Assembly: GCF_015207655.1 (NCBI RefSeq)
Contig: NZ_JADEWN010000010.1
Location: forward strand, 1 to 64,000
Source of the DNA: Gloeocapsopsis crepidinum LEGE 06123
GTDB taxonomy: Bacteria; Cyanobacteriota; Cyanobacteriia; Cyanobacteriales; Chroococcidiopsidaceae
Length of the DNA stretch: 64,000 nt
Direction of reading: 5' to 3'
Shown: positions 1-64,000 of the stretch, in pieces
Numbering within the stretch: the first letter of the stretch is position 1
Layout: each line of letters begins with the position of its first letter
The notes under the pieces: generated by a model
The model's input: only the letters and a program-made list of their open reading frames with translations
Databases searched by the model: none
Told to the model about the DNA's origin: nothing
Made by a program: the position numbers and the translations under genes

Positions 1-36
1 AGTTATGAGTGTTGAAACAATCCAAAACTCATAACT
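1..36. repeat. 10-bp inverted repeat at window edge
   Basis: AGTTATGAGT at 1-10 is exactly complementary to ACTCATAACT at 27-36 with a 16-nt spacer. It lies in non-coding DNA before the first gene. Its upstream context is cut off by the window, so it could be the end of a larger repeat or a hairpin belonging to an unseen gene. The rest of 37-280 shows no gene. Confidence 0.45.
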
Positions 37-280
37 CTTGAAGATTCAAAACTTTAAATAACATTTTAATCATCTTGACCATTGCTATATTTGTAAAATC
101 TCCAGCAACGTCAGTTCGACAGCAAAGGCTTAGCGCATAACTCCTTGGCTAATCTAAACTTGACTCATCTTCATAAATTTCTACAACTTTTGTTTCTTCA
201 CTAGTCCACGCAGGTAAACTTCGTTTATAAAGCTGCTGTAGTCGCCCAGCTATCGATCAAATTCTTCTCAACTCTCTCAC

Positions 281-2548
281 ATGGTCAACCCAGACACCAT
301 CACAGGTACACACAACCTGAACTTAGTTATTCTCTCAATTGGTATAGCGATCGTTGCTTCATATACAGCACTCGATCTTGTGGCACAAGTCAAAACAACG
401 TCAGGATGGCGCATAGCCCTTTGGTTGATTGGTGGTTCGCTAGCAATGGGAATTGGCATTTGGTCAATGCACTTTATTGGGATATTGGCTTATCGCTTAC
501 CCGTACCAGTCAGTTACAACTTTCCCATTGTTGGAGTGTCAATGCTTCTTGCTGTTTTCGCCTCTGGAGGTGCTTTATTCCTCGTCATTCAGGAATTGAG
601 TTGGTTAAAGCTAGCAACTGGCAGCGTACTTATGGGGCTGAGTATTGCGGCAATGCACTACACGGGGATGCAGGCAATGCGGTTAGCAGCGACACCATTG
701 TATAGCTTAAAAAATGTTACTTTCTCGATTGCAGTTGCAATTGGAGTTTCATTTACGGCTTTATGGTTAGCTTATCATCAAACCAAGACGATCGCTCAAG
801 GAACGATTCGCAAGCTGGCTAGTGCAGTTGTCATGGGAATTGCGATCGCAGGAATGCACTACACCGCGATGACATCGGTCAAGTTTCAACTTTACGAGTC
901 AACTTTGAGTGCGACACAACTGGATAACTCCATGCTTGCTGTCTCAGTTGGTGTTGCGACTCTCATATTATTAGCACTAGCATTCATCAGCGCCGCGATC
1001 GCCCAACGGATCGCGGCTGAAAATGCCAGAACTGAAATTTTGCGTCAAAGCGAAGCGCGATTTCGTGCTTTAGAACAAAACTCCTGTGATGTCATTCAAG
1101 TTGTCAATGCGGCAGGATTTATTACATACACCAGTTGTTCAATGCAACGGATTTTAGGTTACACGCCACAAGACTGCCATGAAAAACAGGCATTTACTCT
1201 TGTTTATCAAGAAGATCTTGCCCAGGCAAAAAAGTTATTGCAAGAAGCTTTGTCTCATCCTGCCGCTAATATGGTTGCTGAGTTTCGTTTACAACACGTT
1301 AGTGGAGAACCGCGTGACTTTGAAGCGATCGCCTGTAATTTACTGGCTGAACCGAGTGTTAATGGTGTTGTCATTACTTATCGCGATATTAGTAAACGCA
1401 AGCAAACTGAAGCGGATTTGTGGAATGCACTACAGCGACTGACCTTTCATGTCGAAAATTCTCCGCTTGCTGTGATTGAATGGAATCGTGATTTTCGCGT
1501 GGCGCGGTGGTCGCGTGAGGCTGAAACGCTGTTTGGTTGGCAAGCTGCAGAAGTGCTAGGAAAACTACCCAGCGAGTGGAATTTTGTTTTTCCAGAAGAT
1601 CGGGCAACTGTCAGCCAAGTTATCGATCAACTTATCGATGGCAGCCAACAACGCAATGTTGCGCTCAATCGTAACTACACTAAAGATGACAAAGTCGTTT
1701 ACTGTGAGTGGTACAATTCAGGATTACTCGACGAAGCGGGCAATTTAGTTTCCGTGCTGTCTTTGATTTTAGATGTCACTCAGCAAAAACAAACTGAAGC
1801 AGAACTTGTCCACCGCGCTGCTGAACTTGTTCGTCTAACTACGATGCTGGCACAAACGAATTACGATCTCCAAAAGCGCAATCAGGAACTCGATGAGTTC
1901 AGTTACGTCGTTTCCCATGACCTCAAAGCACCGTTGCGGGCGATCGCCAATTTATCTGAATGGATTGAAGAAGATCTAGAAGAAAGTTTGACAGAAGAAA
2001 CTCGCCAGCAAATGAACTTATTACGCGGGCGAGTTTATCGTATGGAGGCTCTAATTAATGGTTTACTGCAATATTCGCGAGTCGGACGTGTTGAAACTCC
2101 CATGACTTCTGTGTCAGTTGCGACTCTGCTTGCAGAAGTTATTGACTCCCTAGATCCTCCAGCAACTTTTACGATTAAAGTTTCACCAAATATGCCAACG
2201 CTATGGACATATAGATTGCTCTTAGAGCAAGTATTTAGTAATCTCATCAGTAATGCTATTAAACATCACCCTAGGTTAGATGGCACAATACATATTTCAT
2301 CCATAGATGTCGGTGATTTCTATCAATTCACAGTAGCTGATGATGGTGATGGAATTGCCCCAGAATATCAAGCTAAAGTGTTTGGCATTTTTCAGACATT
2401 ATCTGCTCGCGACCAAAAAGAAAACACTGGGATCGGATTATCAATTGTCAAGAAAATTGTTGAAAGCCAAGGAGGTAGCATTTGGCTAGAATCTCAAGCA
2501 GGACAAGGCGCAGCATTTTACTTCACTTGGTTAAAAACTCAAAATTAA
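281..2548 (+). CDS. MHYT-domain sensor histidine kinase with two PAS domains
   Basis: Membrane-bound sensor kinase, 755 residues. The N-terminal 250 residues are hydrophobic and carry the repeated MHYT signature three times (SMHFIGIL, AMHYTGMQ, GMHYTAMT). In this family the motif is proposed to bind copper and sense O2, CO or NO. Two PAS domains follow (roughly 255-375 and 385-505). A dimerisation domain then carries the phospho-acceptor His546 in VSHDLKAPLR, and the HATPase domain has DDGDGIAPE and NTGIGLSIVKK. The kinase core resembles cyanobacterial phytochrome-type kinases that pair with small Rcp1-like receivers, and the next gene encodes exactly such a receiver, so the two probably form a pair. 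The ATG at 281 is the first start in frame and begins directly before the first membrane segment. Confidence 0.93.
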   Translation: MVNPDTITGTHNLNLVILSIGIAIVASYTALDLVAQVKTTSGWRIALWLIGGSLAMGIGIWSMHFIGILAYRLPVPVSYNFPIVGVSMLLAVFASGGALFLVIQELSWLKLATGSVLMGLSIAAMHYTGMQAMRLAATPLYSLKNVTFSIAVAIGVSFTALWLAYHQTKTIAQGTIRKLASAVVMGIAIAGMHYTAMTSVKFQLYESTLSATQLDNSMLAVSVGVATLILLALAFISAAIAQRIAAENARTEILRQSEARFRALEQNSCDVIQVVNAAGFITYTSCSMQRILGYTPQDCHEKQAFTLVYQEDLAQAKKLLQEALSHPAANMVAEFRLQHVSGEPRDFEAIACNLLAEPSVNGVVITYRDISKRKQTEADLWNALQRLTFHVENSPLAVIEWNRDFRVARWSREAETLFGWQAAEVLGKLPSEWNFVFPEDRATVSQVIDQLIDGSQQRNVALNRNYTKDDKVVYCEWYNSGLLDEAGNLVSVLSLILDVTQQKQTEAELVHRAAELVRLTTMLAQTNYDLQKRNQELDEFSYVVSHDLKAPLRAIANLSEWIEEDLEESLTEETRQQMNLLRGRVYRMEALINGLLQYSRVGRVETPMTSVSVATLLAEVIDSLDPPATFTIKVSPNMPTLWTYRLLLEQVFSNLISNAIKHHPRLDGTIHISSIDVGDFYQFTVADDGDGIAPEYQAKVFGIFQTLSARDQKENTGIGLSIVKKIVESQGGSIWLESQAGQGAAFYFTWLKTQN

Positions 2549-2664
2549 GTAATAAGAAATAGCTCAAAAGTATTAAGTATTTATTGCTAACTTCAGAAAT
2601 CTTGCTAGCGATTGAGGTATATCAACAAAATTAATGGCAAAAATAAATATAAATTACAATCAAG

Positions 2665-3093
2665 ATGAATCATAAAATGACAAACATCCTGCTTGTTGAA
2701 GATGACGAAGTGGATGTAATGAATGTCAAACGTGCTTTTAAAAAAAATAACATTACTAATCCACTTTATCTGGCAGCCAACGGCTTAGAAGCATTAGCTA
2801 TGCTTCGTGGCGAAAACAGTGACTTTCAAATTCCCCACCAAAGGAGACTGGTTCTACTCGACTTAAATATGCCAAAAATGAATGGCATTGAATTTTTACG
2901 AGAACTGCGTGCTGATTCAGAACTCCGTTTCACCCCTGTGATTGTTCTGACAACATCGAACGAAGATCGTGACAAAGTAGAAGCTTACAACTTGAATGTC
3001 GCTGGATATATTCTTAAGCCAGTTACCTTCGCAAATTTTGTAGAAGCTGTGGCAACTCTCAATAAGTATTGGACGTTAAGTGAAATTCCTTAA
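2665..3093 (+). CDS. Stand-alone response regulator, Rcp1-like receiver
   Basis: Single receiver domain of 142 residues with no output domain. The acidic pocket is VEDDEVD near residues 11-17, the phospho-acceptor is Asp66 in LVLLDLNMPKMNG, and the TTSN and KPV motifs are present. Length and the LDLNMPKMNG motif are typical of Rcp1-type regulators that receive phosphate from phytochrome-like kinases. It sits 116 bp after the MHYT kinase and 62 bp before the large hybrid kinase, so either could be the donor; the upstream kinase is the better guess. A second ATG lies four codons in (MTNILL) and could be the true start. Confidence 0.92.
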   Translation: MNHKMTNILLVEDDEVDVMNVKRAFKKNNITNPLYLAANGLEALAMLRGENSDFQIPHQRRLVLLDLNMPKMNGIEFLRELRADSELRFTPVIVLTTSNEDRDKVEAYNLNVAGYILKPVTFANFVEAVATLNKYWTLSEIP

Positions 3094-3155
3094 CAGCTGG
3101 CATACTCTCAACCACGCTCTTTGGCTGTTCGCCAATCACTTTCCAATACTGAATT

Positions 3156-6100
3156 ATGGAAGAAACAGTAAAAATTCTGGTAGTTGATGATGATGAAGTT
3201 GACCGAATGGCAGTACGCCGTGCGCTAAGGGCTGCTGGCGTGCAAACTGAACTATCAGAAGTGAGTGATTGTGCAGGAGCGATCGCAATACTGCAAGCGC
3301 AATCCTTCGACTGTGTCTTTCTCGATTACTTTCTTCCCGATGGAGATGGTTTGAGTTTAGTACAGCAATTGAGATCTCTAGGAATTACAGTTCCTTTAGT
3401 CGTTTTAACAGGACAAGGAGACGAACAAATCGCTGTACAACTGATCAAAGCAGGAGCGTATGACTATCTTTCCAAAGCCAAGATATCACCAGAAAATCTA
3501 GCCCAAGTCCTCCGCCAAACAATCCGCGTGTATCGTGCTGAACAAGCTGCGGCGATCGCTAATGAACGCTTAAAAGAAAGCGAAGAACGCTATCGACTTG
3601 TTTTAGAAGGTGCCAACGATGGCATCTGGGATTGGCATTGTGCTACAAAGCAGGTTTATTGTAATGACCGCCTGCTAGAAATTTTAGGTGTATCGCGTTC
3701 AGAATTCGCTCATACAACGACAGCTTTTATGGAACGGATACACCCCGAAGATGTGCCGCATATCCGTGAAACTATTCGCAATCACTTGACAAATAACGAA
3801 AAATGTGAAGCAGAGTTTCGCTTCATTCATAGTTCAGGAGAATATCGTTACTGTCTAGCAAGAGGAAAAGCCCAACGCGATGCCAACAATTGCCCAGTGA
3901 GAATGTCAGGAGTGATCAGTGATATTACTGAGCGCAAGCAACTCGAAAATGCTTTGAGAGAAAGTGAATCGCGATTTCGCTATCTGGCAGAATCTAACGT
4001 ACTTGGGATCATCATTGCAGATATGCAAGGCAAAATCCTCGATGCCAACGATGCTTTTCTACAAATGATGGGTTACACAAAGCAAGATGTCATCTCAGGA
4101 TTGTACTGGAAAGACATTACCCCATCAGAATACGAGGAAATTGATCGACGAGCTGCGGCTCAAATGCGCTCGTCTCGAATACTAACGCCGTTTGAGAAAG
4201 AATACATTCGCAAAGACGGTAGTAGAGTGCCAATTCTCATCGGTGGTGCTTTGATTGATTACGTTAAAGAAATTGGCATTTGTTATGTATTAGATTTGAG
4301 CGATCGCAAGCGTTCTGAAGCAGAAATTGTGAAACTGAACCGTGACTTAGAACTACGTGTTAACGAACTCCAAACGTTATTCGATGTCATTCCTATTGGT
4401 ATTGCGATCGCGCAAGATCCTGAATGTCGATATATTCGGATTAACCCAGCCCTTGCCAAATTACTCAATCATCCTGTTGATGCTACTGCTTCCAAAAGCA
4501 CCCCTCTTGAAGATCAAGCATCTTTCAAAATCTACTCTAATGGTAGAGAGCTTCTAGCCACAGAGCTACCAATGCAGTATGCTGCTGCAAACGGTGTTGA
4601 TGTTTTAGATCAAGAATTTGATGTTGTTACTGACAACGGTTCCTCAGTCAAACTGCTTTCCTATGCTGCACCTTTATTCAACGAGCAAGGTCAATGTCGG
4701 GGTAGCATCGGTGCTTTTCTAGATATTACCGAACGTAAGCGGATTGAAGAACAAGAACGCTTTCTCGCTGAAGCTAGCAGTTTGCTGGGACCTTCTTTAG
4801 ATTACCAAACTACACTAGAAAATCTTGCTGATCTCATTGTTCCTCAGCTAGCTGATTGGTGTACCATCTATGTCGTAAACGAAGACAAAACTCTACGTCA
4901 AGTAGCGCTGACACATACCGATCCCGAAAAAGTTGAGTGGGCAAAAGAAGTTTTTAAACGTTATCCTCTCAATCCTGATGCGCTGATCGGCACACCCCAA
5001 GTTATTCGGACTGGCAAGTCAGAGTTATACTCAGAAATTCCTGATTTTGTCTTAGCTGGACTTGCCCGCGATACAGAACATCTAGAGATCTTGCGTCAGG
5101 TTGGCATGAAATCATTTATGTGTGTGCCCATGAAAGCACGAGAACGCACTTTAGGGACAATTGCCTTCTACTCAGCAGAATCGGGCAAAACCTATACACA
5201 AGCAGATCTAGCGTTTGCTGAAGATCTTGGGCGTCGTGCAGGTTTAGCAGTAGACAATGCTAAATTATTTCAGCAGGCAAATGAAATTGGTGAAAACTTA
5301 CGCCAAGCATTAATCATTCTAGGAGAACAGCAGCAACAACTACGAGTATTGCAGCGAATTACTAATCTCCTCAACCAGCGTTTGACAAACTTACCAGGAT
5401 TGCTACAAGTTATGGTAAGGGCAGTTTATGACGGTATTAGTGATGCTCAGTTTGCGTTGATTTTGCTGTATAACTCAGAAAGTTGCCAACTCGAATTAAC
5501 CGCAACAGCTGGCGTTGGTCAAGAAAGGTTGCTGTTGATGGAGTTGTTTGATAGCGGAGATAGTTTTCTCAACCACGTTTTTCGTACTGGTGAATCGCAA
5601 CTATTTAATGCGACAAGTCAGCAAGATCGCCAACATAAAACCTCTGGTACAGAAGAACCCCCAGCCGTTGAGTTACCAGCTGCCATTCAGGCTGTCGCAA
5701 TTGAATCTGCCTCTGCCGGAAGATTGGGAGTTTTAGCAATTGGTAGCTGGGAAAATCCCGAAGCTTTCGATATCGAAGACCAAAATTTATTAACGGCTGT
5801 AGGCGAACAAGCGGCGATCGCAATTAATAATGCCCGTATGATTGGCGTACTCGAAGAACGCGAAGAACGCTTAGCAATTCAAAACCAAATATTGGCACGA
5901 CAAAACCGCGAACTCGAACTTAACCGCCAGCGCATTGAACAACAAAACCTGCAACTCATCGAAGCTGCACGCCTCAAGTCACAATTTTTAGCGACAATGT
6001 CGCACGAACTGCGCACTCCCATGAATGCTATTATCGGTTTTGCTCAAGTCTTGCTACGACAACGCACCGCATCACTCAGCACTACGCAAGTCGAAATGGT

Positions 6101-6674
6101 AGAGCGCATCCTCAACAATGGCAAAAACTTACTCGCACTCATTAACGATATTCTCGATCTTTCTAAAATTGAAGCTGGGCGGCTGGAACTTATCCCAGAA
6201 GAGTTTGACATAGCCCAACTCATCAACTCTACCGTTGCTGAATTGCAACCACTTGCCGAACAAAAACAATTAAAGTTAAATGTTGTTACTAGTATTAATG
6301 ACTCTACTATAGTCAATGACAGTGTTCGCTTGCGACAAGTGCTTGTTAACCTGCTATCGAATGCAATTAAATTTACCGAAACGGGTTCAGTAGAAATCAG
6401 TGTTTGCGAACCGGAACCTATGCAGCTACTTCTCAGTGTGAAAGATACCGGAATTGGGATTGCCGAGGCTGACTTACCCAATATTTTTGAGGAATTTCGC
6501 CAAATCGATCAAACAACAACACGCAAGCATGGTGGTACTGGTTTAGGACTCGCTATTACTAAGTCTTTAGTACAAATGATGCAAGGCACCATTTCTGTTG
6601 ACAGCAAATTAGGTCAAGGCTCTAATTTTCAGATTAACCTCCCCCGACAAGTCACGTCGCAAGAGATAGACTAA
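3156..6674 (+). CDS. Hybrid histidine kinase REC-PAS-PAS-PAS-GAF-GAF-HisKA-HATPase
   Basis: A 1172-residue soluble multi-sensor kinase without membrane segments. An N-terminal receiver domain (1-125) has Asp57 in FLDYFLPDGDG. Three PAS domains (about 133-262, 270-388, 400-520) follow, then two GAF domains (about 550-700 and 735-890). A coiled coil leads to the kinase core, with His950 in MSHELRTPMNAII, an N box LLSNAIKF, and the G boxes DTGIGI and GGTGLGLAI. The receiver at the N terminus rather than the C terminus suggests it takes input from another kinase, so it could act as an intermediate in a local relay. No GAF cysteine signature for a bilin chromophore is evident, so phytochrome function is not supported. 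Confidence 0.93.
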   Translation: MEETVKILVVDDDEVDRMAVRRALRAAGVQTELSEVSDCAGAIAILQAQSFDCVFLDYFLPDGDGLSLVQQLRSLGITVPLVVLTGQGDEQIAVQLIKAGAYDYLSKAKISPENLAQVLRQTIRVYRAEQAAAIANERLKESEERYRLVLEGANDGIWDWHCATKQVYCNDRLLEILGVSRSEFAHTTTAFMERIHPEDVPHIRETIRNHLTNNEKCEAEFRFIHSSGEYRYCLARGKAQRDANNCPVRMSGVISDITERKQLENALRESESRFRYLAESNVLGIIIADMQGKILDANDAFLQMMGYTKQDVISGLYWKDITPSEYEEIDRRAAAQMRSSRILTPFEKEYIRKDGSRVPILIGGALIDYVKEIGICYVLDLSDRKRSEAEIVKLNRDLELRVNELQTLFDVIPIGIAIAQDPECRYIRINPALAKLLNHPVDATASKSTPLEDQASFKIYSNGRELLATELPMQYAAANGVDVLDQEFDVVTDNGSSVKLLSYAAPLFNEQGQCRGSIGAFLDITERKRIEEQERFLAEASSLLGPSLDYQTTLENLADLIVPQLADWCTIYVVNEDKTLRQVALTHTDPEKVEWAKEVFKRYPLNPDALIGTPQVIRTGKSELYSEIPDFVLAGLARDTEHLEILRQVGMKSFMCVPMKARERTLGTIAFYSAESGKTYTQADLAFAEDLGRRAGLAVDNAKLFQQANEIGENLRQALIILGEQQQQLRVLQRITNLLNQRLTNLPGLLQVMVRAVYDGISDAQFALILLYNSESCQLELTATAGVGQERLLLMELFDSGDSFLNHVFRTGESQLFNATSQQDRQHKTSGTEEPPAVELPAAIQAVAIESASAGRLGVLAIGSWENPEAFDIEDQNLLTAVGEQAAIAINNARMIGVLEEREERLAIQNQILARQNRELELNRQRIEQQNLQLIEAARLKSQFLATMSHELRTPMNAIIGFAQVLLRQRTASLSTTQVEMVERILNNGKNLLALINDILDLSKIEAGRLELIPEEFDIAQLINSTVAELQPLAEQKQLKLNVVTSINDSTIVNDSVRLRQVLVNLLSNAIKFTETGSVEISVCEPEPMQLLLSVKDTGIGIAEADLPNIFEEFRQIDQTTTRKHGGTGLGLAITKSLVQMMQGTISVDSKLGQGSNFQINLPRQVTSQEID

Positions 6675-6780
6675 AACCGGATAATTTTTGATACGCTAAG
6701 GTTAACAAGACAAATAAGTCGAGCATGAGCAAAGTTATTGCTTAGTGTAGAATCTAGTTTTATTCTATATAAAAATAAAA

Positions 6781-8478
6781 ATGTTAGGATGCGACATCAT
6801 CGTCGTTGGAGCCTCTGCTGGAGGAGTTGAAGCCTTAGAGCAACTTATTCGTAATTTGCCTCCTAGCTTACCAGCTGCAATATTTATTGTCCTTCACATA
6901 CCAGCACACAGTAAGAGTGTACTGCCAAGTATTTTAAATCGTTGCATCAAAAAGCACCACAAGGAGAATTCTCTACTCAAGGCTATTCACCCAAAAGATG
7001 GTGATGCTATTCAACATAACCAAATTTACATTGCTCCACCCGATCAGCATCTCCTCGTTAAAGACGGCTACATTCGTCTAGCACGCGGTCCCAAAGAAAA
7101 TAGCCACCGCCCCGCAGTCGATCCTTTATTTCGTACAGCGGCAAAAATCTACAAACAACGTGTTGTGGGTGTCATCCTATCGGGTACGCTCGACGATGGG
7201 ACTGCAGGTTTAATGGCGATCAAACAGCAAGGGGGGATTGCGATCGCTCAAGATCCGCAAGAGACGCTTTATTCAGGAATGCCGCGCAGTGCGATAGAAA
7301 ACGTGGCAGTTGACCATGTTTTACCCGTAGCTAAAATCGCATCTGTCTTAGTTGAGTTGGCGAACAAACCCCAAGAAAACACAGGAGCCGCAGCCGTGTC
7401 AAATGAAATGGAAATAGAGGCTGATATGGCAGAATTAGAGTTAGGGGCAATGCAACGTTTGGAACGCCCAGGAAAACCCTCATCTTTTGGTTGCCCAGAG
7501 TGTGGAGGGGTACTATGGGAACTCAAAGACGGAAACTTAGTTCGCTTCCGCTGTCGTACAGGTCATGCCTACTCTACTAATAGCTTACTCGCAGAACAAT
7601 CTGAGGCTTTAGAAGAAGCACTGTGGAATGCGCTACGCGCGTTAGAAGAAAAAGCCGCACTCTCACAACGATTGGCAACTCAAGCCCGCGATCGCGATCG
7701 ACCATATTCAGCACAACGCTTTCAAACACAAGGAGACGATGCACAAGCACGAGCAACGCTTGTTCGTCAACTGCTCCTTAAAGGTGAAGGAAATGGTAAA
7801 TTGCCATTAGTCAATGGTCAAGTTGGTTCGCCAGAAATTGTCACTCCAACTCCACAAGAAGAGAGCAACAAAGAACTTAATCCTGCTGCTGCATCCTTTC
7901 CGATCATCGCAATTGGTGCCTCGGCAGGTGGAATTAAAGCGCTCAGTGAAGTGCTATCGCCATTAGGTGCAGACTTTCCCGCTGCAGTTACAGTAGTACA
8001 ACATTTGTACCCGCATTATCGCAGCCACCTAGCACATATCCTCTCTCAGCGGATAGCTTTACCCGTTAAGGAAGCAGAACAAGGCGATCAGTTGCTACCA
8101 GGTAAAGTCTATATTGCACCGCCGAATAAGCATTTACTCGTGACTGCAAACAACACGCTGTGTTTGTCGGATGCTCAGCTTGTACACTTTGTCCGCCCCT
8201 CTGCTGATTTACTGTTTGAATCGGTCGCAGCTAGTTTTCAACAACAGGCGATCGCAGTAATACTGACAGGTACAGGAAGTGATGGTGCAATGGGTATCCG
8301 CGCGATTAAACACATGGGAGGAAAAGCGATCGCGCAAGATCGCGCCAGTTCAGAATTCTTTGGTATGCCTGGAGCCGCGATTGATACGGGGAGTGTTGAT
8401 TGGGTTGTTCCCTTGCAAGAGATTGCTTCTGTCTTAACACGTTTAGTGACGCATGCTGAAGAACCATTGGATTTATAG
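6781..8478 (+). CDS. Double-domain CheB-type protein methylesterase
   Basis: 565 residues with two complete CheB catalytic domains and no receiver domain. The first domain (about 5-195) has Ser12 in GASAGG, His39 in IVLHIPAH, and an Asp in SGTLDDGTAG. The second (about 372-560) has GASAGGIKAL, VVQHLYPHYRSHL and TGTGSDGAMG. Between them lies a zinc-knuckle-like segment (FGCPECGG...RCRTGHAYS) near 235-265. CheB enzymes remove methyl esters from receptor glutamates. Without a receiver this one is not controlled in the classical way. The CheR gene starts 11 bp downstream, so the two are very probably translated together. Its natural substrate is unclear because no receptor gene lies in this cluster. 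Confidence 0.93.
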   Translation: MLGCDIIVVGASAGGVEALEQLIRNLPPSLPAAIFIVLHIPAHSKSVLPSILNRCIKKHHKENSLLKAIHPKDGDAIQHNQIYIAPPDQHLLVKDGYIRLARGPKENSHRPAVDPLFRTAAKIYKQRVVGVILSGTLDDGTAGLMAIKQQGGIAIAQDPQETLYSGMPRSAIENVAVDHVLPVAKIASVLVELANKPQENTGAAAVSNEMEIEADMAELELGAMQRLERPGKPSSFGCPECGGVLWELKDGNLVRFRCRTGHAYSTNSLLAEQSEALEEALWNALRALEEKAALSQRLATQARDRDRPYSAQRFQTQGDDAQARATLVRQLLLKGEGNGKLPLVNGQVGSPEIVTPTPQEESNKELNPAAASFPIIAIGASAGGIKALSEVLSPLGADFPAAVTVVQHLYPHYRSHLAHILSQRIALPVKEAEQGDQLLPGKVYIAPPNKHLLVTANNTLCLSDAQLVHFVRPSADLLFESVAASFQQQAIAVILTGTGSDGAMGIRAIKHMGGKAIAQDRASSEFFGMPGAAIDTGSVDWVVPLQEIASVLTRLVTHAEEPLDL

Positions 8479-8489
8479 ATAGCTCGCAA

Positions 8490-10340
8490 ATGACCCAAGA
8501 AGTTGAAGCTTTGCTTAACTACATCAAGCGTAACCGTGGATTTGACTTCACAGGTTATAAACGACCAAGCTTAATCCGCCGCATTCAAAAACGGATGCAG
8601 GAAATCGACATTAATAGCTACAGCAATTACATGGATTACCTGGAGGTGCATCCCCAGGAATTTACTTGCTTGTTCAACACAATTTTAATTAACGTTACCT
8701 CTTTTTTTCGCGATCCTGAGGTGTGGGAGTATATAGGCGCAGAAATTGTGCCGCAGATTATTGCCCGCAAGGAGTTTTCCGATCCAATCCGCATCTGGAG
8801 TGCAGGATGTGCTGCAGGACAAGAAGCCTATACTTTGGCGATCATTCTCGCACAAGCAATGGGAGATGAACAGTTTCGCTCGCGAGTCAAAATTTATGCA
8901 ACAGATGTTGATGAAGAGGCATTAAATCAAGCTCGCCATGCTACATACAATGCTAAAGAAGTCACAGGTCTTTCTGCTGAACTGTTAGAACGCTATTTTG
9001 ATTGCGCGGATCAGATGTATACCTTTCGCAAAGACTTGCGTCGCGCGGTGATTTTTGGGCGTCACGATTTAGTCCAAGATGCCCCCATCTCGCGCATCGA
9101 CTTATTAACATGCCGCAACGCTTTGATGTATTTCAATGCTGAAGCACAAGCAAGAATTATAAATCGCTTTCACTTTGCGCTGAATAATACTAGTGGCTTT
9201 TTCTGTTTAGGCAAAGCCGAGATGTTACTTAGCCACAGCAATAGCTTTACCCTCATCGATCTCAAGCGGCGCATTTTTACCAAGCTAGCAAAGATGAATA
9301 ACCGCGATCGCTTGTTACTGATGAATCAAAAGCATAGTAACGATGAAGCTCCGCAAAATTTGACTAGTTACGGACGTTTGCGGGATACCGCTTTCAATAT
9401 ATCTCCTGTACCACAAATAATTGTGGATAACAAGGGCGTTGTTACTTTAATTAATGAAAGAGCGCGGAGTTTGTTTGGATTAAGCTACGAAGATGTGGGT
9501 CGTCTGTTGCAAGATTTAGAACTATCGTATCGTCCAGTCGAGTTACGTTCGTGCATTGAGCAAGCGGCTAGCGATCGCCGTCCCAATATTCACAAAGACG
9601 TAGAGTGGACAACTCCTGCGGGCGATACTCAATTTTTTGATGTTCAAGTAGCACCACTGTTAGACATCAACAGTCAGATGCTCGGCGTCAGTGTCACCTT
9701 CAATGATGTCACCCGTGCCAAACGATTGCAATACGAACTTGAGCATTCCAATCAAGAGTTGGAGATGGCTTATGAAGAATTACAGTCCACGAATGAAGAA
9801 CTAGAGACAACCAATGAAGAACTACAATCTTCCAACGAGGAACTAGAGACAACCAACGAGGAACTTCAGTCCACGAACGAAGAATTAGAAACAATGAACG
9901 AAGAACTGCAATCGTCTAATGAAGAATTACAGACAATCAACGAAGAACTGCGATCGCGCAGCGAGGAACTCAACTCAGTTAATGCATTTTTGGAGTCAAT
10001 TCTGACAAGTTTGCGTTGTGCTGTAGTCGTAGTAGACCGCGACTTCCTCATTCAAGTATGGAGTGACAAAGCCGAAGACATGTGGGGTTTACGCGCGCTT
10101 GAAGTTCAAGGACAACACTTTCTCAACATCGATATTGGTTTACCAGTAGATCAGATAAAGCAACCAATCCGCACCTGTCTAGTGGGTGAATCTAAATGTA
10201 TAGAAATTATCTTAGAAGCTATAAATCGTCGTGGTAAATCAATTCAGTGTAATGTCACTTGTACGCCGTTGCTGGGCATAACTAAAGAAATTCGGGGGGT
10301 AATTATGCTGATTGAAGAACGTGCGAGTACAGAGACGTAA
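8490..10340 (+). CDS. CheR-type methyltransferase fused to PAS domains and heptad coiled coil
   Basis: 616 residues. The N-terminal 270 residues are a CheR methyltransferase: the alpha-helical CheR N domain (YIKRNRGFDFTGYKR) is followed by the SAM-binding fold with WSAGCAAGQEAYTLA. CheR transfers methyl groups from S-adenosylmethionine to receptor glutamates. A PAS domain (about 295-410) follows, then a coiled coil of ten exact seven-residue units of the form EELxxxN (about 429-498), and a second PAS domain at the end. There is no kinase domain, unlike the larger CheB-CheR-PAS-kinase fusions known in other bacteria. Here CheB, CheR and kinases are separate neighbouring genes, which suggests they form a complex. 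The start is 11 bp after the cheB stop. Confidence 0.93.
   Translation: MTQEVEALLNYIKRNRGFDFTGYKRPSLIRRIQKRMQEIDINSYSNYMDYLEVHPQEFTCLFNTILINVTSFFRDPEVWEYIGAEIVPQIIARKEFSDPIRIWSAGCAAGQEAYTLAIILAQAMGDEQFRSRVKIYATDVDEEALNQARHATYNAKEVTGLSAELLERYFDCADQMYTFRKDLRRAVIFGRHDLVQDAPISRIDLLTCRNALMYFNAEAQARIINRFHFALNNTSGFFCLGKAEMLLSHSNSFTLIDLKRRIFTKLAKMNNRDRLLLMNQKHSNDEAPQNLTSYGRLRDTAFNISPVPQIIVDNKGVVTLINERARSLFGLSYEDVGRLLQDLELSYRPVELRSCIEQAASDRRPNIHKDVEWTTPAGDTQFFDVQVAPLLDINSQMLGVSVTFNDVTRAKRLQYELEHSNQELEMAYEELQSTNEELETTNEELQSSNEELETTNEELQSTNEELETMNEELQSSNEELQTINEELRSRSEELNSVNAFLESILTSLRCAVVVVDRDFLIQVWSDKAEDMWGLRALEVQGQHFLNIDIGLPVDQIKQPIRTCLVGESKCIEIILEAINRRGKSIQCNVTCTPLLGITKEIRGVIMLIEERASTET
9774..9983 (+). 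repeat. Ten tandem 21-bp units encoding heptad repeat
   Basis: Ten consecutive 21-bp units inside the CheR-PAS gene, each encoding EELxxxN or a close variant (EELQSTN, EELETTN, EELQSSN and so on; the ninth is EELRSRS). The units differ at synonymous positions, so the protein pattern is kept while the DNA has diverged. The strict period also creates spurious open frames on the opposite strand. Confidence 0.9.
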
Positions 10341-10609
10341 ATAATTATTATTCACAATTATTTTCCTATTTATCCCAGATATAAGCTTCGATTTAAGAAC
10401 AGTATTGACTTCTCAGCAATTTATATTTTTGTTTATAAATTTATTTTCATCCTTTCAGAGGACTTTCTCTCCTCTTTAAATAGATAGTATTTCAACTATC
10501 AGTAAACCAATTTAATTAAATGTAGGATAGCAGTCTCGGCTGTCGCGGTCAGGCGTGTTTAACCTACCTCGCAAAAAAATAAAAAACATTAAAGTATAAA
10601 AAGTTAAAA

Positions 10610-11932
10610 GTGAATACAGACAAGTTTTCTTATCAACTCAAATCGATGTGCGATCGCGCTGCTAAACTTTATCAGCAGACGAGTTTACCATCGTATCAGA
10701 CCCCCGAACTAGCATCTGACTCGCTCGAAGAGCTGCGGATCGCCGTTGAAGAATTGCACGTTGCGGAAGAAGAACTCCTTCAGCAAAATGAAGAGCTAAT
10801 GATTACGCGCGCTCAGTTAGAAGCACAAACTAAGCGCTATCAAGAATTATTTGAGTTTGCTCCAGATAGTTACTTAGTGACAGATACATTTGGCATCATC
10901 AAAGAAGCAAATCGCGCTGCTGCTACAATGCTCCATGTCCCGCAACAGTTTCTTGTAAGTAAGCCACTGATTAATTTTATTCCTTACGAGGAACGTAGCA
11001 TATTTCGTGCCAAACTGCAACAGCTACACAATACCCATCGGTTACAAGAGTGGGAAATACGTGTTTCTCCACGCCACAGTACTGAATTGGATGCAGCGCT
11101 AACTGTAGATACCATCCGCGATAGCGAAGGTAATGCAGTGGGCTGGCGTTGGCTAATGCGAGACATTACAGCACGCAAACAAGCTGAGGCAAAACTACGC
11201 GACATTGAATTACAAAACTTACAACTGCAAGAAACCGCACGCATAAAATCGCACTTTTTAGCAATTATGTCTCACGAACTTCGCAGCCCAATGAATGCAA
11301 TTATTGGTTTTTCGCAACTACTGCTGCGTAGTCCGTACGATCGCCTGTCTCCTCAGCAACAAAATATGGTACAGCGCATTCTCAATAGTGGAAGACATTT
11401 GCTGCGTCTTATCGACGATGTTTTAGATTTTTCTAGATTAGAAGCAGGTCATCTCGAATTACAATCCGAAGAGTTCAACTTGACAGAACTCGTAAGCGCT
11501 ACCACAGAAGAAATGCATTCCTTAGTTGAGCAGAAGAACTTAAAGTTGCAATTACAATTAAACTTGCAAAACTCACTTGTTGTGAATGACAAACATCGCT
11601 TACGCCAAGTCTTGATTAATTTACTTTCAAACGCGATTAAATTTACAAACGTTGGCAGTATTCAAGTTGATGTATGGGAACTTTCTCCCGAACGAATTGC
11701 GATCGCAGTTCAAGATACAGGAATTGGCATTGCCCAAGCAGATCTTCAAGACATTTTTACAGAGTTTCGCCAAGCAAATCAAACGCTTGTCCGCCAACAC
11801 GGTGGTACTGGTTTAGGGTTAGCAATTACAGATAGATTAGTACAAATGATGCACGGGTTGATTAGTGTCACCAGTGAGTTAGGTCAAGGTTCTACTTTTC
11901 AAGTCGAGATCCCACGAAGAGTGTCTTTATAA
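10610..11932 (+). CDS. PAS-domain sensor histidine kinase
   Basis: 440-residue cytoplasmic kinase. The N terminus is an acidic coiled coil (EELRIAVEELHVAEEELLQQ near 45-65), followed by a PAS domain (about 75-195), HisKA with His222 in MSHELRSPMNAII, and HATPase with DTGIGIAQ and GGTGLGLAI. The kinase core closely resembles that of the 1172-residue hybrid kinase earlier in the cluster (MNAIIGFxQxLLR, LLSNAIKFT, FRQxxQT, GGTGLGLAIT), suggesting duplication. The start is a GTG with no strong ribosome-binding site. A 269-bp spacer separates it from the CheR gene, so it may have its own promoter. It is convergent with rsmH, with 11 bp between the stops. Confidence 0.88.
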   Translation: MNTDKFSYQLKSMCDRAAKLYQQTSLPSYQTPELASDSLEELRIAVEELHVAEEELLQQNEELMITRAQLEAQTKRYQELFEFAPDSYLVTDTFGIIKEANRAAATMLHVPQQFLVSKPLINFIPYEERSIFRAKLQQLHNTHRLQEWEIRVSPRHSTELDAALTVDTIRDSEGNAVGWRWLMRDITARKQAEAKLRDIELQNLQLQETARIKSHFLAIMSHELRSPMNAIIGFSQLLLRSPYDRLSPQQQNMVQRILNSGRHLLRLIDDVLDFSRLEAGHLELQSEEFNLTELVSATTEEMHSLVEQKNLKLQLQLNLQNSLVVNDKHRLRQVLINLLSNAIKFTNVGSIQVDVWELSPERIAIAVQDTGIGIAQADLQDIFTEFRQANQTLVRQHGGTGLGLAITDRLVQMMHGLISVTSELGQGSTFQVEIPRRVSL

Positions 11933-11943
11933 CAATTACCAAA

Positions 11944-12831
11944 TTACAGATCTATGCTTCTTGCTGCAATACGCAATTTAGCAGAGCGCGATCGCGGGTT
12001 AGTTGCTAATTCATCTTCTTGGGGTGTAATAGGTTTTTTCGTCAGTACTTGCAACAAAGGTGAATTGCGTAAACTATGCTTGACAATCCGATCTTCTAAA
12101 CTGTGAAAACTGATAATCGCAATTTTGCCTTGTGGTAGTAACCAATTAGGGGCGCAGTTTAAGAACGTTTCTAAAACATTTAACTCATCATTAACAACAA
12201 TTCGCAAAGCTTGAAAAACACGGGTAGCAGGATGAATTCTACCGTAACGATATTGTCGAGGAACACTATAAGCGATCGCCTCTGCTAATGCAGTAGTTGT
12301 GTGAAATGGACGCTGTTCGACAATCCGACGCGCAATGCGTCGTGACAATCGTTCCTCACCATATTTAAAGAAAATATCTGCTAGTTGCGACTCATCCCAA
12401 TGATTAATAACTTCAGCCGCAGTTAGCGATCGCTGTTGATTCATCCGCATATCTAAAGGTGCTTCATGGCGAAAACTAAAGCCCCGTTCCGGCGCATCAA
12501 AATGATGCGAACTCACGCCTAAATCGGCAACTATCCCATCAAATTGAACATTAGGTTGATATTCCGCAAAATTCCCGTGCCAAAATTGGACGCGTTCTTT
12601 ATATGGTGCGAGGGTTTCTTTTGCTGCGGCGATCGCTTGTTTGTCTTGATCAATTGCTGTCAAGCGCACATCTGGGGCTGCTGCTAAAATTAAGCGACTA
12701 TGACCCCCACCACCAACTGTTGCATCAAGATAATGTCCACCAGAACGCACTGCTAACCCTGCAAGCAACTCCCGACTTAATACTGGTACGTGAACAAACG
12801 CAGGTTGATCGAGCAGTTCGTCAGTTGTCAT
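11944..12831 (-). CDS. rsmH: 16S rRNA (cytosine1402-N4)-methyltransferase RsmH
   Basis: 295 residues, the usual length for RsmH (MraW). It methylates N4 of C1402 in the ribosomal decoding centre using S-adenosylmethionine. The SAM-binding motif is [14 protein letters not shown] near residue 36. Other family hallmarks are [32 protein letters not shown], and [13 protein letters not shown] near the C terminus. It begins with [20 protein letters not shown], so the ATG at 12831 is well placed. The mraZ and fts neighbours seen in many bacteria are absent, as is usual in cyanobacteria. Confidence 0.96.
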
Positions 12832-12945
12832 CTTAAGTCATCTTAGTAAATAGACTAACCAAATTAAATATAAGATGTAGGGTAGGCATCTTGTCTGCTT
12901 GCCTCCTGCTCACTCAATAGACTTGCATGAATCGTAAATGCCCTA

Positions 12946-13058
12946 CGACTGAAGTCGGGGCTACACAAACGAAGTTGACGAGCGCACACTATTAGTATGA
13001 GTTTTATGAGTAAGTCCACGGAGGTGGACTTTGTCTGTATAGCGGCGAATTCATTCGC
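12946..13058. repeat. Composite intergenic hairpin repeat, copy 1
   Basis: Three perfect inverted repeats in the gap between the CheA-like gene and rsmH: CGACT-ga-AGTCG (12946-12957), AAGTCCAC-ggag-GTGGACTT (13012-13031), and GCGAAT-tc-ATTCGC (13045-13058). The first two recur in the same order at 25217-25262 and 60177-60222, and the second core again at 53622-53647. A short frame spanning this stretch is explained by the repeat and is not counted as a gene. Confidence 0.7.
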
Positions 13059-13084
13059 ACTTGCATTCATGCGCATAGGTCTAT

Positions 13085-16057
13085 TTAACCACTACTAGCT
13101 ACAAGCATCTCACCTTTAAGCATACGAGCTGCACCATCAAGCAGAACTTCTTCTAAATATGGCTTTGTAAAATAGCCACTAGCACCGAGTTGAATTGCCA
13201 TTTGACGATGGCGTTCCGCACCTCGTGAAGTCAGCATGGCGATCGGAATCTCATTGAGAGTAACATCTTGCTGCAAGCGTGACAATAATTCCAAACCATC
13301 CATTCTCGGCATTTCAATATCACAGAAGATCAGATCGCATGGTAAACCATCACGCAGCTTATCCCAAGCCTCTTGACCATCACGCGCTTGTTCGACGCGG
13401 TAGCCAGCTTTATTAAAGGTAAGAGAGAGTAGTTCGCGTACTGTAATTGAGTCGTCAACAATCAAGACGGTAGGTTCAGACTTGACATCTGCTGTAACTG
13501 GCTGGATAGGAGTCGCACTAGCAGTCCATAGCTTATTGCTGCGTTGTTGAATGCGTCCAAGTGATAAGTCAATTAATTCTAATACGTCTGCAATGGGCAT
13601 GACGTGACCATCTCCGAGAATTGTCGCCCCAGCAATACCAACTGGTTTTGACACTGGGGCTTCAAATTGCTTAATCACAATTTCCTGTTCGCCCAGAACT
13701 TGGTCTACTTGCAGTGCCATAAATGTCTCTGCAGAACGCAATATGATAACAGAAACCAAGTCATCTTCGCGATTGCTACCGTAGACGTTACCACGACCTA
13801 GGACGCGGTTGTAATTCAATAACTCTTTTAATGGTCGCAATGGTAGCAGAGAATCCCGCCAGGCAACACCAGGTTGACCGTCCTCTAACTTCACTACCGC
13901 TGATGTTGAGATGTCCATCATATCTTCGACACCATCCATCGGAAATGCAATTCGTGCTTTATCACTCAAGCAGCACAGTGCTTTACAAATGCTTAAAGTT
14001 AGTGGTAAGCGAATTGTAAACGTTGTTCCTTTATCCAAGGTTGAATCAGTATTAATCGTTCCCCGCATTTCTTGCAAACTGGTGCGTACGACGTCCATTC
14101 CCACACCACGACCTGCAAATTCATCAACTTGGTCTTTGGTACTAAAGCCAGGATGAAATAGTAAATCATATACATCCCCTGGTGACATTGTTCGGGCTTC
14201 AGCAACCGTGATTAATCCTTTTTGAATTGCTTTGGTCAACACGCGGTCAGGATCAATTCCAGCACCATCATCAGCAACGGAAATGACAGTTTGGTTTCCT
14301 TGATGAAAGGCACGGATCGTAATTGTACCTACAGGTGGTTTACCCTTGGCAATACGTTCTTCAGGAGTTTCAATACCGTGCGTAATCGAATTATTGACCA
14401 AGTGTGTCATGGGGTCATAGAGTTGCTCTAGAATCACCTTATCAATCAAGGTGTCGCGACCCTCTAGTTTGAGTTCCGCTTGTTTGCCGTATTTGAGTGT
14501 AATTTCTTTAACAGCACGAGGTAAGCGATCGGCAATCTGTGAAAAGGGAATCATCCGCGATCGCGTAATGCCCTCTTGCAGCTGAGTTGTCACCTGACGA
14601 AATTGACGGGCAACTTGTTCGGTTTCATCTGTCACAAACTCAATATCTGAAGCTGACTCGCGCACTCGCACAATCATTTCAATCATTTCTTGGGATAACG
14701 TATGAAAGCCCGTGAAACGATCCATTTCTAAGGCGTCAAAATCCATCCCTGTGGCATGACGTTCAGGTGTTTTCTCCGTATTCTCAACCTCAGAACGAGA
14801 AGGCGAACGGCTACTCAGCAAAGAAGCTTCCAGAAGCGATCGCTCGTACAGTTCCTGCATCTTAATTCCTAACTCATTGAGCTGTTGCACTCGATGTAGG
14901 AGATTCTCCGTAAACTGACGCATTCTCTGTTGATCTTGTTCTAAGCTGTTGCGATTGACAACCAGTTCTCCTACTAAGTTACTAATGCCATCTAGTTGCT
15001 TAACCGAAACCCGCATCGTTTGTTCAAATGCAACTTTGCGGGACACATTTCCAGATGTTTTAGTTATTGGTTCTGGTATGGATTTGTTTTGCTTAGGTGC
15101 CTCTTCAAGTAGTGTATCAAGGTCAGCAAAGTCATTTTCTCCTAGAGCATTCTCTGCTGCATCAATATTTGCATCCAAAAGAGCATCCAGATCTGCAAAA
15201 CCATCTGTATTCTCGGTTACTTGTGCTACATCTGTATCAAGCAATGCTTCTAACTCATCGAATTCATTGCTGGTTTCTTCATCTGGCACAACTTCTGGTG
15301 TATCAAGCTCATCTTCATCTAACAAAGCTTCTAAGTCTGTAAAATCTGCTTCCTCAGAAAAAGATTGGATAACAGTTTGCATCTCAAGTTGTTCGGAACT
15401 AGCAGTAATTCTTGAGTGATTTTCTAAGTTCAGGTTTGATGAAATGCTATCTAGTTCAGATATAGTTACTTCTGCAGAGATAAGAGTATCTTGATTGTCT
15501 GAATCAGATTCACTTAAACTATTAGTCAAATTAGTTTCTAAATCTATATTATTGGAGAAATTACTGTCTTGAAAACAAAAGACTTCTAAGTCAATTTGCT
15601 CTTTGTCTTGATAATCTTTGGTACTATTTTCTAATGATATTTGTTGATTTTTTTCTGGATTGCTTTTTGCTAAATCTTCTACTTCCTTGGTAATTTCAAA
15701 AGTTTCTAGACTAGAAAACAAGTTATTAAATTCAATTTCCGCCTCAGATAAAGAGATAATTTCTTCAGCCCCTGGATTAAGAAAATCATTAAAATTGAAT
15801 TCATTAGATAAGGCAATATCTATTTTATTATCTACGTCGAAATAATTAGATTCTTCTAAAGATTGAAGCTCAGCAGATAAACCTATATCTAGCCCATCTA
15901 GCGATAATTCATCTACTAAACTCGGCTCTGATAAGTTGCTGCAATCCTCACTAGCTAAATGAGATTCCTCTATATTTTCATGCTTTTTTGCCTCAACATT
16001 TTGCTGAGCAAATATCTCATCGAAATTTAAACTGTGCTGTTCTGATTCCGGCAGCAT
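13085..16057 (-). CDS. CheA/PilL-like hybrid kinase lacking Hpt, with C-terminal receiver (HmpE/PilL-C type)
   Basis: 990 residues. The first ~330 are acidic and low in complexity, where CheA normally carries its histidine phosphotransfer domain; no Hpt motif is present. Instead four short repeats F-x-[DE]-L-[DE]-x-L-L-[DE] occur at about residues 239, 266, 287 and 310. A dimerisation segment (VKQLDGISNLVGELVVNRN, near 352), the HATPase domain (LVNNSITHGIE, DDGAGIDPD, GRGVGMDVV), a CheW-like domain (about 690-835) and a receiver (865-985) with Asp913 in IFCDIEMPRMDG follow. The missing Hpt is supplied in trans by the gene directly upstream. This split matches PilL-N/PilL-C in Synechocystis and the pilus chemotaxis systems that steer type IV pilus motility. 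Last gene of a five-gene minus-strand operon. Confidence 0.93.
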   Translation of the reverse strand: MLPESEQHSLNFDEIFAQQNVEAKKHENIEESHLASEDCSNLSEPSLVDELSLDGLDIGLSAELQSLEESNYFDVDNKIDIALSNEFNFNDFLNPGAEEIISLSEAEIEFNNLFSSLETFEITKEVEDLAKSNPEKNQQISLENSTKDYQDKEQIDLEVFCFQDSNFSNNIDLETNLTNSLSESDSDNQDTLISAEVTISELDSISSNLNLENHSRITASSEQLEMQTVIQSFSEEADFTDLEALLDEDELDTPEVVPDEETSNEFDELEALLDTDVAQVTENTDGFADLDALLDANIDAAENALGENDFADLDTLLEEAPKQNKSIPEPITKTSGNVSRKVAFEQTMRVSVKQLDGISNLVGELVVNRNSLEQDQQRMRQFTENLLHRVQQLNELGIKMQELYERSLLEASLLSSRSPSRSEVENTEKTPERHATGMDFDALEMDRFTGFHTLSQEMIEMIVRVRESASDIEFVTDETEQVARQFRQVTTQLQEGITRSRMIPFSQIADRLPRAVKEITLKYGKQAELKLEGRDTLIDKVILEQLYDPMTHLVNNSITHGIETPEERIAKGKPPVGTITIRAFHQGNQTVISVADDGAGIDPDRVLTKAIQKGLITVAEARTMSPGDVYDLLFHPGFSTKDQVDEFAGRGVGMDVVRTSLQEMRGTINTDSTLDKGTTFTIRLPLTLSICKALCCLSDKARIAFPMDGVEDMMDISTSAVVKLEDGQPGVAWRDSLLPLRPLKELLNYNRVLGRGNVYGSNREDDLVSVIILRSAETFMALQVDQVLGEQEIVIKQFEAPVSKPVGIAGATILGDGHVMPIADVLELIDLSLGRIQQRSNKLWTASATPIQPVTADVKSEPTVLIVDDSITVRELLSLTFNKAGYRVEQARDGQEAWDKLRDGLPCDLIFCDIEMPRMDGLELLSRLQQDVTLNEIPIAMLTSRGAERHRQMAIQLGASGYFTKPYLEEVLLDGAARMLKGEMLVASSG

Positions 16058-16204
16058 AATACTTATATAAATAATTTTAATAATACTAAAATATCTTATG
16101 TAGAAAAGTTAACTGGAAATGAACTTTTTTAATAATGGCAAGTGAGACTGTTGTTTCCCACTGCCATTTTTTACCTATAAGATACAGAAGTTATGACATG
16201 ATGT

Positions 16205-17017
16205 CTATCGATGTAACTTATTAGCAGAAAGCGCTTTCAGTTGATCTGTTGTTGCAACTTCATTGAGACGACCTGCTAAGACTAATTCTTGTGATTGCTT
16301 GAGATCTTTGATAATAACTGGTGCTAGTGTACGGTAGTTGTTGTCGCAATTAGCGATCGCTCTTGATGCAGCTTCACAAACTTTAGACCAACCAGATAGT
16401 TGAAATTGCTCACCTAATTGTAATAATTGTTGACAATGTTCTTGTAACTGTTGACGGCTTTGCGATGTCTCAGGTTGCTTAAATAACTGCAGCATTTCTC
16501 GTAATCTTTGCAAGACTTGACTTTGAAAAACTGGGAGCAAATCGCGACTGAATGTAGAATTATGATTGTGCGAATCAGCGTTACGCTCAGAGGTTTGTGC
16601 AAGTAGCTGTAAATGATTGTTGAGTTCAGTAAATATTGGTTCAGTTTGTGCCATTAGATCGCTAACAACTTCATGAGGAAGCGATAATGAGCTTTCCAAA
16701 TGTTTAATGAGTTCTTGCAAAGTATCAAATACTTTAAGAAGTAGTGATTCTAGTTTTTGATCAATTTGAATTGTTGGATTTTCTTTGAGAATTTTGAAAT
16801 AGTCTTCCAAGCGATGTGCTGTCTGTTGGATACTGTCAAACCCTAGCATAGCTGCGCCACCTTTTACAGAATGAGCTGCTCGAAAAAGTGCATTAATCAT
16901 TTCTGAGTCTGAGAGTGTATCTTGAAGATTAACCAACCCTTGCTCAATGGTGTTTAGGTGGTCGTTAGCCTCATCGATAAAGTAGCCTAAAATTCGCTGT
17001 TCTTGTTCTTGTACCAT
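16205..17017 (-). CDS. Histidine phosphotransfer (Hpt) protein, PilL-N type
   Basis: 270 residues. An N-terminal Hpt four-helix bundle (about 8-115) has the phosphorylatable His49 in AAHSVKGGAAMLGF. The remaining 150 residues are helical and Gln-rich, with no recognised catalytic motif. It lies between the receptor gene (78 bp) and the Hpt-less CheA gene (147 bp) and supplies the phosphotransfer domain that CheA lacks. Phosphate would pass from the CheA ATPase to His49, then to the CheA receiver or to the small CheY of the same operon. This is inference from the split PilL-N/PilL-C architecture known in cyanobacteria. Confidence 0.9.
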   Translation of the reverse strand: MVQEQEQRILGYFIDEANDHLNTIEQGLVNLQDTLSDSEMINALFRAAHSVKGGAAMLGFDSIQQTAHRLEDYFKILKENPTIQIDQKLESLLLKVFDTLQELIKHLESSLSLPHEVVSDLMAQTEPIFTELNNHLQLLAQTSERNADSHNHNSTFSRDLLPVFQSQVLQRLREMLQLFKQPETSQSRQQLQEHCQQLLQLGEQFQLSGWSKVCEAASRAIANCDNNYRTLAPVIIKDLKQSQELVLAGRLNEVATTDQLKALSANKLHR

Positions 17018-17095
17018 AAGAATTTTATTGTAATTAATTGAACAAAAATATACTTACGCTATTGAGTCAGTAACTAGATACGAGCCACTTAATAT

Positions 17096-19699
17096 TTAAT
17101 TAGATTCTGTTGTTTCTACGCGGAATCGCTCTACAGAGTTGAGTAGATCGCCTGCTACTTTCACAAGATTGATCAAAGAGCCGGAAACTCGCTGTGCTTC
17201 TTGAGAGTTAGCTTGAGCAGTTAATTCTACAGATTGCATGACAGAGGCAACTGCAAGTGATGTATCGGTTTGTGCAACTGTTTCTGCAGTAATCGAGCCA
17301 ACAAGTGTATCGATGCGATTAGAAACTTGAACAATGTCTTCTAGCGATCGCTTAGCTTGTTCTGCTAAGTGCGTTCCTTGAATAACTTGTTGCGTACCTT
17401 CTTCCATTGCTGTCATAACTGAACCCGTTTCGCTCTGAATTTGCTTCACGATTTGTTCAATTTCTCGTAATGCTTTAGCTACTCGATCTGCTAGTTGGCG
17501 AACTTCATCAGCTACAATAGCAAAACCCCTTCCTGCTTCACCCGCACGAGCAGCCTCAATACTCGCATTCAGTGCTAATAAATTCGTCCGCGAAGCAATT
17601 TGAGAAATCAATGCCACAATCTTAGAAATTTCTTGAGATGATTCGGCAAGCCTCTTGACTTTGCGTGTTGTTTCTGCAACTGTTTGGCGAATTTCTGAAA
17701 TACCTGCAACAGTTCTTTCTACTGCCTCTCCACCTTTTAAAGCCGTTGTTGATGCTGAGCGTGCTACTGTTTCTGCTTCTCTGGCACTTTCTGCAACTCT
17801 TTGAATTCCTTCAGTCATTACCTGCACTGAATTGAGTGTAACAGCGAGTTCTTCAGCTTGGCGTAATGCTTCAGAAGAGAGACTTTGAGCAAATGTCTCA
17901 CTGTCCGTTGCACCTTTACTAACCTGCTTGGCAGCAATTTTTACCTGTTGTACAATTTCTCTAAGACTTTGAATAGTCAAATTAAACGAGTCAGCAACAG
18001 CACCCATCACATCAGCACTGACTTCAGCACGCACAGTCAAATCTCCACGCGCTGCTCCTTCAACATCATCAAGTAACCGCATTACCTGACGTTGCAGATT
18101 TTCTTTTTCTTCTTCTTGTTCTTGAGCTTTATGCTGCGCTTCTCTCGTCGTTGCTTGAATGACATATGCCATTTCATTAAACTTAGCAACAAGTTGTCCC
18201 AACTCGTCTTGAGAGGCTGCTTGGGGAGTGAAATTACCTTCTCTCAAAGCATCAAACTGTAGATACAAATCTGCGGTTGTGCGTTTAATTTGTTTAGTTG
18301 TAATTTGTCCGAGAAAGCGTGTTGTTGCAAAACCTGCAACTCCAGCAGCAGCAGCAAGCATCCAACCAGTATTTCTCACTGCTGATCGACTCGGTACAGG
18401 AGACATAAACGAGCTACCTAAGCTGAGTGCTGCCACAACAACCGCAGAGACAACGCCTACACTACTCGCAGTTAGCCATTGTTTTTTTTCTAAAGAGGCA
18501 CTCTCAAACTGCTGACGCCATTTAGGAGTGTCACTTTGAGGCGTTGCTGAAGGATCGTGAGATAAGACAGGTACATCGGCGATTGCATCAGACGTTGGAA
18601 TAGCATCAACTTCACTATTTGTATCGTGAGATACCTCATTTGTTGATAAATCAAATTCAGAAATATTGCCTAGATCTTCAAAGGCATCAAATTCTGCAAT
18701 ACTAAATTCCTCAGTGTCCTGAATTGATGTCATAACAGAATCTGCATTAGGATGATCCAAGCTATTTACAGGAATTCTTGAGCCAAAGGTATCTTCAATT
18801 GTTCTGTCTGCAGCAGGACTGAGTTGTTCTATTTCTTCTATCTGAAGCTTTGTCGGAGACAATAATAGAGTTTGATCTTCAACCTCCTCTGCAAATAACA
18901 GGCGCGACTCATCTGCCTCAAAATTCTGTGGAGTTGAGTAACCAAAAGTATCTTCAATTTCAGAGGTTTCTACTTCTTCTAGATTAGGAAAATCCTCGAT
19001 TGATGTCGGTTGTACCCCAAGATCTGTGCTCCAAGCTTCTTCAGTAGTTGCAAACGACAAGTAGGACTCATTTGGTAAATTATCATCTTGTAGCGTCGTT
19101 TTACCAATCGACGACCGATCTGATTGAGGTTCTACAAAAGGATCGATAAAAGCATCGATTGATGTGGCATCATTGGAGCGATCGTCTATTGAGTTAGTAA
19201 AAGTATGCTCAAACGGTTGCTCAAATTCTGAAATAGCAGGTGTATTGTAGTCAAAATGTTCAAAATCAGCAGAACTGCCAGGATCAGCGTCTTCAAATGT
19301 TGCTTCGTTTTCTTGATGTTGCTCGCTGTTGAAGTTTATCTGATCGCCAGCAGTATCCATTAATAAATAAGTGTCTTCAAACTCTTTTTCTGAATAATTT
19401 GTATAGCCACTTGATAGCTGTGAGCTTTCGTGTTGAAGAATAGACTCTATAGCTTCGTTGGCACAATCAACTATGTCTGAATCTTCTGTAAGATTTAAAA
19501 CGGTGCGATACTCTTCTTGAGCTTGATCGTACTGTTGATATATACAGTAAATATGACCCCGTAACAGATGAGCATTCGCATCATCAGGAAACTCTTGTAG
19601 TAATCGCTCCACAATAGCTACTGCTATTTCATAGTTTCCTTGAATGTATGCTTTTTGTGCCTCTTGGTATTCCTGATCTTGATTGATACTTAGTGTCAT
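17096..19699 (-). CDS. Methyl-accepting chemotaxis protein, PilJ/HmpD-like, with N-terminal TPR
   Basis: 867 residues. A tetratricopeptide-like region comes first (about 8-90), then ~300 residues of acidic linker with two EDTFG motifs. Two closely spaced membrane helices (about 410-428 and 446-462), a HAMP domain (465-520) and the signalling domain with its conserved hairpin tip ([32 protein letters not shown]) follow. There is almost no periplasmic sensor: the extracytoplasmic loop is under 20 residues, so input is probably cytoplasmic, via the TPR/acidic region, or within the membrane. The receptor couples to the CheW protein 24 bp upstream and to the CheA/Hpt pair downstream. Confidence 0.93.
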
Positions 19700-19723
19700 T
19701 TGCCGTCTCCGCTTGCCTTAATT

Positions 19724-20260
19724 TCATACTGCTGCCCATCGATTACTCCGTAAGATTGCTTTTTGGTCGAGCAGTCGGAGACACTGATGGGTGCGATCGC
19801 CTAATAACCACTCACCCCGCAAATAGGGATTTATACTATCTGTTGTTGCTGTCGGTTGCTGGATTGCCTCAACATCTAACCACTCCATGCCGACAATTTG
19901 TTCTACCGCTAACCCCACGATTATTTCTTGATCTTCAACCGCAATAATCGGAATTTCTGCCCGATCTGTATTGACAGCAGACGTTTCACCTAAAAATTGC
20001 CCTAAGTCAGCTACCCACAGAACTCTTCCACGTAAATTTAATGTCCCTAGCATTAATGGAGAAGCATTAGGAATAGGTGTAATCCGATCTGGCGGTGCAG
20101 AAAGTACTTCTCTAATTGCCATTGCACTGAAGGCTAACTCTTGACCAGATGTAAGATAAAAGCGTAAATGTAGCTCTCCCTCTGGTCTTTCTAATTCTTG
20201 AAGCTGAGTTGAAGCTTGCTCTGGAGTACTACTTGTTAATAATTCTAGATTACCGACCAT
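19724..20260 (-). CDS. CheW-type coupling protein (HmpC/PilI-like)
   Basis: 178 residues with a single CheW domain (about 30-170): LRFYLTSGQELAFSAMAIRE, LGTLNLRGRVLWVADLG, and the hydrophobic GLAVEQIVG segment. CheW links receptors to CheA. It follows the CheY gene by 9 bp and precedes the receptor gene by 24 bp, so it is part of the same transcript. The order CheY-CheW-MCP-CheA matches the hmp locus of filamentous cyanobacteria and pilH-pilI-pilJ of Synechocystis. Confidence 0.92.
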   Translation of the reverse strand: MVGNLELLTSSTPEQASTQLQELERPEGELHLRFYLTSGQELAFSAMAIREVLSAPPDRITPIPNASPLMLGTLNLRGRVLWVADLGQFLGETSAVNTDRAEIPIIAVEDQEIIVGLAVEQIVGMEWLDVEAIQQPTATTDSINPYLRGEWLLGDRTHQCLRLLDQKAILRSNRWAAV

Positions 20261-20269
20261 AAGGTTAAT

Positions 20270-20635
20270 TTATCCTTGCAGTAATTGTTTAACCGTTCCT
20301 AAAAATTCATTTGATTGAAAAGGTTTAACAATATATGCATCAGCACCTTGTTTCATTCCCCAATGACGGTCAAATTCTTCACCTTTTGTCGAACACATAA
20401 TAACTCGGACATTTTGAGTTTTTGGGTCAGTTTTTAGCTTGCGGCAAAGCTCATAACCATTCATCCTTGGCATGACAACATCAAGCACTACGATTGATGG
20501 ACAAGATACCTGGATCTGTTCTAAAGCTTCAACTCCATCATGGGCTACAGTAACTTGTAAACCACTCCTTTGTAAGAGTTGTATAATAATTTCTCTTTGT
20601 GTAGGACTATCTTCCACAACTAGAACTGTTGCCAT
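20270..20635 (-). CDS. CheY-like response regulator (HmpB/PilH-like)
   Basis: 121-residue stand-alone receiver. VVEDSPTQRE is the acidic pocket, Asp52 in VVLDVVMPRMNG is the phospho-acceptor, and CSTK and KPF are the switch Ser/Thr and Lys motifs. It has no output domain and presumably acts by protein contact on the pilus machinery. It is the first gene of the minus-strand chemotaxis operon. The PatA/PilG-type regulator that usually precedes it in other cyanobacteria is absent from this window. Confidence 0.93.
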   Translation of the reverse strand: MATVLVVEDSPTQREIIIQLLQRSGLQVTVAHDGVEALEQIQVSCPSIVVLDVVMPRMNGYELCRKLKTDPKTQNVRVIMCSTKGEEFDRHWGMKQGADAYIVKPFQSNEFLGTVKQLLQG

Positions 20636-21250
20636 ATTTATTAACTTATCTCCTGTATAAAATTTGGTAGTTCAGGAATCAACTACTGTTTAATTTTCTA
20701 GAAAATATGAATTAGCTCTTAATGCTTTAACGTTGCATATACAATTAAAAATAAACTTAATGTGATAATGAATTTAAAAATAATTTGTTATACTGTCACA
20801 GAAAATTCTTAACTACAAAACTAAGTTAACGCTAACTAAATAAGTAACCAAGCGAGAATTTACTGATTGCTCTAATACACTCATAGTCTGAAATTTTCTC
20901 CTTTCGGTAAATACACGGTGGTAGATTTTGGAAAGTTATGATACTGCTATTATTTAGAGGCTTATTTGCTTGCTAAAGAAACTGACAATTGTTGTATATA
21001 TAAGGTTAATTTAAAATTAAAGTTGGGTAATTTGAATCTATTTATAAAACTATTAAATATGATTTGTTTAGGAGAGTAATTAATATTCAATTTCAACTGA
21101 TTGCCTCAATACTAGAAAAATAGGCTTACATACATAAACTAAGATTGTGTGCGTAATATTTTTGATAAATGCTTTTAGTCAATGTGATTATATTAGTTGA
21201 AGCTTTTAAAGTAATTCAATGAATTTGTATAAACTAAGAGGACGATTAGT
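20636..21250. other. 614-bp AT-rich divergent intergenic region
   Basis: The spacer lies between the start of the CheY gene on the minus strand and the start of hmpF on the plus strand, so it must hold the promoters of both units. It is visibly AT-rich and contains no open frame of 60 codons or more on either strand. I see no clear hairpin, repeat or RNA gene. Confidence 0.6.
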
Positions 21251-22981
21251 GTGCTGTATTTAGCAGAAGTTCAAAAGCAGAAAAGTGGATTTATGGGTGC
21301 TGGAAAGGTTGAAATTAAATTGCTAGCATTTCAGCGAAGTGACCAAAGTTGGAATTCTGTACCAGGAGAAGAAGTTATTCCTGTTGAAGAAGCTAGTAAT
21401 CTTGCTACAGGGACATTGGTATTAGCTGATGTAAATGCAAATCGACAAGTGCAACGCATTCAAGAAGCAGGACGCCCTTTAGTTAATATTTTGCAAAACT
21501 TCTCTCGCTTACTCGAAAAATTTAAGCGTCAGGAAGAAGAGATTGAGCAGTGGAAACAATCTTTGACTTATCAAAGTCAGGAAATGAATCGTCGCAATAT
21601 GGAAATGGAAGCGCGTTTGGAACAACTTCAGCAAACAGAGGCAGAGTTTAAACAATTAGAAGCACGTCACCACGAACTAAAAACTGGGCAAGAAGAGGCA
21701 GAAATGTTGCGCCAGGAAATTGAATCTAGCCACCAGAGTTTAGCTAAGGCTTGGCAAGAGCTAGAAAGGGAAAAGCGTCGTCTGACAGAATTACAACATT
21801 CAGCTCTAGATGAATTTCAAATAGATCAAATTCAGCAATTGATAGCACACTTGTCTGAAAACGCGTTACCTAAATTACTCCAAGAACGACTGACCGTTTT
21901 GCTAGACAATATTAAGAATGGACAGACCGTATTAAGTCAGCATTGGCAGCAAATAGAACAGCAGCAAACTTCTGCAAGTCAACAACAACAGGAATTTGAA
22001 AATATCGCTCAAGCATGGCAGGAAACCTTTGCAGAGTGGCAACAGATTCAGCACCAATTAGAGCAGTTAATGTCTGAGTTGAAAGCACAAACTGCTATCT
22101 TAAATTATAAGAAAGAATATACTCAATCGTTGAAGTTACAGTTACAAGAACACGATAAATTACAGCAAGTAATATCTCAAATGACTGAAATTAATAGTCA
22201 GTTGGATGTTAGTCATCAAGTAAATGTAACTGAGTTAGAACAAATGCCATTAGAGCAATTGCAACAAGTTGTACATGATTTGCAAGAAGACTTGAATCGA
22301 AATTCTCATTTTGTGAACGATCAAGAGGAAGAACTAAAATTTCAAAAGCAAACTGTAGAAGAATTGCAAGCAAAACTGAATGATGGTGATGCTTCAGTAA
22401 GAGGACAAGTAGAGACTGAATTAGCTGAAGAATACGATCGCTATCAAATGCTAAATGAAACTTTAGTCGGACAACGCCAAAATCTCCGACTACGTAAAGC
22501 AGTTTTGCAGCAGTATTTACAGATTTTATGGCGTCAGCAAGGTGTCAATTATTTTATGGCGCTTACTGATGAACCCAGCGTAGATTTAAAGCCTGTGTTA
22601 GCACAACTTGAGGGACATAAGCACCAAAAAGTTGAGGAACTGCAAAAACTAGAACAAGAGCTTGCACAGTTACAATCGAGTATCGAACATCTACAAAGCT
22701 TAGTCGATACTCAAACTCAGCTTTGCACTGTTAAACAGCAAGAATGGCACAATCTAGAGCAAAATTTACATTCCTTACAAGCGTCTGTAGCAGAAGCTTG
22801 GGGAAGAGTGAATTTGTCACAAGAGGTATTGCAGCCAATGCAAGAAAATTGGAACTCCCTGCAGCAACCATTAGAAGAGATTGCCGCTACCCTTAATGAC
22901 AGCAATGAGCATCAGAAAATAGCCCACCTTTGTCAAGTTTTGGAAAGCCTCATTCCTCAAATTGAAACGGCAGTGCCTTAA
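21251..22981 (+). CDS. hmpF: Pilus motility taxis protein HmpF
   Basis: 576 residues. A short conserved N-terminal globular region (MLYLAEVQKQKSGFMGAGK to about residue 85) is followed by almost continuous Glu/Gln/Leu-rich coiled coil to the C terminus. The conserved opening and long coiled coil are those of HmpF, a cyanobacterial protein needed for type IV pilus activation and polar placement in motile filaments. Divergent placement next to the CheY-CheW-MCP-CheA operon matches the hmp locus as I recall it from Nostoc and supports a joint role in phototaxis or gliding. It begins with GTG, preceded by an AAGAGGA ribosome-binding site near 21236. Confidence 0.9.
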   Translation: MLYLAEVQKQKSGFMGAGKVEIKLLAFQRSDQSWNSVPGEEVIPVEEASNLATGTLVLADVNANRQVQRIQEAGRPLVNILQNFSRLLEKFKRQEEEIEQWKQSLTYQSQEMNRRNMEMEARLEQLQQTEAEFKQLEARHHELKTGQEEAEMLRQEIESSHQSLAKAWQELEREKRRLTELQHSALDEFQIDQIQQLIAHLSENALPKLLQERLTVLLDNIKNGQTVLSQHWQQIEQQQTSASQQQQEFENIAQAWQETFAEWQQIQHQLEQLMSELKAQTAILNYKKEYTQSLKLQLQEHDKLQQVISQMTEINSQLDVSHQVNVTELEQMPLEQLQQVVHDLQEDLNRNSHFVNDQEEELKFQKQTVEELQAKLNDGDASVRGQVETELAEEYDRYQMLNETLVGQRQNLRLRKAVLQQYLQILWRQQGVNYFMALTDEPSVDLKPVLAQLEGHKHQKVEELQKLEQELAQLQSSIEHLQSLVDTQTQLCTVKQQEWHNLEQNLHSLQASVAEAWGRVNLSQEVLQPMQENWNSLQQPLEEIAATLNDSNEHQKIAHLCQVLESLIPQIETAVP

Positions 22982-23089
22982 AAAGTCATCAGTTAAGTAG
23001 TTGGGCATAACACATAAGACACTTTTTATATTCGTTCATAGTTAGTCGCAGTTCACTATTGACTATTAATTTTATTTTTACCCACTTAT

Positions 23090-24088
23090 TTAGGGTGCTA
23101 GATTTGTGTAAATCCATAAAGAGCCATTTTTCACTTGGGCGATCGCTCCTCCAGGTAAAGGATCGCTTTGAGAACCGTTAGGGGCTGCAATCAAAACAAC
23201 AACTTTCTCGATGTGCTCAAAGCTAGGAGACGCTTGCAGCATTTGTTGCAAAACTCGACGGATGACGCGACGTTGTAACGCTAGCGGTGCAGTACGTAAG
23301 ACAAGACAATTGAGCTGAATAGTTGCTTCATTGGTCGTTACTGTTGCATTTTGCTGCAGTTGTTGAGCCTCTGATTCTAGGTATTCTACCTCTGCTTGTA
23401 AAATTTCTGCCGTCTGAGCTAAATTGTGCTCGACTTTAGGATTGAATTGATACAAATACGGTAGCAGTTCTTGACGAATCCGATTCCTTGCATATTTGAG
23501 GTTTTGGTTAGTTGAATCTTCCCAAACCTGCAGTTGCATTTCCTGACAAAATTGTGCAGTTTCAACTCGCGTTATTTCTAATAAAGGACGCACTAAGATA
23601 ATTTCTGCTGTTAGTGGGCGATGCCATGTGAGTGCTTGCAAACCATCAGCACCACTACCACGAATTAAGTTATAAAGTAGCGTTTCAGCGCGATCGCTTG
23701 CCGTATGACCCGTGACAATATGACTATAGTTGTTTTTTTGGGCGATCGCGCTTAAGGTTTGATAGCGCCATTCTCTAGCGGCTGCTTCACTGTGTAATCT
23801 GCAATCAGTAGTTTCACTGTAGAACGGTATATTCCACCACTGGGCAAGCTGGGATACATAAGTTGCATTTGCTGCTGCATCACTACGCCATTGATGGTTA
23901 CAATGGGCAATACCTAAGTGCCATTCCCACTTGGGTTGTAAGTCTAGAAGTAATTTGGCTAAGCATAGTGAATCTTGCCCTCCTGATACAGCAACAAGTA
24001 TGCGTTGGTGGCGTGGCAAAAGACAACGCGATCGCAATATCCGATGTACTTTCGCGTGTAACAAACTCCAATTCGAGCATTTAGCCAT
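23090..24088 (-). CDS. tilS: tRNA(Ile)-lysidine synthetase TilS
   Basis: About 332 residues. It attaches lysine to C34 of the CAU-anticodon tRNA-Ile, changing its specificity from Met to Ile codons. The PP-loop ATP pyrophosphatase motif is VAVSGGQDSLCLAKLL near residue 30. Family motifs AHCNHQWRSDA, TGHTASDRAETLLYNLIRGSG and ARNRIRQELLPYL are all present. This is the short cyanobacterial/plastid form without the long C-terminal tRNA-binding extension of E. coli TilS. I chose the ATG at 24088; the frame extends to a TTG at 24103, adding five unlikely residues. It follows ccsA by 32 bp. Confidence 0.95.
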   Translation of the reverse strand: MAKCSNWSLLHAKVHRILRSRCLLPRHQRILVAVSGGQDSLCLAKLLLDLQPKWEWHLGIAHCNHQWRSDAAANATYVSQLAQWWNIPFYSETTDCRLHSEAAAREWRYQTLSAIAQKNNYSHIVTGHTASDRAETLLYNLIRGSGADGLQALTWHRPLTAEIILVRPLLEITRVETAQFCQEMQLQVWEDSTNQNLKYARNRIRQELLPYLYQFNPKVEHNLAQTAEILQAEVEYLESEAQQLQQNATVTTNEATIQLNCLVLRTAPLALQRRVIRRVLQQMLQASPSFEHIEKVVVLIAAPNGSQSDPLPGGAIAQVKNGSLWIYTNLAP

Positions 24089-24120
24089 CAAAAGAAAGCA
24101 CAATTAGCCACAAGACACAA

Positions 24121-25158
24121 CTAGAAAAACCAACCGTAAGAATGTAGACCTTTACCCAAGAGATTAACACCGAGATAGCAAACCCAAACGACAACAAAGC
24201 CAGTTGCAGCTAGAATTGCTGGGCGGCGTCCTTGCCAACCACGAGTAATTCTTGCATGAAGATAAGCCGCGAATACTAGCCATGTAATCAGCGCCCAAGT
24301 TTCTTTTGGGTCCCAACTCCAGTAAGAACCCCAAGCTTCGTTTGCCCAAACTGCACCCGCAATAATCCCAATTGTGAGCAGCGGAAATCCTAAACCAATG
24401 ACGCGATAGCTAATGTTATCAAGCGTGTCGGCTAGGCTGAGGCGCTGAGGTGATAAGGGTTCTGAATGGGTAGGATTTGGAGTTTGAATTGTTTTTACTG
24501 CCTCAATGACTGCGGTGCTGCTGCCATTACTTTGAAAAGCCGCAACAGAGTTATCTAAATTAATCTCGGTTGGCGTGACTTCACCAGCTTTGTGCAAAAC
24601 ATAACCATTGTTGCGATAACCACCCGTACCAACTGAACTACCTTGAAGGGCAACTTTTTGACCGCGAGTAACAACAAGAAAAGCTATAGCAAGGAGAGAG
24701 CCTACCATTAAGGCTGCATAGCTAATCATCATCACACTAACGTGCATCATCAACCAATTGGACTTAAGCGCTGGTACTAAGGGCGCGGCTGATTGCATAT
24801 CATTTGGTAATGTCAGTGCTGCAAAAGCAGAAATCCCCATCGCGACAGGTGTTGTCACCACACCGACTAAACGACTGCGAGTATTATTTTCAGCAATTAA
24901 ATGAACTGCTGTAATGCCCCAAGTTAGGAAAAACAAAGATTCATACAAATTACTAATGGGAAAATAACCCGCTTCTAACCATCTTGCTCCTAGTAAAGTC
25001 GCAATACACAAGTTAGCAATCGCCATACCAGCTGTTCCTAAAGCTGGAAGATAGCTCATTCGTGGAAAGGCTACTCCTGTCCAATAGAGCAACATTGTCA
25101 TAAATAAAATTGCAAAGGAAGCATTATCTAACCAATTTTGTAGTAAAACGAGATTCAT
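24121..25158 (-). CDS. ccsA: System II cytochrome c biogenesis protein CcsA (CcsB/ResC family)
   Basis: 345-residue polytopic thylakoid-membrane protein of the heme-handling family. With Ccs1 it moves heme to the lumen and attaches it to apocytochromes c, including cytochrome f. The tryptophan-rich WWD motif [18 protein letters not shown] lies near residues 276-293, and conserved histidines flank it ([22 protein letters not shown]). A non-conserved soluble loop (about 180-240) separates the membrane halves. The plastid homologue is ycf5/ccsA; bacterial HMMs call the same protein CcsB. It is probably co-transcribed with tilS. Confidence 0.95.
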
Positions 25159-25216
25159 AATAGTTTTTCGTGTTCTCTCAATCTTTATATAAAGTTTGAC
25201 ATGATGACAATATCTG

Positions 25217-25305
25217 GCGACTAAAGTCGCGGCTTAATACCCCAAGTTTACCTCCGTGGACTAACGAAAATATAAGCGTCGTCAAAACCTATGAAGATAG
25301 GTTTT
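25217..25305. repeat. Composite intergenic hairpin repeat, copy 2
   Basis: GCGACT-aa-AGTCGC (25217-25230) is followed 14 nt later by the slightly degenerate AGTTTAC-ctcc-GTGGACT (25245-25262), and then by a perfect AAAACCTAT-gaag-ATAGGTTTT (25284-25305). The first two elements match the order and 14-nt spacing of the copy at 60177-60222. It lies between the DUF3352 gene and ccsA, both on the minus strand. Confidence 0.7.
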
Positions 25306-25407
25306 GTTTGTGTAACTGTGGTTTTAACCGCCAATTGTGTCTTACTCTGATCCTATCTGGTAGCGTAGCCTATTGTCTGATAAAGACGGATTAAATTAGG
25401 TAAGTAC

Positions 25408-27096
25408 TTAATGACTCGTTGTCAAAATATTTTCTCTGTTTTCAGAACTTTGGCTTTGAGACTTTTCTTTTTCTAATGAAACAAAAATATCGTAACGGAT
25501 ACTGCGCTCATCACTAACAGCAGCAGTTCCTCCTATTGAGCGCGTTGCTTCTAGCAAAATGTTTTGTCCAGGAATTAGCTGTGGCAAAGGTAAAGCCTTA
25601 ACAGTAGGATTAATATCTAGGAAAAACTGACCGTTGTTAGGATTGAGTTTAGGAACAGTATTTTGAAATTGTGTTGTACTCGCTAAGTTTTTTGTAGGTT
25701 GTGGCAGCAGACGTTCAACGATGGGAGCGCCTAAGGTAACAAAAGCAACGTTGTTATCTAACCAACCACGAGTAGCTGTTAGAGTACCAAATGGTGCGAT
25801 CCAATTAGTAAATGTGTTGTTACCTAACTGTGTTTCTTGAGTTTTGAATTGATAGCGTCTTTGCAGTACTTGCTCTAGCTGTTGAAATGATTTGTTGGCG
25901 GCTGCGCGATCGCGTGTCTCGATCATTAGTACCAATGAAAGCATAAAATCTTGTTGCGCTTGCGTTGATGCAGGCACAATTGCCAGGGAGAATTCACTGT
26001 TCATCCAGCTAAGTAAATCTCGATCTAAATCCAAACCGGTCAATGATTTAAAGCCTGCACGTAAATTTTCAGGTGGAAACGGTGCTAAGGGATTTGATTG
26101 TGAGGATGTAACGTAGTCTTGCCACAGTTGTTGTAAATTACCACCAGAAAGCATCATAAAAGTTTCAGATGGTAAGCGTTGCTGCATCTGACCTGCACTA
26201 TTTTCTACTCGATGCAGGCGCTGGCTATTCGGGTTTAACCAAGAAATACTTCTAAATCTTAATCCCTCTGGTTCTATAGTAATTGTACTAGCCAGCCCTT
26301 GATTTTCTTTGAGGCGAGTTAAACTTTGGGGAATTGCAGTCTGTGCCGGATTAGCTTGAGCAACTCTCGCTGCGATCGGTACATTGAGATAGACTTGGGC
26401 AAAGCGATTTGGCTGAGTAATCTTACTGATTGCTGTTATATACCCTGGTACCTTTGCTAGAGATAGCCCATTTTCATAAGTATCTATTGCTTTTTCAGTT
26501 GCTTGAGGATTATCACTCACAACGATAAAGCGTTGATCGAGAACAGCGGCTGAATAGTTTGTGTTCCCTGTACCTGGCGTTTCTTGAATTTGAGTGCCTT
26601 TATAGTTACGCGAGATCCATTTATTTTGAGTTTGAGATTTTGATTCCCAGACTTGCTGCGCAGCTGCTTGATCGGCGATTGGTAACACCATCAGTAGAGC
26701 TTGGTTTTGATTCGTTGGCGCAGGGTTAGTAGTTGTATTGGTATTAATTTCAGGAGGTAAAAAAGCGATTGTTGCCTCTTTACCAATCCAGGGTTGAATG
26801 TCTTGCTGGTAATTGTAACTATAGGCAGTGAGTAAGCGATCGCGCCACTGCCTAAAATTCTTTTCTAATTCGGCTTGCGTTTGCACTGTGCCAAATTGAC
26901 GCAATTGTTGCCACTGATTTTCATCTGTAGACACTGATATTGTGAGTAACGCTTCTTGAGGGACAATGTTTGCTCCCACAGGCATCTGTGTTAATCTATT
27001 TTGTTGAGTTAATACCCAATAAGTCGCTGCTGTGACGCCAACTAAGCAGCCTGTAATAATGACAGCGGGTAAAACGCGATCGCTTTTTTTTAACAT
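25408..27096 (-). CDS. DUF3352 domain-containing protein
   Basis: 562 residues. An N-terminal membrane anchor (VLPAVIITGCLVGVTAATYW, about 9-28) is followed by a large soluble domain of the DUF3352 family, found mainly in cyanobacteria. The domain is presumably periplasmic or lumenal. It shows the family's repeated pattern of a substrate-like core (EATIAFLPPE; LDQRFIVVSDNP; LDNNVAFVTLGAP). No catalytic motif is recognised and the function is unknown. The start at 27096 shares a 512-bp divergent spacer with pstS that holds a Pho-box-like repeat, so phosphate control of this gene as well is possible. Confidence 0.85.
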   Translation of the reverse strand: MLKKSDRVLPAVIITGCLVGVTAATYWVLTQQNRLTQMPVGANIVPQEALLTISVSTDENQWQQLRQFGTVQTQAELEKNFRQWRDRLLTAYSYNYQQDIQPWIGKEATIAFLPPEINTNTTTNPAPTNQNQALLMVLPIADQAAAQQVWESKSQTQNKWISRNYKGTQIQETPGTGNTNYSAAVLDQRFIVVSDNPQATEKAIDTYENGLSLAKVPGYITAISKITQPNRFAQVYLNVPIAARVAQANPAQTAIPQSLTRLKENQGLASTITIEPEGLRFRSISWLNPNSQRLHRVENSAGQMQQRLPSETFMMLSGGNLQQLWQDYVTSSQSNPLAPFPPENLRAGFKSLTGLDLDRDLLSWMNSEFSLAIVPASTQAQQDFMLSLVLMIETRDRAAANKSFQQLEQVLQRRYQFKTQETQLGNNTFTNWIAPFGTLTATRGWLDNNVAFVTLGAPIVERLLPQPTKNLASTTQFQNTVPKLNPNNGQFFLDINPTVKALPLPQLIPGQNILLEATRSIGGTAAVSDERSIRYDIFVSLEKEKSQSQSSENRENILTTSH

Positions 27097-27608
27097 GGCT
27101 GAAAAAGAAAAATAATTTTGTATTATTGATTTCTGTAAACGAGAGTCTGTGACGGCAAGCGAATAACCTCTAAGATATTTTTCTGGTCTAACAAACTAAT
27201 CAATGCTTAAGCCACCGCTGTATAATGTCTAGCCTTGCAAAATTTAGACCCGATTAATTCTAACTGTTTTCATTTGTATTCGTTTTAGCCATTAGATCCA
27301 ACCTCTACTTAAACTTCACTTAACCTAAATCTGCCAAGTTATTTATGGTGCTTAAACTTACTGAGCGAAAAGATCAGTATACCCACATAGGTCAAATCTA
27401 AATGGTGATACTGAGCGTAAGGTAAATCAGAGTTCACTACTGAAGTCACATTGAGATGCATCAGCTTTTATGCAGGCAGAAATGAATTAAGCAGTTACTG
27501 ATAGTTTGTTTCCACTCTGTGGCGACATTTCCTATAAACAACCTTGATTATTTCTCGACTTTTCTCTGAAACTTTGTGTTGAATTTGTTGCAAATTGTCA
27601 AGAACCAT
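27097..27608. other. Divergent spacer upstream of pstS
   Basis: 512 bp between the DUF3352 gene and pstS with no gene of its own. It contains the Pho-box-like tandem repeat near 27297-27326. Short open frames on the minus strand that enter from pstS are shadows. Confidence 0.6.
27297..27326 (+). promoter_or_regulatory. Pho-box-like tandem repeat (PhoB/SphR site)
   Basis: Three 8-bp units at an 11-bp period: TCCAACCT (27297), CTTAAACT (27308) and CTTAACCT (27319), separated by 3-nt spacers. The cyanobacterial Pho box is known as tandem PyTTAAPyPy(T/A) units spaced by 3 nt. Units two and three fit well; the first is degenerate. Its position about 280 bp ahead of pstS fits control of the pst operon by the SphS-SphR phosphate system. 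Confidence 0.65.
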
Positions 27609-28709
27609 ATGCCGTTACAAATTTCTAAGTCAAAAGCCTTTATTGCACCTTTAGCTGCTTTAGCTTTAGGTCTAGCTGCCTGTGGACAACAAACAACCAC
27701 CACACCTGGTACAGGTACAAGCCCAGCAGCAGAACAAGGTCCTAGTGCCAACATTAGCGGTGCTGGTGCGAGTTTTCCTGCGCCTTTGTATCAGCGATGG
27801 TTTACAGAATATAACAGAAATGTCAATCCAGGTGTACAAGTAAGTTATCAATCTGTTGGTAGTGGTGCAGGTTTAGAACAGTACATTAATGGAACAGTAG
27901 ACTTTGGTGCAAGTGATGCACCAATTCAGGGCGATCGCCTTGAAGCTTTCCGACAAAAGTACAATGCTGAACCCATCCAAGTACCGACGGTTGCGGGTGC
28001 TGTAGTGCTGGCATACAACTTACCAGAAATTGAAGGACAAGAATTAAGACTTTCCCGCGAAGCTTACTGTGGTATTGTTACAGGACAAGTAACTCAGTGG
28101 AACGATCCGCTGATTGCTCAAGCTAACCCCAACATAAATTTACCCGATAGAGCCATCACGTTTGCGCGTCGTGCGGATGGTAGTGGGACTACGTTTATTT
28201 TTACTAACCACATTGATACTGCTTGTCCTGGCTGGGAAGCTGGAGTTGGTACATCGGTTGACTGGCCCACAGGTGTAGGTGCGCAAGGTAATGAGGGTGT
28301 AGCTGCTCAAATTCAACAAAATGAAGGTACAATTGGCTACATTGAGTATGCGTATTCAAAGCTAAACAATATTCCTGCTGCCGCCTTAGAAAATGCTTCA
28401 GGAGAATATGTAGCGCCCACCCCTGAATCAGCTGGCGCGATATTTGAAGGTGCAGAAATTCCCGAGGATTTCGCTTTACTCGTGCCAGATCCCAAAAATC
28501 CAGAAGCATTCCCGATCGCCGGCTTAACATGGGTTCTTGTTTATCCTACTTACGACGACCCTGAGAAGTGGAAAGCCTTGCAGAATGTTCTCGAGTGGTC
28601 TTTAACCGAAGGTAGACCAATTGCAGAAGAGTTGGGGTATGTTCCCTTGCCAGAAAGTGTTGTTGAGCGCGTTCAACAAGTTCTTGCAGAACGGGTTAAA
28701 GCTGGATAA
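27609..28709 (+). CDS. pstS: Phosphate ABC transporter substrate-binding protein PstS
   Basis: About 366 residues. Lipoprotein signal peptide with lipobox LAAC (ALALGLAACG), so it is predicted to be lipid-anchored on the periplasmic side. Phosphate-binding motifs of the family are visible: GAGASFPAPLYQRW, VGSGAGLEQ, VDFGASDAP, and RRADGSGTTFIFTNH. It delivers inorganic phosphate to PstCA. The frame opens upstream at a GTG (27576), but the ATG at 27609 gives a textbook signal peptide (MPLQISKSKAF) and is preferred. First gene of pstSCAB, preceded by a Pho-box-like repeat. Confidence 0.96.
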   Translation: MPLQISKSKAFIAPLAALALGLAACGQQTTTTPGTGTSPAAEQGPSANISGAGASFPAPLYQRWFTEYNRNVNPGVQVSYQSVGSGAGLEQYINGTVDFGASDAPIQGDRLEAFRQKYNAEPIQVPTVAGAVVLAYNLPEIEGQELRLSREAYCGIVTGQVTQWNDPLIAQANPNINLPDRAITFARRADGSGTTFIFTNHIDTACPGWEAGVGTSVDWPTGVGAQGNEGVAAQIQQNEGTIGYIEYAYSKLNNIPAAALENASGEYVAPTPESAGAIFEGAEIPEDFALLVPDPKNPEAFPIAGLTWVLVYPTYDDPEKWKALQNVLEWSLTEGRPIAEELGYVPLPESVVERVQQVLAERVKAG

Positions 28710-28720
28710 ATAGTTAAAGG

Positions 28721-28755
28721 TGCGGCTAGTAGCTATCTTACTGCTAGCTGCATTT
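28721..28755 (+). terminator. Hairpin with T-tract between pstS and pstC
   Basis: TGCGGCTAGTAG (28721-28732) pairs with CTGCTAGCTGCA (28741-28752) allowing G-U pairs, directly followed by TTTTT. It looks like a leaky intrinsic terminator that would let pstS be made in excess over the membrane components, a common arrangement in binding-protein transporter operons. Confidence 0.65.
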
Positions 28756-28792
28756 TTGTTGTAAACAAGTTCAATTGATTAAAGGGACACTC

Positions 28793-29755
28793 ATGAGTTC
28801 GCTAGCTGAACATTCACCTAGGAAAGGTCAATCTTTAGAAAAGCAAGTTGATACAGTACGAGTCTTTGACCAAAGCTTTTATTGGCTAGCAGTTATCGGT
28901 GCTATAGGTATAGGTGGAGTTTTACTCTGGATTGCTGTGCAGATTGGACTTAGCGCTTTGCCTGCAATTCAAAGTTATGGTGTAGATTTTCTAACTACGA
29001 CAACCTGGGACCCCGTCCGCAATATCTACGGAGTGCTACCGCAAATTTATGGTACGCTCATTTCGGCGGCGATCGCCCTTGTAATTGCTATTCCGGTCGG
29101 TATCGGCGTAGCAGTCTTTTTAAGTGAAAATTTTCTTCCCAACGCTGTCCGAACTCCAATTGCGCTAGCGATCGAGTTGATTGCTGCTGTGCCAAGTGTC
29201 GTCATCGGTCTGTGGGGTATTTATGTTTTGATTCCGTTTTTACGCCCTTTCTATAATTTTCTTTACGAGAACTTTGGTTGGATTCCATTGTTTAGCACGC
29301 CTCCAAGAGGAAACAGTCTTTTGACGCTGGGTCTTGTTTTATCGGTAATGATCTTGCCGACAATTATTGCGATATCTAGAGGAAGTTTAATCGCGCTTCC
29401 CCGCGACCTACGTCAAGGGGCTTTAGCTTTAGGTGCAACACGTTGGGAAACAATCTTGCGAGTTTTGATTCCCGCTGCTTTTTCAGGCATTGTTGGTTCA
29501 ATTATGCTGGCACTTGGTCGAGCTATGGGTGAAACAATGGTAGCTGCGATGCTCGTAGGTAACTCCAACCAAATTACGCCTTCACTACTTGCTCCTGGTG
29601 CCACAATTGCCTCGCTTATTGCTTCTCAGTTTGGCGAAGCAGGTCGAGAACAAGTCGCCGCATTACTATACGCCGGTTTAATTTTGATGATTTTGACTTT
29701 GATTGTGAATATTCTTGCTGAGATTATTATCCAGAAGTTTCAAAACGTAGAGTAG
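28793..29755 (+). CDS. pstC: Phosphate ABC transporter permease PstC
   Basis: 320 residues with six predicted membrane helices, one half of the phosphate channel. The inner-membrane permease motif (EAA-like loop) is ALPRDLRQGALALGATRWET. PstC features include IYGVLPQIYGTLISAAIALV and GRAMGETMVAAMLVGN. The ATG at 28793 follows an AAAGGGA ribosome-binding site; an in-frame TTG at 28775 is less likely. It lies downstream of the hairpin after pstS and 31 bp before pstA. Confidence 0.96.
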   Translation: MSSLAEHSPRKGQSLEKQVDTVRVFDQSFYWLAVIGAIGIGGVLLWIAVQIGLSALPAIQSYGVDFLTTTTWDPVRNIYGVLPQIYGTLISAAIALVIAIPVGIGVAVFLSENFLPNAVRTPIALAIELIAAVPSVVIGLWGIYVLIPFLRPFYNFLYENFGWIPLFSTPPRGNSLLTLGLVLSVMILPTIIAISRGSLIALPRDLRQGALALGATRWETILRVLIPAAFSGIVGSIMLALGRAMGETMVAAMLVGNSNQITPSLLAPGATIASLIASQFGEAGREQVAALLYAGLILMILTLIVNILAEIIIQKFQNVE

Positions 29756-29786
29756 CGCGCGGTGAGCAACATGAAGGAGGCAATAT

Positions 29787-30677
29787 ATGGCTACTACTGA
29801 AGATACGATTGGTAGAACAAAGAAAATTAATTTAACTCGCTCGGCGCGAACGCCTTTCAGGAGTTATTTCGACTTTTTTATGACGTTCCTGACAGGTGCT
29901 TTCACTATCTTGACAATTGTTCCACTAGTTGCCTTAGTTTGGGATGTAGTGCGACAAGGTATTGACCGACTTGGGATACAGTCTTTCACCGAGTTACCCC
30001 CTCCTCCAGGACTAGAAGAAGGTGGTTTTGGTAATGCCATCCTTGGTACGCTAATTACTCTGGGAATCGCCGCAGCAATCAGTGTTCCTTTTGGTGTCTT
30101 AGCAGCAATTTACTTGTCTGAATTCGGACGAGGTACTCGAATAGCTTATGGAGTCAAATTCGCAACCAACGTTTTAGCAGGAATCCCAGCAATTCTAGCT
30201 GGCTTATTTGCTTACACTGTTGTCGTCTTGACTACAGGTGGTTTCTCTGCGTTTGCTGGAGGGGTAGCGCTGTCAGTAGTCATGATACCAATTGTTGTGC
30301 GTGCAACCGAAGAGGGTTTACTTCTAGTACCACAAGAAATGCGCCAAGCAGCCGTTGGAGTTGGAGCAACAAACTTTCAATCTATCAGCCGTATCGTGGT
30401 ACCAGCCGCACTACCATCAATTGCTACCGCAGTTACCTTGGCTTTAGCACGCGCTGGTGGAGAAGCAGCACCTTTGTTATTTACAGCTTTGAACAATAAC
30501 TTTTGGTCAACAGATATCTGGCAACCAATAGCGACACTTCCTGTACTGATTTACTTCTACGCAATTATCCCCTACGAAGCACAGAAAGAAATTGCGTGGG
30601 CAGCAGCTTTAGTACTACTGGGCATAATTTTGATTGTTAGTATTTCTTCACGTTTACTAGCACGGCAGAGACTTTAA
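29787..30677 (+). CDS. pstA: Phosphate ABC transporter permease PstA
   Basis: 296 residues, second permease of the phosphate importer. Six membrane helices. The coupling loop is LVPQEMRQAAVGVGATNFQS, and ALARAGGEAAPLLFTAL is typical of PstA. A strong AAGGAGG ribosome-binding site lies 8 bases before the ATG. It pairs with PstC and is energised by PstB, encoded 75 bp downstream. Confidence 0.96.
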   Translation: MATTEDTIGRTKKINLTRSARTPFRSYFDFFMTFLTGAFTILTIVPLVALVWDVVRQGIDRLGIQSFTELPPPPGLEEGGFGNAILGTLITLGIAAAISVPFGVLAAIYLSEFGRGTRIAYGVKFATNVLAGIPAILAGLFAYTVVVLTTGGFSAFAGGVALSVVMIPIVVRATEEGLLLVPQEMRQAAVGVGATNFQSISRIVVPAALPSIATAVTLALARAGGEAAPLLFTALNNNFWSTDIWQPIATLPVLIYFYAIIPYEAQKEIAWAAALVLLGIILIVSISSRLLARQRL

Positions 30678-30752
30678 TGAATCAAGTGAGTAAGAGTGGT
30701 TAAGGCTAGACGTAACTCAAATTTTATAGATTCCTAGAATACTTACAAAACC

Positions 30753-31583
30753 ATGAATTCCGACACGATCAATACACCAAATTCTACAAGTAGTAATACA
30801 ACGCAAGAAGCAATCTTACGTGCTGAAAATGTTTCCGTAACTTACGGTTCCTTTCAAGCACTACGGGGCGTCACTTTAGACATCCCTAAAAATCAAGTTG
30901 TCGCTTTTATCGGACCTTCAGGCTGCGGTAAGAGTACGCTAATAAGATGTTTCAACCGTCTTAATGACTTGATCCCTGGGACAAAAGTTGGTGGAAAAGT
31001 GACCTACCAAGGCGTTGATATTTATGGCGATAAAGTAGATCCAGTACAGGTACGGCGCAGGATCGGGATGGTATTTCAAAAACCGAATCCTTTCCCAAAA
31101 TCGATCTATGACAACATCGCTTTTGGTGCCAAAATTAACGGCTACAAAAAAAGTGAGATGGATGAAATTGTCGAGCGATCGCTGCGTCAAGCTGCATTAT
31201 GGGAAGAAGTTAAAGATAAACTAAAAGAAAGTGGTCTGTCTTTATCTGGTGGTCAACAACAACGTTTGTGTATCGCGCGGACAGTTGCAATTGAACCTGA
31301 TGTCGTTTTAATGGATGAACCTGCTTCTGCACTTGATCCTATCTCTACCCGAAAAGTAGAAGAACTTATTCAAGAACTAAAAGAAAATTACACAATTGTA
31401 ATTGTGACGCATAATATGCAGCAGGCTACAAGAGTTGCTGATTTGACTGCATTTTTCAATGCCGAAGCAGAAGAAGGCGGAAAACGCTTTGGCTATTTAG
31501 TTGAATACAACAAAACAGAAGCGATTTTCAATAATCCGAAAGAAGAGTATACCCGACAGTATGTTAGCGGTAGATTCGGTTAA
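30753..31583 (+). CDS. pstB: Phosphate ABC transporter ATP-binding protein PstB
   Basis: 276 residues, the ATPase of the phosphate importer. Walker [10 protein letters not shown], signature [13 protein letters not shown], Walker [14 protein letters not shown] and the H-loop VIVTHNM are intact. The phosphate-specific [10 protein letters not shown] region and the C-terminal [13 protein letters not shown] are typical of PstB. No phoU follows; a hairpin and T-run after the stop suggest the operon ends here. Confidence 0.97.
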
Positions 31584-31594
31584 CCAGTGCGGTG

Positions 31595-31635
31595 CCTTGT
31601 CCACGACTGAATCTGTGCAGTTGTGGCAAGGTTTT
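31595..31635 (+). terminator. Putative terminator after pstB
   Basis: CCTTGTCCAC (31595-31604) pairs with GTGGCAAGG (31623-31631) with one bulged base, followed by TTTT. The loop is 18 nt, so the structure is only moderately convincing. Confidence 0.45.
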
Positions 31636-31775
31636 ATAGAGATTTCATAATTTGCTAAGGAAGCCAAAACTTTTTGTCTTGTCACATAACTTGAACACTA
31701 CGTGCAATAATTAGTATTCATAAAATTTGTTTCCCACCTTGCCATTCCACTTCTAAGGTATTGGTAGATAATGAG

Positions 31776-32450
31776 ATGAATCAAGCCAATGATTACATTT
31801 TTATGTATGATTGCTGCTTGAACATGCAAGATCAAGACTCTACTATCCTGACGAACGTGAAGAAAATAGTGGCTGTTCCCCATCGCATCTTATGGTCTTT
31901 AGTTGGGTTACTCCTAACCATTGGTGGTACTTTTATTGAAGCACATTTTACGAGTGCACCTTGGAGTTGGAACCAACATGGCGTTCAGACAACTTCTCTA
32001 GGAGTAACATACCAAATTGGAGCAGTATTGTTTGTAGGTTGTTTGGGAGGTAAAACGGCTGGAGCGCTCTCTCAAATTGCTTACGTGGTACTTGGCTTAA
32101 CTTGGCTGCCAGTGTTTTATCAAGGTGGTGGAATAAGTTACCTTAACCAACCTTATTTTGGCTACCTACTCGGCTTTATTCCAGGAGCTTGGGTATGTGG
32201 TTTTCTTGCTTTTCAAACCTCAACTAAACTAGAATCACTTACTTTTAGTTGTTTGTGTGGTTTACTGACTATTCATTTGTCTGGTTTAGGCTATCTTCTT
32301 CTGAACTACGTCATTGGCACAGGATTAATCCAAACACCCCTTTTAGAAGCTGTATTAAGGTACTCTGTGTATCCGCTTCCAGGACATCTTGTCATTACTT
32401 GCACAGTAGCAGTTTTATCTTACTGCCTGCGATACGTTATGCTGTACTAG
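31776..32450 (+). CDS. bioY: Biotin transporter BioY (ECF S-component)
   Basis: About 224 residues with five or six membrane segments. GGTFIEAHF, the cytoplasmic GGKTAGALSQIAYVVLG loop and GYLLGFIPGAWVCGFLA are BioY hallmarks; BioY captures biotin alone or with the EcfAT energising module. No ecf genes are nearby. The start is uncertain: the frame opens with a TTG at 31761, and ATGs at 31776, 31803 and 31824 are possible. Homology begins only around LWSLVGLLLTIGG, so the shortest form (about 208 residues) would also be complete. It lies just ahead of lspA in the same direction. Confidence 0.88.
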   Translation: MNQANDYIFMYDCCLNMQDQDSTILTNVKKIVAVPHRILWSLVGLLLTIGGTFIEAHFTSAPWSWNQHGVQTTSLGVTYQIGAVLFVGCLGGKTAGALSQIAYVVLGLTWLPVFYQGGGISYLNQPYFGYLLGFIPGAWVCGFLAFQTSTKLESLTFSCLCGLLTIHLSGLGYLLLNYVIGTGLIQTPLLEAVLRYSVYPLPGHLVITCTVAVLSYCLRYVMLY

Positions 32451-32522
32451 CTACTTTTTTCAATAAATCACTATTTTTTCTAGGTTTTAGGTTTGCTCTA
32501 AAACCTCAGCTTTTCAATTCCC

Positions 32523-32996
32523 ATGCGTGTAAAAAATCGTCTTTTCTGGATTGTTGCTGTCATTAGTCTAGTTGTAGATCAATTAACTAAGTTCTGGGTA
32601 GTACAAAATTTTTATTTATCAGAGACACAGCCTATAATCAATGGAGTATTTCATCTTACTTATGTCACGAATACTGGCGCAGCTTTTAGTTTATTAAGTG
32701 GTAGAGTTGAGTGGCTACGCTGGCTGTCTTTAGCTGTCAGTTTAGGATTAATGGCATTAGCTTGGTTTGGAGGAGTCATGCGGACTCTTGAACAGCTAGG
32801 CTATGGATTAATCTTAGGAGGTGCGCTAGGCAATGGTATTGATCGTTTTGTTGCTGGAAGCGTTGTTGACTTCTTAGATTTCCGCCTGATTCAGTTTCCA
32901 ATTTTTAACTTTGCCGACGTCTCTATTAATATTGGTATTATTTGTTTACTCATTGCCACATTTGCCCAATCACAAGACACTACTCGTACTCGATAA
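32523..32996 (+). CDS. lspA: Lipoprotein signal peptidase LspA
   Basis: 157 residues with four membrane helices. It cleaves the signal peptide from diacylated prolipoproteins such as the PstS encoded nearby. The two catalytic aspartates lie in GNGIDRFVAGSVVDF and FNFADVSIN; the VDQLTKFWV and TNTGAAFSLL boxes are also present. It follows bioY by 72 bp and is followed by a hairpin. Confidence 0.96.
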   Translation: MRVKNRLFWIVAVISLVVDQLTKFWVVQNFYLSETQPIINGVFHLTYVTNTGAAFSLLSGRVEWLRWLSLAVSLGLMALAWFGGVMRTLEQLGYGLILGGALGNGIDRFVAGSVVDFLDFRLIQFPIFNFADVSINIGIICLLIATFAQSQDTTRTR

Positions 32997-33001
32997 AATA
33001 A

Positions 33002-33024
33002 GGGGATCTGGTCAACAGATCCCC
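33002..33024. terminator. Hairpin downstream of lspA
   Basis: GGGGATCTG (33002-33010) pairs perfectly with CAGATCCCC (33016-33024) around a 5-nt loop, between the convergent lspA and Thr/Pro-rich protein genes. Only a weak T-run follows on the plus strand, so it may act as a terminator or as an RNA-end stabiliser. Confidence 0.5.
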
Positions 33025-33071
33025 CTTAAAATTCTCACTTTTTAACTAAACTATTAACTATCAACTCGTTA

Positions 33072-33731
33072 CTACGGTGTTACACCATCAGTAGGGCTTG
33101 TTGGTATTGTGCTGTCCGTTCCTGGTGCAGGCATCATCATGCCATCTGGACTGGCTGGAGCATCAGGAGTTGGTGCTACGCCGCCAGGAGGAGTTATCAT
33201 ATCTGTGCCAGGTACTGGTGTAGCGTCTGGGGCTGTAGTATCTGGAGAAGGAGCATTTACTGGGCTTTCAGGAGCTACTCTTGTACCACCGCCAGTGGGG
33301 GTTTCAGGAGGAAGCGTTGTACCCTCAGCAGGCCCTCCTGGTGGAGTCATGGTGTCCGGAGTCATTGTGCCATCTGGTCCTGGCAGTGGTGTTACTGGTG
33401 GTGCTGTAGGATCTAATGGAGTTGTACCATCAGGCGTTACAGGGGCAGTTGTAGGCGGAATAGGAGTTGTTGCGTCTGGAACAGGAGTTGTTGCATCAGG
33501 AGTAGTCGGAGTTGTTGCATCAGGTGCAACTGTTCCTGTAGGTGCAGGACCTGTTAGCGGTGTACCGCCTTCACAACGAGAGTTAAGCGGAAAACGCTCG
33601 CACAGAATTTCTAAACCTTGCGGTGAAAGCTCAATTTCTGGAGTTTCACTAGTTTGTTCTTGAGCTACAGCATTACTAGTTAATGCCAGAGTCAACGCAG
33701 TACCAAATAAACCTATGTATCTCTTTTTCAC
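33072..33731 (-). CDS. Secreted Thr/Pro/Asp-rich low-complexity protein
   Basis: About 219 residues. A signal peptide (MKKRYIGLFGTALTLALTSN followed by AVA) is followed by a short conserved-looking segment (LSPQGLEILCERFPLNSRC) and then ~150 residues of degenerate repeats of the type PDATTP, PDGTTP and PDTMTP. The first part has two cysteines that may pair. The repeat tail looks like an extended periplasmic or wall-spanning linker. The frame reaches a GTG at 33749, but the GTG at 33731 gives a better signal peptide with GAGG eight bases upstream. Function unknown. Confidence 0.7.
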   Translation of the reverse strand: MKKRYIGLFGTALTLALTSNAVAQEQTSETPEIELSPQGLEILCERFPLNSRCEGGTPLTGPAPTGTVAPDATTPTTPDATTPVPDATTPIPPTTAPVTPDGTTPLDPTAPPVTPLPGPDGTMTPDTMTPPGGPAEGTTLPPETPTGGGTRVAPESPVNAPSPDTTAPDATPVPGTDMITPPGGVAPTPDAPASPDGMMMPAPGTDSTIPTSPTDGVTP

Positions 33732-34212
33732 ACCACTTAACCTCAACACATTTTTCGGATCATTAAATCAGAGTAAATGGTATCAAAAATCTACCCTAAT
33801 GCAGATACATATAAGTTTTTTGTGTGTATGTAAGGATACTTTATAAGAAGAAGTACTGCTACAACTATAGTTTCAGGAAACAGATAAGATTGTTTTATTG
33901 TCTTAATAAGATTAAAGAATACATTAGCGATCGCCATAACAACAAATTACTTTAAGGCATAACAGCATACTCGCAATTTTCTTTACTCAGTAACGATGAT
34001 GAGCTTGTGAGTAAAATGTTTTTAGTACGTACATTTGAGATCACTGAATTAGATTCACAAAAACCAGTGATAGTACCTTATCTCTTGAAGGTAAAAAGTT
34101 GACTACATTTACAAAGGCTAAGTTCCTTTCTTTTCGGCAAAATCTTTAACATTCATAGTTTTGAAGTGAATCAAAACTTTTTTTACTTACAATCTGGTAA
34201 TGCAAATAGACG
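33732..34212. other. Divergent spacer before the FHA-PBP gene
   Basis: About 480 bp of AT-rich DNA between the secreted Thr/Pro-rich protein gene and the FHA penicillin-binding protein gene. It contains one HIP1 octamer near 33928 and no open frame that I can support. No hairpin or RNA gene is evident. Confidence 0.5.
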
Positions 34213-36471
34213 ATGAATCTACCTCAGCCCCCTCGTAAACCGCAAACCGTTTTAGGACAGGTAACTCAAGCAGTAAAAACAATTCAAGCCAAAGTAGATT
34301 TTTCTAAACTCGCGCTCAAACCGAACGCAAGAGTACCTGAACTTTGGTTGCAAGATGCAGGAGCGAATAAAGCCGAGGTCTATCCCTTGTTAGGCGATCG
34401 CTATCTTCTCGGTCGAAGTTCGCGCTCTTGCGATATTGTCGTCCGCAATCCAGTTATTAGTCAAATTCACTTATCAATTACACGCAACCCTAAAAAGCGA
34501 TCGCCATTTATCATCAAGGACGAAAACTCTACTAACGGTATTTATCGAGGTAAAAGACGAGTCTCTTCTCTATCGCTACGTCATGGAGACATTTTTACGC
34601 TTGGTCCACCGGAACTTGCTGCCGCTGTGAGATTACAGTATGTCGATCCACCACCTTGGTATGTCCGTGCTGCTAATTGGTGTGCGTATGGTATTGGTGG
34701 AGTTACGCTACTACTAGCACTAGGGATTGGAATTGAATGGACAAAGTTCTCTGTTACGCCTTTACCAGGTGCGACACAAGCACCAGTTGTCGTCTACGCC
34801 CGTGATGGAGAAACACCTCTACGTCCGCCGCGAACAACTTCCCACGTTGATTTACAGAGGTTATCAGACTTTTCTCCTTACTTACCAGATGCGGTCATTG
34901 CTTCTGAAGACAGTCGCTACAACTGGCATTTTGGTGTCGATCCGATTGGTATCCTCAGAGCGATCGTCGTTAATATTCGCGGTCGTGAGTTTCAACAAGG
35001 CGCAAGTACTGTTACGCAACAAGTTGCTCGGAGTTTATTTCGCGATTATGTAGGACCAGAAGATTCTTTGGGACGGAAACTACGAGAAGCGATTGTCGCG
35101 CTGAAATTAGAAACATTTTACAGTAAAGACTTTTTACTGCGTACTTACTTAAATCGAATCTACTTAGGCGGAGATACCCTAGGTTTTGAAGATGCTGCGC
35201 GATATTACTTTGATAAGGCTGCGCAAGATTTAACACTGACAGAAGCCGCAACTTTGGTAGGAATTTTACCAGCTCCTAATAGTTTTAACTTTTGTGGCGA
35301 TGCTCAAAGTCATCAAGCTATTATCGATTACCGCAATCGCGTCCTCAATCGCATGCTCGCACAAAGGAGAATTAGTCCTGAAGAAGCAAATCGCGCGCGG
35401 CGATCGCCTGTGGATGTGAGTCGTAGAGTGTGTGAAGAACAAGCCAATACAATTGCACCCTATTTTTACAGCTATGTCTTTCAAGAACTCCGGCAAATTT
35501 TAGGAGAGCAACTTGCCCGCGAAGGTAATTTTATTATCGAAACGCAATTAGACCCAAAAAAGCAAACCCAAGCAGAAGTTGCACTGCGCAATGCGGTTAG
35601 TGATAGTGGAGGAACATATCGCTTTTCACAAGGTGCTATTGTTACACTTGATGCGGATACGGGTGCTGTTGTCGCCCTCGTGGGTGGTACTGACTACAAA
35701 ACGAGTCAATTCAACCGTGCAACTCAAGCACAGCGACAACCAGGTTCAACATTTAAGCTGTTTGCTTATACTGCTGCTGTAGAGCAGGGAATTTCTCCCT
35801 ATAAAACTTATTCTTGTGCGCCACTTTCGTGGAGAGGACAGAGATATCGCGGCTGCGAGCGTTCGAGTGGCAGTATTGATATGTACACTGGTTTAGCTTT
35901 ATCAGAAAATGCAGTTGCTTTGCGCGTGGCTCAAGATGTGGGATTAGATCGGGTAGTGCGGATGGCAAGGAGGTTAGGAGTCGAATCTCCACTAAATCCT
36001 GTACCTGGATTGGTGTTGGGGCAAAGTGAAACAACTGTTCTTGAAATGACAGGTGCATTTGCGGCAATTGCTAATAATGGCGTATGGAATCGCCCGCACT
36101 TGATTAGTCGAATTCTGGATAGTAGTGATTGTAGCGATCGCGAAAACTTAAAAACTTGCCGAGTTATTTATTCTTTCGAGCAGAGCAATGATGCTAATGT
36201 CCAAGCAATCCAGCCTAATGTCGCAGATGTTGTGGCTTCTATGCTCCGAAGTGTAGTACAGCGGGGTACAGGAAGAAGTGCGGCAATTGGAGTCTCTACT
36301 GCGGGTAAAACAGGGACAACTGACGACAACAAAGATTTATGGTTTATTGGCTTTGTTCCTAGCCAACAACTTGTTACTGGGGTTTGGCTAGGTAATGATA
36401 ACAGTTCACCAACTGCAGGTAGTAGTGCACTGGCGGCTCAGCTATGGGGTAACTATATGCGTCAACAGTAA
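34213..36471 (+). CDS. Class A penicillin-binding protein (PBP1A type) with N-terminal FHA domain
   Basis: 752 residues. The cytoplasmic N terminus holds an FHA phosphothreonine-binding domain (about 55-140) with GRS at 67-69, SQIH at 83-86 and NSTNG at 105-109. A membrane helix (about 156-175) leads to a GT51 glycosyltransferase with catalytic Glu232 in SEDSRYNWHFGVD and GASTVTQQVARSLF. The transpeptidase follows, with Ser512 in GSTFK, the SEN motif in LSENAVAL, and KTGT at 699-702. It polymerises and cross-links peptidoglycan. The FHA domain implies regulation by Ser/Thr phosphorylation at the membrane; no kinase gene is adjacent. Confidence 0.95.
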   Translation: MNLPQPPRKPQTVLGQVTQAVKTIQAKVDFSKLALKPNARVPELWLQDAGANKAEVYPLLGDRYLLGRSSRSCDIVVRNPVISQIHLSITRNPKKRSPFIIKDENSTNGIYRGKRRVSSLSLRHGDIFTLGPPELAAAVRLQYVDPPPWYVRAANWCAYGIGGVTLLLALGIGIEWTKFSVTPLPGATQAPVVVYARDGETPLRPPRTTSHVDLQRLSDFSPYLPDAVIASEDSRYNWHFGVDPIGILRAIVVNIRGREFQQGASTVTQQVARSLFRDYVGPEDSLGRKLREAIVALKLETFYSKDFLLRTYLNRIYLGGDTLGFEDAARYYFDKAAQDLTLTEAATLVGILPAPNSFNFCGDAQSHQAIIDYRNRVLNRMLAQRRISPEEANRARRSPVDVSRRVCEEQANTIAPYFYSYVFQELRQILGEQLAREGNFIIETQLDPKKQTQAEVALRNAVSDSGGTYRFSQGAIVTLDADTGAVVALVGGTDYKTSQFNRATQAQRQPGSTFKLFAYTAAVEQGISPYKTYSCAPLSWRGQRYRGCERSSGSIDMYTGLALSENAVALRVAQDVGLDRVVRMARRLGVESPLNPVPGLVLGQSETTVLEMTGAFAAIANNGVWNRPHLISRILDSSDCSDRENLKTCRVIYSFEQSNDANVQAIQPNVADVVASMLRSVVQRGTGRSAAIGVSTAGKTGTTDDNKDLWFIGFVPSQQLVTGVWLGNDNSSPTAGSSALAAQLWGNYMRQQ

Positions 36472-36474
36472 GTG

Positions 36475-37416
36475 CTACCCTTGCCAAGGAGTAACCTGCA
36501 ATATTCCATTGCGACCAAACACTACCCGAAACTGTGCGATCGCTTCTTGAACTGCATCTGAAGTTGTCACAGGATAAATAAGTAAATCAGGTAGTGGAGT
36601 TTGCTCAATTGCATCATTAGCGATGGCATCAATAGATCTGTATCCTACAATTGCTCCGTTAGCTGTGGCACTCACGCGATAAACCAAATCTTGCTGTACA
36701 GAGCGATTCCAAAGGCGATTGATCCGGTTGTAGAGCTTTTGTTGTGCAGATGCGATTTGTTCAGTATCAGCGATCGCAGTCACTAAATGATTGCTACTCG
36801 AACTTGATTGTGGTTGGGGTTCTTCGGGACGTCGAACTTCGGGAATGGGGACGAAAAAGAAAGCGATCGCAGCCAGCGCCAAACTCGAAACTCCGATAGC
36901 TGCTGGCACTGCTTGTTTAGTTAATTGTGGTGTATGTCCAGCGTAGCGCTTAGATACAGGAGCAAGCTGCAATGACATTGTGGGGATAGTCTGGCTATCT
37001 GCAAAGAATTGATCGACGGCTTCTACTAAATCAAACAGTTGCACTGTCGTCAACTCAATTGCGACAGGGACTTGAGTTGGATCTGAGCTAGGATTTGATT
37101 CGTTAGAATGGACAACTAACCGATGATGGCTGCGATCAATCTGTTGCAATTGCACTAATCCTGAGTTGCTATGCGCTTCAGGATGTGGAACTTTGCTTAA
37201 AAATTCTTGAGCGTAACCGCTAACAGTATTAACCAATCCCTCAAAAAAATCTCTTCCTCCCGTCAAAGGTTTAGCACCTGCTATATGACACTCTGCATTC
37301 ACAAGCATAGATATGACAGGTCTGACACTAGGAGATTGCTCACTTGGAGGATCGCCTAAACCTTCTACGAATAGAGTGCAATTTGGCAAACTGTACTTAC
37401 GTCGAATTGTCGTCAT
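36475..37416 (-). CDS. DUF4335 domain-containing protein
   Basis: 313 residues. The N-terminal domain begins TTIRRKYSLPNCTLFVEGLG, the typical opening of DUF4335, a cyanobacterial family. A single membrane segment (AIGVSSLALAAIAFFFVPIP, about 173-192) separates it from a C-terminal domain containing IAQFRVVFGRNGILQVTPW. Its start overlaps the end of the DUF3038 gene by 4 bp (ATGA), so the two are translationally coupled. No function is established that I know of. Confidence 0.88.
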   Translation of the reverse strand: MTTIRRKYSLPNCTLFVEGLGDPPSEQSPSVRPVISMLVNAECHIAGAKPLTGGRDFFEGLVNTVSGYAQEFLSKVPHPEAHSNSGLVQLQQIDRSHHRLVVHSNESNPSSDPTQVPVAIELTTVQLFDLVEAVDQFFADSQTIPTMSLQLAPVSKRYAGHTPQLTKQAVPAAIGVSSLALAAIAFFFVPIPEVRRPEEPQPQSSSSSNHLVTAIADTEQIASAQQKLYNRINRLWNRSVQQDLVYRVSATANGAIVGYRSIDAIANDAIEQTPLPDLLIYPVTTSDAVQEAIAQFRVVFGRNGILQVTPWQG

Positions 37417-38039
37417 TCTACTTCCCCATCAAACAAACTCATCCAAAGTCTTTGAGTTCCAGCAGTACCAGTACAAAAGAGTAATTGAGCTAACAAATTT
37501 AACGCGAGTTCATTTAATTTTTCATCTGAGTTGTAAGCTAAGACTCCTGAGCGTCGAGGGTTCATGCGACTACGAAAATGTGCCCGAAAGCGCTCTAAAT
37601 AGTGCGATAGGCGTAGGTTTTGTTCAAGGGGAATTTGCTTATCGCTCATTTGTTGATAAGCCAGCAATAATTGCCGTAGTAGAACTGTCAAGCGTCTTGC
37701 CAGGTGACAGGCAATGACAACAAGAGCTTTTGCCTCAACAATTCTTAAGGGACGGCGCGTATGTGCTCTTCGTAATGAATTTGTACTGCGCATTCGCCAC
37801 AAATTCACCCGATTTTTGATGATTTCTTGAAGTTCTAGTTCTCGTGCTACATCCAGAATAGCTTCAGAACCACCTATTTCTAAAGCTTCAATTGCTAGTA
37901 AAATCAAGTCAATTTGCAAACAGGTGCGACGCGGGCACCCTTTTTCTTCAATAGGTGGCTCAGGTAAATAATCCAAAATCAACGGATTTGACTGGATAGC
38001 AGCAGTGTCTATTGGTACTACACTCACAGAAGCATTCAT
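37413..38039 (-). CDS. DUF3038 domain-containing protein
   Basis: About 208 residues. The DUF3038 domain covers most of it: CPRRTCLQIDLILLAIEALE, then a helical, Arg-rich region (LWRMRSTNSLRRAHTRR). No membrane segment. The ATG at 38039 (MNASVSVVPI) is preferred; the frame continues upstream to a TTG at 38138 with unlikely sequence. The stop overlaps the DUF4335 start, and the constant pairing of the two families suggests a shared complex. Function unknown. Confidence 0.87.
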   Translation of the reverse strand: MNASVSVVPIDTAAIQSNPLILDYLPEPPIEEKGCPRRTCLQIDLILLAIEALEIGGSEAILDVARELELQEIIKNRVNLWRMRSTNSLRRAHTRRPLRIVEAKALVVIACHLARRLTVLLRQLLLAYQQMSDKQIPLEQNLRLSHYLERFRAHFRSRMNPRRSGVLAYNSDEKLNELALNLLAQLLFCTGTAGTQRLWMSLFDGEVE

Positions 38040-38520
38040 TTTAACAAGCGATCTCGGGTGAAGAGGAAATTTGGCATACAAACCTCCACTAGATTGCCAA
38101 ATTACAGGACAAAACGTCCACTTTTGGCACAGGGGCAAAATTCCCCTACTGGTTGAATTGACGGATCTTGAGTCAATTAGATCCTAACTTTCCAACAATT
38201 GGATAGGAGACTTAAGATTTTGTCTCCTGCAGTTCACAATCTAAATTGAGATTTAGTAGCTCTCAGTTTTAGAATCGTCTACTAAACTGCAAATGTCAGC
38301 AAGAGTTCAAATTTATCTAAATATCTAGTGTACGATTTTTCAGGCACTATTGAAGAATTACAAGTCAGGACTACAGCTTTGATTGAAATCCTCCATAGTA
38401 GATGGCGTTAAGCTAGCAGAACCTATATTTAACAACTTCGTCCTACTTAATAAAAGAAGTTGGCTCTTGTTAACAATGCTCAAATGCCACTTTACATTAA
38501 CTTACCTTGGCAACACGCTT
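38040..38520. other. Divergent spacer with three consecutive hairpins upstream of apt
   Basis: 480 bp between the DUF3038 gene and apt. Three perfect inverted repeats lie side by side: GGATCT/AGATCC (38163-38184, 10-nt loop), TCCAA/TTGGA (38191-38203, 3-nt loop), and AGGAGAC/GTCTCCT (38205-38228, 10-nt loop). The last is not followed by a T-run. An open frame extending apt upstream to 38383 lies within this spacer but is not expected to be translated, because the Apt family starts at 38521. Confidence 0.5.
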
Positions 38521-39042
38521 ATGGATCTCAAGTCCTTAATTCGTGATATTCCCGATTTTCCTAAACCTGGAATTTTATTTCGAGATATTACAACTCTTTT
38601 ACGCGATGCAGATGGATTGCGTTACACAATTGACTCCCTAACTGACAAGTTTCTAGCAGCAGAGCTGAAAGCAAATTATGTTGTAGGTATGGAGTCGCGT
38701 GGCTTTATTATTGGCGCGCCTTTAGCTTATAAATTAGGTGCTGGCTTTATTCCAGTGCGTAAACCTGGTAAATTACCTTCTTCGGTTCATGCTGTAGAGT
38801 ATCAACTAGAGTACGGGATGGATCGGCTTGAGGTTCATCAAGATGCTTTACAGCCAGGTAGCCCAGTTTTAATCGTTGATGATTTACTGGCTACTGGAGG
38901 AACTGCAAGTGCAACCGCAAAATTAGTACAACAAATCGGCTGCCAATTGATTGGCTTTGGGTTTATTATCGAGCTACGAGATTTACAAGGACGGAAACAG
39001 TTGCCTGATAGTGTACCAGTCTTTTCACTCGTTGAATATTGA
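38521..39042 (+). CDS. apt: Adenine phosphoribosyltransferase
   Basis: 173 residues, the normal family length. It salvages adenine to AMP using PRPP. The PRPP-binding loop is [16 protein letters not shown] near residues 119-134; the N terminus [20 protein letters not shown] and [16 protein letters not shown] are Apt hallmarks. The frame extends 46 codons upstream to 38383, but the ATG at 38521 matches the family start. Confidence 0.96.
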
Positions 39043-39098
39043 TAGCACGAACGATATTGTTTTAAATTCACTCAGGCTAACTAACTGCGGATTGCGAT

Positions 39099-40145
39099 AT
39101 GACTTTGAGTAGGGGTTCTTCGATTACAGGCTGGGGCTGGCTGAATAGGTTAGTTGATGGTGAAACGGTTGTTTATGTCGTTAAGCGTCTATTACAGGCA
39201 CTACTAACGCTATTACTGGCATCAGCGCTGTCTTTTTTTATTATTCAACTTGCTCCTGGTGATTATCTCGATACACTGCGGCAGAATCCTCAAATCTCAC
39301 CAGAACGGATTGAAGAACTACGCCAGCAATTTGGCTTGGATCGATCTTGGTTTGAGCAGTATGGGCGCTGGCTGTGGCGAATAGTTACGCGAGGTGATTT
39401 TGGCACAAGTTTTGTGTATCAGCGATCTGTCGCTTCGTTATTGTGGGAGCGTATTGGTGCAACTTTGTTACTAGCGCTCGCTTCTTTGATATTGACTTGG
39501 GCGATCGCTATTCCACTTGGTATTATTGCCGCTGTCAAACAAAATCACTGGGTGGATCGTCTCTTACAAGTTATTAGTTATACCGGACAAGGGTTTCCGA
39601 GCTTTATTACTGCTCTGCTACTTTTGATTCTTGCCCAAAACACATCGCCACTTTTCCCTGTTGGTGGAATGACGAGTATTAACCATGCTGACCTTTCTCC
39701 ATTGGGAAAAATCTTAGACATTGGTTGGCACATGATTTTACCAACTATCGCCTTAAGTATTACCAGTTTTGCTGGTTTGCAGCGCATTACCAGAGGCGAA
39801 TTATTAGATGTTTTGCGACAAGACTATATTCAAACTGCCCGTGCTAAAGGACTTCCAGAAAACCGCGTTATTTATGTTCATGCCTTACGCAATGCAGTCA
39901 ATCCACTCATTACAATTTTGGGGTTTGAACTAGCAAGTTTATTAAGTGGTGCATTTATTGCGGAGTTTTTCTTCAATTGGCCTGGCTTGGGACGACTTAT
40001 TCTCCAAGCCGTTTTAGCACAGGATTTGTATTTAGTTATGGCAAGCTTGACTATGGGTGCTGTCATGCTAATTGTTGGTAATTTAATGGCAGATCTCTTG
40101 CTGAAGGCTGTAGATCCAAGAATTCGTTTAGAAAATATAAATTAA
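39099..40145 (+). CDS. ABC transporter permease, DppB/OppB family
   Basis: 348 residues with six membrane helices. The N-terminal helix and TIGR-type signature (RLLQALLTLLLASALSFFII; LAPGDYLDTLRQNPQISPE; LRQQFGLD) identify the peptide/nickel permease family, and the coupling loop is ARAKGLPENRVIYVHALRNA. It normally works with a second permease (DppC), ATPases and a binding protein, none of which lie here; scattered subunits are usual in cyanobacteria. The substrate cannot be assigned. It lies 56 bp after apt, in the same direction. Confidence 0.92.
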   Translation: MTLSRGSSITGWGWLNRLVDGETVVYVVKRLLQALLTLLLASALSFFIIQLAPGDYLDTLRQNPQISPERIEELRQQFGLDRSWFEQYGRWLWRIVTRGDFGTSFVYQRSVASLLWERIGATLLLALASLILTWAIAIPLGIIAAVKQNHWVDRLLQVISYTGQGFPSFITALLLLILAQNTSPLFPVGGMTSINHADLSPLGKILDIGWHMILPTIALSITSFAGLQRITRGELLDVLRQDYIQTARAKGLPENRVIYVHALRNAVNPLITILGFELASLLSGAFIAEFFFNWPGLGRLILQAVLAQDLYLVMASLTMGAVMLIVGNLMADLLLKAVDPRIRLENIN

Positions 40146-40208
40146 ACCAATCTAGAGTTACGAGTCAAAAATACTTTGACAGTCTAAGATAGCTCCTTAG
40201 TATCGCTT

Positions 40209-40496
40209 ATGTCGCAAATATATTATCTCATCCGCTCTAGAGCCGACGGACGCTATCTTGTCGCCCACCCCCGTGTCACAAGTAGTGCAGAAAACGGTTA
40301 TTTGTTGATGTTTCGTGAGGATTTTGATGCACTCAGCTATCTTAATACTCACGGGGCAGACGTAGCGAACCAATTTGCTGTAGAATCAGTTGCTGAAAGT
40401 CAAATCGGTAGTCTACTTCAAAGATGGGGCTTTTTCGGCGTAGGTATTGTGCAAGACCCTTTGTTGCCTAGAGTAGAGTTCTTAACTAACTTCTAG
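40209..40496 (+). CDS. Small conserved-looking hypothetical protein
   Basis: 95 residues, no signal peptide or membrane segment. Mixed alpha/beta composition with a high share of aromatic residues. I do not recognise a domain. The start codon is ATG; no strong ribosome-binding site precedes it. It lies 63 bp after the permease gene in the same direction and could be part of the same transcript. Codon use resembles its neighbours. Confidence 0.65.
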   Translation: MSQIYYLIRSRADGRYLVAHPRVTSSAENGYLLMFREDFDALSYLNTHGADVANQFAVESVAESQIGSLLQRWGFFGVGIVQDPLLPRVEFLTNF

Positions 40497-40651
40497 GCTG
40501 CAACTCGCCGATTAACATATCTATCTTGCTGTAGATGTATCTAAAGAAACAATTCAAGATACAACTACTAGTAGTTGTATAGGATTGTGCTTAGTCTTAT
40601 CCTGTTAATAACCTACTAATAGTCAATCGCTACAACCAGGAGAAACTTGGT

Positions 40652-41026
40652 ATGCGCTCTATTCGTTTTAAATTCTCTGCTTTGCGTCCAGTTCGTGTTT
40701 TGATGGCTATCTGTGCTTGCGTTTTTTTAGTATTCTCTAGCGCTGCACCTGCCCTAAGTGGTACTGAGACTCCACAGCCGAATGCTGCTCCCAGCGCACC
40801 TCAACAAGGTGAGGCAAATCTTACATCAATTGAAAAAGAAGCCCAAAAAGCAGCAATGGACGATCCCTATTCTCGAAAAGAGACTCAAGTCAAAGCCAAT
40901 GAAGGTCTCAATGAAATTCAAGGCGCTGCTGATGCCGAGAAGATGAGTCGCCCAGAAAATGCTCAGGCAACGTCAGTTGAAGAAAATTCAAAGAGTTTCC
41001 TAGAAGCTTTGACAGGGAAAAAATAG
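40652..41026 (+). CDS. Small secreted protein, hydrophilic and helical
   Basis: 124 residues. A signal peptide (VLMAICACVFLVFSSAAPAL, about 17-36) with an Ala-rich cleavage region is followed by a charged, Gln/Ala/Glu-rich, cysteine-free mature part of about 85 residues. It resembles small cyanobacterial exported proteins sometimes labelled low-temperature-induced, but I cannot confirm that. A CAGGAG ribosome-binding site precedes the ATG, and a strong terminator follows about 55 bp after the stop, so it is probably well expressed as a short unit. Confidence 0.7.
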   Translation: MRSIRFKFSALRPVRVLMAICACVFLVFSSAAPALSGTETPQPNAAPSAPQQGEANLTSIEKEAQKAAMDDPYSRKETQVKANEGLNEIQGAADAEKMSRPENAQATSVEENSKSFLEALTGKK

Positions 41027-41080
41027 CAATTAAGTTAACTTAGCTCTAGCTTAGTTGTTTAGTGGTCATCACCTTACAGT

Positions 41081-41112
41081 AAAAAGGGTAGAAAGATCTT
41101 TCTACCCTTTTT
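41081..41112 (+). terminator. Strong intrinsic terminator
   Basis: A perfect 32-bp palindrome whose two 16-nt arms meet without a spacer (41081-41096 and 41097-41112; the core arm is GGGTAGAAAGA). It begins with an A-run and ends with a T-run, so it can act on both strands. It closes the small secreted protein gene. Confidence 0.85.
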
Positions 41113-41140
41113 TGGTTTTAAAGTTAAAGAGATACACAGC

Positions 41141-41173
41141 AAAAAAGGGCTAACCTGTGTTTTTGGTTAACCC
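41141..41173 (-). terminator. Intrinsic terminator of the ycf46-ycf35 unit
   Basis: On the minus strand GGGTTAACC (41173-41165) pairs with GGTTAGCCC (41155-41147) with one G-U pair, followed by TTTTTT (41146-41141). It lies 27 bp beyond the stop of the DUF1257 gene and faces the terminator at 41081-41112. Confidence 0.75.
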
Positions 41174-41199
41174 ACATGCTTGGGAACGCGTTGTGCAAT

Positions 41200-41550
41200 T
41201 TATTGCAATACCAACTTAACATTGGCATTTTGTAAGCCGCGTTGCTTAACTTCAGCTAAGGTTTTGTTGACAGCGTACTTTTGATTAATCGAGTTGATTA
41301 ACTCAGTTTGATTGTGCTTTTTAGCAACGCCCCAAAGGTCAGCAATTAAGTCGAAAGAACCATCGCTATTGCGAGACCAACCGAGGTCATACTCACCTTC
41401 TAATACTGCAACTAAGTCGGCACGGACGCGCTGACCATTGTAGCCACGTACATCTGCTTCTGTTTTGGTGGTGATACCTAGATCGCGCAGGGAAGCTTTG
41501 AGGATTTCTACATCGGTAATTTTGGTGCGCAGGGTGCTAAAGTGAGACAT
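41200..41550 (-). CDS. ycf35: DUF1257 (Ycf35) family protein
   Basis: 116 residues, the length of the Ycf35 family conserved in cyanobacteria and some algal plastids. The N terminus MSHFSTLRTKITDVEILKAS and the domain with DLGWSRNSDGSFDLIADLWG are characteristic. There is no known enzyme motif. A strong AGGAGGA ribosome-binding site precedes the ATG. It follows ycf46 by 145 bp, probably in one transcript, with a terminator downstream. Confidence 0.9.
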   Translation of the reverse strand: MSHFSTLRTKITDVEILKASLRDLGITTKTEADVRGYNGQRVRADLVAVLEGEYDLGWSRNSDGSFDLIADLWGVAKKHNQTELINSINQKYAVNKTLAEVKQRGLQNANVKLVLQ

Positions 41551-41695
41551 TCTGGTTTCCTCCTAAAGGGATTGAGAAAAACAACGTTTGGGATCGCGAA
41601 GATGCCGCTTTGGTTTTGGGAAGTTGTCATTGCGGCCTTGAACTAACTGCTAGCAATTGCTAGCCTTTCCTCCTGTTGGTAGCAGGAGAAAGCTT

Positions 41696-43207
41696 TTAAA
41701 ACTCCATACGCTGGTATTCAGCGACGGAGGCTGCTGCGGGTCGTGCGCGCTGCCTTGCCCAATCTCTTAGAGCCGTTACCTGCTCAGTCATGGTTCGTGA
41801 TAGTGGCAGCGTAGCTTTAATCGCAGCAATAATGTCAAGTTGCGTAAACTCGCGATCTTGGGCGAAGGCTTCGTACATCGCAGCAATCAACGCTTGCTCG
41901 ATTTCTGCGCCAGAAAATCCATCAGCAACCTTTGCAAGTTGCTCAAGATCAAATCGCGAAATATCTCGTTTACGCTTAATAAGGTGAATTTGGAAAATCT
42001 CTTTACGCTCCTCGGCATTGGGGAGATCTACAAAGAAAATCTCATCGAAACGACCTTTCCTTAAAAATTCTCCTGGTAGACGTTCTACTCGGTTGGCAGT
42101 TGCCATTACAAATACAGGAGACGTTTTTTCTTGCATCCAGGTGAGGAAAGAACCAAAGATTCGGCTAGATGTACCGCCGTCAGAGTCAGCAGAACCTGTA
42201 CCACCAGCAAAGGCTTTGTCAAGTTCGTCTATGAAGAGAATCGCTGGTGAAATTGATTCGGCTGTTTTTAACGCATTACGTAAGTTTGCTTCAGATCGTC
42301 CTACCATAGAGCCATCATAAACTCTACCCATATCAAGGCGGAGTAAAGGTAAACCCCAAAGCCGAGATGTCGTTTTGGCAATTAATGACTTACCGCAGCC
42401 AGGTACTCCTAGAATCAGCATTCCTTTAGGCTGAGGTAATCCATATTCTCTCGCTCTTTCTGTAAAAGCATTAGAGCGTTGTTTTAACCATCTTTTAAGT
42501 TCCTCTAAGCCTCCCACCGCTTCTAGAGTTTCGTCTTCTTCAATAAACTCTAGAATTCCGTTACGGCGAATCAACTGCTTTTTCTCCGATAGAACGATAT
42601 CTACTTCGTTCTCAGTTAGCTGGCCTTTGGTATAAACTTGCGCTTTTCGGTAAACTTTTTCTGCTTCGTCTCTAGTTAGACCTAGCGCTGCTTTCAGTAA
42701 CTTTTCTCTAGCTTCGGTGCTGAGCCTACGGTTGCGGCTTTGCTCTAGTTGTCGTGACAAAACATCATTGAGTTCTGTCATATCCGGAAGTGCGAAATCA
42801 AGAACGACGACTTCCTTTTCTAACTCAATAGGAATTTGTTGTAACGGAGACATCAAAATAATGGTTTTCTGCGTGCCCTTGAAACTCGCGATCGCATCTC
42901 TCAACCATCGTGTTGTTGCCGGCGAGTCAATAAAAGGATGTAAATCTTTGAAAATAAATATACTTGCTTCTCTTTGACGAATTACCCACTCAACAGCTGC
43001 TTCAGGCGATACAGTATTATGCTGTGTAATGTTCCTGGGTTGACCATACTCAACAATACCGTGGGTAACTGTCCATACAAATATTCGCCGTTGTGGCCGC
43101 ATTTGAGCGATCATCGATATTGCCTGCTCAGCCCGTTCTTCCTCGGAGGTTACAAGGTAGATTAGAGGGTATTGAGCTTGTATTAAGACGTTTAGCTCTT
43201 CTTTCAT
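41696..43207 (-). CDS. ycf46: AAA ATPase Ycf46
   Basis: 503 residues. The N-terminal half (ELNVLIQAQYPLIYLVTSEE onward) is the Ycf46-specific region. The C-terminal AAA module has Walker A GVPGCGKS near residue 267, Walker B ILFIDELDKAF, sensor-1 VFVMATANRVERLP and the arginine-finger region GEFLRKGRFDEIFFVD. The family occurs in cyanobacteria and red-algal plastids and has been linked to stress and inorganic-carbon responses. A ribbon-helix-helix gene sits 75 bp upstream, ycf35 downstream, all on the minus strand. Confidence 0.93.
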   Translation of the reverse strand: MKEELNVLIQAQYPLIYLVTSEEERAEQAISMIAQMRPQRRIFVWTVTHGIVEYGQPRNITQHNTVSPEAAVEWVIRQREASIFIFKDLHPFIDSPATTRWLRDAIASFKGTQKTIILMSPLQQIPIELEKEVVVLDFALPDMTELNDVLSRQLEQSRNRRLSTEAREKLLKAALGLTRDEAEKVYRKAQVYTKGQLTENEVDIVLSEKKQLIRRNGILEFIEEDETLEAVGGLEELKRWLKQRSNAFTERAREYGLPQPKGMLILGVPGCGKSLIAKTTSRLWGLPLLRLDMGRVYDGSMVGRSEANLRNALKTAESISPAILFIDELDKAFAGGTGSADSDGGTSSRIFGSFLTWMQEKTSPVFVMATANRVERLPGEFLRKGRFDEIFFVDLPNAEERKEIFQIHLIKRKRDISRFDLEQLAKVADGFSGAEIEQALIAAMYEAFAQDREFTQLDIIAAIKATLPLSRTMTEQVTALRDWARQRARPAAASVAEYQRMEF

Positions 43208-43282
43208 TGCCGTCGACCTACTTGGAACCTTAAGTTGATGCAGACAAAAATCTGGAATTTTAACTACTCAGTCTTCAATCCC

Positions 43283-43618
43283 TTAACAGGGTACTAGCTC
43301 TTCACCTTGTGGACTTGCTCCTACTTGAGGTACCTGCTCCACAGGGATTTCTTCTCCGATCCCAGGTTGCTCGCCTACCGGAACCATCTCACCGTCACGC
43401 ATCACAAGCGATGTTTCGCACTCTGGGCAATGGTATAGTCGATGGTTTCTACCATGCTTTGCTTCTACTTCTTCAACCACGTCGGAATGGTTGAGATAAA
43501 AAACGATTGCTTTTTCTGCAAGATCGGACATTGGTTCTAAATCTATTGCGGATCGAATTTTTAATTTTCGATGCAATTCCGGCGACAAATACAAAGTAAC
43601 TTTTTGCTTAGCTTGCAT
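43283..43618 (-). CDS. Ribbon-helix-helix-like protein with C-terminal CxxC
   Basis: 111 residues. The N terminus (QKVTLYLSPELHRKLKIRSA; LEPMSDLAEKAIVFYL, about 5-43) has the strand-helix-helix pattern of Arc/CopG-type DNA-binding proteins. A His/Cys-rich stretch (HGRNHRLYHCPEC, Cys64 and Cys67) may bind a metal, and the acidic Pro/Glu-rich tail ends in another cysteine. It lies directly ahead of ycf46 and may control this unit. A promoter-like TTGACA with 17-bp spacing lies upstream. DNA binding is inferred, not shown. Confidence 0.75.
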   Translation of the reverse strand: MQAKQKVTLYLSPELHRKLKIRSAIDLEPMSDLAEKAIVFYLNHSDVVEEVEAKHGRNHRLYHCPECETSLVMRDGEMVPVGEQPGIGEEIPVEQVPQVGASPQGEELVPC

Positions 43619-43654
43619 ATAACTCTTGAGTGGTCTTACCCGGGTATGTTTATC

Positions 43655-43683
43655 ACGTTATCGACTTTATCATTAGTTGTCAA
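43655..43683 (-). promoter_or_regulatory. Promoter-like elements upstream of the RHH-ycf46-ycf35 unit
   Basis: On the minus strand TTGACA (43683-43678) is followed after exactly 17 nt by TAACGT (43660-43655), about 37 nt before the RHH start codon. The -35 element is perfect and the -10 is weak. An AAAACGTTTT palindrome lies just upstream, around 43691-43700, and could be an operator. Confidence 0.4.
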
Positions 43684-45130
<1,447 letters not shown>

Positions 45131-45224
45131 ACGTTAGGTGAGAAGTTAGGTTTCCTGAAGTCAGAATACTGACTAATCCTTGCCTCTCCCTAGCTGATAG
45201 CCCCTACTCCCTAGCCTCTAATAT

Positions 45225-46361
45225 ATGCGAATCGCCCTATTTACAGAAACCTTTTTGCCTAAGGTTGATGGCATTGTCACGCGCTTAAGCCATACCATTG
45301 ATCATCTCCAGCGTAATGGCAATCAAGTCATGGTGTTTGCACCTGATGGTGGAATTGCGGAATATAAAGGAGCTAAAGTACACGGTATTTCAGGCTTTCC
45401 CTTGCCACTGTATCCAGAGTTAAAACTGGCGCTACCTCGACCTGCAATTGGTCAGGCATTGGAACACTTTCAACCGGATCTAGTTCATGTTGTTAATCCT
45501 GCAGTTTTAGGTTTGGCTGGGTTATTTTACGCCAAAACCCTCAAAATTCCCTTGGTTGCTTCTTACCATACGCATTTGCCACAATATTTACAGCATTATG
45601 GTTTAGGAATGCTCGAAGGCTTTTTGTGGGAATTACTCAAAACAGGTCATAACCAAGCAGAAATTAATTTATGTACTTCGACCGCCATGATGCAAGAATT
45701 AGCTGCACATGGTATTGAGCGAGTAGCGTTGTGGCAAAAAGGTGTAGATACAGAACTATTTCATCCTGCTTTGGTAAGCAGAGAAATGCGATCGCATCTC
45801 AGTCAAGGTCATCCAGAAAGTCCTTTGTTACTCTATGTTGGGCGATTATCAGCAGAGAAGGAAATTGAACGCATTAAAGCCATCCTACTAGCAATTCCTG
45901 AAGCTCGTTTAGCATTAGTAGGAGATGGACCACATCGTTACGCTTTAGAAAAGTACTTTGCCCAAACACCTACTCATTTCGTAGGTTATTTAACTGGAAA
46001 AGATTTGGCTGCAGCGTTTGCTTCTGCGGATGCCTTCGTTTTTCCTTCTCGGACAGAAACATTGGGATTAGTACTACTGGAGGCAATGGCTGCAGGATGC
46101 CCTGTTGTAGCAGCTAATTCAGGGGGTATTCCAGATATTGTCACTTCAGATGTCAACGGTTATTTATTTGATCTTGATGACGATAATCAAGGAGCGATCG
46201 CTGCCACGAAGCGCTTACTAGAACAACAACAACAAAGAGAAATAATTCGCCAGAATGCCCGCACCGAAGCAGAACGTTGGAGTTGGGGCGCTGCTACGCG
46301 CCAGTTACAAGATTATTACACTAAAGTATCATCGCGGAACTTAGCTAGCTTGATTTGCTAA
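45225..46361 (+). CDS. sqdX: Sulfoquinovosyltransferase SqdX
   Basis: 378 residues, GT4 glycosyltransferase that moves sulfoquinovose from UDP to diacylglycerol in the membrane. N-terminal FTETFLPKVDGIVTRLSHTI, the acceptor-side HVVNPAVLGLAGL, and the donor-binding E-x7-E region (FPSRTETLGLVLLEAMAAG) are intact. Its position just after sqdB makes SqdX rather than another GT4 enzyme the likely identity; together they complete SQDG synthesis. Confidence 0.96.
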   Translation: MRIALFTETFLPKVDGIVTRLSHTIDHLQRNGNQVMVFAPDGGIAEYKGAKVHGISGFPLPLYPELKLALPRPAIGQALEHFQPDLVHVVNPAVLGLAGLFYAKTLKIPLVASYHTHLPQYLQHYGLGMLEGFLWELLKTGHNQAEINLCTSTAMMQELAAHGIERVALWQKGVDTELFHPALVSREMRSHLSQGHPESPLLLYVGRLSAEKEIERIKAILLAIPEARLALVGDGPHRYALEKYFAQTPTHFVGYLTGKDLAAAFASADAFVFPSRTETLGLVLLEAMAAGCPVVAANSGGIPDIVTSDVNGYLFDLDDDNQGAIAATKRLLEQQQQREIIRQNARTEAERWSWGAATRQLQDYYTKVSSRNLASLIC

Positions 46362-46386
46362 ACCTTGGCATCCTATCGTGATTAAT

Positions 46387-46650
46387 TTATGCTGAAGGAT
46401 TCTCGGAATCATCTTGAAAAGGATTTTCCCCAACACCCAGTTGCTTTTTCGTGCGTTTGAGATCCTTCCAAAGCGCATGAATTTGTTTGTATGACTCTTC
46501 AGGAGATATTTTCCCAGCAGTTTCTAGATTACAGATGTAGCTAACGCGCTGGGCAAACTCTTGGAGATTGGCATTAAAAATCAAATTCTCCGGCTTGACT
46601 TTGCCGTAATAGCGACTGCGCGGATAGAGAAAATCAGATTGGTTTACCAT
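46387..46650 (-). CDS. Small conserved cyanobacterial protein (possibly DUF7219)
   Basis: 87 residues. FLYPRSRYYG, ENLIFNANLQEFAQRVSYIC and SPEESYKQIHALWKDLKRTK recur, as I recall, in small cyanobacterial proteins of unknown function (possibly DUF7219). It is mostly helical, soluble, with no signal peptide. It is convergent with sqdX (25 bp between stops) and lies downstream of no recognisable operon partner. Confidence 0.75.
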   Translation of the reverse strand: MVNQSDFLYPRSRYYGKVKPENLIFNANLQEFAQRVSYICNLETAGKISPEESYKQIHALWKDLKRTKKQLGVGENPFQDDSENPSA

Positions 46651-46900
46651 CGCAGATCCTATTTTGCTAAACGCCCTTATCTATCTAACATCAAGTAAAG
46701 CAAACAACAATACGGATCTCACCTATAAATTGTTAGATCGCCGTCACTCTGATTGTTAGATTTTCATCAGTACTACTTAGTATATTGCAGGCTTGTTAAC
46801 CTTATCGTAACCAAAAGTTAACTTTTCCTTATCCTCAAAGTAGGAGACTTTCTAACAAAGTGTCTCTTCATTGGTTTCCTTTAGAGTCTAAAGTTTGCAT

Positions 46901-48418
46901 TTACTGCTCATCATCATCAAGTAGCAGAGAGTCTTGTAAGTGTTGCGGAGGAATAGCCGCAATTATAGCGTCGAGAACTTTAGCAACAGGAATAATTTCT
47001 AAATTAACCTCTGGAAGATTTTGTCCTTTAGGAACAATGGCACGTTTGAAACCAAGCTTAGCAGCTTCTTTTAAGCGGAGTTCCATTTGAGAAACAGCCC
47101 GTAATTGTCCACCTAAACCAACTTCTCCAATTAAAACTGTTCCAGGATCGACAACGCGATCGCGAAAAGATGCGACAACAGCAATTGCGACTCCTAGATC
47201 GACGGCAGGTTCTTCAACATTCAAACCACCTGCAGAAGCAACATAAGAGTCTAACTTAGACAGCGGAATACCGACTCGCTTTTCTAATACTGCTAAGATT
47301 TGTAACAAACGGTTGTAATCTACACCTGTTGTTGAACGGCGAGGAGAAGAGTAACTTGTAGGACTGACTAAAGCTTGTAACTCTACAACAATTGGGCGCG
47401 TACCTTCACAAGCGACAACAATCGCAGTTCCAGGTGCAGGTTCATCGCGATTACCTAAAAATAATTCAGAAGGATTTGCAACTTCACGCAATCCACTATC
47501 AATCATTTCAAAGATCCCGATTTCATGCGTTGCACCGAACCGATTTTTGACAGTTCTCAACAACCGATGTGAAGCAAAGCGATCGCCTTCAAAATATAAA
47601 ACAGTATCAACTAAGTGTTCTAAAACTTTAGGTCCAGCGATTGCTCCTTCTTTGGTAACATGACCGACAATCAACATTGTTACATCGTCACGTTTAGCAA
47701 CTTGCATTAAAGCCGCAGTGCACTCGCGTACTTGCGCAACAGAACCAGGAGCCGAAGTCAGTGTAGGAAAATAAACTGTTTGAATACTATCTATTACAGC
47801 AACATTCGGTTTAAGCGAGTCAATTTCTCTTAAAATTTCTTCAAGATCAGTTTCAGGTAATACATACAAATCTGCACCAACAGCTATCTCAGTGGCAGTA
47901 GCATTGTGTTGCGACAAATCGCTATTTGCTTCTTTGTTATTTGGCTCGTTAACTAGATTTGATACTCCTAAACGTGAAGCTCTAAGTTTTACTTGTTGTC
48001 CTGATTCTTCTCCACAAACATAAAGTATGCGATACTTTTGTGCGAGTTGATTTGAGACTTGTAAAAGCAAAGTTGATTTACCAATTCCAGGATCTCCCCC
48101 AATCAAAACTAAAGAACCAGGAACAATGCCTCCACCTAGCACTCTATCAAGTTCACCATAGCCAGAAATCCAGCGTGTCACATGGCGATCGCTAATTTGA
48201 GCAAAAGTAAGTGATGCCCTTGGCTTGGCAGGTTTTGCTGCAGATTTGTGATGACTTCGGCTAATTTGTAAACCGGCACGACTAGGTATTGCTGATGTTG
48301 TTGACTCAATTTGTTCTTCTAAAGAATTATAGGTTCCACAGGCAGGACATTTACCAAACCACTGAGGAGACTCTGCACCACATTCATTGCAAACGTAATA
48401 AGTTCGAGGCTTCGGCAT
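46901..48418 (-). CDS. radA: DNA repair protein RadA
   Basis: 505 residues. N-terminal zinc finger with Cys10, Cys13, Cys24 and Cys27 (CNECGAE, KCPACG). A RecA-like ATPase with Walker A GGDPGIGKST follows, then the RadA-specific VKNRFGATHE motif and a C-terminal Lon-protease-like domain (VEEPAVDLGVAIAVVASF). RadA promotes branch migration during recombinational repair. It is divergent from rpaB. Confidence 0.97.
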   Translation of the reverse strand: MPKPRTYYVCNECGAESPQWFGKCPACGTYNSLEEQIESTTSAIPSRAGLQISRSHHKSAAKPAKPRASLTFAQISDRHVTRWISGYGELDRVLGGGIVPGSLVLIGGDPGIGKSTLLLQVSNQLAQKYRILYVCGEESGQQVKLRASRLGVSNLVNEPNNKEANSDLSQHNATATEIAVGADLYVLPETDLEEILREIDSLKPNVAVIDSIQTVYFPTLTSAPGSVAQVRECTAALMQVAKRDDVTMLIVGHVTKEGAIAGPKVLEHLVDTVLYFEGDRFASHRLLRTVKNRFGATHEIGIFEMIDSGLREVANPSELFLGNRDEPAPGTAIVVACEGTRPIVVELQALVSPTSYSSPRRSTTGVDYNRLLQILAVLEKRVGIPLSKLDSYVASAGGLNVEEPAVDLGVAIAVVASFRDRVVDPGTVLIGEVGLGGQLRAVSQMELRLKEAAKLGFKRAIVPKGQNLPEVNLEIIPVAKVLDAIIAAIPPQHLQDSLLLDDDEQ

Positions 48419-48591
48419 TGGCTATTTACTAAGTGTTAAAATATGTTTAGAAAACTGAAAGTTTAAAAAAAATTAAAATCAATTTTTAGCAGAAAATTCG
48501 CTCTTTTTTAATACACAAATCAGGTAAAATCTTAAATTAATGGTACTAAAAATTAAGTTTCATAAAATCCAATTAAGGAGCGCGAAGAAGA

Positions 48592-49320
48592 TTGGAAAGT
48601 CATAAAGAAAAAATTTTGGTAGTGGATGACGAAGCAAGCATACGTCGTATTTTGGAAACTCGACTGTCCATGATTGGGTATGACGTTGTTACAGCAGCTG
48701 ACGGGGAAGAAGCATTAGATACATTTCGCAAAGCTCAACCCGACTTAGTTGTTCTTGATGTCATGATGCCCAAGTTAGATGGCTATGGAGTTTGCCAAGA
48801 GCTGCGTAAGGAATCAGATGTCCCAATTATTATGCTAACAGCCCTGGGAGATGTCGCAGATCGCATCACTGGGCTAGAGTTAGGTGCAGATGATTATGTT
48901 GTCAAACCGTTTTCTCCTAAAGAACTTGAAGCAAGAATTCGTTCTGTATTGCGGCGAGTAGATAAAACAGGTGTGACAGGAATCCCAAGTTCCGGTGTGA
49001 TTCATGTTAGTCAATTACGTATTGATACAAACAAGCGCCAAGTTTACAAAGGAGACGAACGAATTCGGTTAACAGGAATGGAGTTTAGCCTGCTTGAGCT
49101 ACTTGTAAGCCGTTCTGGAGAAGCTTTTTCTCGGTCAGAAATTTTACAAGAAGTTTGGGGTTATACTCCAGAAAGACACGTAGATACTCGCGTAGTAGAC
49201 GTTCATATTTCCCGCTTACGAGCTAAATTAGAAGACGATCCGAGCAATCCTGAATTGATTCTCACTGCTAGAGGAACAGGTTATCTCTTTCAGCGCATCA
49301 TTGAACCAGGAGAGGAGTGA
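48592..49320 (+). CDS. rpaB: OmpR-family response regulator RpaB
   Basis: 242 residues. The receiver domain (5-120) has Asp56 in VVLDVMMPKLDG, and the winged-helix DNA-binding domain covers about 135-235. The sequence from SHKEKILVVDDEASIRRILE onward is almost invariant in cyanobacterial RpaB, the essential regulator of high-light and photosystem genes (HLR1 sites), phosphorylated by NblS/Hik33. nblS is also in this window, at 54539-56500. The start is a TTG (MESHKEK), with AAGGAG at about 13 bases upstream; no ATG or GTG is available before the conserved region. Confidence 0.95.
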   Translation: MESHKEKILVVDDEASIRRILETRLSMIGYDVVTAADGEEALDTFRKAQPDLVVLDVMMPKLDGYGVCQELRKESDVPIIMLTALGDVADRITGLELGADDYVVKPFSPKELEARIRSVLRRVDKTGVTGIPSSGVIHVSQLRIDTNKRQVYKGDERIRLTGMEFSLLELLVSRSGEAFSRSEILQEVWGYTPERHVDTRVVDVHISRLRAKLEDDPSNPELILTARGTGYLFQRIIEPGEE

Positions 49321-49346
49321 GGTAAAAGCTAATTGCTAATAGCTGT

Positions 49347-50015
49347 ATGATGGTTAAACCAGATCAACATCGATTTTTCCGGCTGCTACCAATCATTGTT
49401 GGTGGGTTGGGAGGAATATTATTGCTAATCAACCGTTTACTGACGCCGGAGTTGAACGGTTCACAGGCACGCGCAGATGCCCTAGGGATAATTTTAAGTG
49501 CTGTGTTAATTCTAACTGGTTTACTGTGGCAGCAAATTACACCGCGATCGCCTGATATAGTCACTTTAATCGGTCAAGAAGGGTTTGAAATAGCACAATT
49601 GCCAGAAGCAATCGCAACAGAATTAGCTTGGGCATCGCACTTGCTATTAACAAATACAGCAACGCGATCGCTCATCGTCTTCTATCAAGGTAAAGTGTTA
49701 TTACGGCGCGGAATTCTAGGCAAAAAATCGGAAGTCAAACCAGGAGCAATTTTACAACGAGTGCTAGACAAGCACAAACCTGTATACTTAGTTGATTTAA
49801 AGATATATCCAGGAAAAATTGAGTTTGACTATTTGCCAGAGAATACTCAAGGTGTCATTGTACAACCAATAGGTCAAGAGGGAGCTTTAGTTTTAGCTGC
49901 TAATGCGCCTCGTAGTTATACTAAGCAAGACGAAAGTTGGATTGCTGGAATTGCAGATAAGTTGAGTGTCACTCTAAAAAACAATACAAACCACACCGCT
50001 GCTGTCTCTGGATGA
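49347..50015 (+). CDS. Cofactor assembly of complex C subunit B (CCB2/CCB4-like)
   Basis: 222 residues. Two N-terminal membrane helices (about 14-30 and 47-62), then a soluble domain (DIVTLIGQEGFEIAQLPEAI; VIVQPIGQEGALVLAANAPR). The family, also called DUF2930, corresponds to plastid CCB2/CCB4, which help attach heme c_i to cytochrome b6 of the b6f complex. The assignment rests on overall pattern and my memory of the family. It is followed after 3 bp by a DUF456 gene, so the two are co-translated. It lies 26 bp after rpaB. Confidence 0.82.
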   Translation: MMVKPDQHRFFRLLPIIVGGLGGILLLINRLLTPELNGSQARADALGIILSAVLILTGLLWQQITPRSPDIVTLIGQEGFEIAQLPEAIATELAWASHLLLTNTATRSLIVFYQGKVLLRRGILGKKSEVKPGAILQRVLDKHKPVYLVDLKIYPGKIEFDYLPENTQGVIVQPIGQEGALVLAANAPRSYTKQDESWIAGIADKLSVTLKNNTNHTAAVSG

Positions 50016-50018
50016 ATT

Positions 50019-50540
50019 ATGTTAATTCTGTACTGGGTGTTAATTGCTCTAATGATTGTTGGTGTAATTGGGGCTGTGGTTCCAGGAATTCCTGGAACCA
50101 GTTTAATTTTAATGGCAATTATTATTTGGGGAGTTGTGCAAGGCTCTTTAAGTAGCATTGTTGTACCACTTGTCGTAGCGATCGCTGTCCTGCTTGCAAG
50201 TATTGGAATTGAGTTTTTAGCAAGTTATTGGGGGGCAAAACGCGCAGGTGCAAGCAAGTGGGGGCAAATAGGTGCAATTGTTGGATTAATCTTAGGTTTT
50301 TTAGGCTTATTACCAACTTTACCTTTCGGCGGACCTCTACTTGGTATTTTATTAGGACCTTTACTTGGTGCAATTATTGGCGAATATTTTTATCAACGTA
50401 GTTGGCGATTAGCTGTTAAAGCTGGAGTAGGAATTGTTGTCGGTTCTTTAGTAGGAAATTTAATTCAGGGAGCGTTAGCAATTGTTACTTTAAGTGTTTT
50501 TATATTGACAACTTGGTCACAAATTGCTGGAGCTTATTAA
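50019..50540 (+). CDS. DUF456 domain-containing membrane protein
   Basis: 173 residues, almost entirely membrane helices with many Gly/Pro turns (GAVVPGIPGTSLILMAIIIW; GLLPTLPFGGPLLGILLGPL). DUF456 is a widespread family of small integral membrane proteins with glycine-zipper-like repeats and no known function. The start is 3 bp after the CCB-like gene. Confidence 0.88.
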   Translation: MLILYWVLIALMIVGVIGAVVPGIPGTSLILMAIIIWGVVQGSLSSIVVPLVVAIAVLLASIGIEFLASYWGAKRAGASKWGQIGAIVGLILGFLGLLPTLPFGGPLLGILLGPLLGAIIGEYFYQRSWRLAVKAGVGIVVGSLVGNLIQGALAIVTLSVFILTTWSQIAGAY

Positions 50541-50570
50541 CTTTTGAGAGTGCTTGTTGTCTTCTCAAGA

Positions 50571-50965
50571 TTAGTTGCAGTTAATCAGTTTTAATCTAAC
50601 GCGAACATTACGAGTGATGACATGACATTCGTCTTTGGTCACTTCAACTTTTTCCAAGATAGAAGTTTCGTCGCCATCTCTAGATGTTGATATTGTATAA
50701 ATGCCAGAACGTTCAAAAACTCTTGCATAGATCGCGTTCCCTGTTGCTGTTATACCACTAAGTTGTAGCTCTTCTTGAAGGTTACGATCATTCACAGTTA
50801 CCTTCGCTTCTAGAGGTAATCTTGTTTGAAAATCTGAACTGTTACCGTGATACCAGGTTCAATACTAGGAGGACAACGAGTCATAGTACTTGGTTCGCCA
50901 TCTTGAATAGATATAAAAGTAATTCCAACAGTACACAATGAGCTTAAACATTTGCTCAAAAACAC
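50571..50965 (-). pseudogene. Frameshifted small secreted-type gene (carboxypeptidase-regulatory-like domain)
   Basis: Two adjacent minus-strand frames together encode one coherent domain. The upstream piece (from a GTG at 50965) reads ...QDGEPSTMTRCPPSIEPG...QIFKQDY and stops at 50810. The downstream piece continues in another frame as LEAKVTVNDRNLQEELQLSG...ATG..., through ERSGIYTIST, to DECHVITRNVRVRLK at the end. The pattern CP..EPGI.V.V...G.Y.....DECHV...V is that of small secreted beta-sandwich (Ig/carboxypeptidase-regulatory-like) proteins. Adding one base near 50812-50816 would join the parts (Asp-Tyr-Pro-Leu-Glu-Ala-Lys). No clear signal peptide is left at the front. It could be a true pseudogene or a sequencing error. 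Confidence 0.55.
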
Positions 50966-51061
50966 AGCTTCTTCCTTGTGGAACTGAATTATAATAGCCT
51001 AACGACAAAAACGGGTTTCAGAGTTTTTTACTTTGAGACATCCAATTATATTGGAACAATT

Positions 51062-53047
51062 TTACACAAATATCGAACGACCGGAATAAAGACTAGCTAA
51101 GTCAGAACTACGCTGTAGTGCTGATGCGCGACGCACCGCAGCGTCAGCATTGACTAATCCATAACCAAAACTATTATTTCTACCAGGCGTTCCTAAGTCC
51201 ATTGCTGTGTCTATCAAGATTTGACGTACTTGTCCTCCTGTCAAGGTCGAATTGACACTCCATACTAAGGAAGCAATTCCAGCCACATTAGGATTAGCAC
51301 CCGATGTTCCGCCGAAAAAGCGCATATTACCGAACTTGTCCATTGCTGGAGAATCTGTCGCTGCCATGAGTGTCAAATTAGAACCACGGTTAGAGTAACT
51401 AGCAATATTTACTGAAACAGCGTTTGTCAAACCATTAATTGTCGTCGTAGCACTTGTGTTCCTAAGTGCTCCAACAGAAATTAGATTATTATGCGTCGTT
51501 TCTAATTGAGCAACGCCACTCACACTAGTTAAATAGCTAGGATCAGAAAGATTTCCACCAGGACCACCATTACCCGCTGCAATAGCAAAAATAGCAACAT
51601 CAGAATTATCTCGAATTAATTGTTCAAGTTGCTCTCGCGTACCGCCACTATTAAACCAATTACCTTGAATTCCACCTTGGAAAACAACTTTTTGATTCCT
51701 AGCCCGCGCATAGCTAACCGTATCTCTAATTGCTTGCTGTAGAGATACACCTCGATATACATCGTTTACATACACACTGCTATTCCAGTTAATTCCTGAA
51801 ATACCAGAGGAATTGTTGGCAGTTGCAGACATGATACTAATCGCAGAATGTCCATGTCCGTAATTGTTGAAGTTGTCATCATCACTAGGATCAGTAATTA
51901 AGCGATTTGTTGAAATATCAACAATGCCTCCACCAGCACCAGATGCTGTTAAAATCCCTGTATCTAAAGAAGCTAGTAAGACGTTGCTAGTTCCTTGAGT
52001 AAAGCGCCATGCACTACCTACATCAGATATGTGTAGGTTCCATTGAGAGCCAAAGAAGTTATCGTTAGTGCGTACTTGCAGTTCAAAGGTTGAGGAGTCC
52101 GAAAAGCGCAGTCTCTCAATGCCTTGCAAGTAAATTTCTCGACCATCAGCAAGATTTATGTAATCGAAGGCTGTCCCTCCAAAAACTGCTTGGTTAGTCG
52201 TTGAGCCAGACAATGGATTAAAAGCAGCAAGGCTCATGCCATTGATACTTGTGATATGAGAGGGAGAAATTCCAGATAGATTCAATGTGTCCGTGCCACC
52301 TCGTCCCATAATGACGGCACCTGTGCCCAACTCTGCTGTGTAGTCTATGGTTTCACCTGCAAAAGTGCCATTAGTTCGATTCCATGACAATACCTTCATT
52401 GCTTGAGAAGCAGAAGAAAACTCTTGACCATTACTAGTGCGAACAACTGCACGCAGTTGATAACTTCCTCCAGTGAAGTTGGAAAAGCTGGCAAGGTTTA
52501 TTAACTCGTTAGATAAGTTAGCTTGATTCCAAGATCCTAGAGTTGAGACAACGCGATCGCTTCTTAGTACCTCTAAGCGGACATTTGATAAAGAAACTGC
52601 GTTTGCTAAGTTATAGCTGAGGCGTAAAGCTCCACTTTCAAAAACACTAGTGGTAGTATTATCTCCAGAAGCATCAAAGACACTAAAGTTAGTAAAAATA
52701 GGATTAATGCTTGTAGTGCTTAGTGGATTGCTACTACCGTTTGGCGGGTAACTTGTAGCATATAGATAATTATCAAATGTTGAATGTGGAATTTCTTGAA
52801 CTTCCTGACTTACACTCATCTGAGTCAATAAATCATTATCTTGAAAGGCGCTTGTCTGAGTTGGATTGGTGAGGTCAGCAGGAGAATAAGTTACAGAACG
52901 ACTCGATCTATTATTTGCGCGGATCAATGACTCAGTCAGTTCTGAAGTCGTACTGGGCGATATTGCTGATAAGTTTGGTTCTGAAGTGAGAGAACTATTA
53001 GGAATATTTGAGCTAAAGCTTTCTAATAGCTTTAAGTTGTACGACAT
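51062..53047 (-). CDS. Subtilisin-like (S8) serine protease with divergent active-site motifs
   Basis: 661 residues. The first ~330 are Ser/Thr/Asn-rich without a standard signal peptide and include a segment resembling a calcium-binding repeat (GRGGTDTLNLSG, near 249). The protease domain (about 330-650) has Asp362 in ASLDTGI, His398 in YGHGHSAIS, the oxyanion Asn493 in AAGNGG, and Ser582 in GGTSGANPNVAG. All three catalytic residues are present, but the flanks differ from the common HGTHVAG and GTSMAAPHVAG. It is probably an exported or surface protease. Upstream is a 628-bp non-coding stretch; downstream lies the frameshifted gene. Confidence 0.88.
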   Translation of the reverse strand: MSYNLKLLESFSSNIPNSSLTSEPNLSAISPSTTSELTESLIRANNRSSRSVTYSPADLTNPTQTSAFQDNDLLTQMSVSQEVQEIPHSTFDNYLYATSYPPNGSSNPLSTTSINPIFTNFSVFDASGDNTTTSVFESGALRLSYNLANAVSLSNVRLEVLRSDRVVSTLGSWNQANLSNELINLASFSNFTGGSYQLRAVVRTSNGQEFSSASQAMKVLSWNRTNGTFAGETIDYTAELGTGAVIMGRGGTDTLNLSGISPSHITSINGMSLAAFNPLSGSTTNQAVFGGTAFDYINLADGREIYLQGIERLRFSDSSTFELQVRTNDNFFGSQWNLHISDVGSAWRFTQGTSNVLLASLDTGILTASGAGGGIVDISTNRLITDPSDDDNFNNYGHGHSAISIMSATANNSSGISGINWNSSVYVNDVYRGVSLQQAIRDTVSYARARNQKVVFQGGIQGNWFNSGGTREQLEQLIRDNSDVAIFAIAAGNGGPGGNLSDPSYLTSVSGVAQLETTHNNLISVGALRNTSATTTINGLTNAVSVNIASYSNRGSNLTLMAATDSPAMDKFGNMRFFGGTSGANPNVAGIASLVWSVNSTLTGGQVRQILIDTAMDLGTPGRNNSFGYGLVNADAAVRRASALQRSSDLASLYSGRSIFV

Positions 53048-53675
53048 CTTTTATTTTTCGGATAGGTAGATCAATATTTCTCAAATTTTAAAAAACTTGA
53101 GAGAAGCTAATAGCAAACAGTTAAATGCCTGTATGAAGACAGAATTTTTAGCATCAAACTCTTGTAAGCAGGATCTATTGAGTTAGATACTCTTTGAGAT
53201 CAGCGTGCTCTACAAGGAGATTTTATTGAAGCTTATACATATAATCAATAGTAATTTAACAAGCATTTTGAAGATAAAAATAAAAAAATATTGTTTTTTT
53301 GGATGAATTGTTTAAAGATTTGATTAAGAAAAGAACTTTGAAAAAGAAATAATCTATACTAAGCAATAGGGATAAGATAGAATACCTGTAACTAAAGAGC
53401 AATGAAGCTCTATACTAAATACTTTGTAGCTGTTATACCAACTCTCAACAAAGTACTTATATCATCTCCGGTTAAATAACCAGAATATCGGTATCGTTAC
53501 GCTGTTATTAGTAGTTAGTTACTAATCACCCTTCACCTAGACTGACTATTTTTGTTATCACTAATCAACCGGATTTGATATCAGTCATAAATACTGAGCG
53601 AATAAATTCACAGCTAAATAAAAGAAGTCCACAGAGGTGGACTTCTTAATAAAGCTCAAACTACTACTAAACACA
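53048..53675. other. 628-bp spacer upstream of the subtilase
   Basis: AT-rich DNA between the subtilase start and the alpha/beta hydrolase stop. It holds only one recognised element, the hairpin repeat copy at 53622-53647. I see no gene or RNA. Confidence 0.55.
53622..53647 (-). repeat. Hairpin repeat, copy 3, possible terminator
   Basis: AAGAAGTCCAC-agag-GTGGACTTCTT, a perfect 11-bp stem with a 4-nt loop. On the minus strand it is followed by TTTTATTT and sits 28 bp after the stop of the alpha/beta hydrolase gene, so it could serve as an intrinsic terminator. Its core GTCCAC/GTGGAC is shared with the copies at 13012-13031 and 60205-60222, and in degenerate form at 25245-25262. Confidence 0.7.
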
Positions 53676-54518
53676 TCAAGTGGCACGACGCAAAAACAAT
53701 TGTAGTAAATCGCCAACTTTTTCTGACCAATGTTCTTGGGGATAGTGTCCGGCTTCAGGTATTTGGACAAGTTCGACATTGTTTAGAGACTCGACAGTAT
53801 CCTGGACATCAGTTATTGACAGCCAAGGATCTTTTACTCCCCAGATAACCATCGTTGGTTGTTGCCATTGTTGTAAGCCGGATGCAATTTCAGCGAGTGA
53901 TGGTTGGAGTTGAAGATTGCGTACAGTGGCCAAAAGCGATCGCCCAGCAGCAGAACTTGTCAAAAAAGGTTTGCGGTAAACATTGAGTTCTTTCTCGCCA
54001 ATTTGATAGCGACTACCACTTTCTAAAGTACGATCAACTAAAAGTGGGTCTTGTGTTAGCATGTCACCCATAAAAGGAAGTCCTAATTGCTTCAGCTTCC
54101 ACGGTAGTTTGGCACTTGGAGAAACGGGTGCATTAAGAATTGCTAAGCGTTCAATTTGCTGAGGATGGCGTAAGGCGTATTGTAAACCAACAGAACCTAG
54201 AAAACCTTGCACGACTAGGGAAAAGCGCGGAATTTCCAATGCTTCAATAAGTGCGGCGAAAGCAGTGACAAAAGCGTCTGGGGTGTAAGCAAAATCACGC
54301 CGATCGGGCTTAGCAGAAAAGCCAAACCCAATCCAATCAGGAGCGATCGCGCGAAAACCTTTTTCTGCCAGAGTAGGCATTATTGCTGTCCAGATGTAGC
54401 TTTGGGCAGGAATACCATGCAGCAAAAGCACTGGTGGCTTGTCCAAACTCTGACTCGGCTTAGTTTCTCGATAAAACCATTCCAATGAGCCTACTTTAAT
54501 TTGATTTTCAGTATTCAC
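53676..54518 (-). CDS. Alpha/beta hydrolase-fold protein lacking the nucleophile
   Basis: 280 residues, alpha/beta hydrolase fold close to haloalkane dehalogenase-like proteins. The oxyanion region (LLLHGIPAQSYIW), the DWIGFGFSAKP loop, the acid Asp230 in WGVKDPW and His258 in EAGHYPQEHW are present. The nucleophile elbow reads VVQGFLGSVG: the position of the Ser or Asp nucleophile is Gly105. If catalytic, it uses an unusual mechanism; otherwise it may bind a ligand or partner. It starts with GTG, 20 bp after nblS, and is probably co-transcribed with it. Confidence 0.85.
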   Translation of the reverse strand: MNTENQIKVGSLEWFYRETKPSQSLDKPPVLLLHGIPAQSYIWTAIMPTLAEKGFRAIAPDWIGFGFSAKPDRRDFAYTPDAFVTAFAALIEALEIPRFSLVVQGFLGSVGLQYALRHPQQIERLAILNAPVSPSAKLPWKLKQLGLPFMGDMLTQDPLLVDRTLESGSRYQIGEKELNVYRKPFLTSSAAGRSLLATVRNLQLQPSLAEIASGLQQWQQPTMVIWGVKDPWLSITDVQDTVESLNNVELVQIPEAGHYPQEHWSEKVGDLLQLFLRRAT

Positions 54519-54538
54519 CGTGCCTAACCCTCGCTATG

Positions 54539-56500
54539 CTAATTGTCATCTGCTGCTTTCACGGTTGACGAATTTTCTAAAATTGCTTCTTGAAACACAG
54601 CAAGATCAAACCAAAACGTTGTGCCTACACCAACCTCACTGACTAAGTGTACGCTGCTATGGTGCTTATCAATGATGTTTCTAACAATTGATAGCCCTAA
54701 CCCTGTTCCTTCCAAAGTATGAACGCGGTTTTCTACCCGAAAGAAACGACCAAAAATTTTCTCTTGATGTTCGGGATCAATTCCCATCCCTGTATCTGAA
54801 ATTTCGATACGAACTTTCCCTCTGAGTGGGTGAGGGTTAAGCAGAGATACATTGTGTTTTGATTTAATGCTTTCTAATAAATAAGCGCGAATCACAACCT
54901 TGCCACCTGCGTTAGTAAATTTCAACGCATTACCTACTAGATTAGTAAACACTTGCAGTAATAAGTCATAATTTCCTAATACTGGAGGTAGCTTCGGCTC
55001 AATTTCTTGAATTAATTCAATACCTTTATCTTTAGCATTTAATTGATAATTACGCAGAGTTTGATCGATGGCTTGGGCAACATCTACTGCATCAAAATGA
55101 TAAATGCGGCACGATTCTAAACGCGATAAATCTAAAACATCATTAACGAGGCGTGTCAAACGATCAGTTTCATTGTTAGCAGTTTGGAGAAACTCACGGC
55201 GCTGTTCTTCATCGAGATCTTTGCCGTAGTCGTGTAGGGTTTCAATATAAGTTTTGATATTAAACAAAGGCGTTCTTAATTCATGTGAGACATTACTGAT
55301 AAACTGACTTTTAGCTTCATTAAGTTCGACTTCACGAGTGATATCTTGCACCGTCATAGCAATACCTTTGAGGCTTTCTCGATATTGGTCGAGAACTGTT
55401 GTCAAAAGAATCCGAATTGTGCGACTCGTAGGTTGATTGAGAGAAATGCGAAACTCAGCACTGTCGCGATCGCCTGCTGCAAGTTGATACAAGGGACGTG
55501 ATAATTCCATCTGTAGTACTGGCGGCAAATGATGCAAAACATTACTACCAACTACAGGTGCGCTATCCCAACCAAACATTCGTCTTGCAGTCGGATTCAC
55601 TAACACTACATGAATATCAGTGTCGAGTAAGATTGCGCCATCAGCAATTGTGGAAACGAGTGTTTCAAGCTTTGCTTTTTGTGCGGTTAATTCCTCAATA
55701 TTTTGTTCTTCATAGCGTTCTAAGCGCTCCGCCATTTCATTAAAACTAAAAATTAACTCTTTGAGTTCGCCACCAACTGGTAAATCAATTCGCTGCTTAA
55801 AATTTCCCGCAGCAATGTTTTTAACTCCGACAAGTAGTTCTTTGATTGGTTTAGTAATATATAGCGCATTGAAAACCGCACCGAGGATCACCATTACCCA
55901 AATTGAAATAAATACGGCGATCGTGACATCCCGCGTGAGATTAGATGATGTGATGACAGTAGGATTGGGGTTTGTGCCAATTGCTAAAACACCTAAATAT
56001 GTACCATTGTGCGTTAAGGGCACAAAAACATCAGTCACAATACCATCAGGCGTACGATGCTGCCGCACCATTGGTAATTCTGCATTGGCAGCGTAGTCAT
56101 CTGGCAGTTGAATGCGGCGCTCAATAGTTAATGAGTTTTGCACCTCCGAATCCCAGAAAGGAATGCCAAAGAAGATTTTGCCAGACTCATCAGCGTAGAG
56201 CATATAGCGCACGCTTGAGGTACTACTGTAGAAGCGTTGTGAGAATTGAGCGACCTCTGTCAAATTGTCTTCGGCAATCAGAGGGGCAACATTAGACCCC
56301 AGCAAGAGACCAAGATCGCGACCAAAGCGAGTATCGTTAAGACGGGCATCTTGTTGAATGGTATTGACTGCCCAGAAAGTCAGACCGCTCATGATCAATG
56401 AAACCACCAACGTGGCAGCAGCCATTAGCTTAGTCTGGAGTGTAAACTCTGACCACCAATGGGCGATCGCTTCGCGAATTTTCTGCAGTAAAGCTAGCAT
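54539..56500 (-). CDS. nblS: Sensor histidine kinase NblS (Hik33/DspA)
   Basis: 653 residues. Membrane helices at about 24-45 and 191-213 flank a periplasmic sensor. HAMP (214-266), PAS (about 275-385), HisKA with His406 in VSHELRTPLFNIKTYIETLH and a HATPase domain (DTGMGIDP, GTGLGLSIV) follow. The architecture and the conserved kinase core identify NblS/Hik33, the essential cyanobacterial kinase for high light, cold and nutrient stress, which signals to RpaB. rpaB lies about 5 kb away in this window on the other strand. It follows purD by 43 bp. Confidence 0.95.
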   Translation of the reverse strand: MLALLQKIREAIAHWWSEFTLQTKLMAAATLVVSLIMSGLTFWAVNTIQQDARLNDTRFGRDLGLLLGSNVAPLIAEDNLTEVAQFSQRFYSSTSSVRYMLYADESGKIFFGIPFWDSEVQNSLTIERRIQLPDDYAANAELPMVRQHRTPDGIVTDVFVPLTHNGTYLGVLAIGTNPNPTVITSSNLTRDVTIAVFISIWVMVILGAVFNALYITKPIKELLVGVKNIAAGNFKQRIDLPVGGELKELIFSFNEMAERLERYEEQNIEELTAQKAKLETLVSTIADGAILLDTDIHVVLVNPTARRMFGWDSAPVVGSNVLHHLPPVLQMELSRPLYQLAAGDRDSAEFRISLNQPTSRTIRILLTTVLDQYRESLKGIAMTVQDITREVELNEAKSQFISNVSHELRTPLFNIKTYIETLHDYGKDLDEEQRREFLQTANNETDRLTRLVNDVLDLSRLESCRIYHFDAVDVAQAIDQTLRNYQLNAKDKGIELIQEIEPKLPPVLGNYDLLLQVFTNLVGNALKFTNAGGKVVIRAYLLESIKSKHNVSLLNPHPLRGKVRIEISDTGMGIDPEHQEKIFGRFFRVENRVHTLEGTGLGLSIVRNIIDKHHSSVHLVSEVGVGTTFWFDLAVFQEAILENSSTVKAADDN

Positions 56501-56543
56501 CTTCTGTAAGTTGTTAGTGGTGGCTTCTGTTAAAACCTAACAA

Positions 56544-57869
56544 CTAAAAATTAACAGCTTTTGATTTGACTCGGTAGCCAATATCACGCCGATAGTACAT
56601 TTTCTCAAATTTAATGCAATCAACTGCTTGATAAGCAAGAGCGATCGCTTGTTCAAAGTTATCGCCAGTTCCAGTGACACCTAAAACTCGACCACCATCT
56701 GTGACGAGGTGAGTGGCTAGTGGTGAGTGGCTAGGGGCTAGTAGATTTTCTTCATTAGCTTGTACGAGTTTGGTTCCGGCGTGGAAAACGTTTGCACCTA
56801 ATGCTGCTGCGGAGTCAATACCAGTAATGACTTTTCCTTTTTCATAAGTTCCAGGATAGCCACCTGCAGCAATCACCACACAAGCTGACGCACCTGTTTT
56901 CCAAGCAATGGGAGGCATTTGTGCTAATCGCTGTTCCACACAAGCAAGTAATAAATCTTCCAAAGGTGTTTCGAGGAGCGGTAAGATTGCTTGAGTTTCA
57001 GGATCGCCAAAGCGACAGTTAAACTCTAAAACTTTGAATTCCCCGTTGGGACTGATCATCAAGCCAGCATAAAGTACGCCGCGATAGTCAATTCCCTTTT
57101 TTTTGAGAGTTGCGATCGCGCTTTGTAAAACTTTTGCTTCAACTTCTGCCATCAATGGCGTAACAATGGGTGCAGGAGCATACACTCCCATACCGCCAGT
57201 ATTTTCTCCTGTATCACCTTCTCCGATGCGTTTATGATCTTGTGCAGGTAACAGGGGGCGAATTGTTAAACCATCAGTGAGAGCTAAAACCGAGGCTTCT
57301 TGACCAGTTAAGCATTCTTCGATGACGACAAATTCCCCTTTACCAAATTGCCCTTGAAAAATGGCTTCGATTGCGCTGTGGGCTTGATCGATAGTTTCAG
57401 CAACTGTGACACCTTTACCAGCAGCTAAACCATCAGCTTTGACAACAATCGGTGCTCCTTGGGACTTTACATAATCTTTAGCAGCGGCGGCTTGATGAAA
57501 TATTACGGCTTTTGCAGTGGGGATTTTTGCTTCTTGCATTAAAGCTTTTGCCCACGCCTTACTTGCTTCAATTTGTGCGCCAGCGCGTGTTGGACCAAAG
57601 ACTTTCGTTCCTTGGCGCTGTAAGTAATCTGTGATTCCCAATGCAAGAGGAACTTCGGGACCAACGACAACCAGATCGATGTTATGTGATCGCGCAAATT
57701 CTCCGATACCATCAAAGTCTTCGACACTCAAAGGCAGATTTTGACAGCGTTCTAGCATTGCTGTCCCACCATTACCAGGTGCACAAAAGACTTTAACTTG
57801 CGGCGATTGCGAAAGTTTCCAAGCGATCGCGTGTTCGCGCCCTCCACTACCTACAACTAAGACTTTCAC
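56544..57869 (-). CDS. purD: Phosphoribosylamine-glycine ligase PurD
   Basis: 441 residues, ATP-grasp enzyme joining phosphoribosylamine and glycine in de novo purine synthesis. N-terminal VVGSGGREHAIAWKL, the ATP-grasp region (VVKADGLAAGKGV; HKRIGEGDTGENTGGMG) and the C-terminal LEFNCRFGDPETQ motif are present. The start is GTG (MKVLVVGSGG). It is followed by nblS, presumably in one transcript. Confidence 0.97.
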   Translation of the reverse strand: MKVLVVGSGGREHAIAWKLSQSPQVKVFCAPGNGGTAMLERCQNLPLSVEDFDGIGEFARSHNIDLVVVGPEVPLALGITDYLQRQGTKVFGPTRAGAQIEASKAWAKALMQEAKIPTAKAVIFHQAAAAKDYVKSQGAPIVVKADGLAAGKGVTVAETIDQAHSAIEAIFQGQFGKGEFVVIEECLTGQEASVLALTDGLTIRPLLPAQDHKRIGEGDTGENTGGMGVYAPAPIVTPLMAEVEAKVLQSAIATLKKKGIDYRGVLYAGLMISPNGEFKVLEFNCRFGDPETQAILPLLETPLEDLLLACVEQRLAQMPPIAWKTGASACVVIAAGGYPGTYEKGKVITGIDSAAALGANVFHAGTKLVQANEENLLAPSHSPLATHLVTDGGRVLGVTGTGDNFEQAIALAYQAVDCIKFEKMYYRRDIGYRVKSKAVNF

Positions 57870-57944
57870 TTTAATCCTCGTGCCAAGAGCGAGTCAATTT
57901 TTTCATTAAATTAGAACTTAATCAACAGTCCACTTTTCATTATC

Positions 57945-59375
57945 TCAGTGTACTTTTTGCTGTGCATAAATTGCTTTAAACTGTCTTTGTTGCAATTTGT
58001 GATCCACAATTGGTAACGGATAGCCGAGAGCTTCTCTTTCTTGTTCAGGAATATTACCACTGAGCACGTATTCGGTATCTACCGAGCGTAATTCAGGCAC
58101 CCATTGCCGAATATATTCGCCTTCGGGATCGAACTTTTGAGCTTGACTTGCAGGGTTAAAGATGCGTACAGGTTTGGGGTCCATTCCACTGGATGCACTC
58201 CACTGCCAGCCACCATTATTTGCTGAGAGATCGCCGTCAATGAGTCGTTGATAAAAGTATTTTTCGCCTAAACGCGGATCGATTAACAAATCTTTAGTAA
58301 GGAAATTTGCTACAATCATGCGACAACGGTTATGCATCCAGCCACTTTCATTCATCTGACGCATGGCTGCATCGACAATTGGGTAGCCAGTTTTACCTTC
58401 ACACCAGGCTTGAAAAAGTTCTTCGTTGTTTTCATAAGGAAAATTTTTGAAAGCTTCGCGATAAGCTCCTGTTGCTAATTTAGGAAAGTGATACATTGCG
58501 TGTTGGTAGAATTCCCGCCAAGCTAGTTCTTGTTGCCAAGCGCGGATACTTGTATCAGTTTCGTCACTGCGGCTATTTTCTAATGCGGCGATCGTTGCAG
58601 CCCACACTGTGCGAATGCCAATTGCACCAAATTTGAGCGCGGCGCTGAGTTGAGATGTTCCATCAATGGCAGGAAAATTCCGCTGTTCTTTGTACTCAGT
58701 AATCGCTTTGTAGGTAAATTCTTCTAGCCTTTCGTGCGCTGCAATTTCGCCTGGGGCAATGATTAAATCGCGATCCCAAACAAATCCTAAATCTTTAGCT
58801 GTGGGAAGTGGAATAACCCCTGCTTGCTGCGCAATTTCTTGTTCTGCTGATGTTATCCCTGTGACACCTTGTAAAGTTGCTACAGGCTCAGCCTTGGATT
58901 TACTGCTCCAGTTGCGCCAAAAAGGAGTAAATACAGTATAAGGCTGGTTAGAACCCGTGTAAATTTCATCAGGAGTGTGGAGAATTTGATCCCAGTTCTT
59001 GTGTAAAACTTGAATGCCCTTTTCTTTTAAAGCCTCCATCACAGCGCGATCGCGTTCTTGAGAATACGGCTCAACATCCCAATTCCAGAATACAGCTTGA
59101 GCATTCAACGCTGCTGCAAGCCTTGGGAGCGCTTGTACTGGATTATCGTGAAGAATGAGTAATTGACTACCAACTTCTGTATATCGCTGTTGTAGGGCTT
59201 GTAAACACCCAATCATGTAAGTTACGCGCACGGGGGCGACGTCATCGCGTTCTAGAATGTTGGGATCGAGACAAAACACTCCAACTACTTTTTGATGCTT
59301 GCTTGCGGCGGCTAGTCCGGTATTGTCTGAAATACGCAAATCGCGACGGTGCCAGAATAAAGTTAAATTAGACAT
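57945..59375 (-). CDS. phrA: Class I CPD photolyase (FAD-binding deoxyribodipyrimidine photolyase)
   Basis: 476 residues, the size of bacterial class I photolyases. The N-terminal antenna domain begins LTLFWHRRDLRISDNTGLAA. The FAD-binding C-terminal half has WQQELAWREFYQH, MRQMNESGWMHNRCRMIVAN and NNGGWQWSASSGMDPKPVRI, with the conserved tryptophans of the electron chain. It repairs cyclobutane pyrimidine dimers using blue light. The antenna cofactor (8-HDF or folate) cannot be decided by eye; most cyanobacterial PhrA enzymes use 8-HDF. Confidence 0.94.
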   Translation of the reverse strand: MSNLTLFWHRRDLRISDNTGLAAASKHQKVVGVFCLDPNILERDDVAPVRVTYMIGCLQALQQRYTEVGSQLLILHDNPVQALPRLAAALNAQAVFWNWDVEPYSQERDRAVMEALKEKGIQVLHKNWDQILHTPDEIYTGSNQPYTVFTPFWRNWSSKSKAEPVATLQGVTGITSAEQEIAQQAGVIPLPTAKDLGFVWDRDLIIAPGEIAAHERLEEFTYKAITEYKEQRNFPAIDGTSQLSAALKFGAIGIRTVWAATIAALENSRSDETDTSIRAWQQELAWREFYQHAMYHFPKLATGAYREAFKNFPYENNEELFQAWCEGKTGYPIVDAAMRQMNESGWMHNRCRMIVANFLTKDLLIDPRLGEKYFYQRLIDGDLSANNGGWQWSASSGMDPKPVRIFNPASQAQKFDPEGEYIRQWVPELRSVDTEYVLSGNIPEQEREALGYPLPIVDHKLQQRQFKAIYAQQKVH

Positions 59376-59527
59376 TAGTATTTAAAAATAGTTCTTTTGT
59401 ACTAATAGTGTAAATGCTATGAGCATCAGTTAAGTGGGTTGATTCAGATCTTGCATCAAGAAGGGCAGATGGGAAGCCTACCCCGTTGTAAGATGAGTGT
59501 CTTACTTGCTGCAAGAACATCGAACAT

Positions 59528-60151
59528 CTAGTCAAAATCTGCTTGCCAATCAGGATTTTGATAATGCTCAAACAGCCGCGCAATTTGGGAAGGAACAACG
59601 CGAGTGAGTGAAAGTTCTGGAAGATTTTGCTCTGCAAAGAAGGCTGCTTCTGATGTTTCTATGCTTTCTGCTGGGCTACCACCAATTATTTGACATTGAA
59701 AAAAAAGTTTGTAAACATGATGTCGTAGAGGTGGATGTTGATGACGCGGATGATTGCGATCGTATATTGCTAATAGTTTGACAATTTGTGTGTGATAACC
59801 TGACTCTTCGTACACTTCACGCACAACTGCATTGCTGGGTGATTCTCCTACATCAACCCATCCTCCAGGCAATGTCCAGCAGCCATCCTCGCGTTCTTTA
59901 ACCAAAAGAATTTGATTGTTATGAAAGACAACACCTCTAACGTCTATCTTAGGAGTTGCGTAACCTTCTTCTTTGCTAAATAAATCGCAGACATATGTTG
60001 GTGTTTCATGAGCGTAAGTTGCCATGATATCAGCTGCAATTTGACGTATTTGCTGGTATCGTTCGCTATCGTATGGACTTTGAGTGTAAGTAAGTCCATT
60101 TTGCGCAATCGCCTGCAATCTCTGTGACCATTTCAGCCACTTGAGGGTCAT
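59528..60151 (-). CDS. Nudix hydrolase with N-terminal helical domain
   Basis: 207 residues. An N-terminal domain of about 60 residues (LKWLKWSQRLQAIAQNGLTY) is typical of Nudix proteins that carry a hydrolase N-terminal extension, followed by the catalytic domain with an intact Nudix box GWVDVGESPSNAVVREVYEE (residues about 92-111, then SGY). It hydrolyses a nucleoside diphosphate linked to another moiety; ADP-ribose or a coenzyme is a guess. AAGGAG precedes the ATG. It lies 211 bp after the second Nudix gene, with a hairpin repeat between them. Confidence 0.88.
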   Translation of the reverse strand: MTLKWLKWSQRLQAIAQNGLTYTQSPYDSERYQQIRQIAADIMATYAHETPTYVCDLFSKEEGYATPKIDVRGVVFHNNQILLVKEREDGCWTLPGGWVDVGESPSNAVVREVYEESGYHTQIVKLLAIYDRNHPRHQHPPLRHHVYKLFFQCQIIGGSPAESIETSEAAFFAEQNLPELSLTRVVPSQIARLFEHYQNPDWQADFD

Positions 60152-60170
60152 AATTATCTCCTTTATGTAC

Positions 60171-60222
60171 AGCCTGGCGACTGAAGTCGCGGCTCAAAAA
60201 ACGAAGTCCACCTTCGTGGACT
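60171..60222. repeat. Composite intergenic hairpin repeat, copy 4
   Basis: AGCC-tg-GCGACT-ga-AGTCGC-GGCT (60171-60194) is followed 14 nt after its inner stem by AGTCCAC-cttc-GTGGACT (60205-60222). This is the cleanest copy of the two-hairpin unit and matches 25217-25262 in order and spacing. It sits between the two minus-strand Nudix genes. Confidence 0.75.
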
Positions 60223-60362
60223 AAAAAAATCAAGGTTTCATAAAAGGCAAGGTTCGTTTCAATAAAAAATGGTTGCACTCAATTACAATAATTTAATCTC
60301 TTATTTCCTCTACTTCTTATGTGTAGCTGCGGTGTCACGCGCCGATTTTCTCAAGATTGATG

Positions 60363-60917
60363 CTAAATTTGATTCAAAAATGGTTTTGCTAATAAAAAGC
60401 TAGAAATTGATTTAGCATCAACTGCTTCGCCATCTAAAATGGCTTGTTCTAATTCTTGTACAGTCATCAGCACAGTTTCCATATCTTCATCGATATCTTG
60501 ATGCGGTGGCTGTTCTAGTAATTCTAAATTCTGTGCTAAGAAAGCATAAATGACTTCATCAGAATACCCTGGAGCTAGGAAAAATTGTCCTAATTTCTGC
60601 CATTTGTGAGCGCGGTAGCCAGTTTCTTCTTGAATTTCTCTTTGAATTGTCTTAAAAGGATCTTCGTTAGGTTCTACGGTACCTGCCGGAAACTCTAAAA
60701 GTCGTCCTTGTACTGCAAAACGGTACTGTTTCAGAAGAATCAGCTTACCTTCAGGGGTGACAGGTACGGCTAGCGCACCTCCTGGATGACGAACGCATTC
60801 CCAGTCTCCTTCTGCTTGATTAGGGAGGCGCAGACGACTCACTTCAAAATCAAATTTGCGTCCGCGATAGTAGAGATGCTGTCTGAGTAGTTGTGGAGGT
60901 TCTTTAGCTGGGGGCAT
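60363..60917 (-). CDS. Nudix hydrolase, ADP-ribose pyrophosphatase-like
   Basis: 184 residues. Nudix box GTVEPNEDPFKTIQREIQEE (about 78-97, then TGY), with the conserved upstream LLKQYRFAVQGRLLEFPAG typical of ADP-ribose pyrophosphatases (NudF type). Such enzymes clear free ADP-ribose. It shares the fold but little sequence with the Nudix gene downstream, so the two are probably not a recent duplication. It lies 76 bp after folK, in the same direction. Confidence 0.9.
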   Translation of the reverse strand: MPPAKEPPQLLRQHLYYRGRKFDFEVSRLRLPNQAEGDWECVRHPGGALAVPVTPEGKLILLKQYRFAVQGRLLEFPAGTVEPNEDPFKTIQREIQEETGYRAHKWQKLGQFFLAPGYSDEVIYAFLAQNLELLEQPPHQDIDEDMETVLMTVQELEQAILDGEAVDAKSISSFLLAKPFLNQI

Positions 60918-60993
60918 AAGTGAGGGGTTAGGGGCGAGGGAAGGGAAAAATTAATAAAATGTTTAAAATTATGTTTAACTCGGTAATACGATT

Positions 60994-61479
60994 TCAAATA
61001 CGAACAACACCAGAACAGTCTACCGCTTCAACGAGTTGGGCGATCGCTTTACCGGATACAGGTTCAATCCAAGTGGGGGCAATTTCTGCTAAAGGTACTA
61101 ACACAAAGGCGCGATCGCGCATGCGCGGATGGGGAATTTGCAGTGTGGGAGTCTCTAAAATGAGGTTATTATAGAGTAATAAGTCAAGATCGAGCGATCG
61201 CGGTCCCCAGCGTTCTCGCCGTATTCTACCGAATTGAGCTTCAATATCCAAGAGAGTTTCTAGCATTAACTGTGGAGTCATTTGTACTTGCAACACAGCA
61301 CAGCCATTAATGTAATCTGGTTGCGGTGGACCGACAGCAGCGGTTTGATACCAGCTTGATTGAGCTATTAAAGTGATATGAGGCGTAGCGCTTAAACTTT
61401 TCAATGCAGCTGCTACGGTGTTGCGAGAGTTTCCTAAATTACTTCCCAGTGCGATCGCACATAAACCATGTGTGTTCAA
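60994..61479 (-). CDS. folK: 2-amino-4-hydroxy-6-hydroxymethyldihydropteridine diphosphokinase FolK
   Basis: 161 residues, the normal length. It transfers pyrophosphate from ATP to the pterin in folate synthesis. IALGSNLGNS, SSWYQTAAVGPPQPDYINGC, RWGPRSLDLDLLLYNN and PHPRMRDRAFVLVPL are all intact. The frame has no ATG before the conserved region: the start is a TTG at 61479, and an in-frame stop lies only a few codons upstream. Confidence 0.95.
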   Translation of the reverse strand: MNTHGLCAIALGSNLGNSRNTVAAALKSLSATPHITLIAQSSWYQTAAVGPPQPDYINGCAVLQVQMTPQLMLETLLDIEAQFGRIRRERWGPRSLDLDLLLYNNLILETPTLQIPHPRMRDRAFVLVPLAEIAPTWIEPVSGKAIAQLVEAVDCSGVVRI

Positions 61480-61749
61480 CTTCTACTATCCTGTCACTCA
61501 TTAGCTCAAATCTATTCACCTCAACTCTAACCATGCCACTAATCACCGGTAAAGTTGGGGCTGATGAATTTCTGATTTTTAGCTGCTGTGCGTTTTGATA
61601 TTGATTCCTTGATCTCTACTCCACCAGCGAAAACTCAGTTTCAGTTGCTCGATTCACAACGTTGCTTTCCATCAAGTCGTAAAATAGACAAAAAATAAAA
61701 TAACTAATAAATGGGCTGCATTTGAAATGGAGTGAAGCGAGGAAGTAAC

Positions 61750-64000
61750 GTGCCAAATATGCCCTGGTTTAAGGAACAAGAAGCAATCCGTAACACTGAA
61801 CCAGCAAAAAAAACTAAGACAACTCCAAGTCGTCAGCAACTTCCCCGCCGGAAAATTGCCAAAATTGTGACTCAGATCAAGCAACTAGTGTCCTCATCTA
61901 CAGGAAAGCAACCGCAACATCGTCGTTCGCTTTGGTTTATTGGTATTGGGGGTAGTGCGATCGCCTTAGGCGGAATTTGGTTTTCTATTGAGCAAAGTTT
62001 GCCTCAAACAGCAGAACTATTTACGGTAGTACGAGATGAAACTCTAACGATTAAAGCTGCTGATGGTACTATTCTGCAACAAACTGGACCAGCAACTCGC
62101 GAACAACTTAAGCTAGCAGAAATTCCTGAGCCATTAGTGCAAGCATTTATTGCTTCAGAAGATCGCCGTTTTTATCAACACAATGGGATCGACTACCAAG
62201 GAATTGCCAGGGCAACACTGTCTAACTTGCGCTCTGCTAATGTTGTAGAAGGTGGTAGTACAATTACACAGCAGCTTGCCAGAATTCTGTTTTTAAATCA
62301 AGATCGCACAATTTGGCGCAAACTAAAAGAAATTCGGCTCTCGCAGAAAATAGAAGCAAATTTAACCAAAGAACAGATTCTAGAGCGCTATCTCAACTTA
62401 GTTTATTTAGGCGAGGGTGCGTATGGCGTTGCAGATGCTGCGTGGGTGTATTTCAGTAAACCAGTAGACGAGCTTACTTTACCAGAAATGGCAATGATTG
62501 CGGGTTTAGCCCCTGCCCCAAGCCGTTACTCGCCAGTAGTAAATTTAGCAACAGCACAACAACGGCGGAATTTAGTCTTACAAAGAATGCGTGAGGATCA
62601 AGTACTTGATGCAGCAACCGCAACTGCAGCAAGAACTGCACCGATTACTCTCAATACCAATTTACCCAAGCGCCTCCAAGTTACAGCACCCTACTTCACA
62701 ACTTATATCCAAAAGGAATTACCAAAGTATGTTGCGCCAGAAGACATTGAAGCGGGTGGTTTAATTGTCGAGACAACATTAAATGCGCAGTGGCAAAATG
62801 CAGCAGAAACCGCAGTCAAGAACACCGTCACAAACAATGGTCGGTGGCAAAATTTTGAGCAAGCCGCCTTGGTAGCAATTAATCCACGTAATGGTGAAAT
62901 TAGAGCTTTAGTAGGTGGAAAAGACTTTGAGAAAAATCAGTTTAACCGCGCTACTCAAGCACAGCGCCAACCAGGATCGACATTTAAAGGCTTTGTTTAT
63001 ACAGCAGCGATCGCTACAGGACTTTCTCCTTACAATTCCTACTTGGATGCTCCTTACATTGTCGAAGGATACGAACCAAAAAACTATAGCCGTGAGTTTC
63101 GTGGTTGGCTGACAATGCGAGATGCTTTGACAAGTTCGATTAATACGATCGCAGTTAAGGTATTAATTGACGTTGGCTTTGATCCCGTGACTAAACTCGC
63201 ACAACAAATGGGAATCAAGTCACAACTACAACCGATGTACTCGCTTGCACTTGGTTCGTCTGAAGTTAATTTACTCGAACTTACAAGTGCGTATGGTACG
63301 CTTGCAACTCAAGGCATGCACGTAGAACCGCACGGAATTCGCCGGATTCTCAATCGAAGTGGAGAAGTTCTTTACAGTACTGAACATAAACCAAAGCGAG
63401 TTTTAGATCCAGGTAGCGCGGCAATTACAACTTGGATGCTACAAAATGTAGTGCAAGCAGGAACCGGACGCCCTGCATCTTTAAATCGTCCTGTTGCTGG
63501 AAAAACAGGAACTTCAGATGAATCACGCGATCTCTGGTTTGTGGGCTATATCCCGCAACTTGTTGCTGGGGTTTGGCTAGGGAACGATAACAATGAACCA
63601 ACTTGGGGTAATAGCGGTACTGCTGCTGCCACCTGGCGTCAATTTATGATGAGCGCAGTAGAAGATATCCCTGTAGAAGATTTCCCAGAACGTCCGACTT
63701 TAACAGGGCGCAAGGGTAGTATTAAGGCACAACCAATTAAGCCGAAGCGAGTTTCATCGGGTAGAACACCGTCATCTAGTAGAAGTTTTGATAACAACCG
63801 TCGCAGAAGTTATCGCCGCAATCAGCCTGAAGCAATAGCACCTCAACCTAGAAAGCGATCGCGTCGTCGTAACGTACGCCCAGCCTCACCTCCTGCCAAG
63901 TCTCCAACAAGCGCTCAAACACCTACACCACCACAAGGAGAACTACGAGAACGTTTACGCAACCTGCGCCAGCCTGATACTCCAAGAAAAGAGCTACCTC
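61750..64000 (+). CDS. Class A penicillin-binding protein (PBP1A type), C terminus beyond window
   Basis: 750 codons are visible and the frame is still open at the window end. A basic cytoplasmic segment and a membrane helix (about 60-80) come first. The GT51 domain has catalytic Glu137 in ASEDRRFYQHNGID and GGSTITQQLARILF. The transpeptidase has Ser410 in GSTFK, SSIN, and KTGT at 585-588. A basic Arg/Ser/Pro-rich tail begins near residue 650. Unlike the FHA-linked paralogue at 34213, it has no FHA domain. The start is GTG at 61750, preceded by GAGGAAG. Confidence 0.95.
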   Translation, partial: MPNMPWFKEQEAIRNTEPAKKTKTTPSRQQLPRRKIAKIVTQIKQLVSSSTGKQPQHRRSLWFIGIGGSAIALGGIWFSIEQSLPQTAELFTVVRDETLTIKAADGTILQQTGPATREQLKLAEIPEPLVQAFIASEDRRFYQHNGIDYQGIARATLSNLRSANVVEGGSTITQQLARILFLNQDRTIWRKLKEIRLSQKIEANLTKEQILERYLNLVYLGEGAYGVADAAWVYFSKPVDELTLPEMAMIAGLAPAPSRYSPVVNLATAQQRRNLVLQRMREDQVLDAATATAARTAPITLNTNLPKRLQVTAPYFTTYIQKELPKYVAPEDIEAGGLIVETTLNAQWQNAAETAVKNTVTNNGRWQNFEQAALVAINPRNGEIRALVGGKDFEKNQFNRATQAQRQPGSTFKGFVYTAAIATGLSPYNSYLDAPYIVEGYEPKNYSREFRGWLTMRDALTSSINTIAVKVLIDVGFDPVTKLAQQMGIKSQLQPMYSLALGSSEVNLLELTSAYGTLATQGMHVEPHGIRRILNRSGEVLYSTEHKPKRVLDPGSAAITTWMLQNVVQAGTGRPASLNRPVAGKTGTSDESRDLWFVGYIPQLVAGVWLGNDNNEPTWGNSGTAAATWRQFMMSAVEDIPVEDFPERPTLTGRKGSIKAQPIKPKRVSSGRTPSSSRSFDNNRRRSYRRNQPEAIAPQPRKRSRRRNVRPASPPAKSPTSAQTPTPPQGELRERLRNLRQPDTPRKELP

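Follow-up and report, generated by a model that had tools for sequence, protein, structure and literature searches.

A CheB and a CheR-PAS gene of Gloeocapsopsis crepidinum LEGE 06123 may encode a self-contained module for reversible glutamate methylation, which would require no chemoreceptor, act on its own helix and tune partner kinases; judged from sequence, the probability of this reading is about one half. CheR would methylate pairs of glutamates on a long helix of the CheR-PAS protein itself, and the receiver-less CheB would demethylate or deamidate the same pairs. The charge state of the helix may then determine how it packs, much as methylation works in receptors. In the split form, this state would reach partner kinases through the PAS kinase and its coil; in fusions with a kinase domain it would be passed directly along the chain. 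Sensing of the input would fall to the PAS domains. Methylation of the array, its action on kinases and the identity of the kinase concerned are inferred. A wider reading is held somewhat more tentatively: there may be a widespread class of CheR proteins with their own multi-site acceptor helix, which would serve two-component kinases as a receptor-free memory, in cis where the parts are fused and in trans in the split form.

Reversible methylation of glutamates as a means of adaptation has been studied chiefly in chemoreceptors. If the helix is methylated, methylation memory would be a stand-alone module available to kinases, and a different job would fall to many CheB and CheR genes now annotated as chemotaxis genes. 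This would account for the retention of CheB-CheR in some cyanobacteria with no detectable receptor. The array offers an exact and cheap test, as it names both the glutamates and the protein.

Gene content and conservation of the cluster

The window (the whole stretch of DNA analysed, 64,000 nucleotides) contains six open reading frames (ORFs) between positions 281 and 11932, all on the forward strand, to which Pfam domains were assigned (Table 1). The original prediction described six co-directional genes with these domains and no receptor, CheA or CheW among them; the ORF list and Pfam agree, and no CheA, CheW or MCP is detected in the six genes. Promoter-like sequences (13, against 24.5 in shuffled sequences) and terminator-like sequences (18, against 12.2) gave nothing usable.

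Table 1. Features of the cluster and of the adjoining region
Feature	Position	Strand	Basis or location
MHYT x3-PAS-PAS-HisKA-HATPase sensor kinase	281..2548	+	ORF and Pfam
Single-domain receiver (REC)	2665..3093	+	ORF and Pfam
REC-PAS-PAS-PAS-GAF-GAF-HisKA-HATPase kinase	3156..6674	+	ORF and Pfam
Tandem CheB (CheB x2, 399.6 bits)	6781..8478	+	ORF and Pfam
CheB domain a	about 6781-7365	+	within 6781..8478
CheB domain b	7906-8433	+	within 6781..8478
CheR_N-CheR-PAS-(coil)-PAS protein, without kinase domain	8490..10340	+	ORF and Pfam
Single 100-residue helix, residues 408-507 of CheR-PAS	9711..10010	+	AlphaFold, mean pLDDT 85-96 per ten-residue block
Heptad array EE-xx-[ST][ST], residues 428-483, candidate methyl-acceptor helix	9771..9938	+	sequence pattern
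Coil-PAS-HisKA-HATPase kinase (PAS kinase)	10610..11932	+	ORF and Pfam
N-terminal coil of PAS kinase, near-invariant E47-E48-L49, E55, Q59	10724..10834	+	within 10610..11932
rsmH/mraW	11944-12831	-	between cluster and chemotaxis operon
Chemotaxis operon CheA-REC, Hpt, TPR-HAMP-MCP, CheW, CheY	13085-20635	-	behind rsmH/mraW

The order of the six genes, which was to be checked in relatives, is not unique to this genome. It is kept in L145 (Chroococcus CMT-3BRIN-NPC107), where the first kinase has a different sensor, and in L157 (Aliterella atlantica), with a single CheB and a different first kinase. In both relatives the first place is taken by a kinase which has PAS sensors but lacks MHYT; orthologues of the receiver (79-80% identical) and of the REC-PAS-GAF kinase (63-64% in the best segment) occupy the same places as here. 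The six genes are not a universal operon; this was rejected since only these two relatives keep the order, with the first kinase differing. Among 127 loci, many of them too short to hold all genes, the MHYT kinase is found in none, and the receiver and the REC-PAS-GAF kinase in two each. A third receiver match, in L219, is weak (35%).

The common core is a CheB gene upstream of the CheR-PAS gene, present in 84 of the 96 distinct relatives whose upstream sequence exceeds 1.5 kb and spanning several phyla. CheB is missing upstream at the other 12 loci, which counts against the self-contained module; eight of these genomes were searched, and all eight have CheB elsewhere. No MCP was found in the 108 stretches around relatives (median 8 kb on each side, some shorter). 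The 108 and 96 are distinct full-length proteins, with L049, L055 and L082 excluded by limits on length and identity. When all loci are counted (L040-L086 and L140-L219, whose genomes overlap), CheB is upstream in 94 of 112, and an MCP is near in one of 127, the divergent L049. One set of relatives was limited to the 80 best among at least 580 and is biased towards close ones. At least 47 loci are of the split type, with frames of about 540-680 aa among the matches listed.

Both domains of the tandem CheB carry the catalytic triad of Ser, His and Asp, and a Cys motif can be read in the linker between them. No receiver domain is detected on this protein by Pfam, so that the usual route of control by CheA would not be open to it. 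In contrast, the CheB of a complete chemotaxis operon in L128 carries a receiver. At relatives' loci the triad is conserved (S in 123, H in 124 and D in 126 of 126 aligned CheB domains; four sequences deviate, two of them through a gap at the serine), and just four of 126 CheB ORFs have room for an N-terminal receiver. The tandem gene was rejected as an oddity: it consists of fused neighbours which are separate genes in many relatives, and CheB is also fused in tandem in L141 and L145. It holds the only two CheB domains of the genome (5.67 Mb, 150 contigs), which also has two CheR matches and five MCP matches.

Candidate methylation sites in the CheR-PAS protein

The CheR motif of the CheR-PAS protein is conserved in an alignment of 109 distinct proteins (effective number 76.4), where 12 of 14 columns are invariant and two nearly so. 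A single long helix is predicted between its two PAS domains; the AlphaFold model, of one monomer (pTM 0.40), has no bearing on access of CheR to the helix. A structural search with this model found CheR chains and PAS-containing proteins, with no MCP among the 50 matches listed.

The helix contains an array of eight heptads, with Met or Ile at the last place in two. Like the methylation helix of Tsr, it has consecutive Glx-Glx-x-x-small-small heptads, which can be written as [EQ][EQ]xx[ASTG][ASTG]; this pattern was defined after the helix had been seen, and the Tsr helix scores 3 on it. At least three consecutive site heptads are found in 126 of 135 CheR proteins (assigned by profile) of at least 400 aa. 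They are found in none of 23 short CheR proteins, 1433 other ORFs and 7955 shuffled sequences; 59 other ORFs with at least three EE[LIVM] coil heptads do not attain 3 either. Nine long CheR proteins fall below three sites, and in L082 CheR is retained although the array is mostly lost; both observations count against self-methylation. Methylation sites had been expected in the kinases; the obvious candidate array is in the CheR protein instead.

Partner kinases and receptors

The nearest precedent, by analogy, is the RsbM-RsbK pair; we take RsbM to be a member of the CheR family. In Bacillus cereus, this orphan methyltransferase, which has no methylesterase, is encoded beside the sensor kinase RsbK and methylates its signalling coil (PMC4574943). 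Both systems place a CheR-type methyltransferase gene beside sensor kinases. They differ in that the substrate of RsbM is the kinase, whereas here the CheR protein itself carries the site array, and in that CheB lies directly upstream of CheR in the cluster. A partner kinase of the RsbK type (CHASE3-HAMP-GAF-S-helix-HK-REC) is absent from the cluster. CheR and CheB genes beside multi-receiver kinases have been noted before, near signalling kinases as here; the available part of that paper proposes no substrate or mechanism (PMC5108060).

CheR-PAS and CheB may instead target neighbouring kinases in trans, at their coils, in the manner of RsbM, the CheR-PAS helix serving as a docking or dimer partner only; we consider this unlikely. 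The PAS kinase has near-invariant glutamates in its coil, which ranks third in the genome by similarity to the CheR-PAS coil, with a weak match (E 0.023); the top two other matches (E 3.5e-6 and 0.023) are kinases, each adjoining one of the genome's two CheR genes. A CHASE3-HAMP-GAF-HK-REC kinase lies beside the second of these CheR genes, as beside one CheR in G045. However, kinase coils lack the array, as judged from the 59 EE[LIVM] ORFs, and the PAS kinase shows no special conservation in its coil (1.36 bits, compared with 1.37 in the kinase domain). In addition, a PAS kinase orthologue (at least 42% identity over nearly the full length) is found in the stretches of just 37 of 108 relatives, on either side of CheB-CheR depending on the relative; this low count also weighs against the self-contained module.

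The original prediction that the pair tunes a kinase rather than a receptor stands in part. It is favoured by comparison: no MCP was found in the relatives' stretches, the gene order is kept in two genomes, nine genomes with the fused form are receptor-free, and methylation of a kinase helix has a precedent (PMC4574943). The obvious candidate sites, however, are in the CheR protein and not in the kinases.

It is a little less probable still that the cluster supplies the adaptation functions which the genome's chemotaxis (type IV pilus) operons lack, and acts on their receptors. The neighbouring chemotaxis operon, 1.15 kb away, has its own receptor and neither CheB nor CheR, as first described; it is on the opposite strand behind rsmH/mraW and is thus convergent with the cluster. 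The genome has no CheB gene outside the cluster to serve its five MCPs. MCPs are present in 22 of 23 split-form genomes tested, and the 11 genomes of the class sample with CheR but no MCP all lack the split form; both counts weigh against the self-contained module. Against action on receptors, no MCP was found in the 108 relatives' stretches, the CheB lacks the receiver seen in L128, and fused relatives persist without receptors.

The search for methylation sites in the neighbouring receptor (17096-19699) gave no consensus match in its signalling domain; in an alignment of receptors to Tsr, it has no Glx at the columns of sites 304 and 311. Service to this receptor, the alternative first offered, is made less likely by this result, yet two of the other four receptors have a consensus match in or just before the signalling domain. 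Matches are at most single, with no run of two or more, in the receptors of this genome and in both MCPs of the complete L128 operon. Each L128 MCP does have single matches; one of them, aligned to Tsr, has a Glx pair at only one of four sites. Since the L128 receptors match only in part, absence of the strict pattern from a receptor proves nothing. The site pattern is not a general mark of methyl-accepting proteins. The cluster shares with chemotaxis CheB and CheR both catalytic domains, with active-site residues conserved in sequence; it differs in the receiver-less CheB, the PAS-coil-PAS region on CheR, and the lack of receptor, CheA and CheW.

Fused CheB-CheR is found in nine of 11 cyanobacterial genomes which have a strong CheR match (E 1e-42 or better) and no MCP among the matches listed; eight of the nine are also without CheW. 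This set was compiled by eye from two match lists, and eleven further MCP-free genomes with weak CheR matches only (E 1e-5 to 1e-3) were excluded. One actinomycete MAG has the split form with no MCP or CheW match. As first described, the parts can be fused in other bacteria and are separate genes here. CheB-CheR-PAS(-histidine kinase) fusions share with the cluster the order CheB, CheR, coil, PAS and have a similar site array. They differ in being one chain, with a CheR about 30-42% identical to that of the cluster and a kinase domain either in the chain or absent. The four f18 fusions scanned with Pfam have none, which counts against the main reading. The cluster has separate genes, an extra CheB domain, a PAS domain before the coil, and no in-chain kinase.

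Conservation of the helix

Entropy is 0.37 bits in the coil and 1.15 bits in CheR. The exposed positions of the helix are as conserved as the core: per-position entropy is 0.19, 0.04 and 0.20 at b, c and f, and 0.28 and 0.06 at a and d. The helix resembles an S-helix, as characterised in the available part of PMC1592074, in being a long coil between sensory domains; it differs in lacking the ERT signature in the central heptad, in its length (100 residues, against about 40) and in its hyperconserved b, c and f positions.

It is improbable that the helix is a structural or assembly element (a polar-core dimer or lattice) which tethers CheR, PAS domains and kinases, its likeness to methylation sites being a coincidence of heptad composition. 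In favour, Asn is nearly invariant at position a in six of eight central heptads, which suggests a structural role; signalling helices often have acidic residues at b and c, according to the same part of PMC1592074; and the receptors examined contain no such runs. Against it, b, c and f of S-helices are described there as conserved 4-5 times less than g, a, d and e, the reverse of what is found here for b, c and f, and other EE coils at the same loci lack the small residues.

Amino acid difference is 0.07 in the coil against 0.36 in CheR, and silent change is alike (0.51 and 0.55). Because the relatives were picked by similarity, conservation is partly due to descent. The pattern of substitution indicates that the array is under selection; the reason for its conservation could be assembly or docking of CheR. 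Repeat homogenisation was rejected as a cause, as silent change is the same as elsewhere and the heptads of the array differ from one another in DNA.

Conservation of the cluster and its enzymes

ORF calling and Pfam bear out the six cluster genes as real, running in the same direction and with the domains first assigned to them. In the window, 11 bases separate the end of CheB from the start codon of CheR-PAS. The chemotaxis operon lies on the opposite strand, past rsmH/mraW; it is therefore convergent with the cluster and not a continuation of it. A genome search found two CheR and five receptor matches in this strain, with CheB domains confined to the tandem CheB gene of the cluster. CheA of the chemotaxis operon may be split into two genes: Pfam detects no Hpt domain in the 990-aa CheA-REC protein, which is adjoined by a separate Hpt gene (270 aa). 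A 576-aa ORF adjoining the operon has no Pfam match and a weak match to the CheR-PAS coil; from its size and location it may be a pilus taxis protein resembling HmpF.

Features of the window and of compared loci (L numbers, fetched loci)
Feature	Location	Strand
Six-gene cluster	window 281-11932	+
CheR-PAS (CheR-PAS-coil-PAS)	window 8490-10340	+
CheA-REC	window 13085-17017 (with the adjoining Hpt gene)	
Receptor (MCP)	window 17096-19699	
576-aa ORF	window 21251-22981	
Tandem CheB fusion	L141:6298-7983	
Tandem CheB fusion	L145:6262-7887	
Divergent CheR-PAS relative	L082:9509-11107	
Second CheR and kinases, same genome (contig C76)	L125:8709-13163	
CheR/CHASE3 kinase pair	L236:5163-9394	

CheR matches occur in 253, and MCP matches in 295, of the 388 cyanobacterial genomes in a class sample. 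Among the matches listed, CheR frames are mainly short (~220-390 aa), CheR-PAS (~600-660 aa) or fusions (mostly 1000-1450 aa). The relatives compared were 47 CheR-PAS-class loci from these matches and named relatives, the best 80 of at least 580. Non-cyanobacterial relatives (54-66% identity in the best segment) include Actinomycetota isolates (Dactylosporangium, Actinoplanes, Virgisporangium) and MAGs labelled Planctomycetota, Gemmatimonadota, Betaproteobacteria, Rokuibacteriota and Hydrogenedentota.

The comparison covered 108 distinct full-length relatives. Of these, 96 have sufficient upstream sequence, and in 84 of them a same-strand CheB lies at most 2.6 kb upstream of CheR-PAS; the distance to the closest CheB has a median of 139 bases (n=92 measured). 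Two CheB domains lie upstream in 25, tandem fusions like the window's occur at two loci, and the PAS kinase (at least 42% identity, nearly full length) is within the fetched stretch of 37. Of the 12 genomes without CheB upstream, all eight searched have CheB elsewhere (L142, L152, L201 and L212 were left out), or 9/9 including divergent L082. No MCP was found by tblastn with the window receptor domain in any of the 108 fetched stretches (median flank 8 kb each side).

The original prediction held that a gene order unique to this genome would count against it. The order is not unique, since two relatives keep it. Chroococcus sp. CMT-3BRIN-NPC107 (L145) has a kinase, receiver (80%), REC-PAS-GAF kinase (63%), tandem CheB, CheR-PAS and PAS kinase; Aliterella atlantica CENA595 (L157) has the same six, but its CheB is single. 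The first kinase of both relatives carries PAS sensors instead of MHYT.

The window CheR aligns over its length with CheR of Salmonella and Bacillus; of the 14 motif columns compared across 109 proteins, 12 do not vary and two hardly do. Both CheB domains align Ser, His and Asp with Salmonella positions 164, 190 and 286. This type of CheB lacks a receiver, with room for one in only 4 of 126 ORFs, in contrast to CheB from a complete chemotaxis operon (L128); control by CheA would therefore need to be indirect.

The helix of CheR-PAS

Residues 408-507 of CheR-PAS are predicted to form one helix (AlphaFold2, 39 sequences; mean pLDDT 85-96 per ten residues; whole-model pTM 0.40), with the heptad row N-E-E-L-[QE]-[ST]-[ST]. 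The site pattern [EQ][EQ]xx[ASTG][ASTG], drawn up after the helix had been seen, also fits with its 7-residue period the first methylation helix of the E. coli receptor Tsr three times; the methylation sites of Tsr include 304 and 311. Runs of at least three sites occur in 126 of 1591 distinct ORFs from all loci, every one a CheR protein by profile: 106/112 at 400-900 aa, 20/23 longer and 0/23 shorter. Such runs are absent from 1433 non-CheR ORFs and 7955 shuffled sequences. Acidic coils in general do not show the pattern: 59 other ORFs have at least three EE[LIVM] heptads and none has three sites. Nor is it a general receptor mark, as receptors of the same genome and both L128 receptors show single matches or none. 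Divergent L082 has lost most of the array; little remains of its first PAS domain, and no CheB adjoins it.

Mean entropy in the 109 CheR-PAS proteins is 0.37 bits in the coil, 1.15 in CheR and 1.64 and 1.57 in the PAS domains; by heptad position it is a 0.28, b 0.19, c 0.04, d 0.06, e 0.19, f 0.20 and g 0.75. In the signalling helix described in PMC1592074, conservation of b, c and f is 4-5 times below that of g, a, d and e. At position e of CheR-PAS, Gln and Glu alternate over most of the array (residues 432-481 read Q,E,Q,E,Q,E,Q,Q; 97-100% conserved over 432-474 in 109 proteins), an alternation reminiscent of mixed Gln/Glu coding at receptor sites. The coil has a median amino-acid difference of 0.07 over 5046 pairs, versus 0.36 for CheR; silent change in conserved codons is similar in the two (0.51 versus 0.55). 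By these sequence comparisons, the coil is under strong selection as protein; homogenisation of repeats is rejected as the source of its conservation. Of 13 matches to the coil in the same genome, the best two besides the coil itself are kinases: one adjoining the second CheR (E 3.5e-6) and the cluster's own PAS kinase (E 0.023).

Candidate substrates and receptor-free genomes

The preferred reading, to which we give a probability of about 0.5, is that CheR would methylate the helix in its own protein, CheB would erase this methylation, and the state of the helix would be relayed to the kinases of the cluster. It builds on the established anatomy, conservation and selection and on persistence of the fused form without receptors; we infer modification of the helix and its effect.

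Methylation of kinase coils in trans is unlikely.

Service to receptors is slightly less likely still. Methylation sites had been sought in the window receptor: its signalling domain has no consensus match, and no Glx aligns with Tsr columns 304 and 311. Two further receptors of the five likewise have no match in this domain. The two on contig C84 do show matches, within the domain or immediately ahead of it, which speaks for such service. A purely structural coil is improbable.

In eleven genomes of the class sample, a strong CheR (E 1e-42 or better) is not accompanied by any MCP match. Nine carry CheB and CheR in a single frame, 1078-1298 aa long; the remaining two lack CheB and have short CheR only. 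CheW is missing in all except G045, which has one match in a 136-aa frame. Seven fusions were scanned with Pfam: all three of family f30, probably Gloeobacterales, end in a histidine kinase, and all four of family f18 (L131, L132, L133, L134; genomes without MCP match) end in PAS domains with no kinase. This persistence is evidence on the fused form, not on the split form, which occurs alongside receptors in 22 of 23 genomes tested; the exception, an actinomycete MAG of unestablished completeness, has no MCP or CheW match.

Related methyltransferase systems

RsbM is a member of the CheR family. It methylates the signalling helix of kinase RsbK, and its authors describe it as an orphan methyltransferase without cognate methylesterase; the available part of their paper cites 127 RsbK-like kinases in 10 phyla and does not name the methylated residue (PMC4574943). 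By its title, PMC8546571 reports methylation of Salmonella PhoP by CheR at consecutive acidic residues and an arginine. CheR/CheB adjoin receiver-domain signalling genes according to an extract of PMC5108060; a portion of PMC5812497 contains nothing on cyanobacterial CheB/CheR. Titles and abstract openings, from a search with subscription journals mostly outside it, yielded no proposal of a methyl-acceptor helix on CheR.

The second CheR of the genome (274 aa) adjoins a kinase with CHASE3-HAMP-GAF-HK and three REC domains and a REC-PAS-HK kinase, with no CheB; CheR and the CHASE3 kinase are a pair similar to RsbM-RsbK. A genome without receptor match (L236) has a CheR/CHASE3 kinase pair resembling this one.
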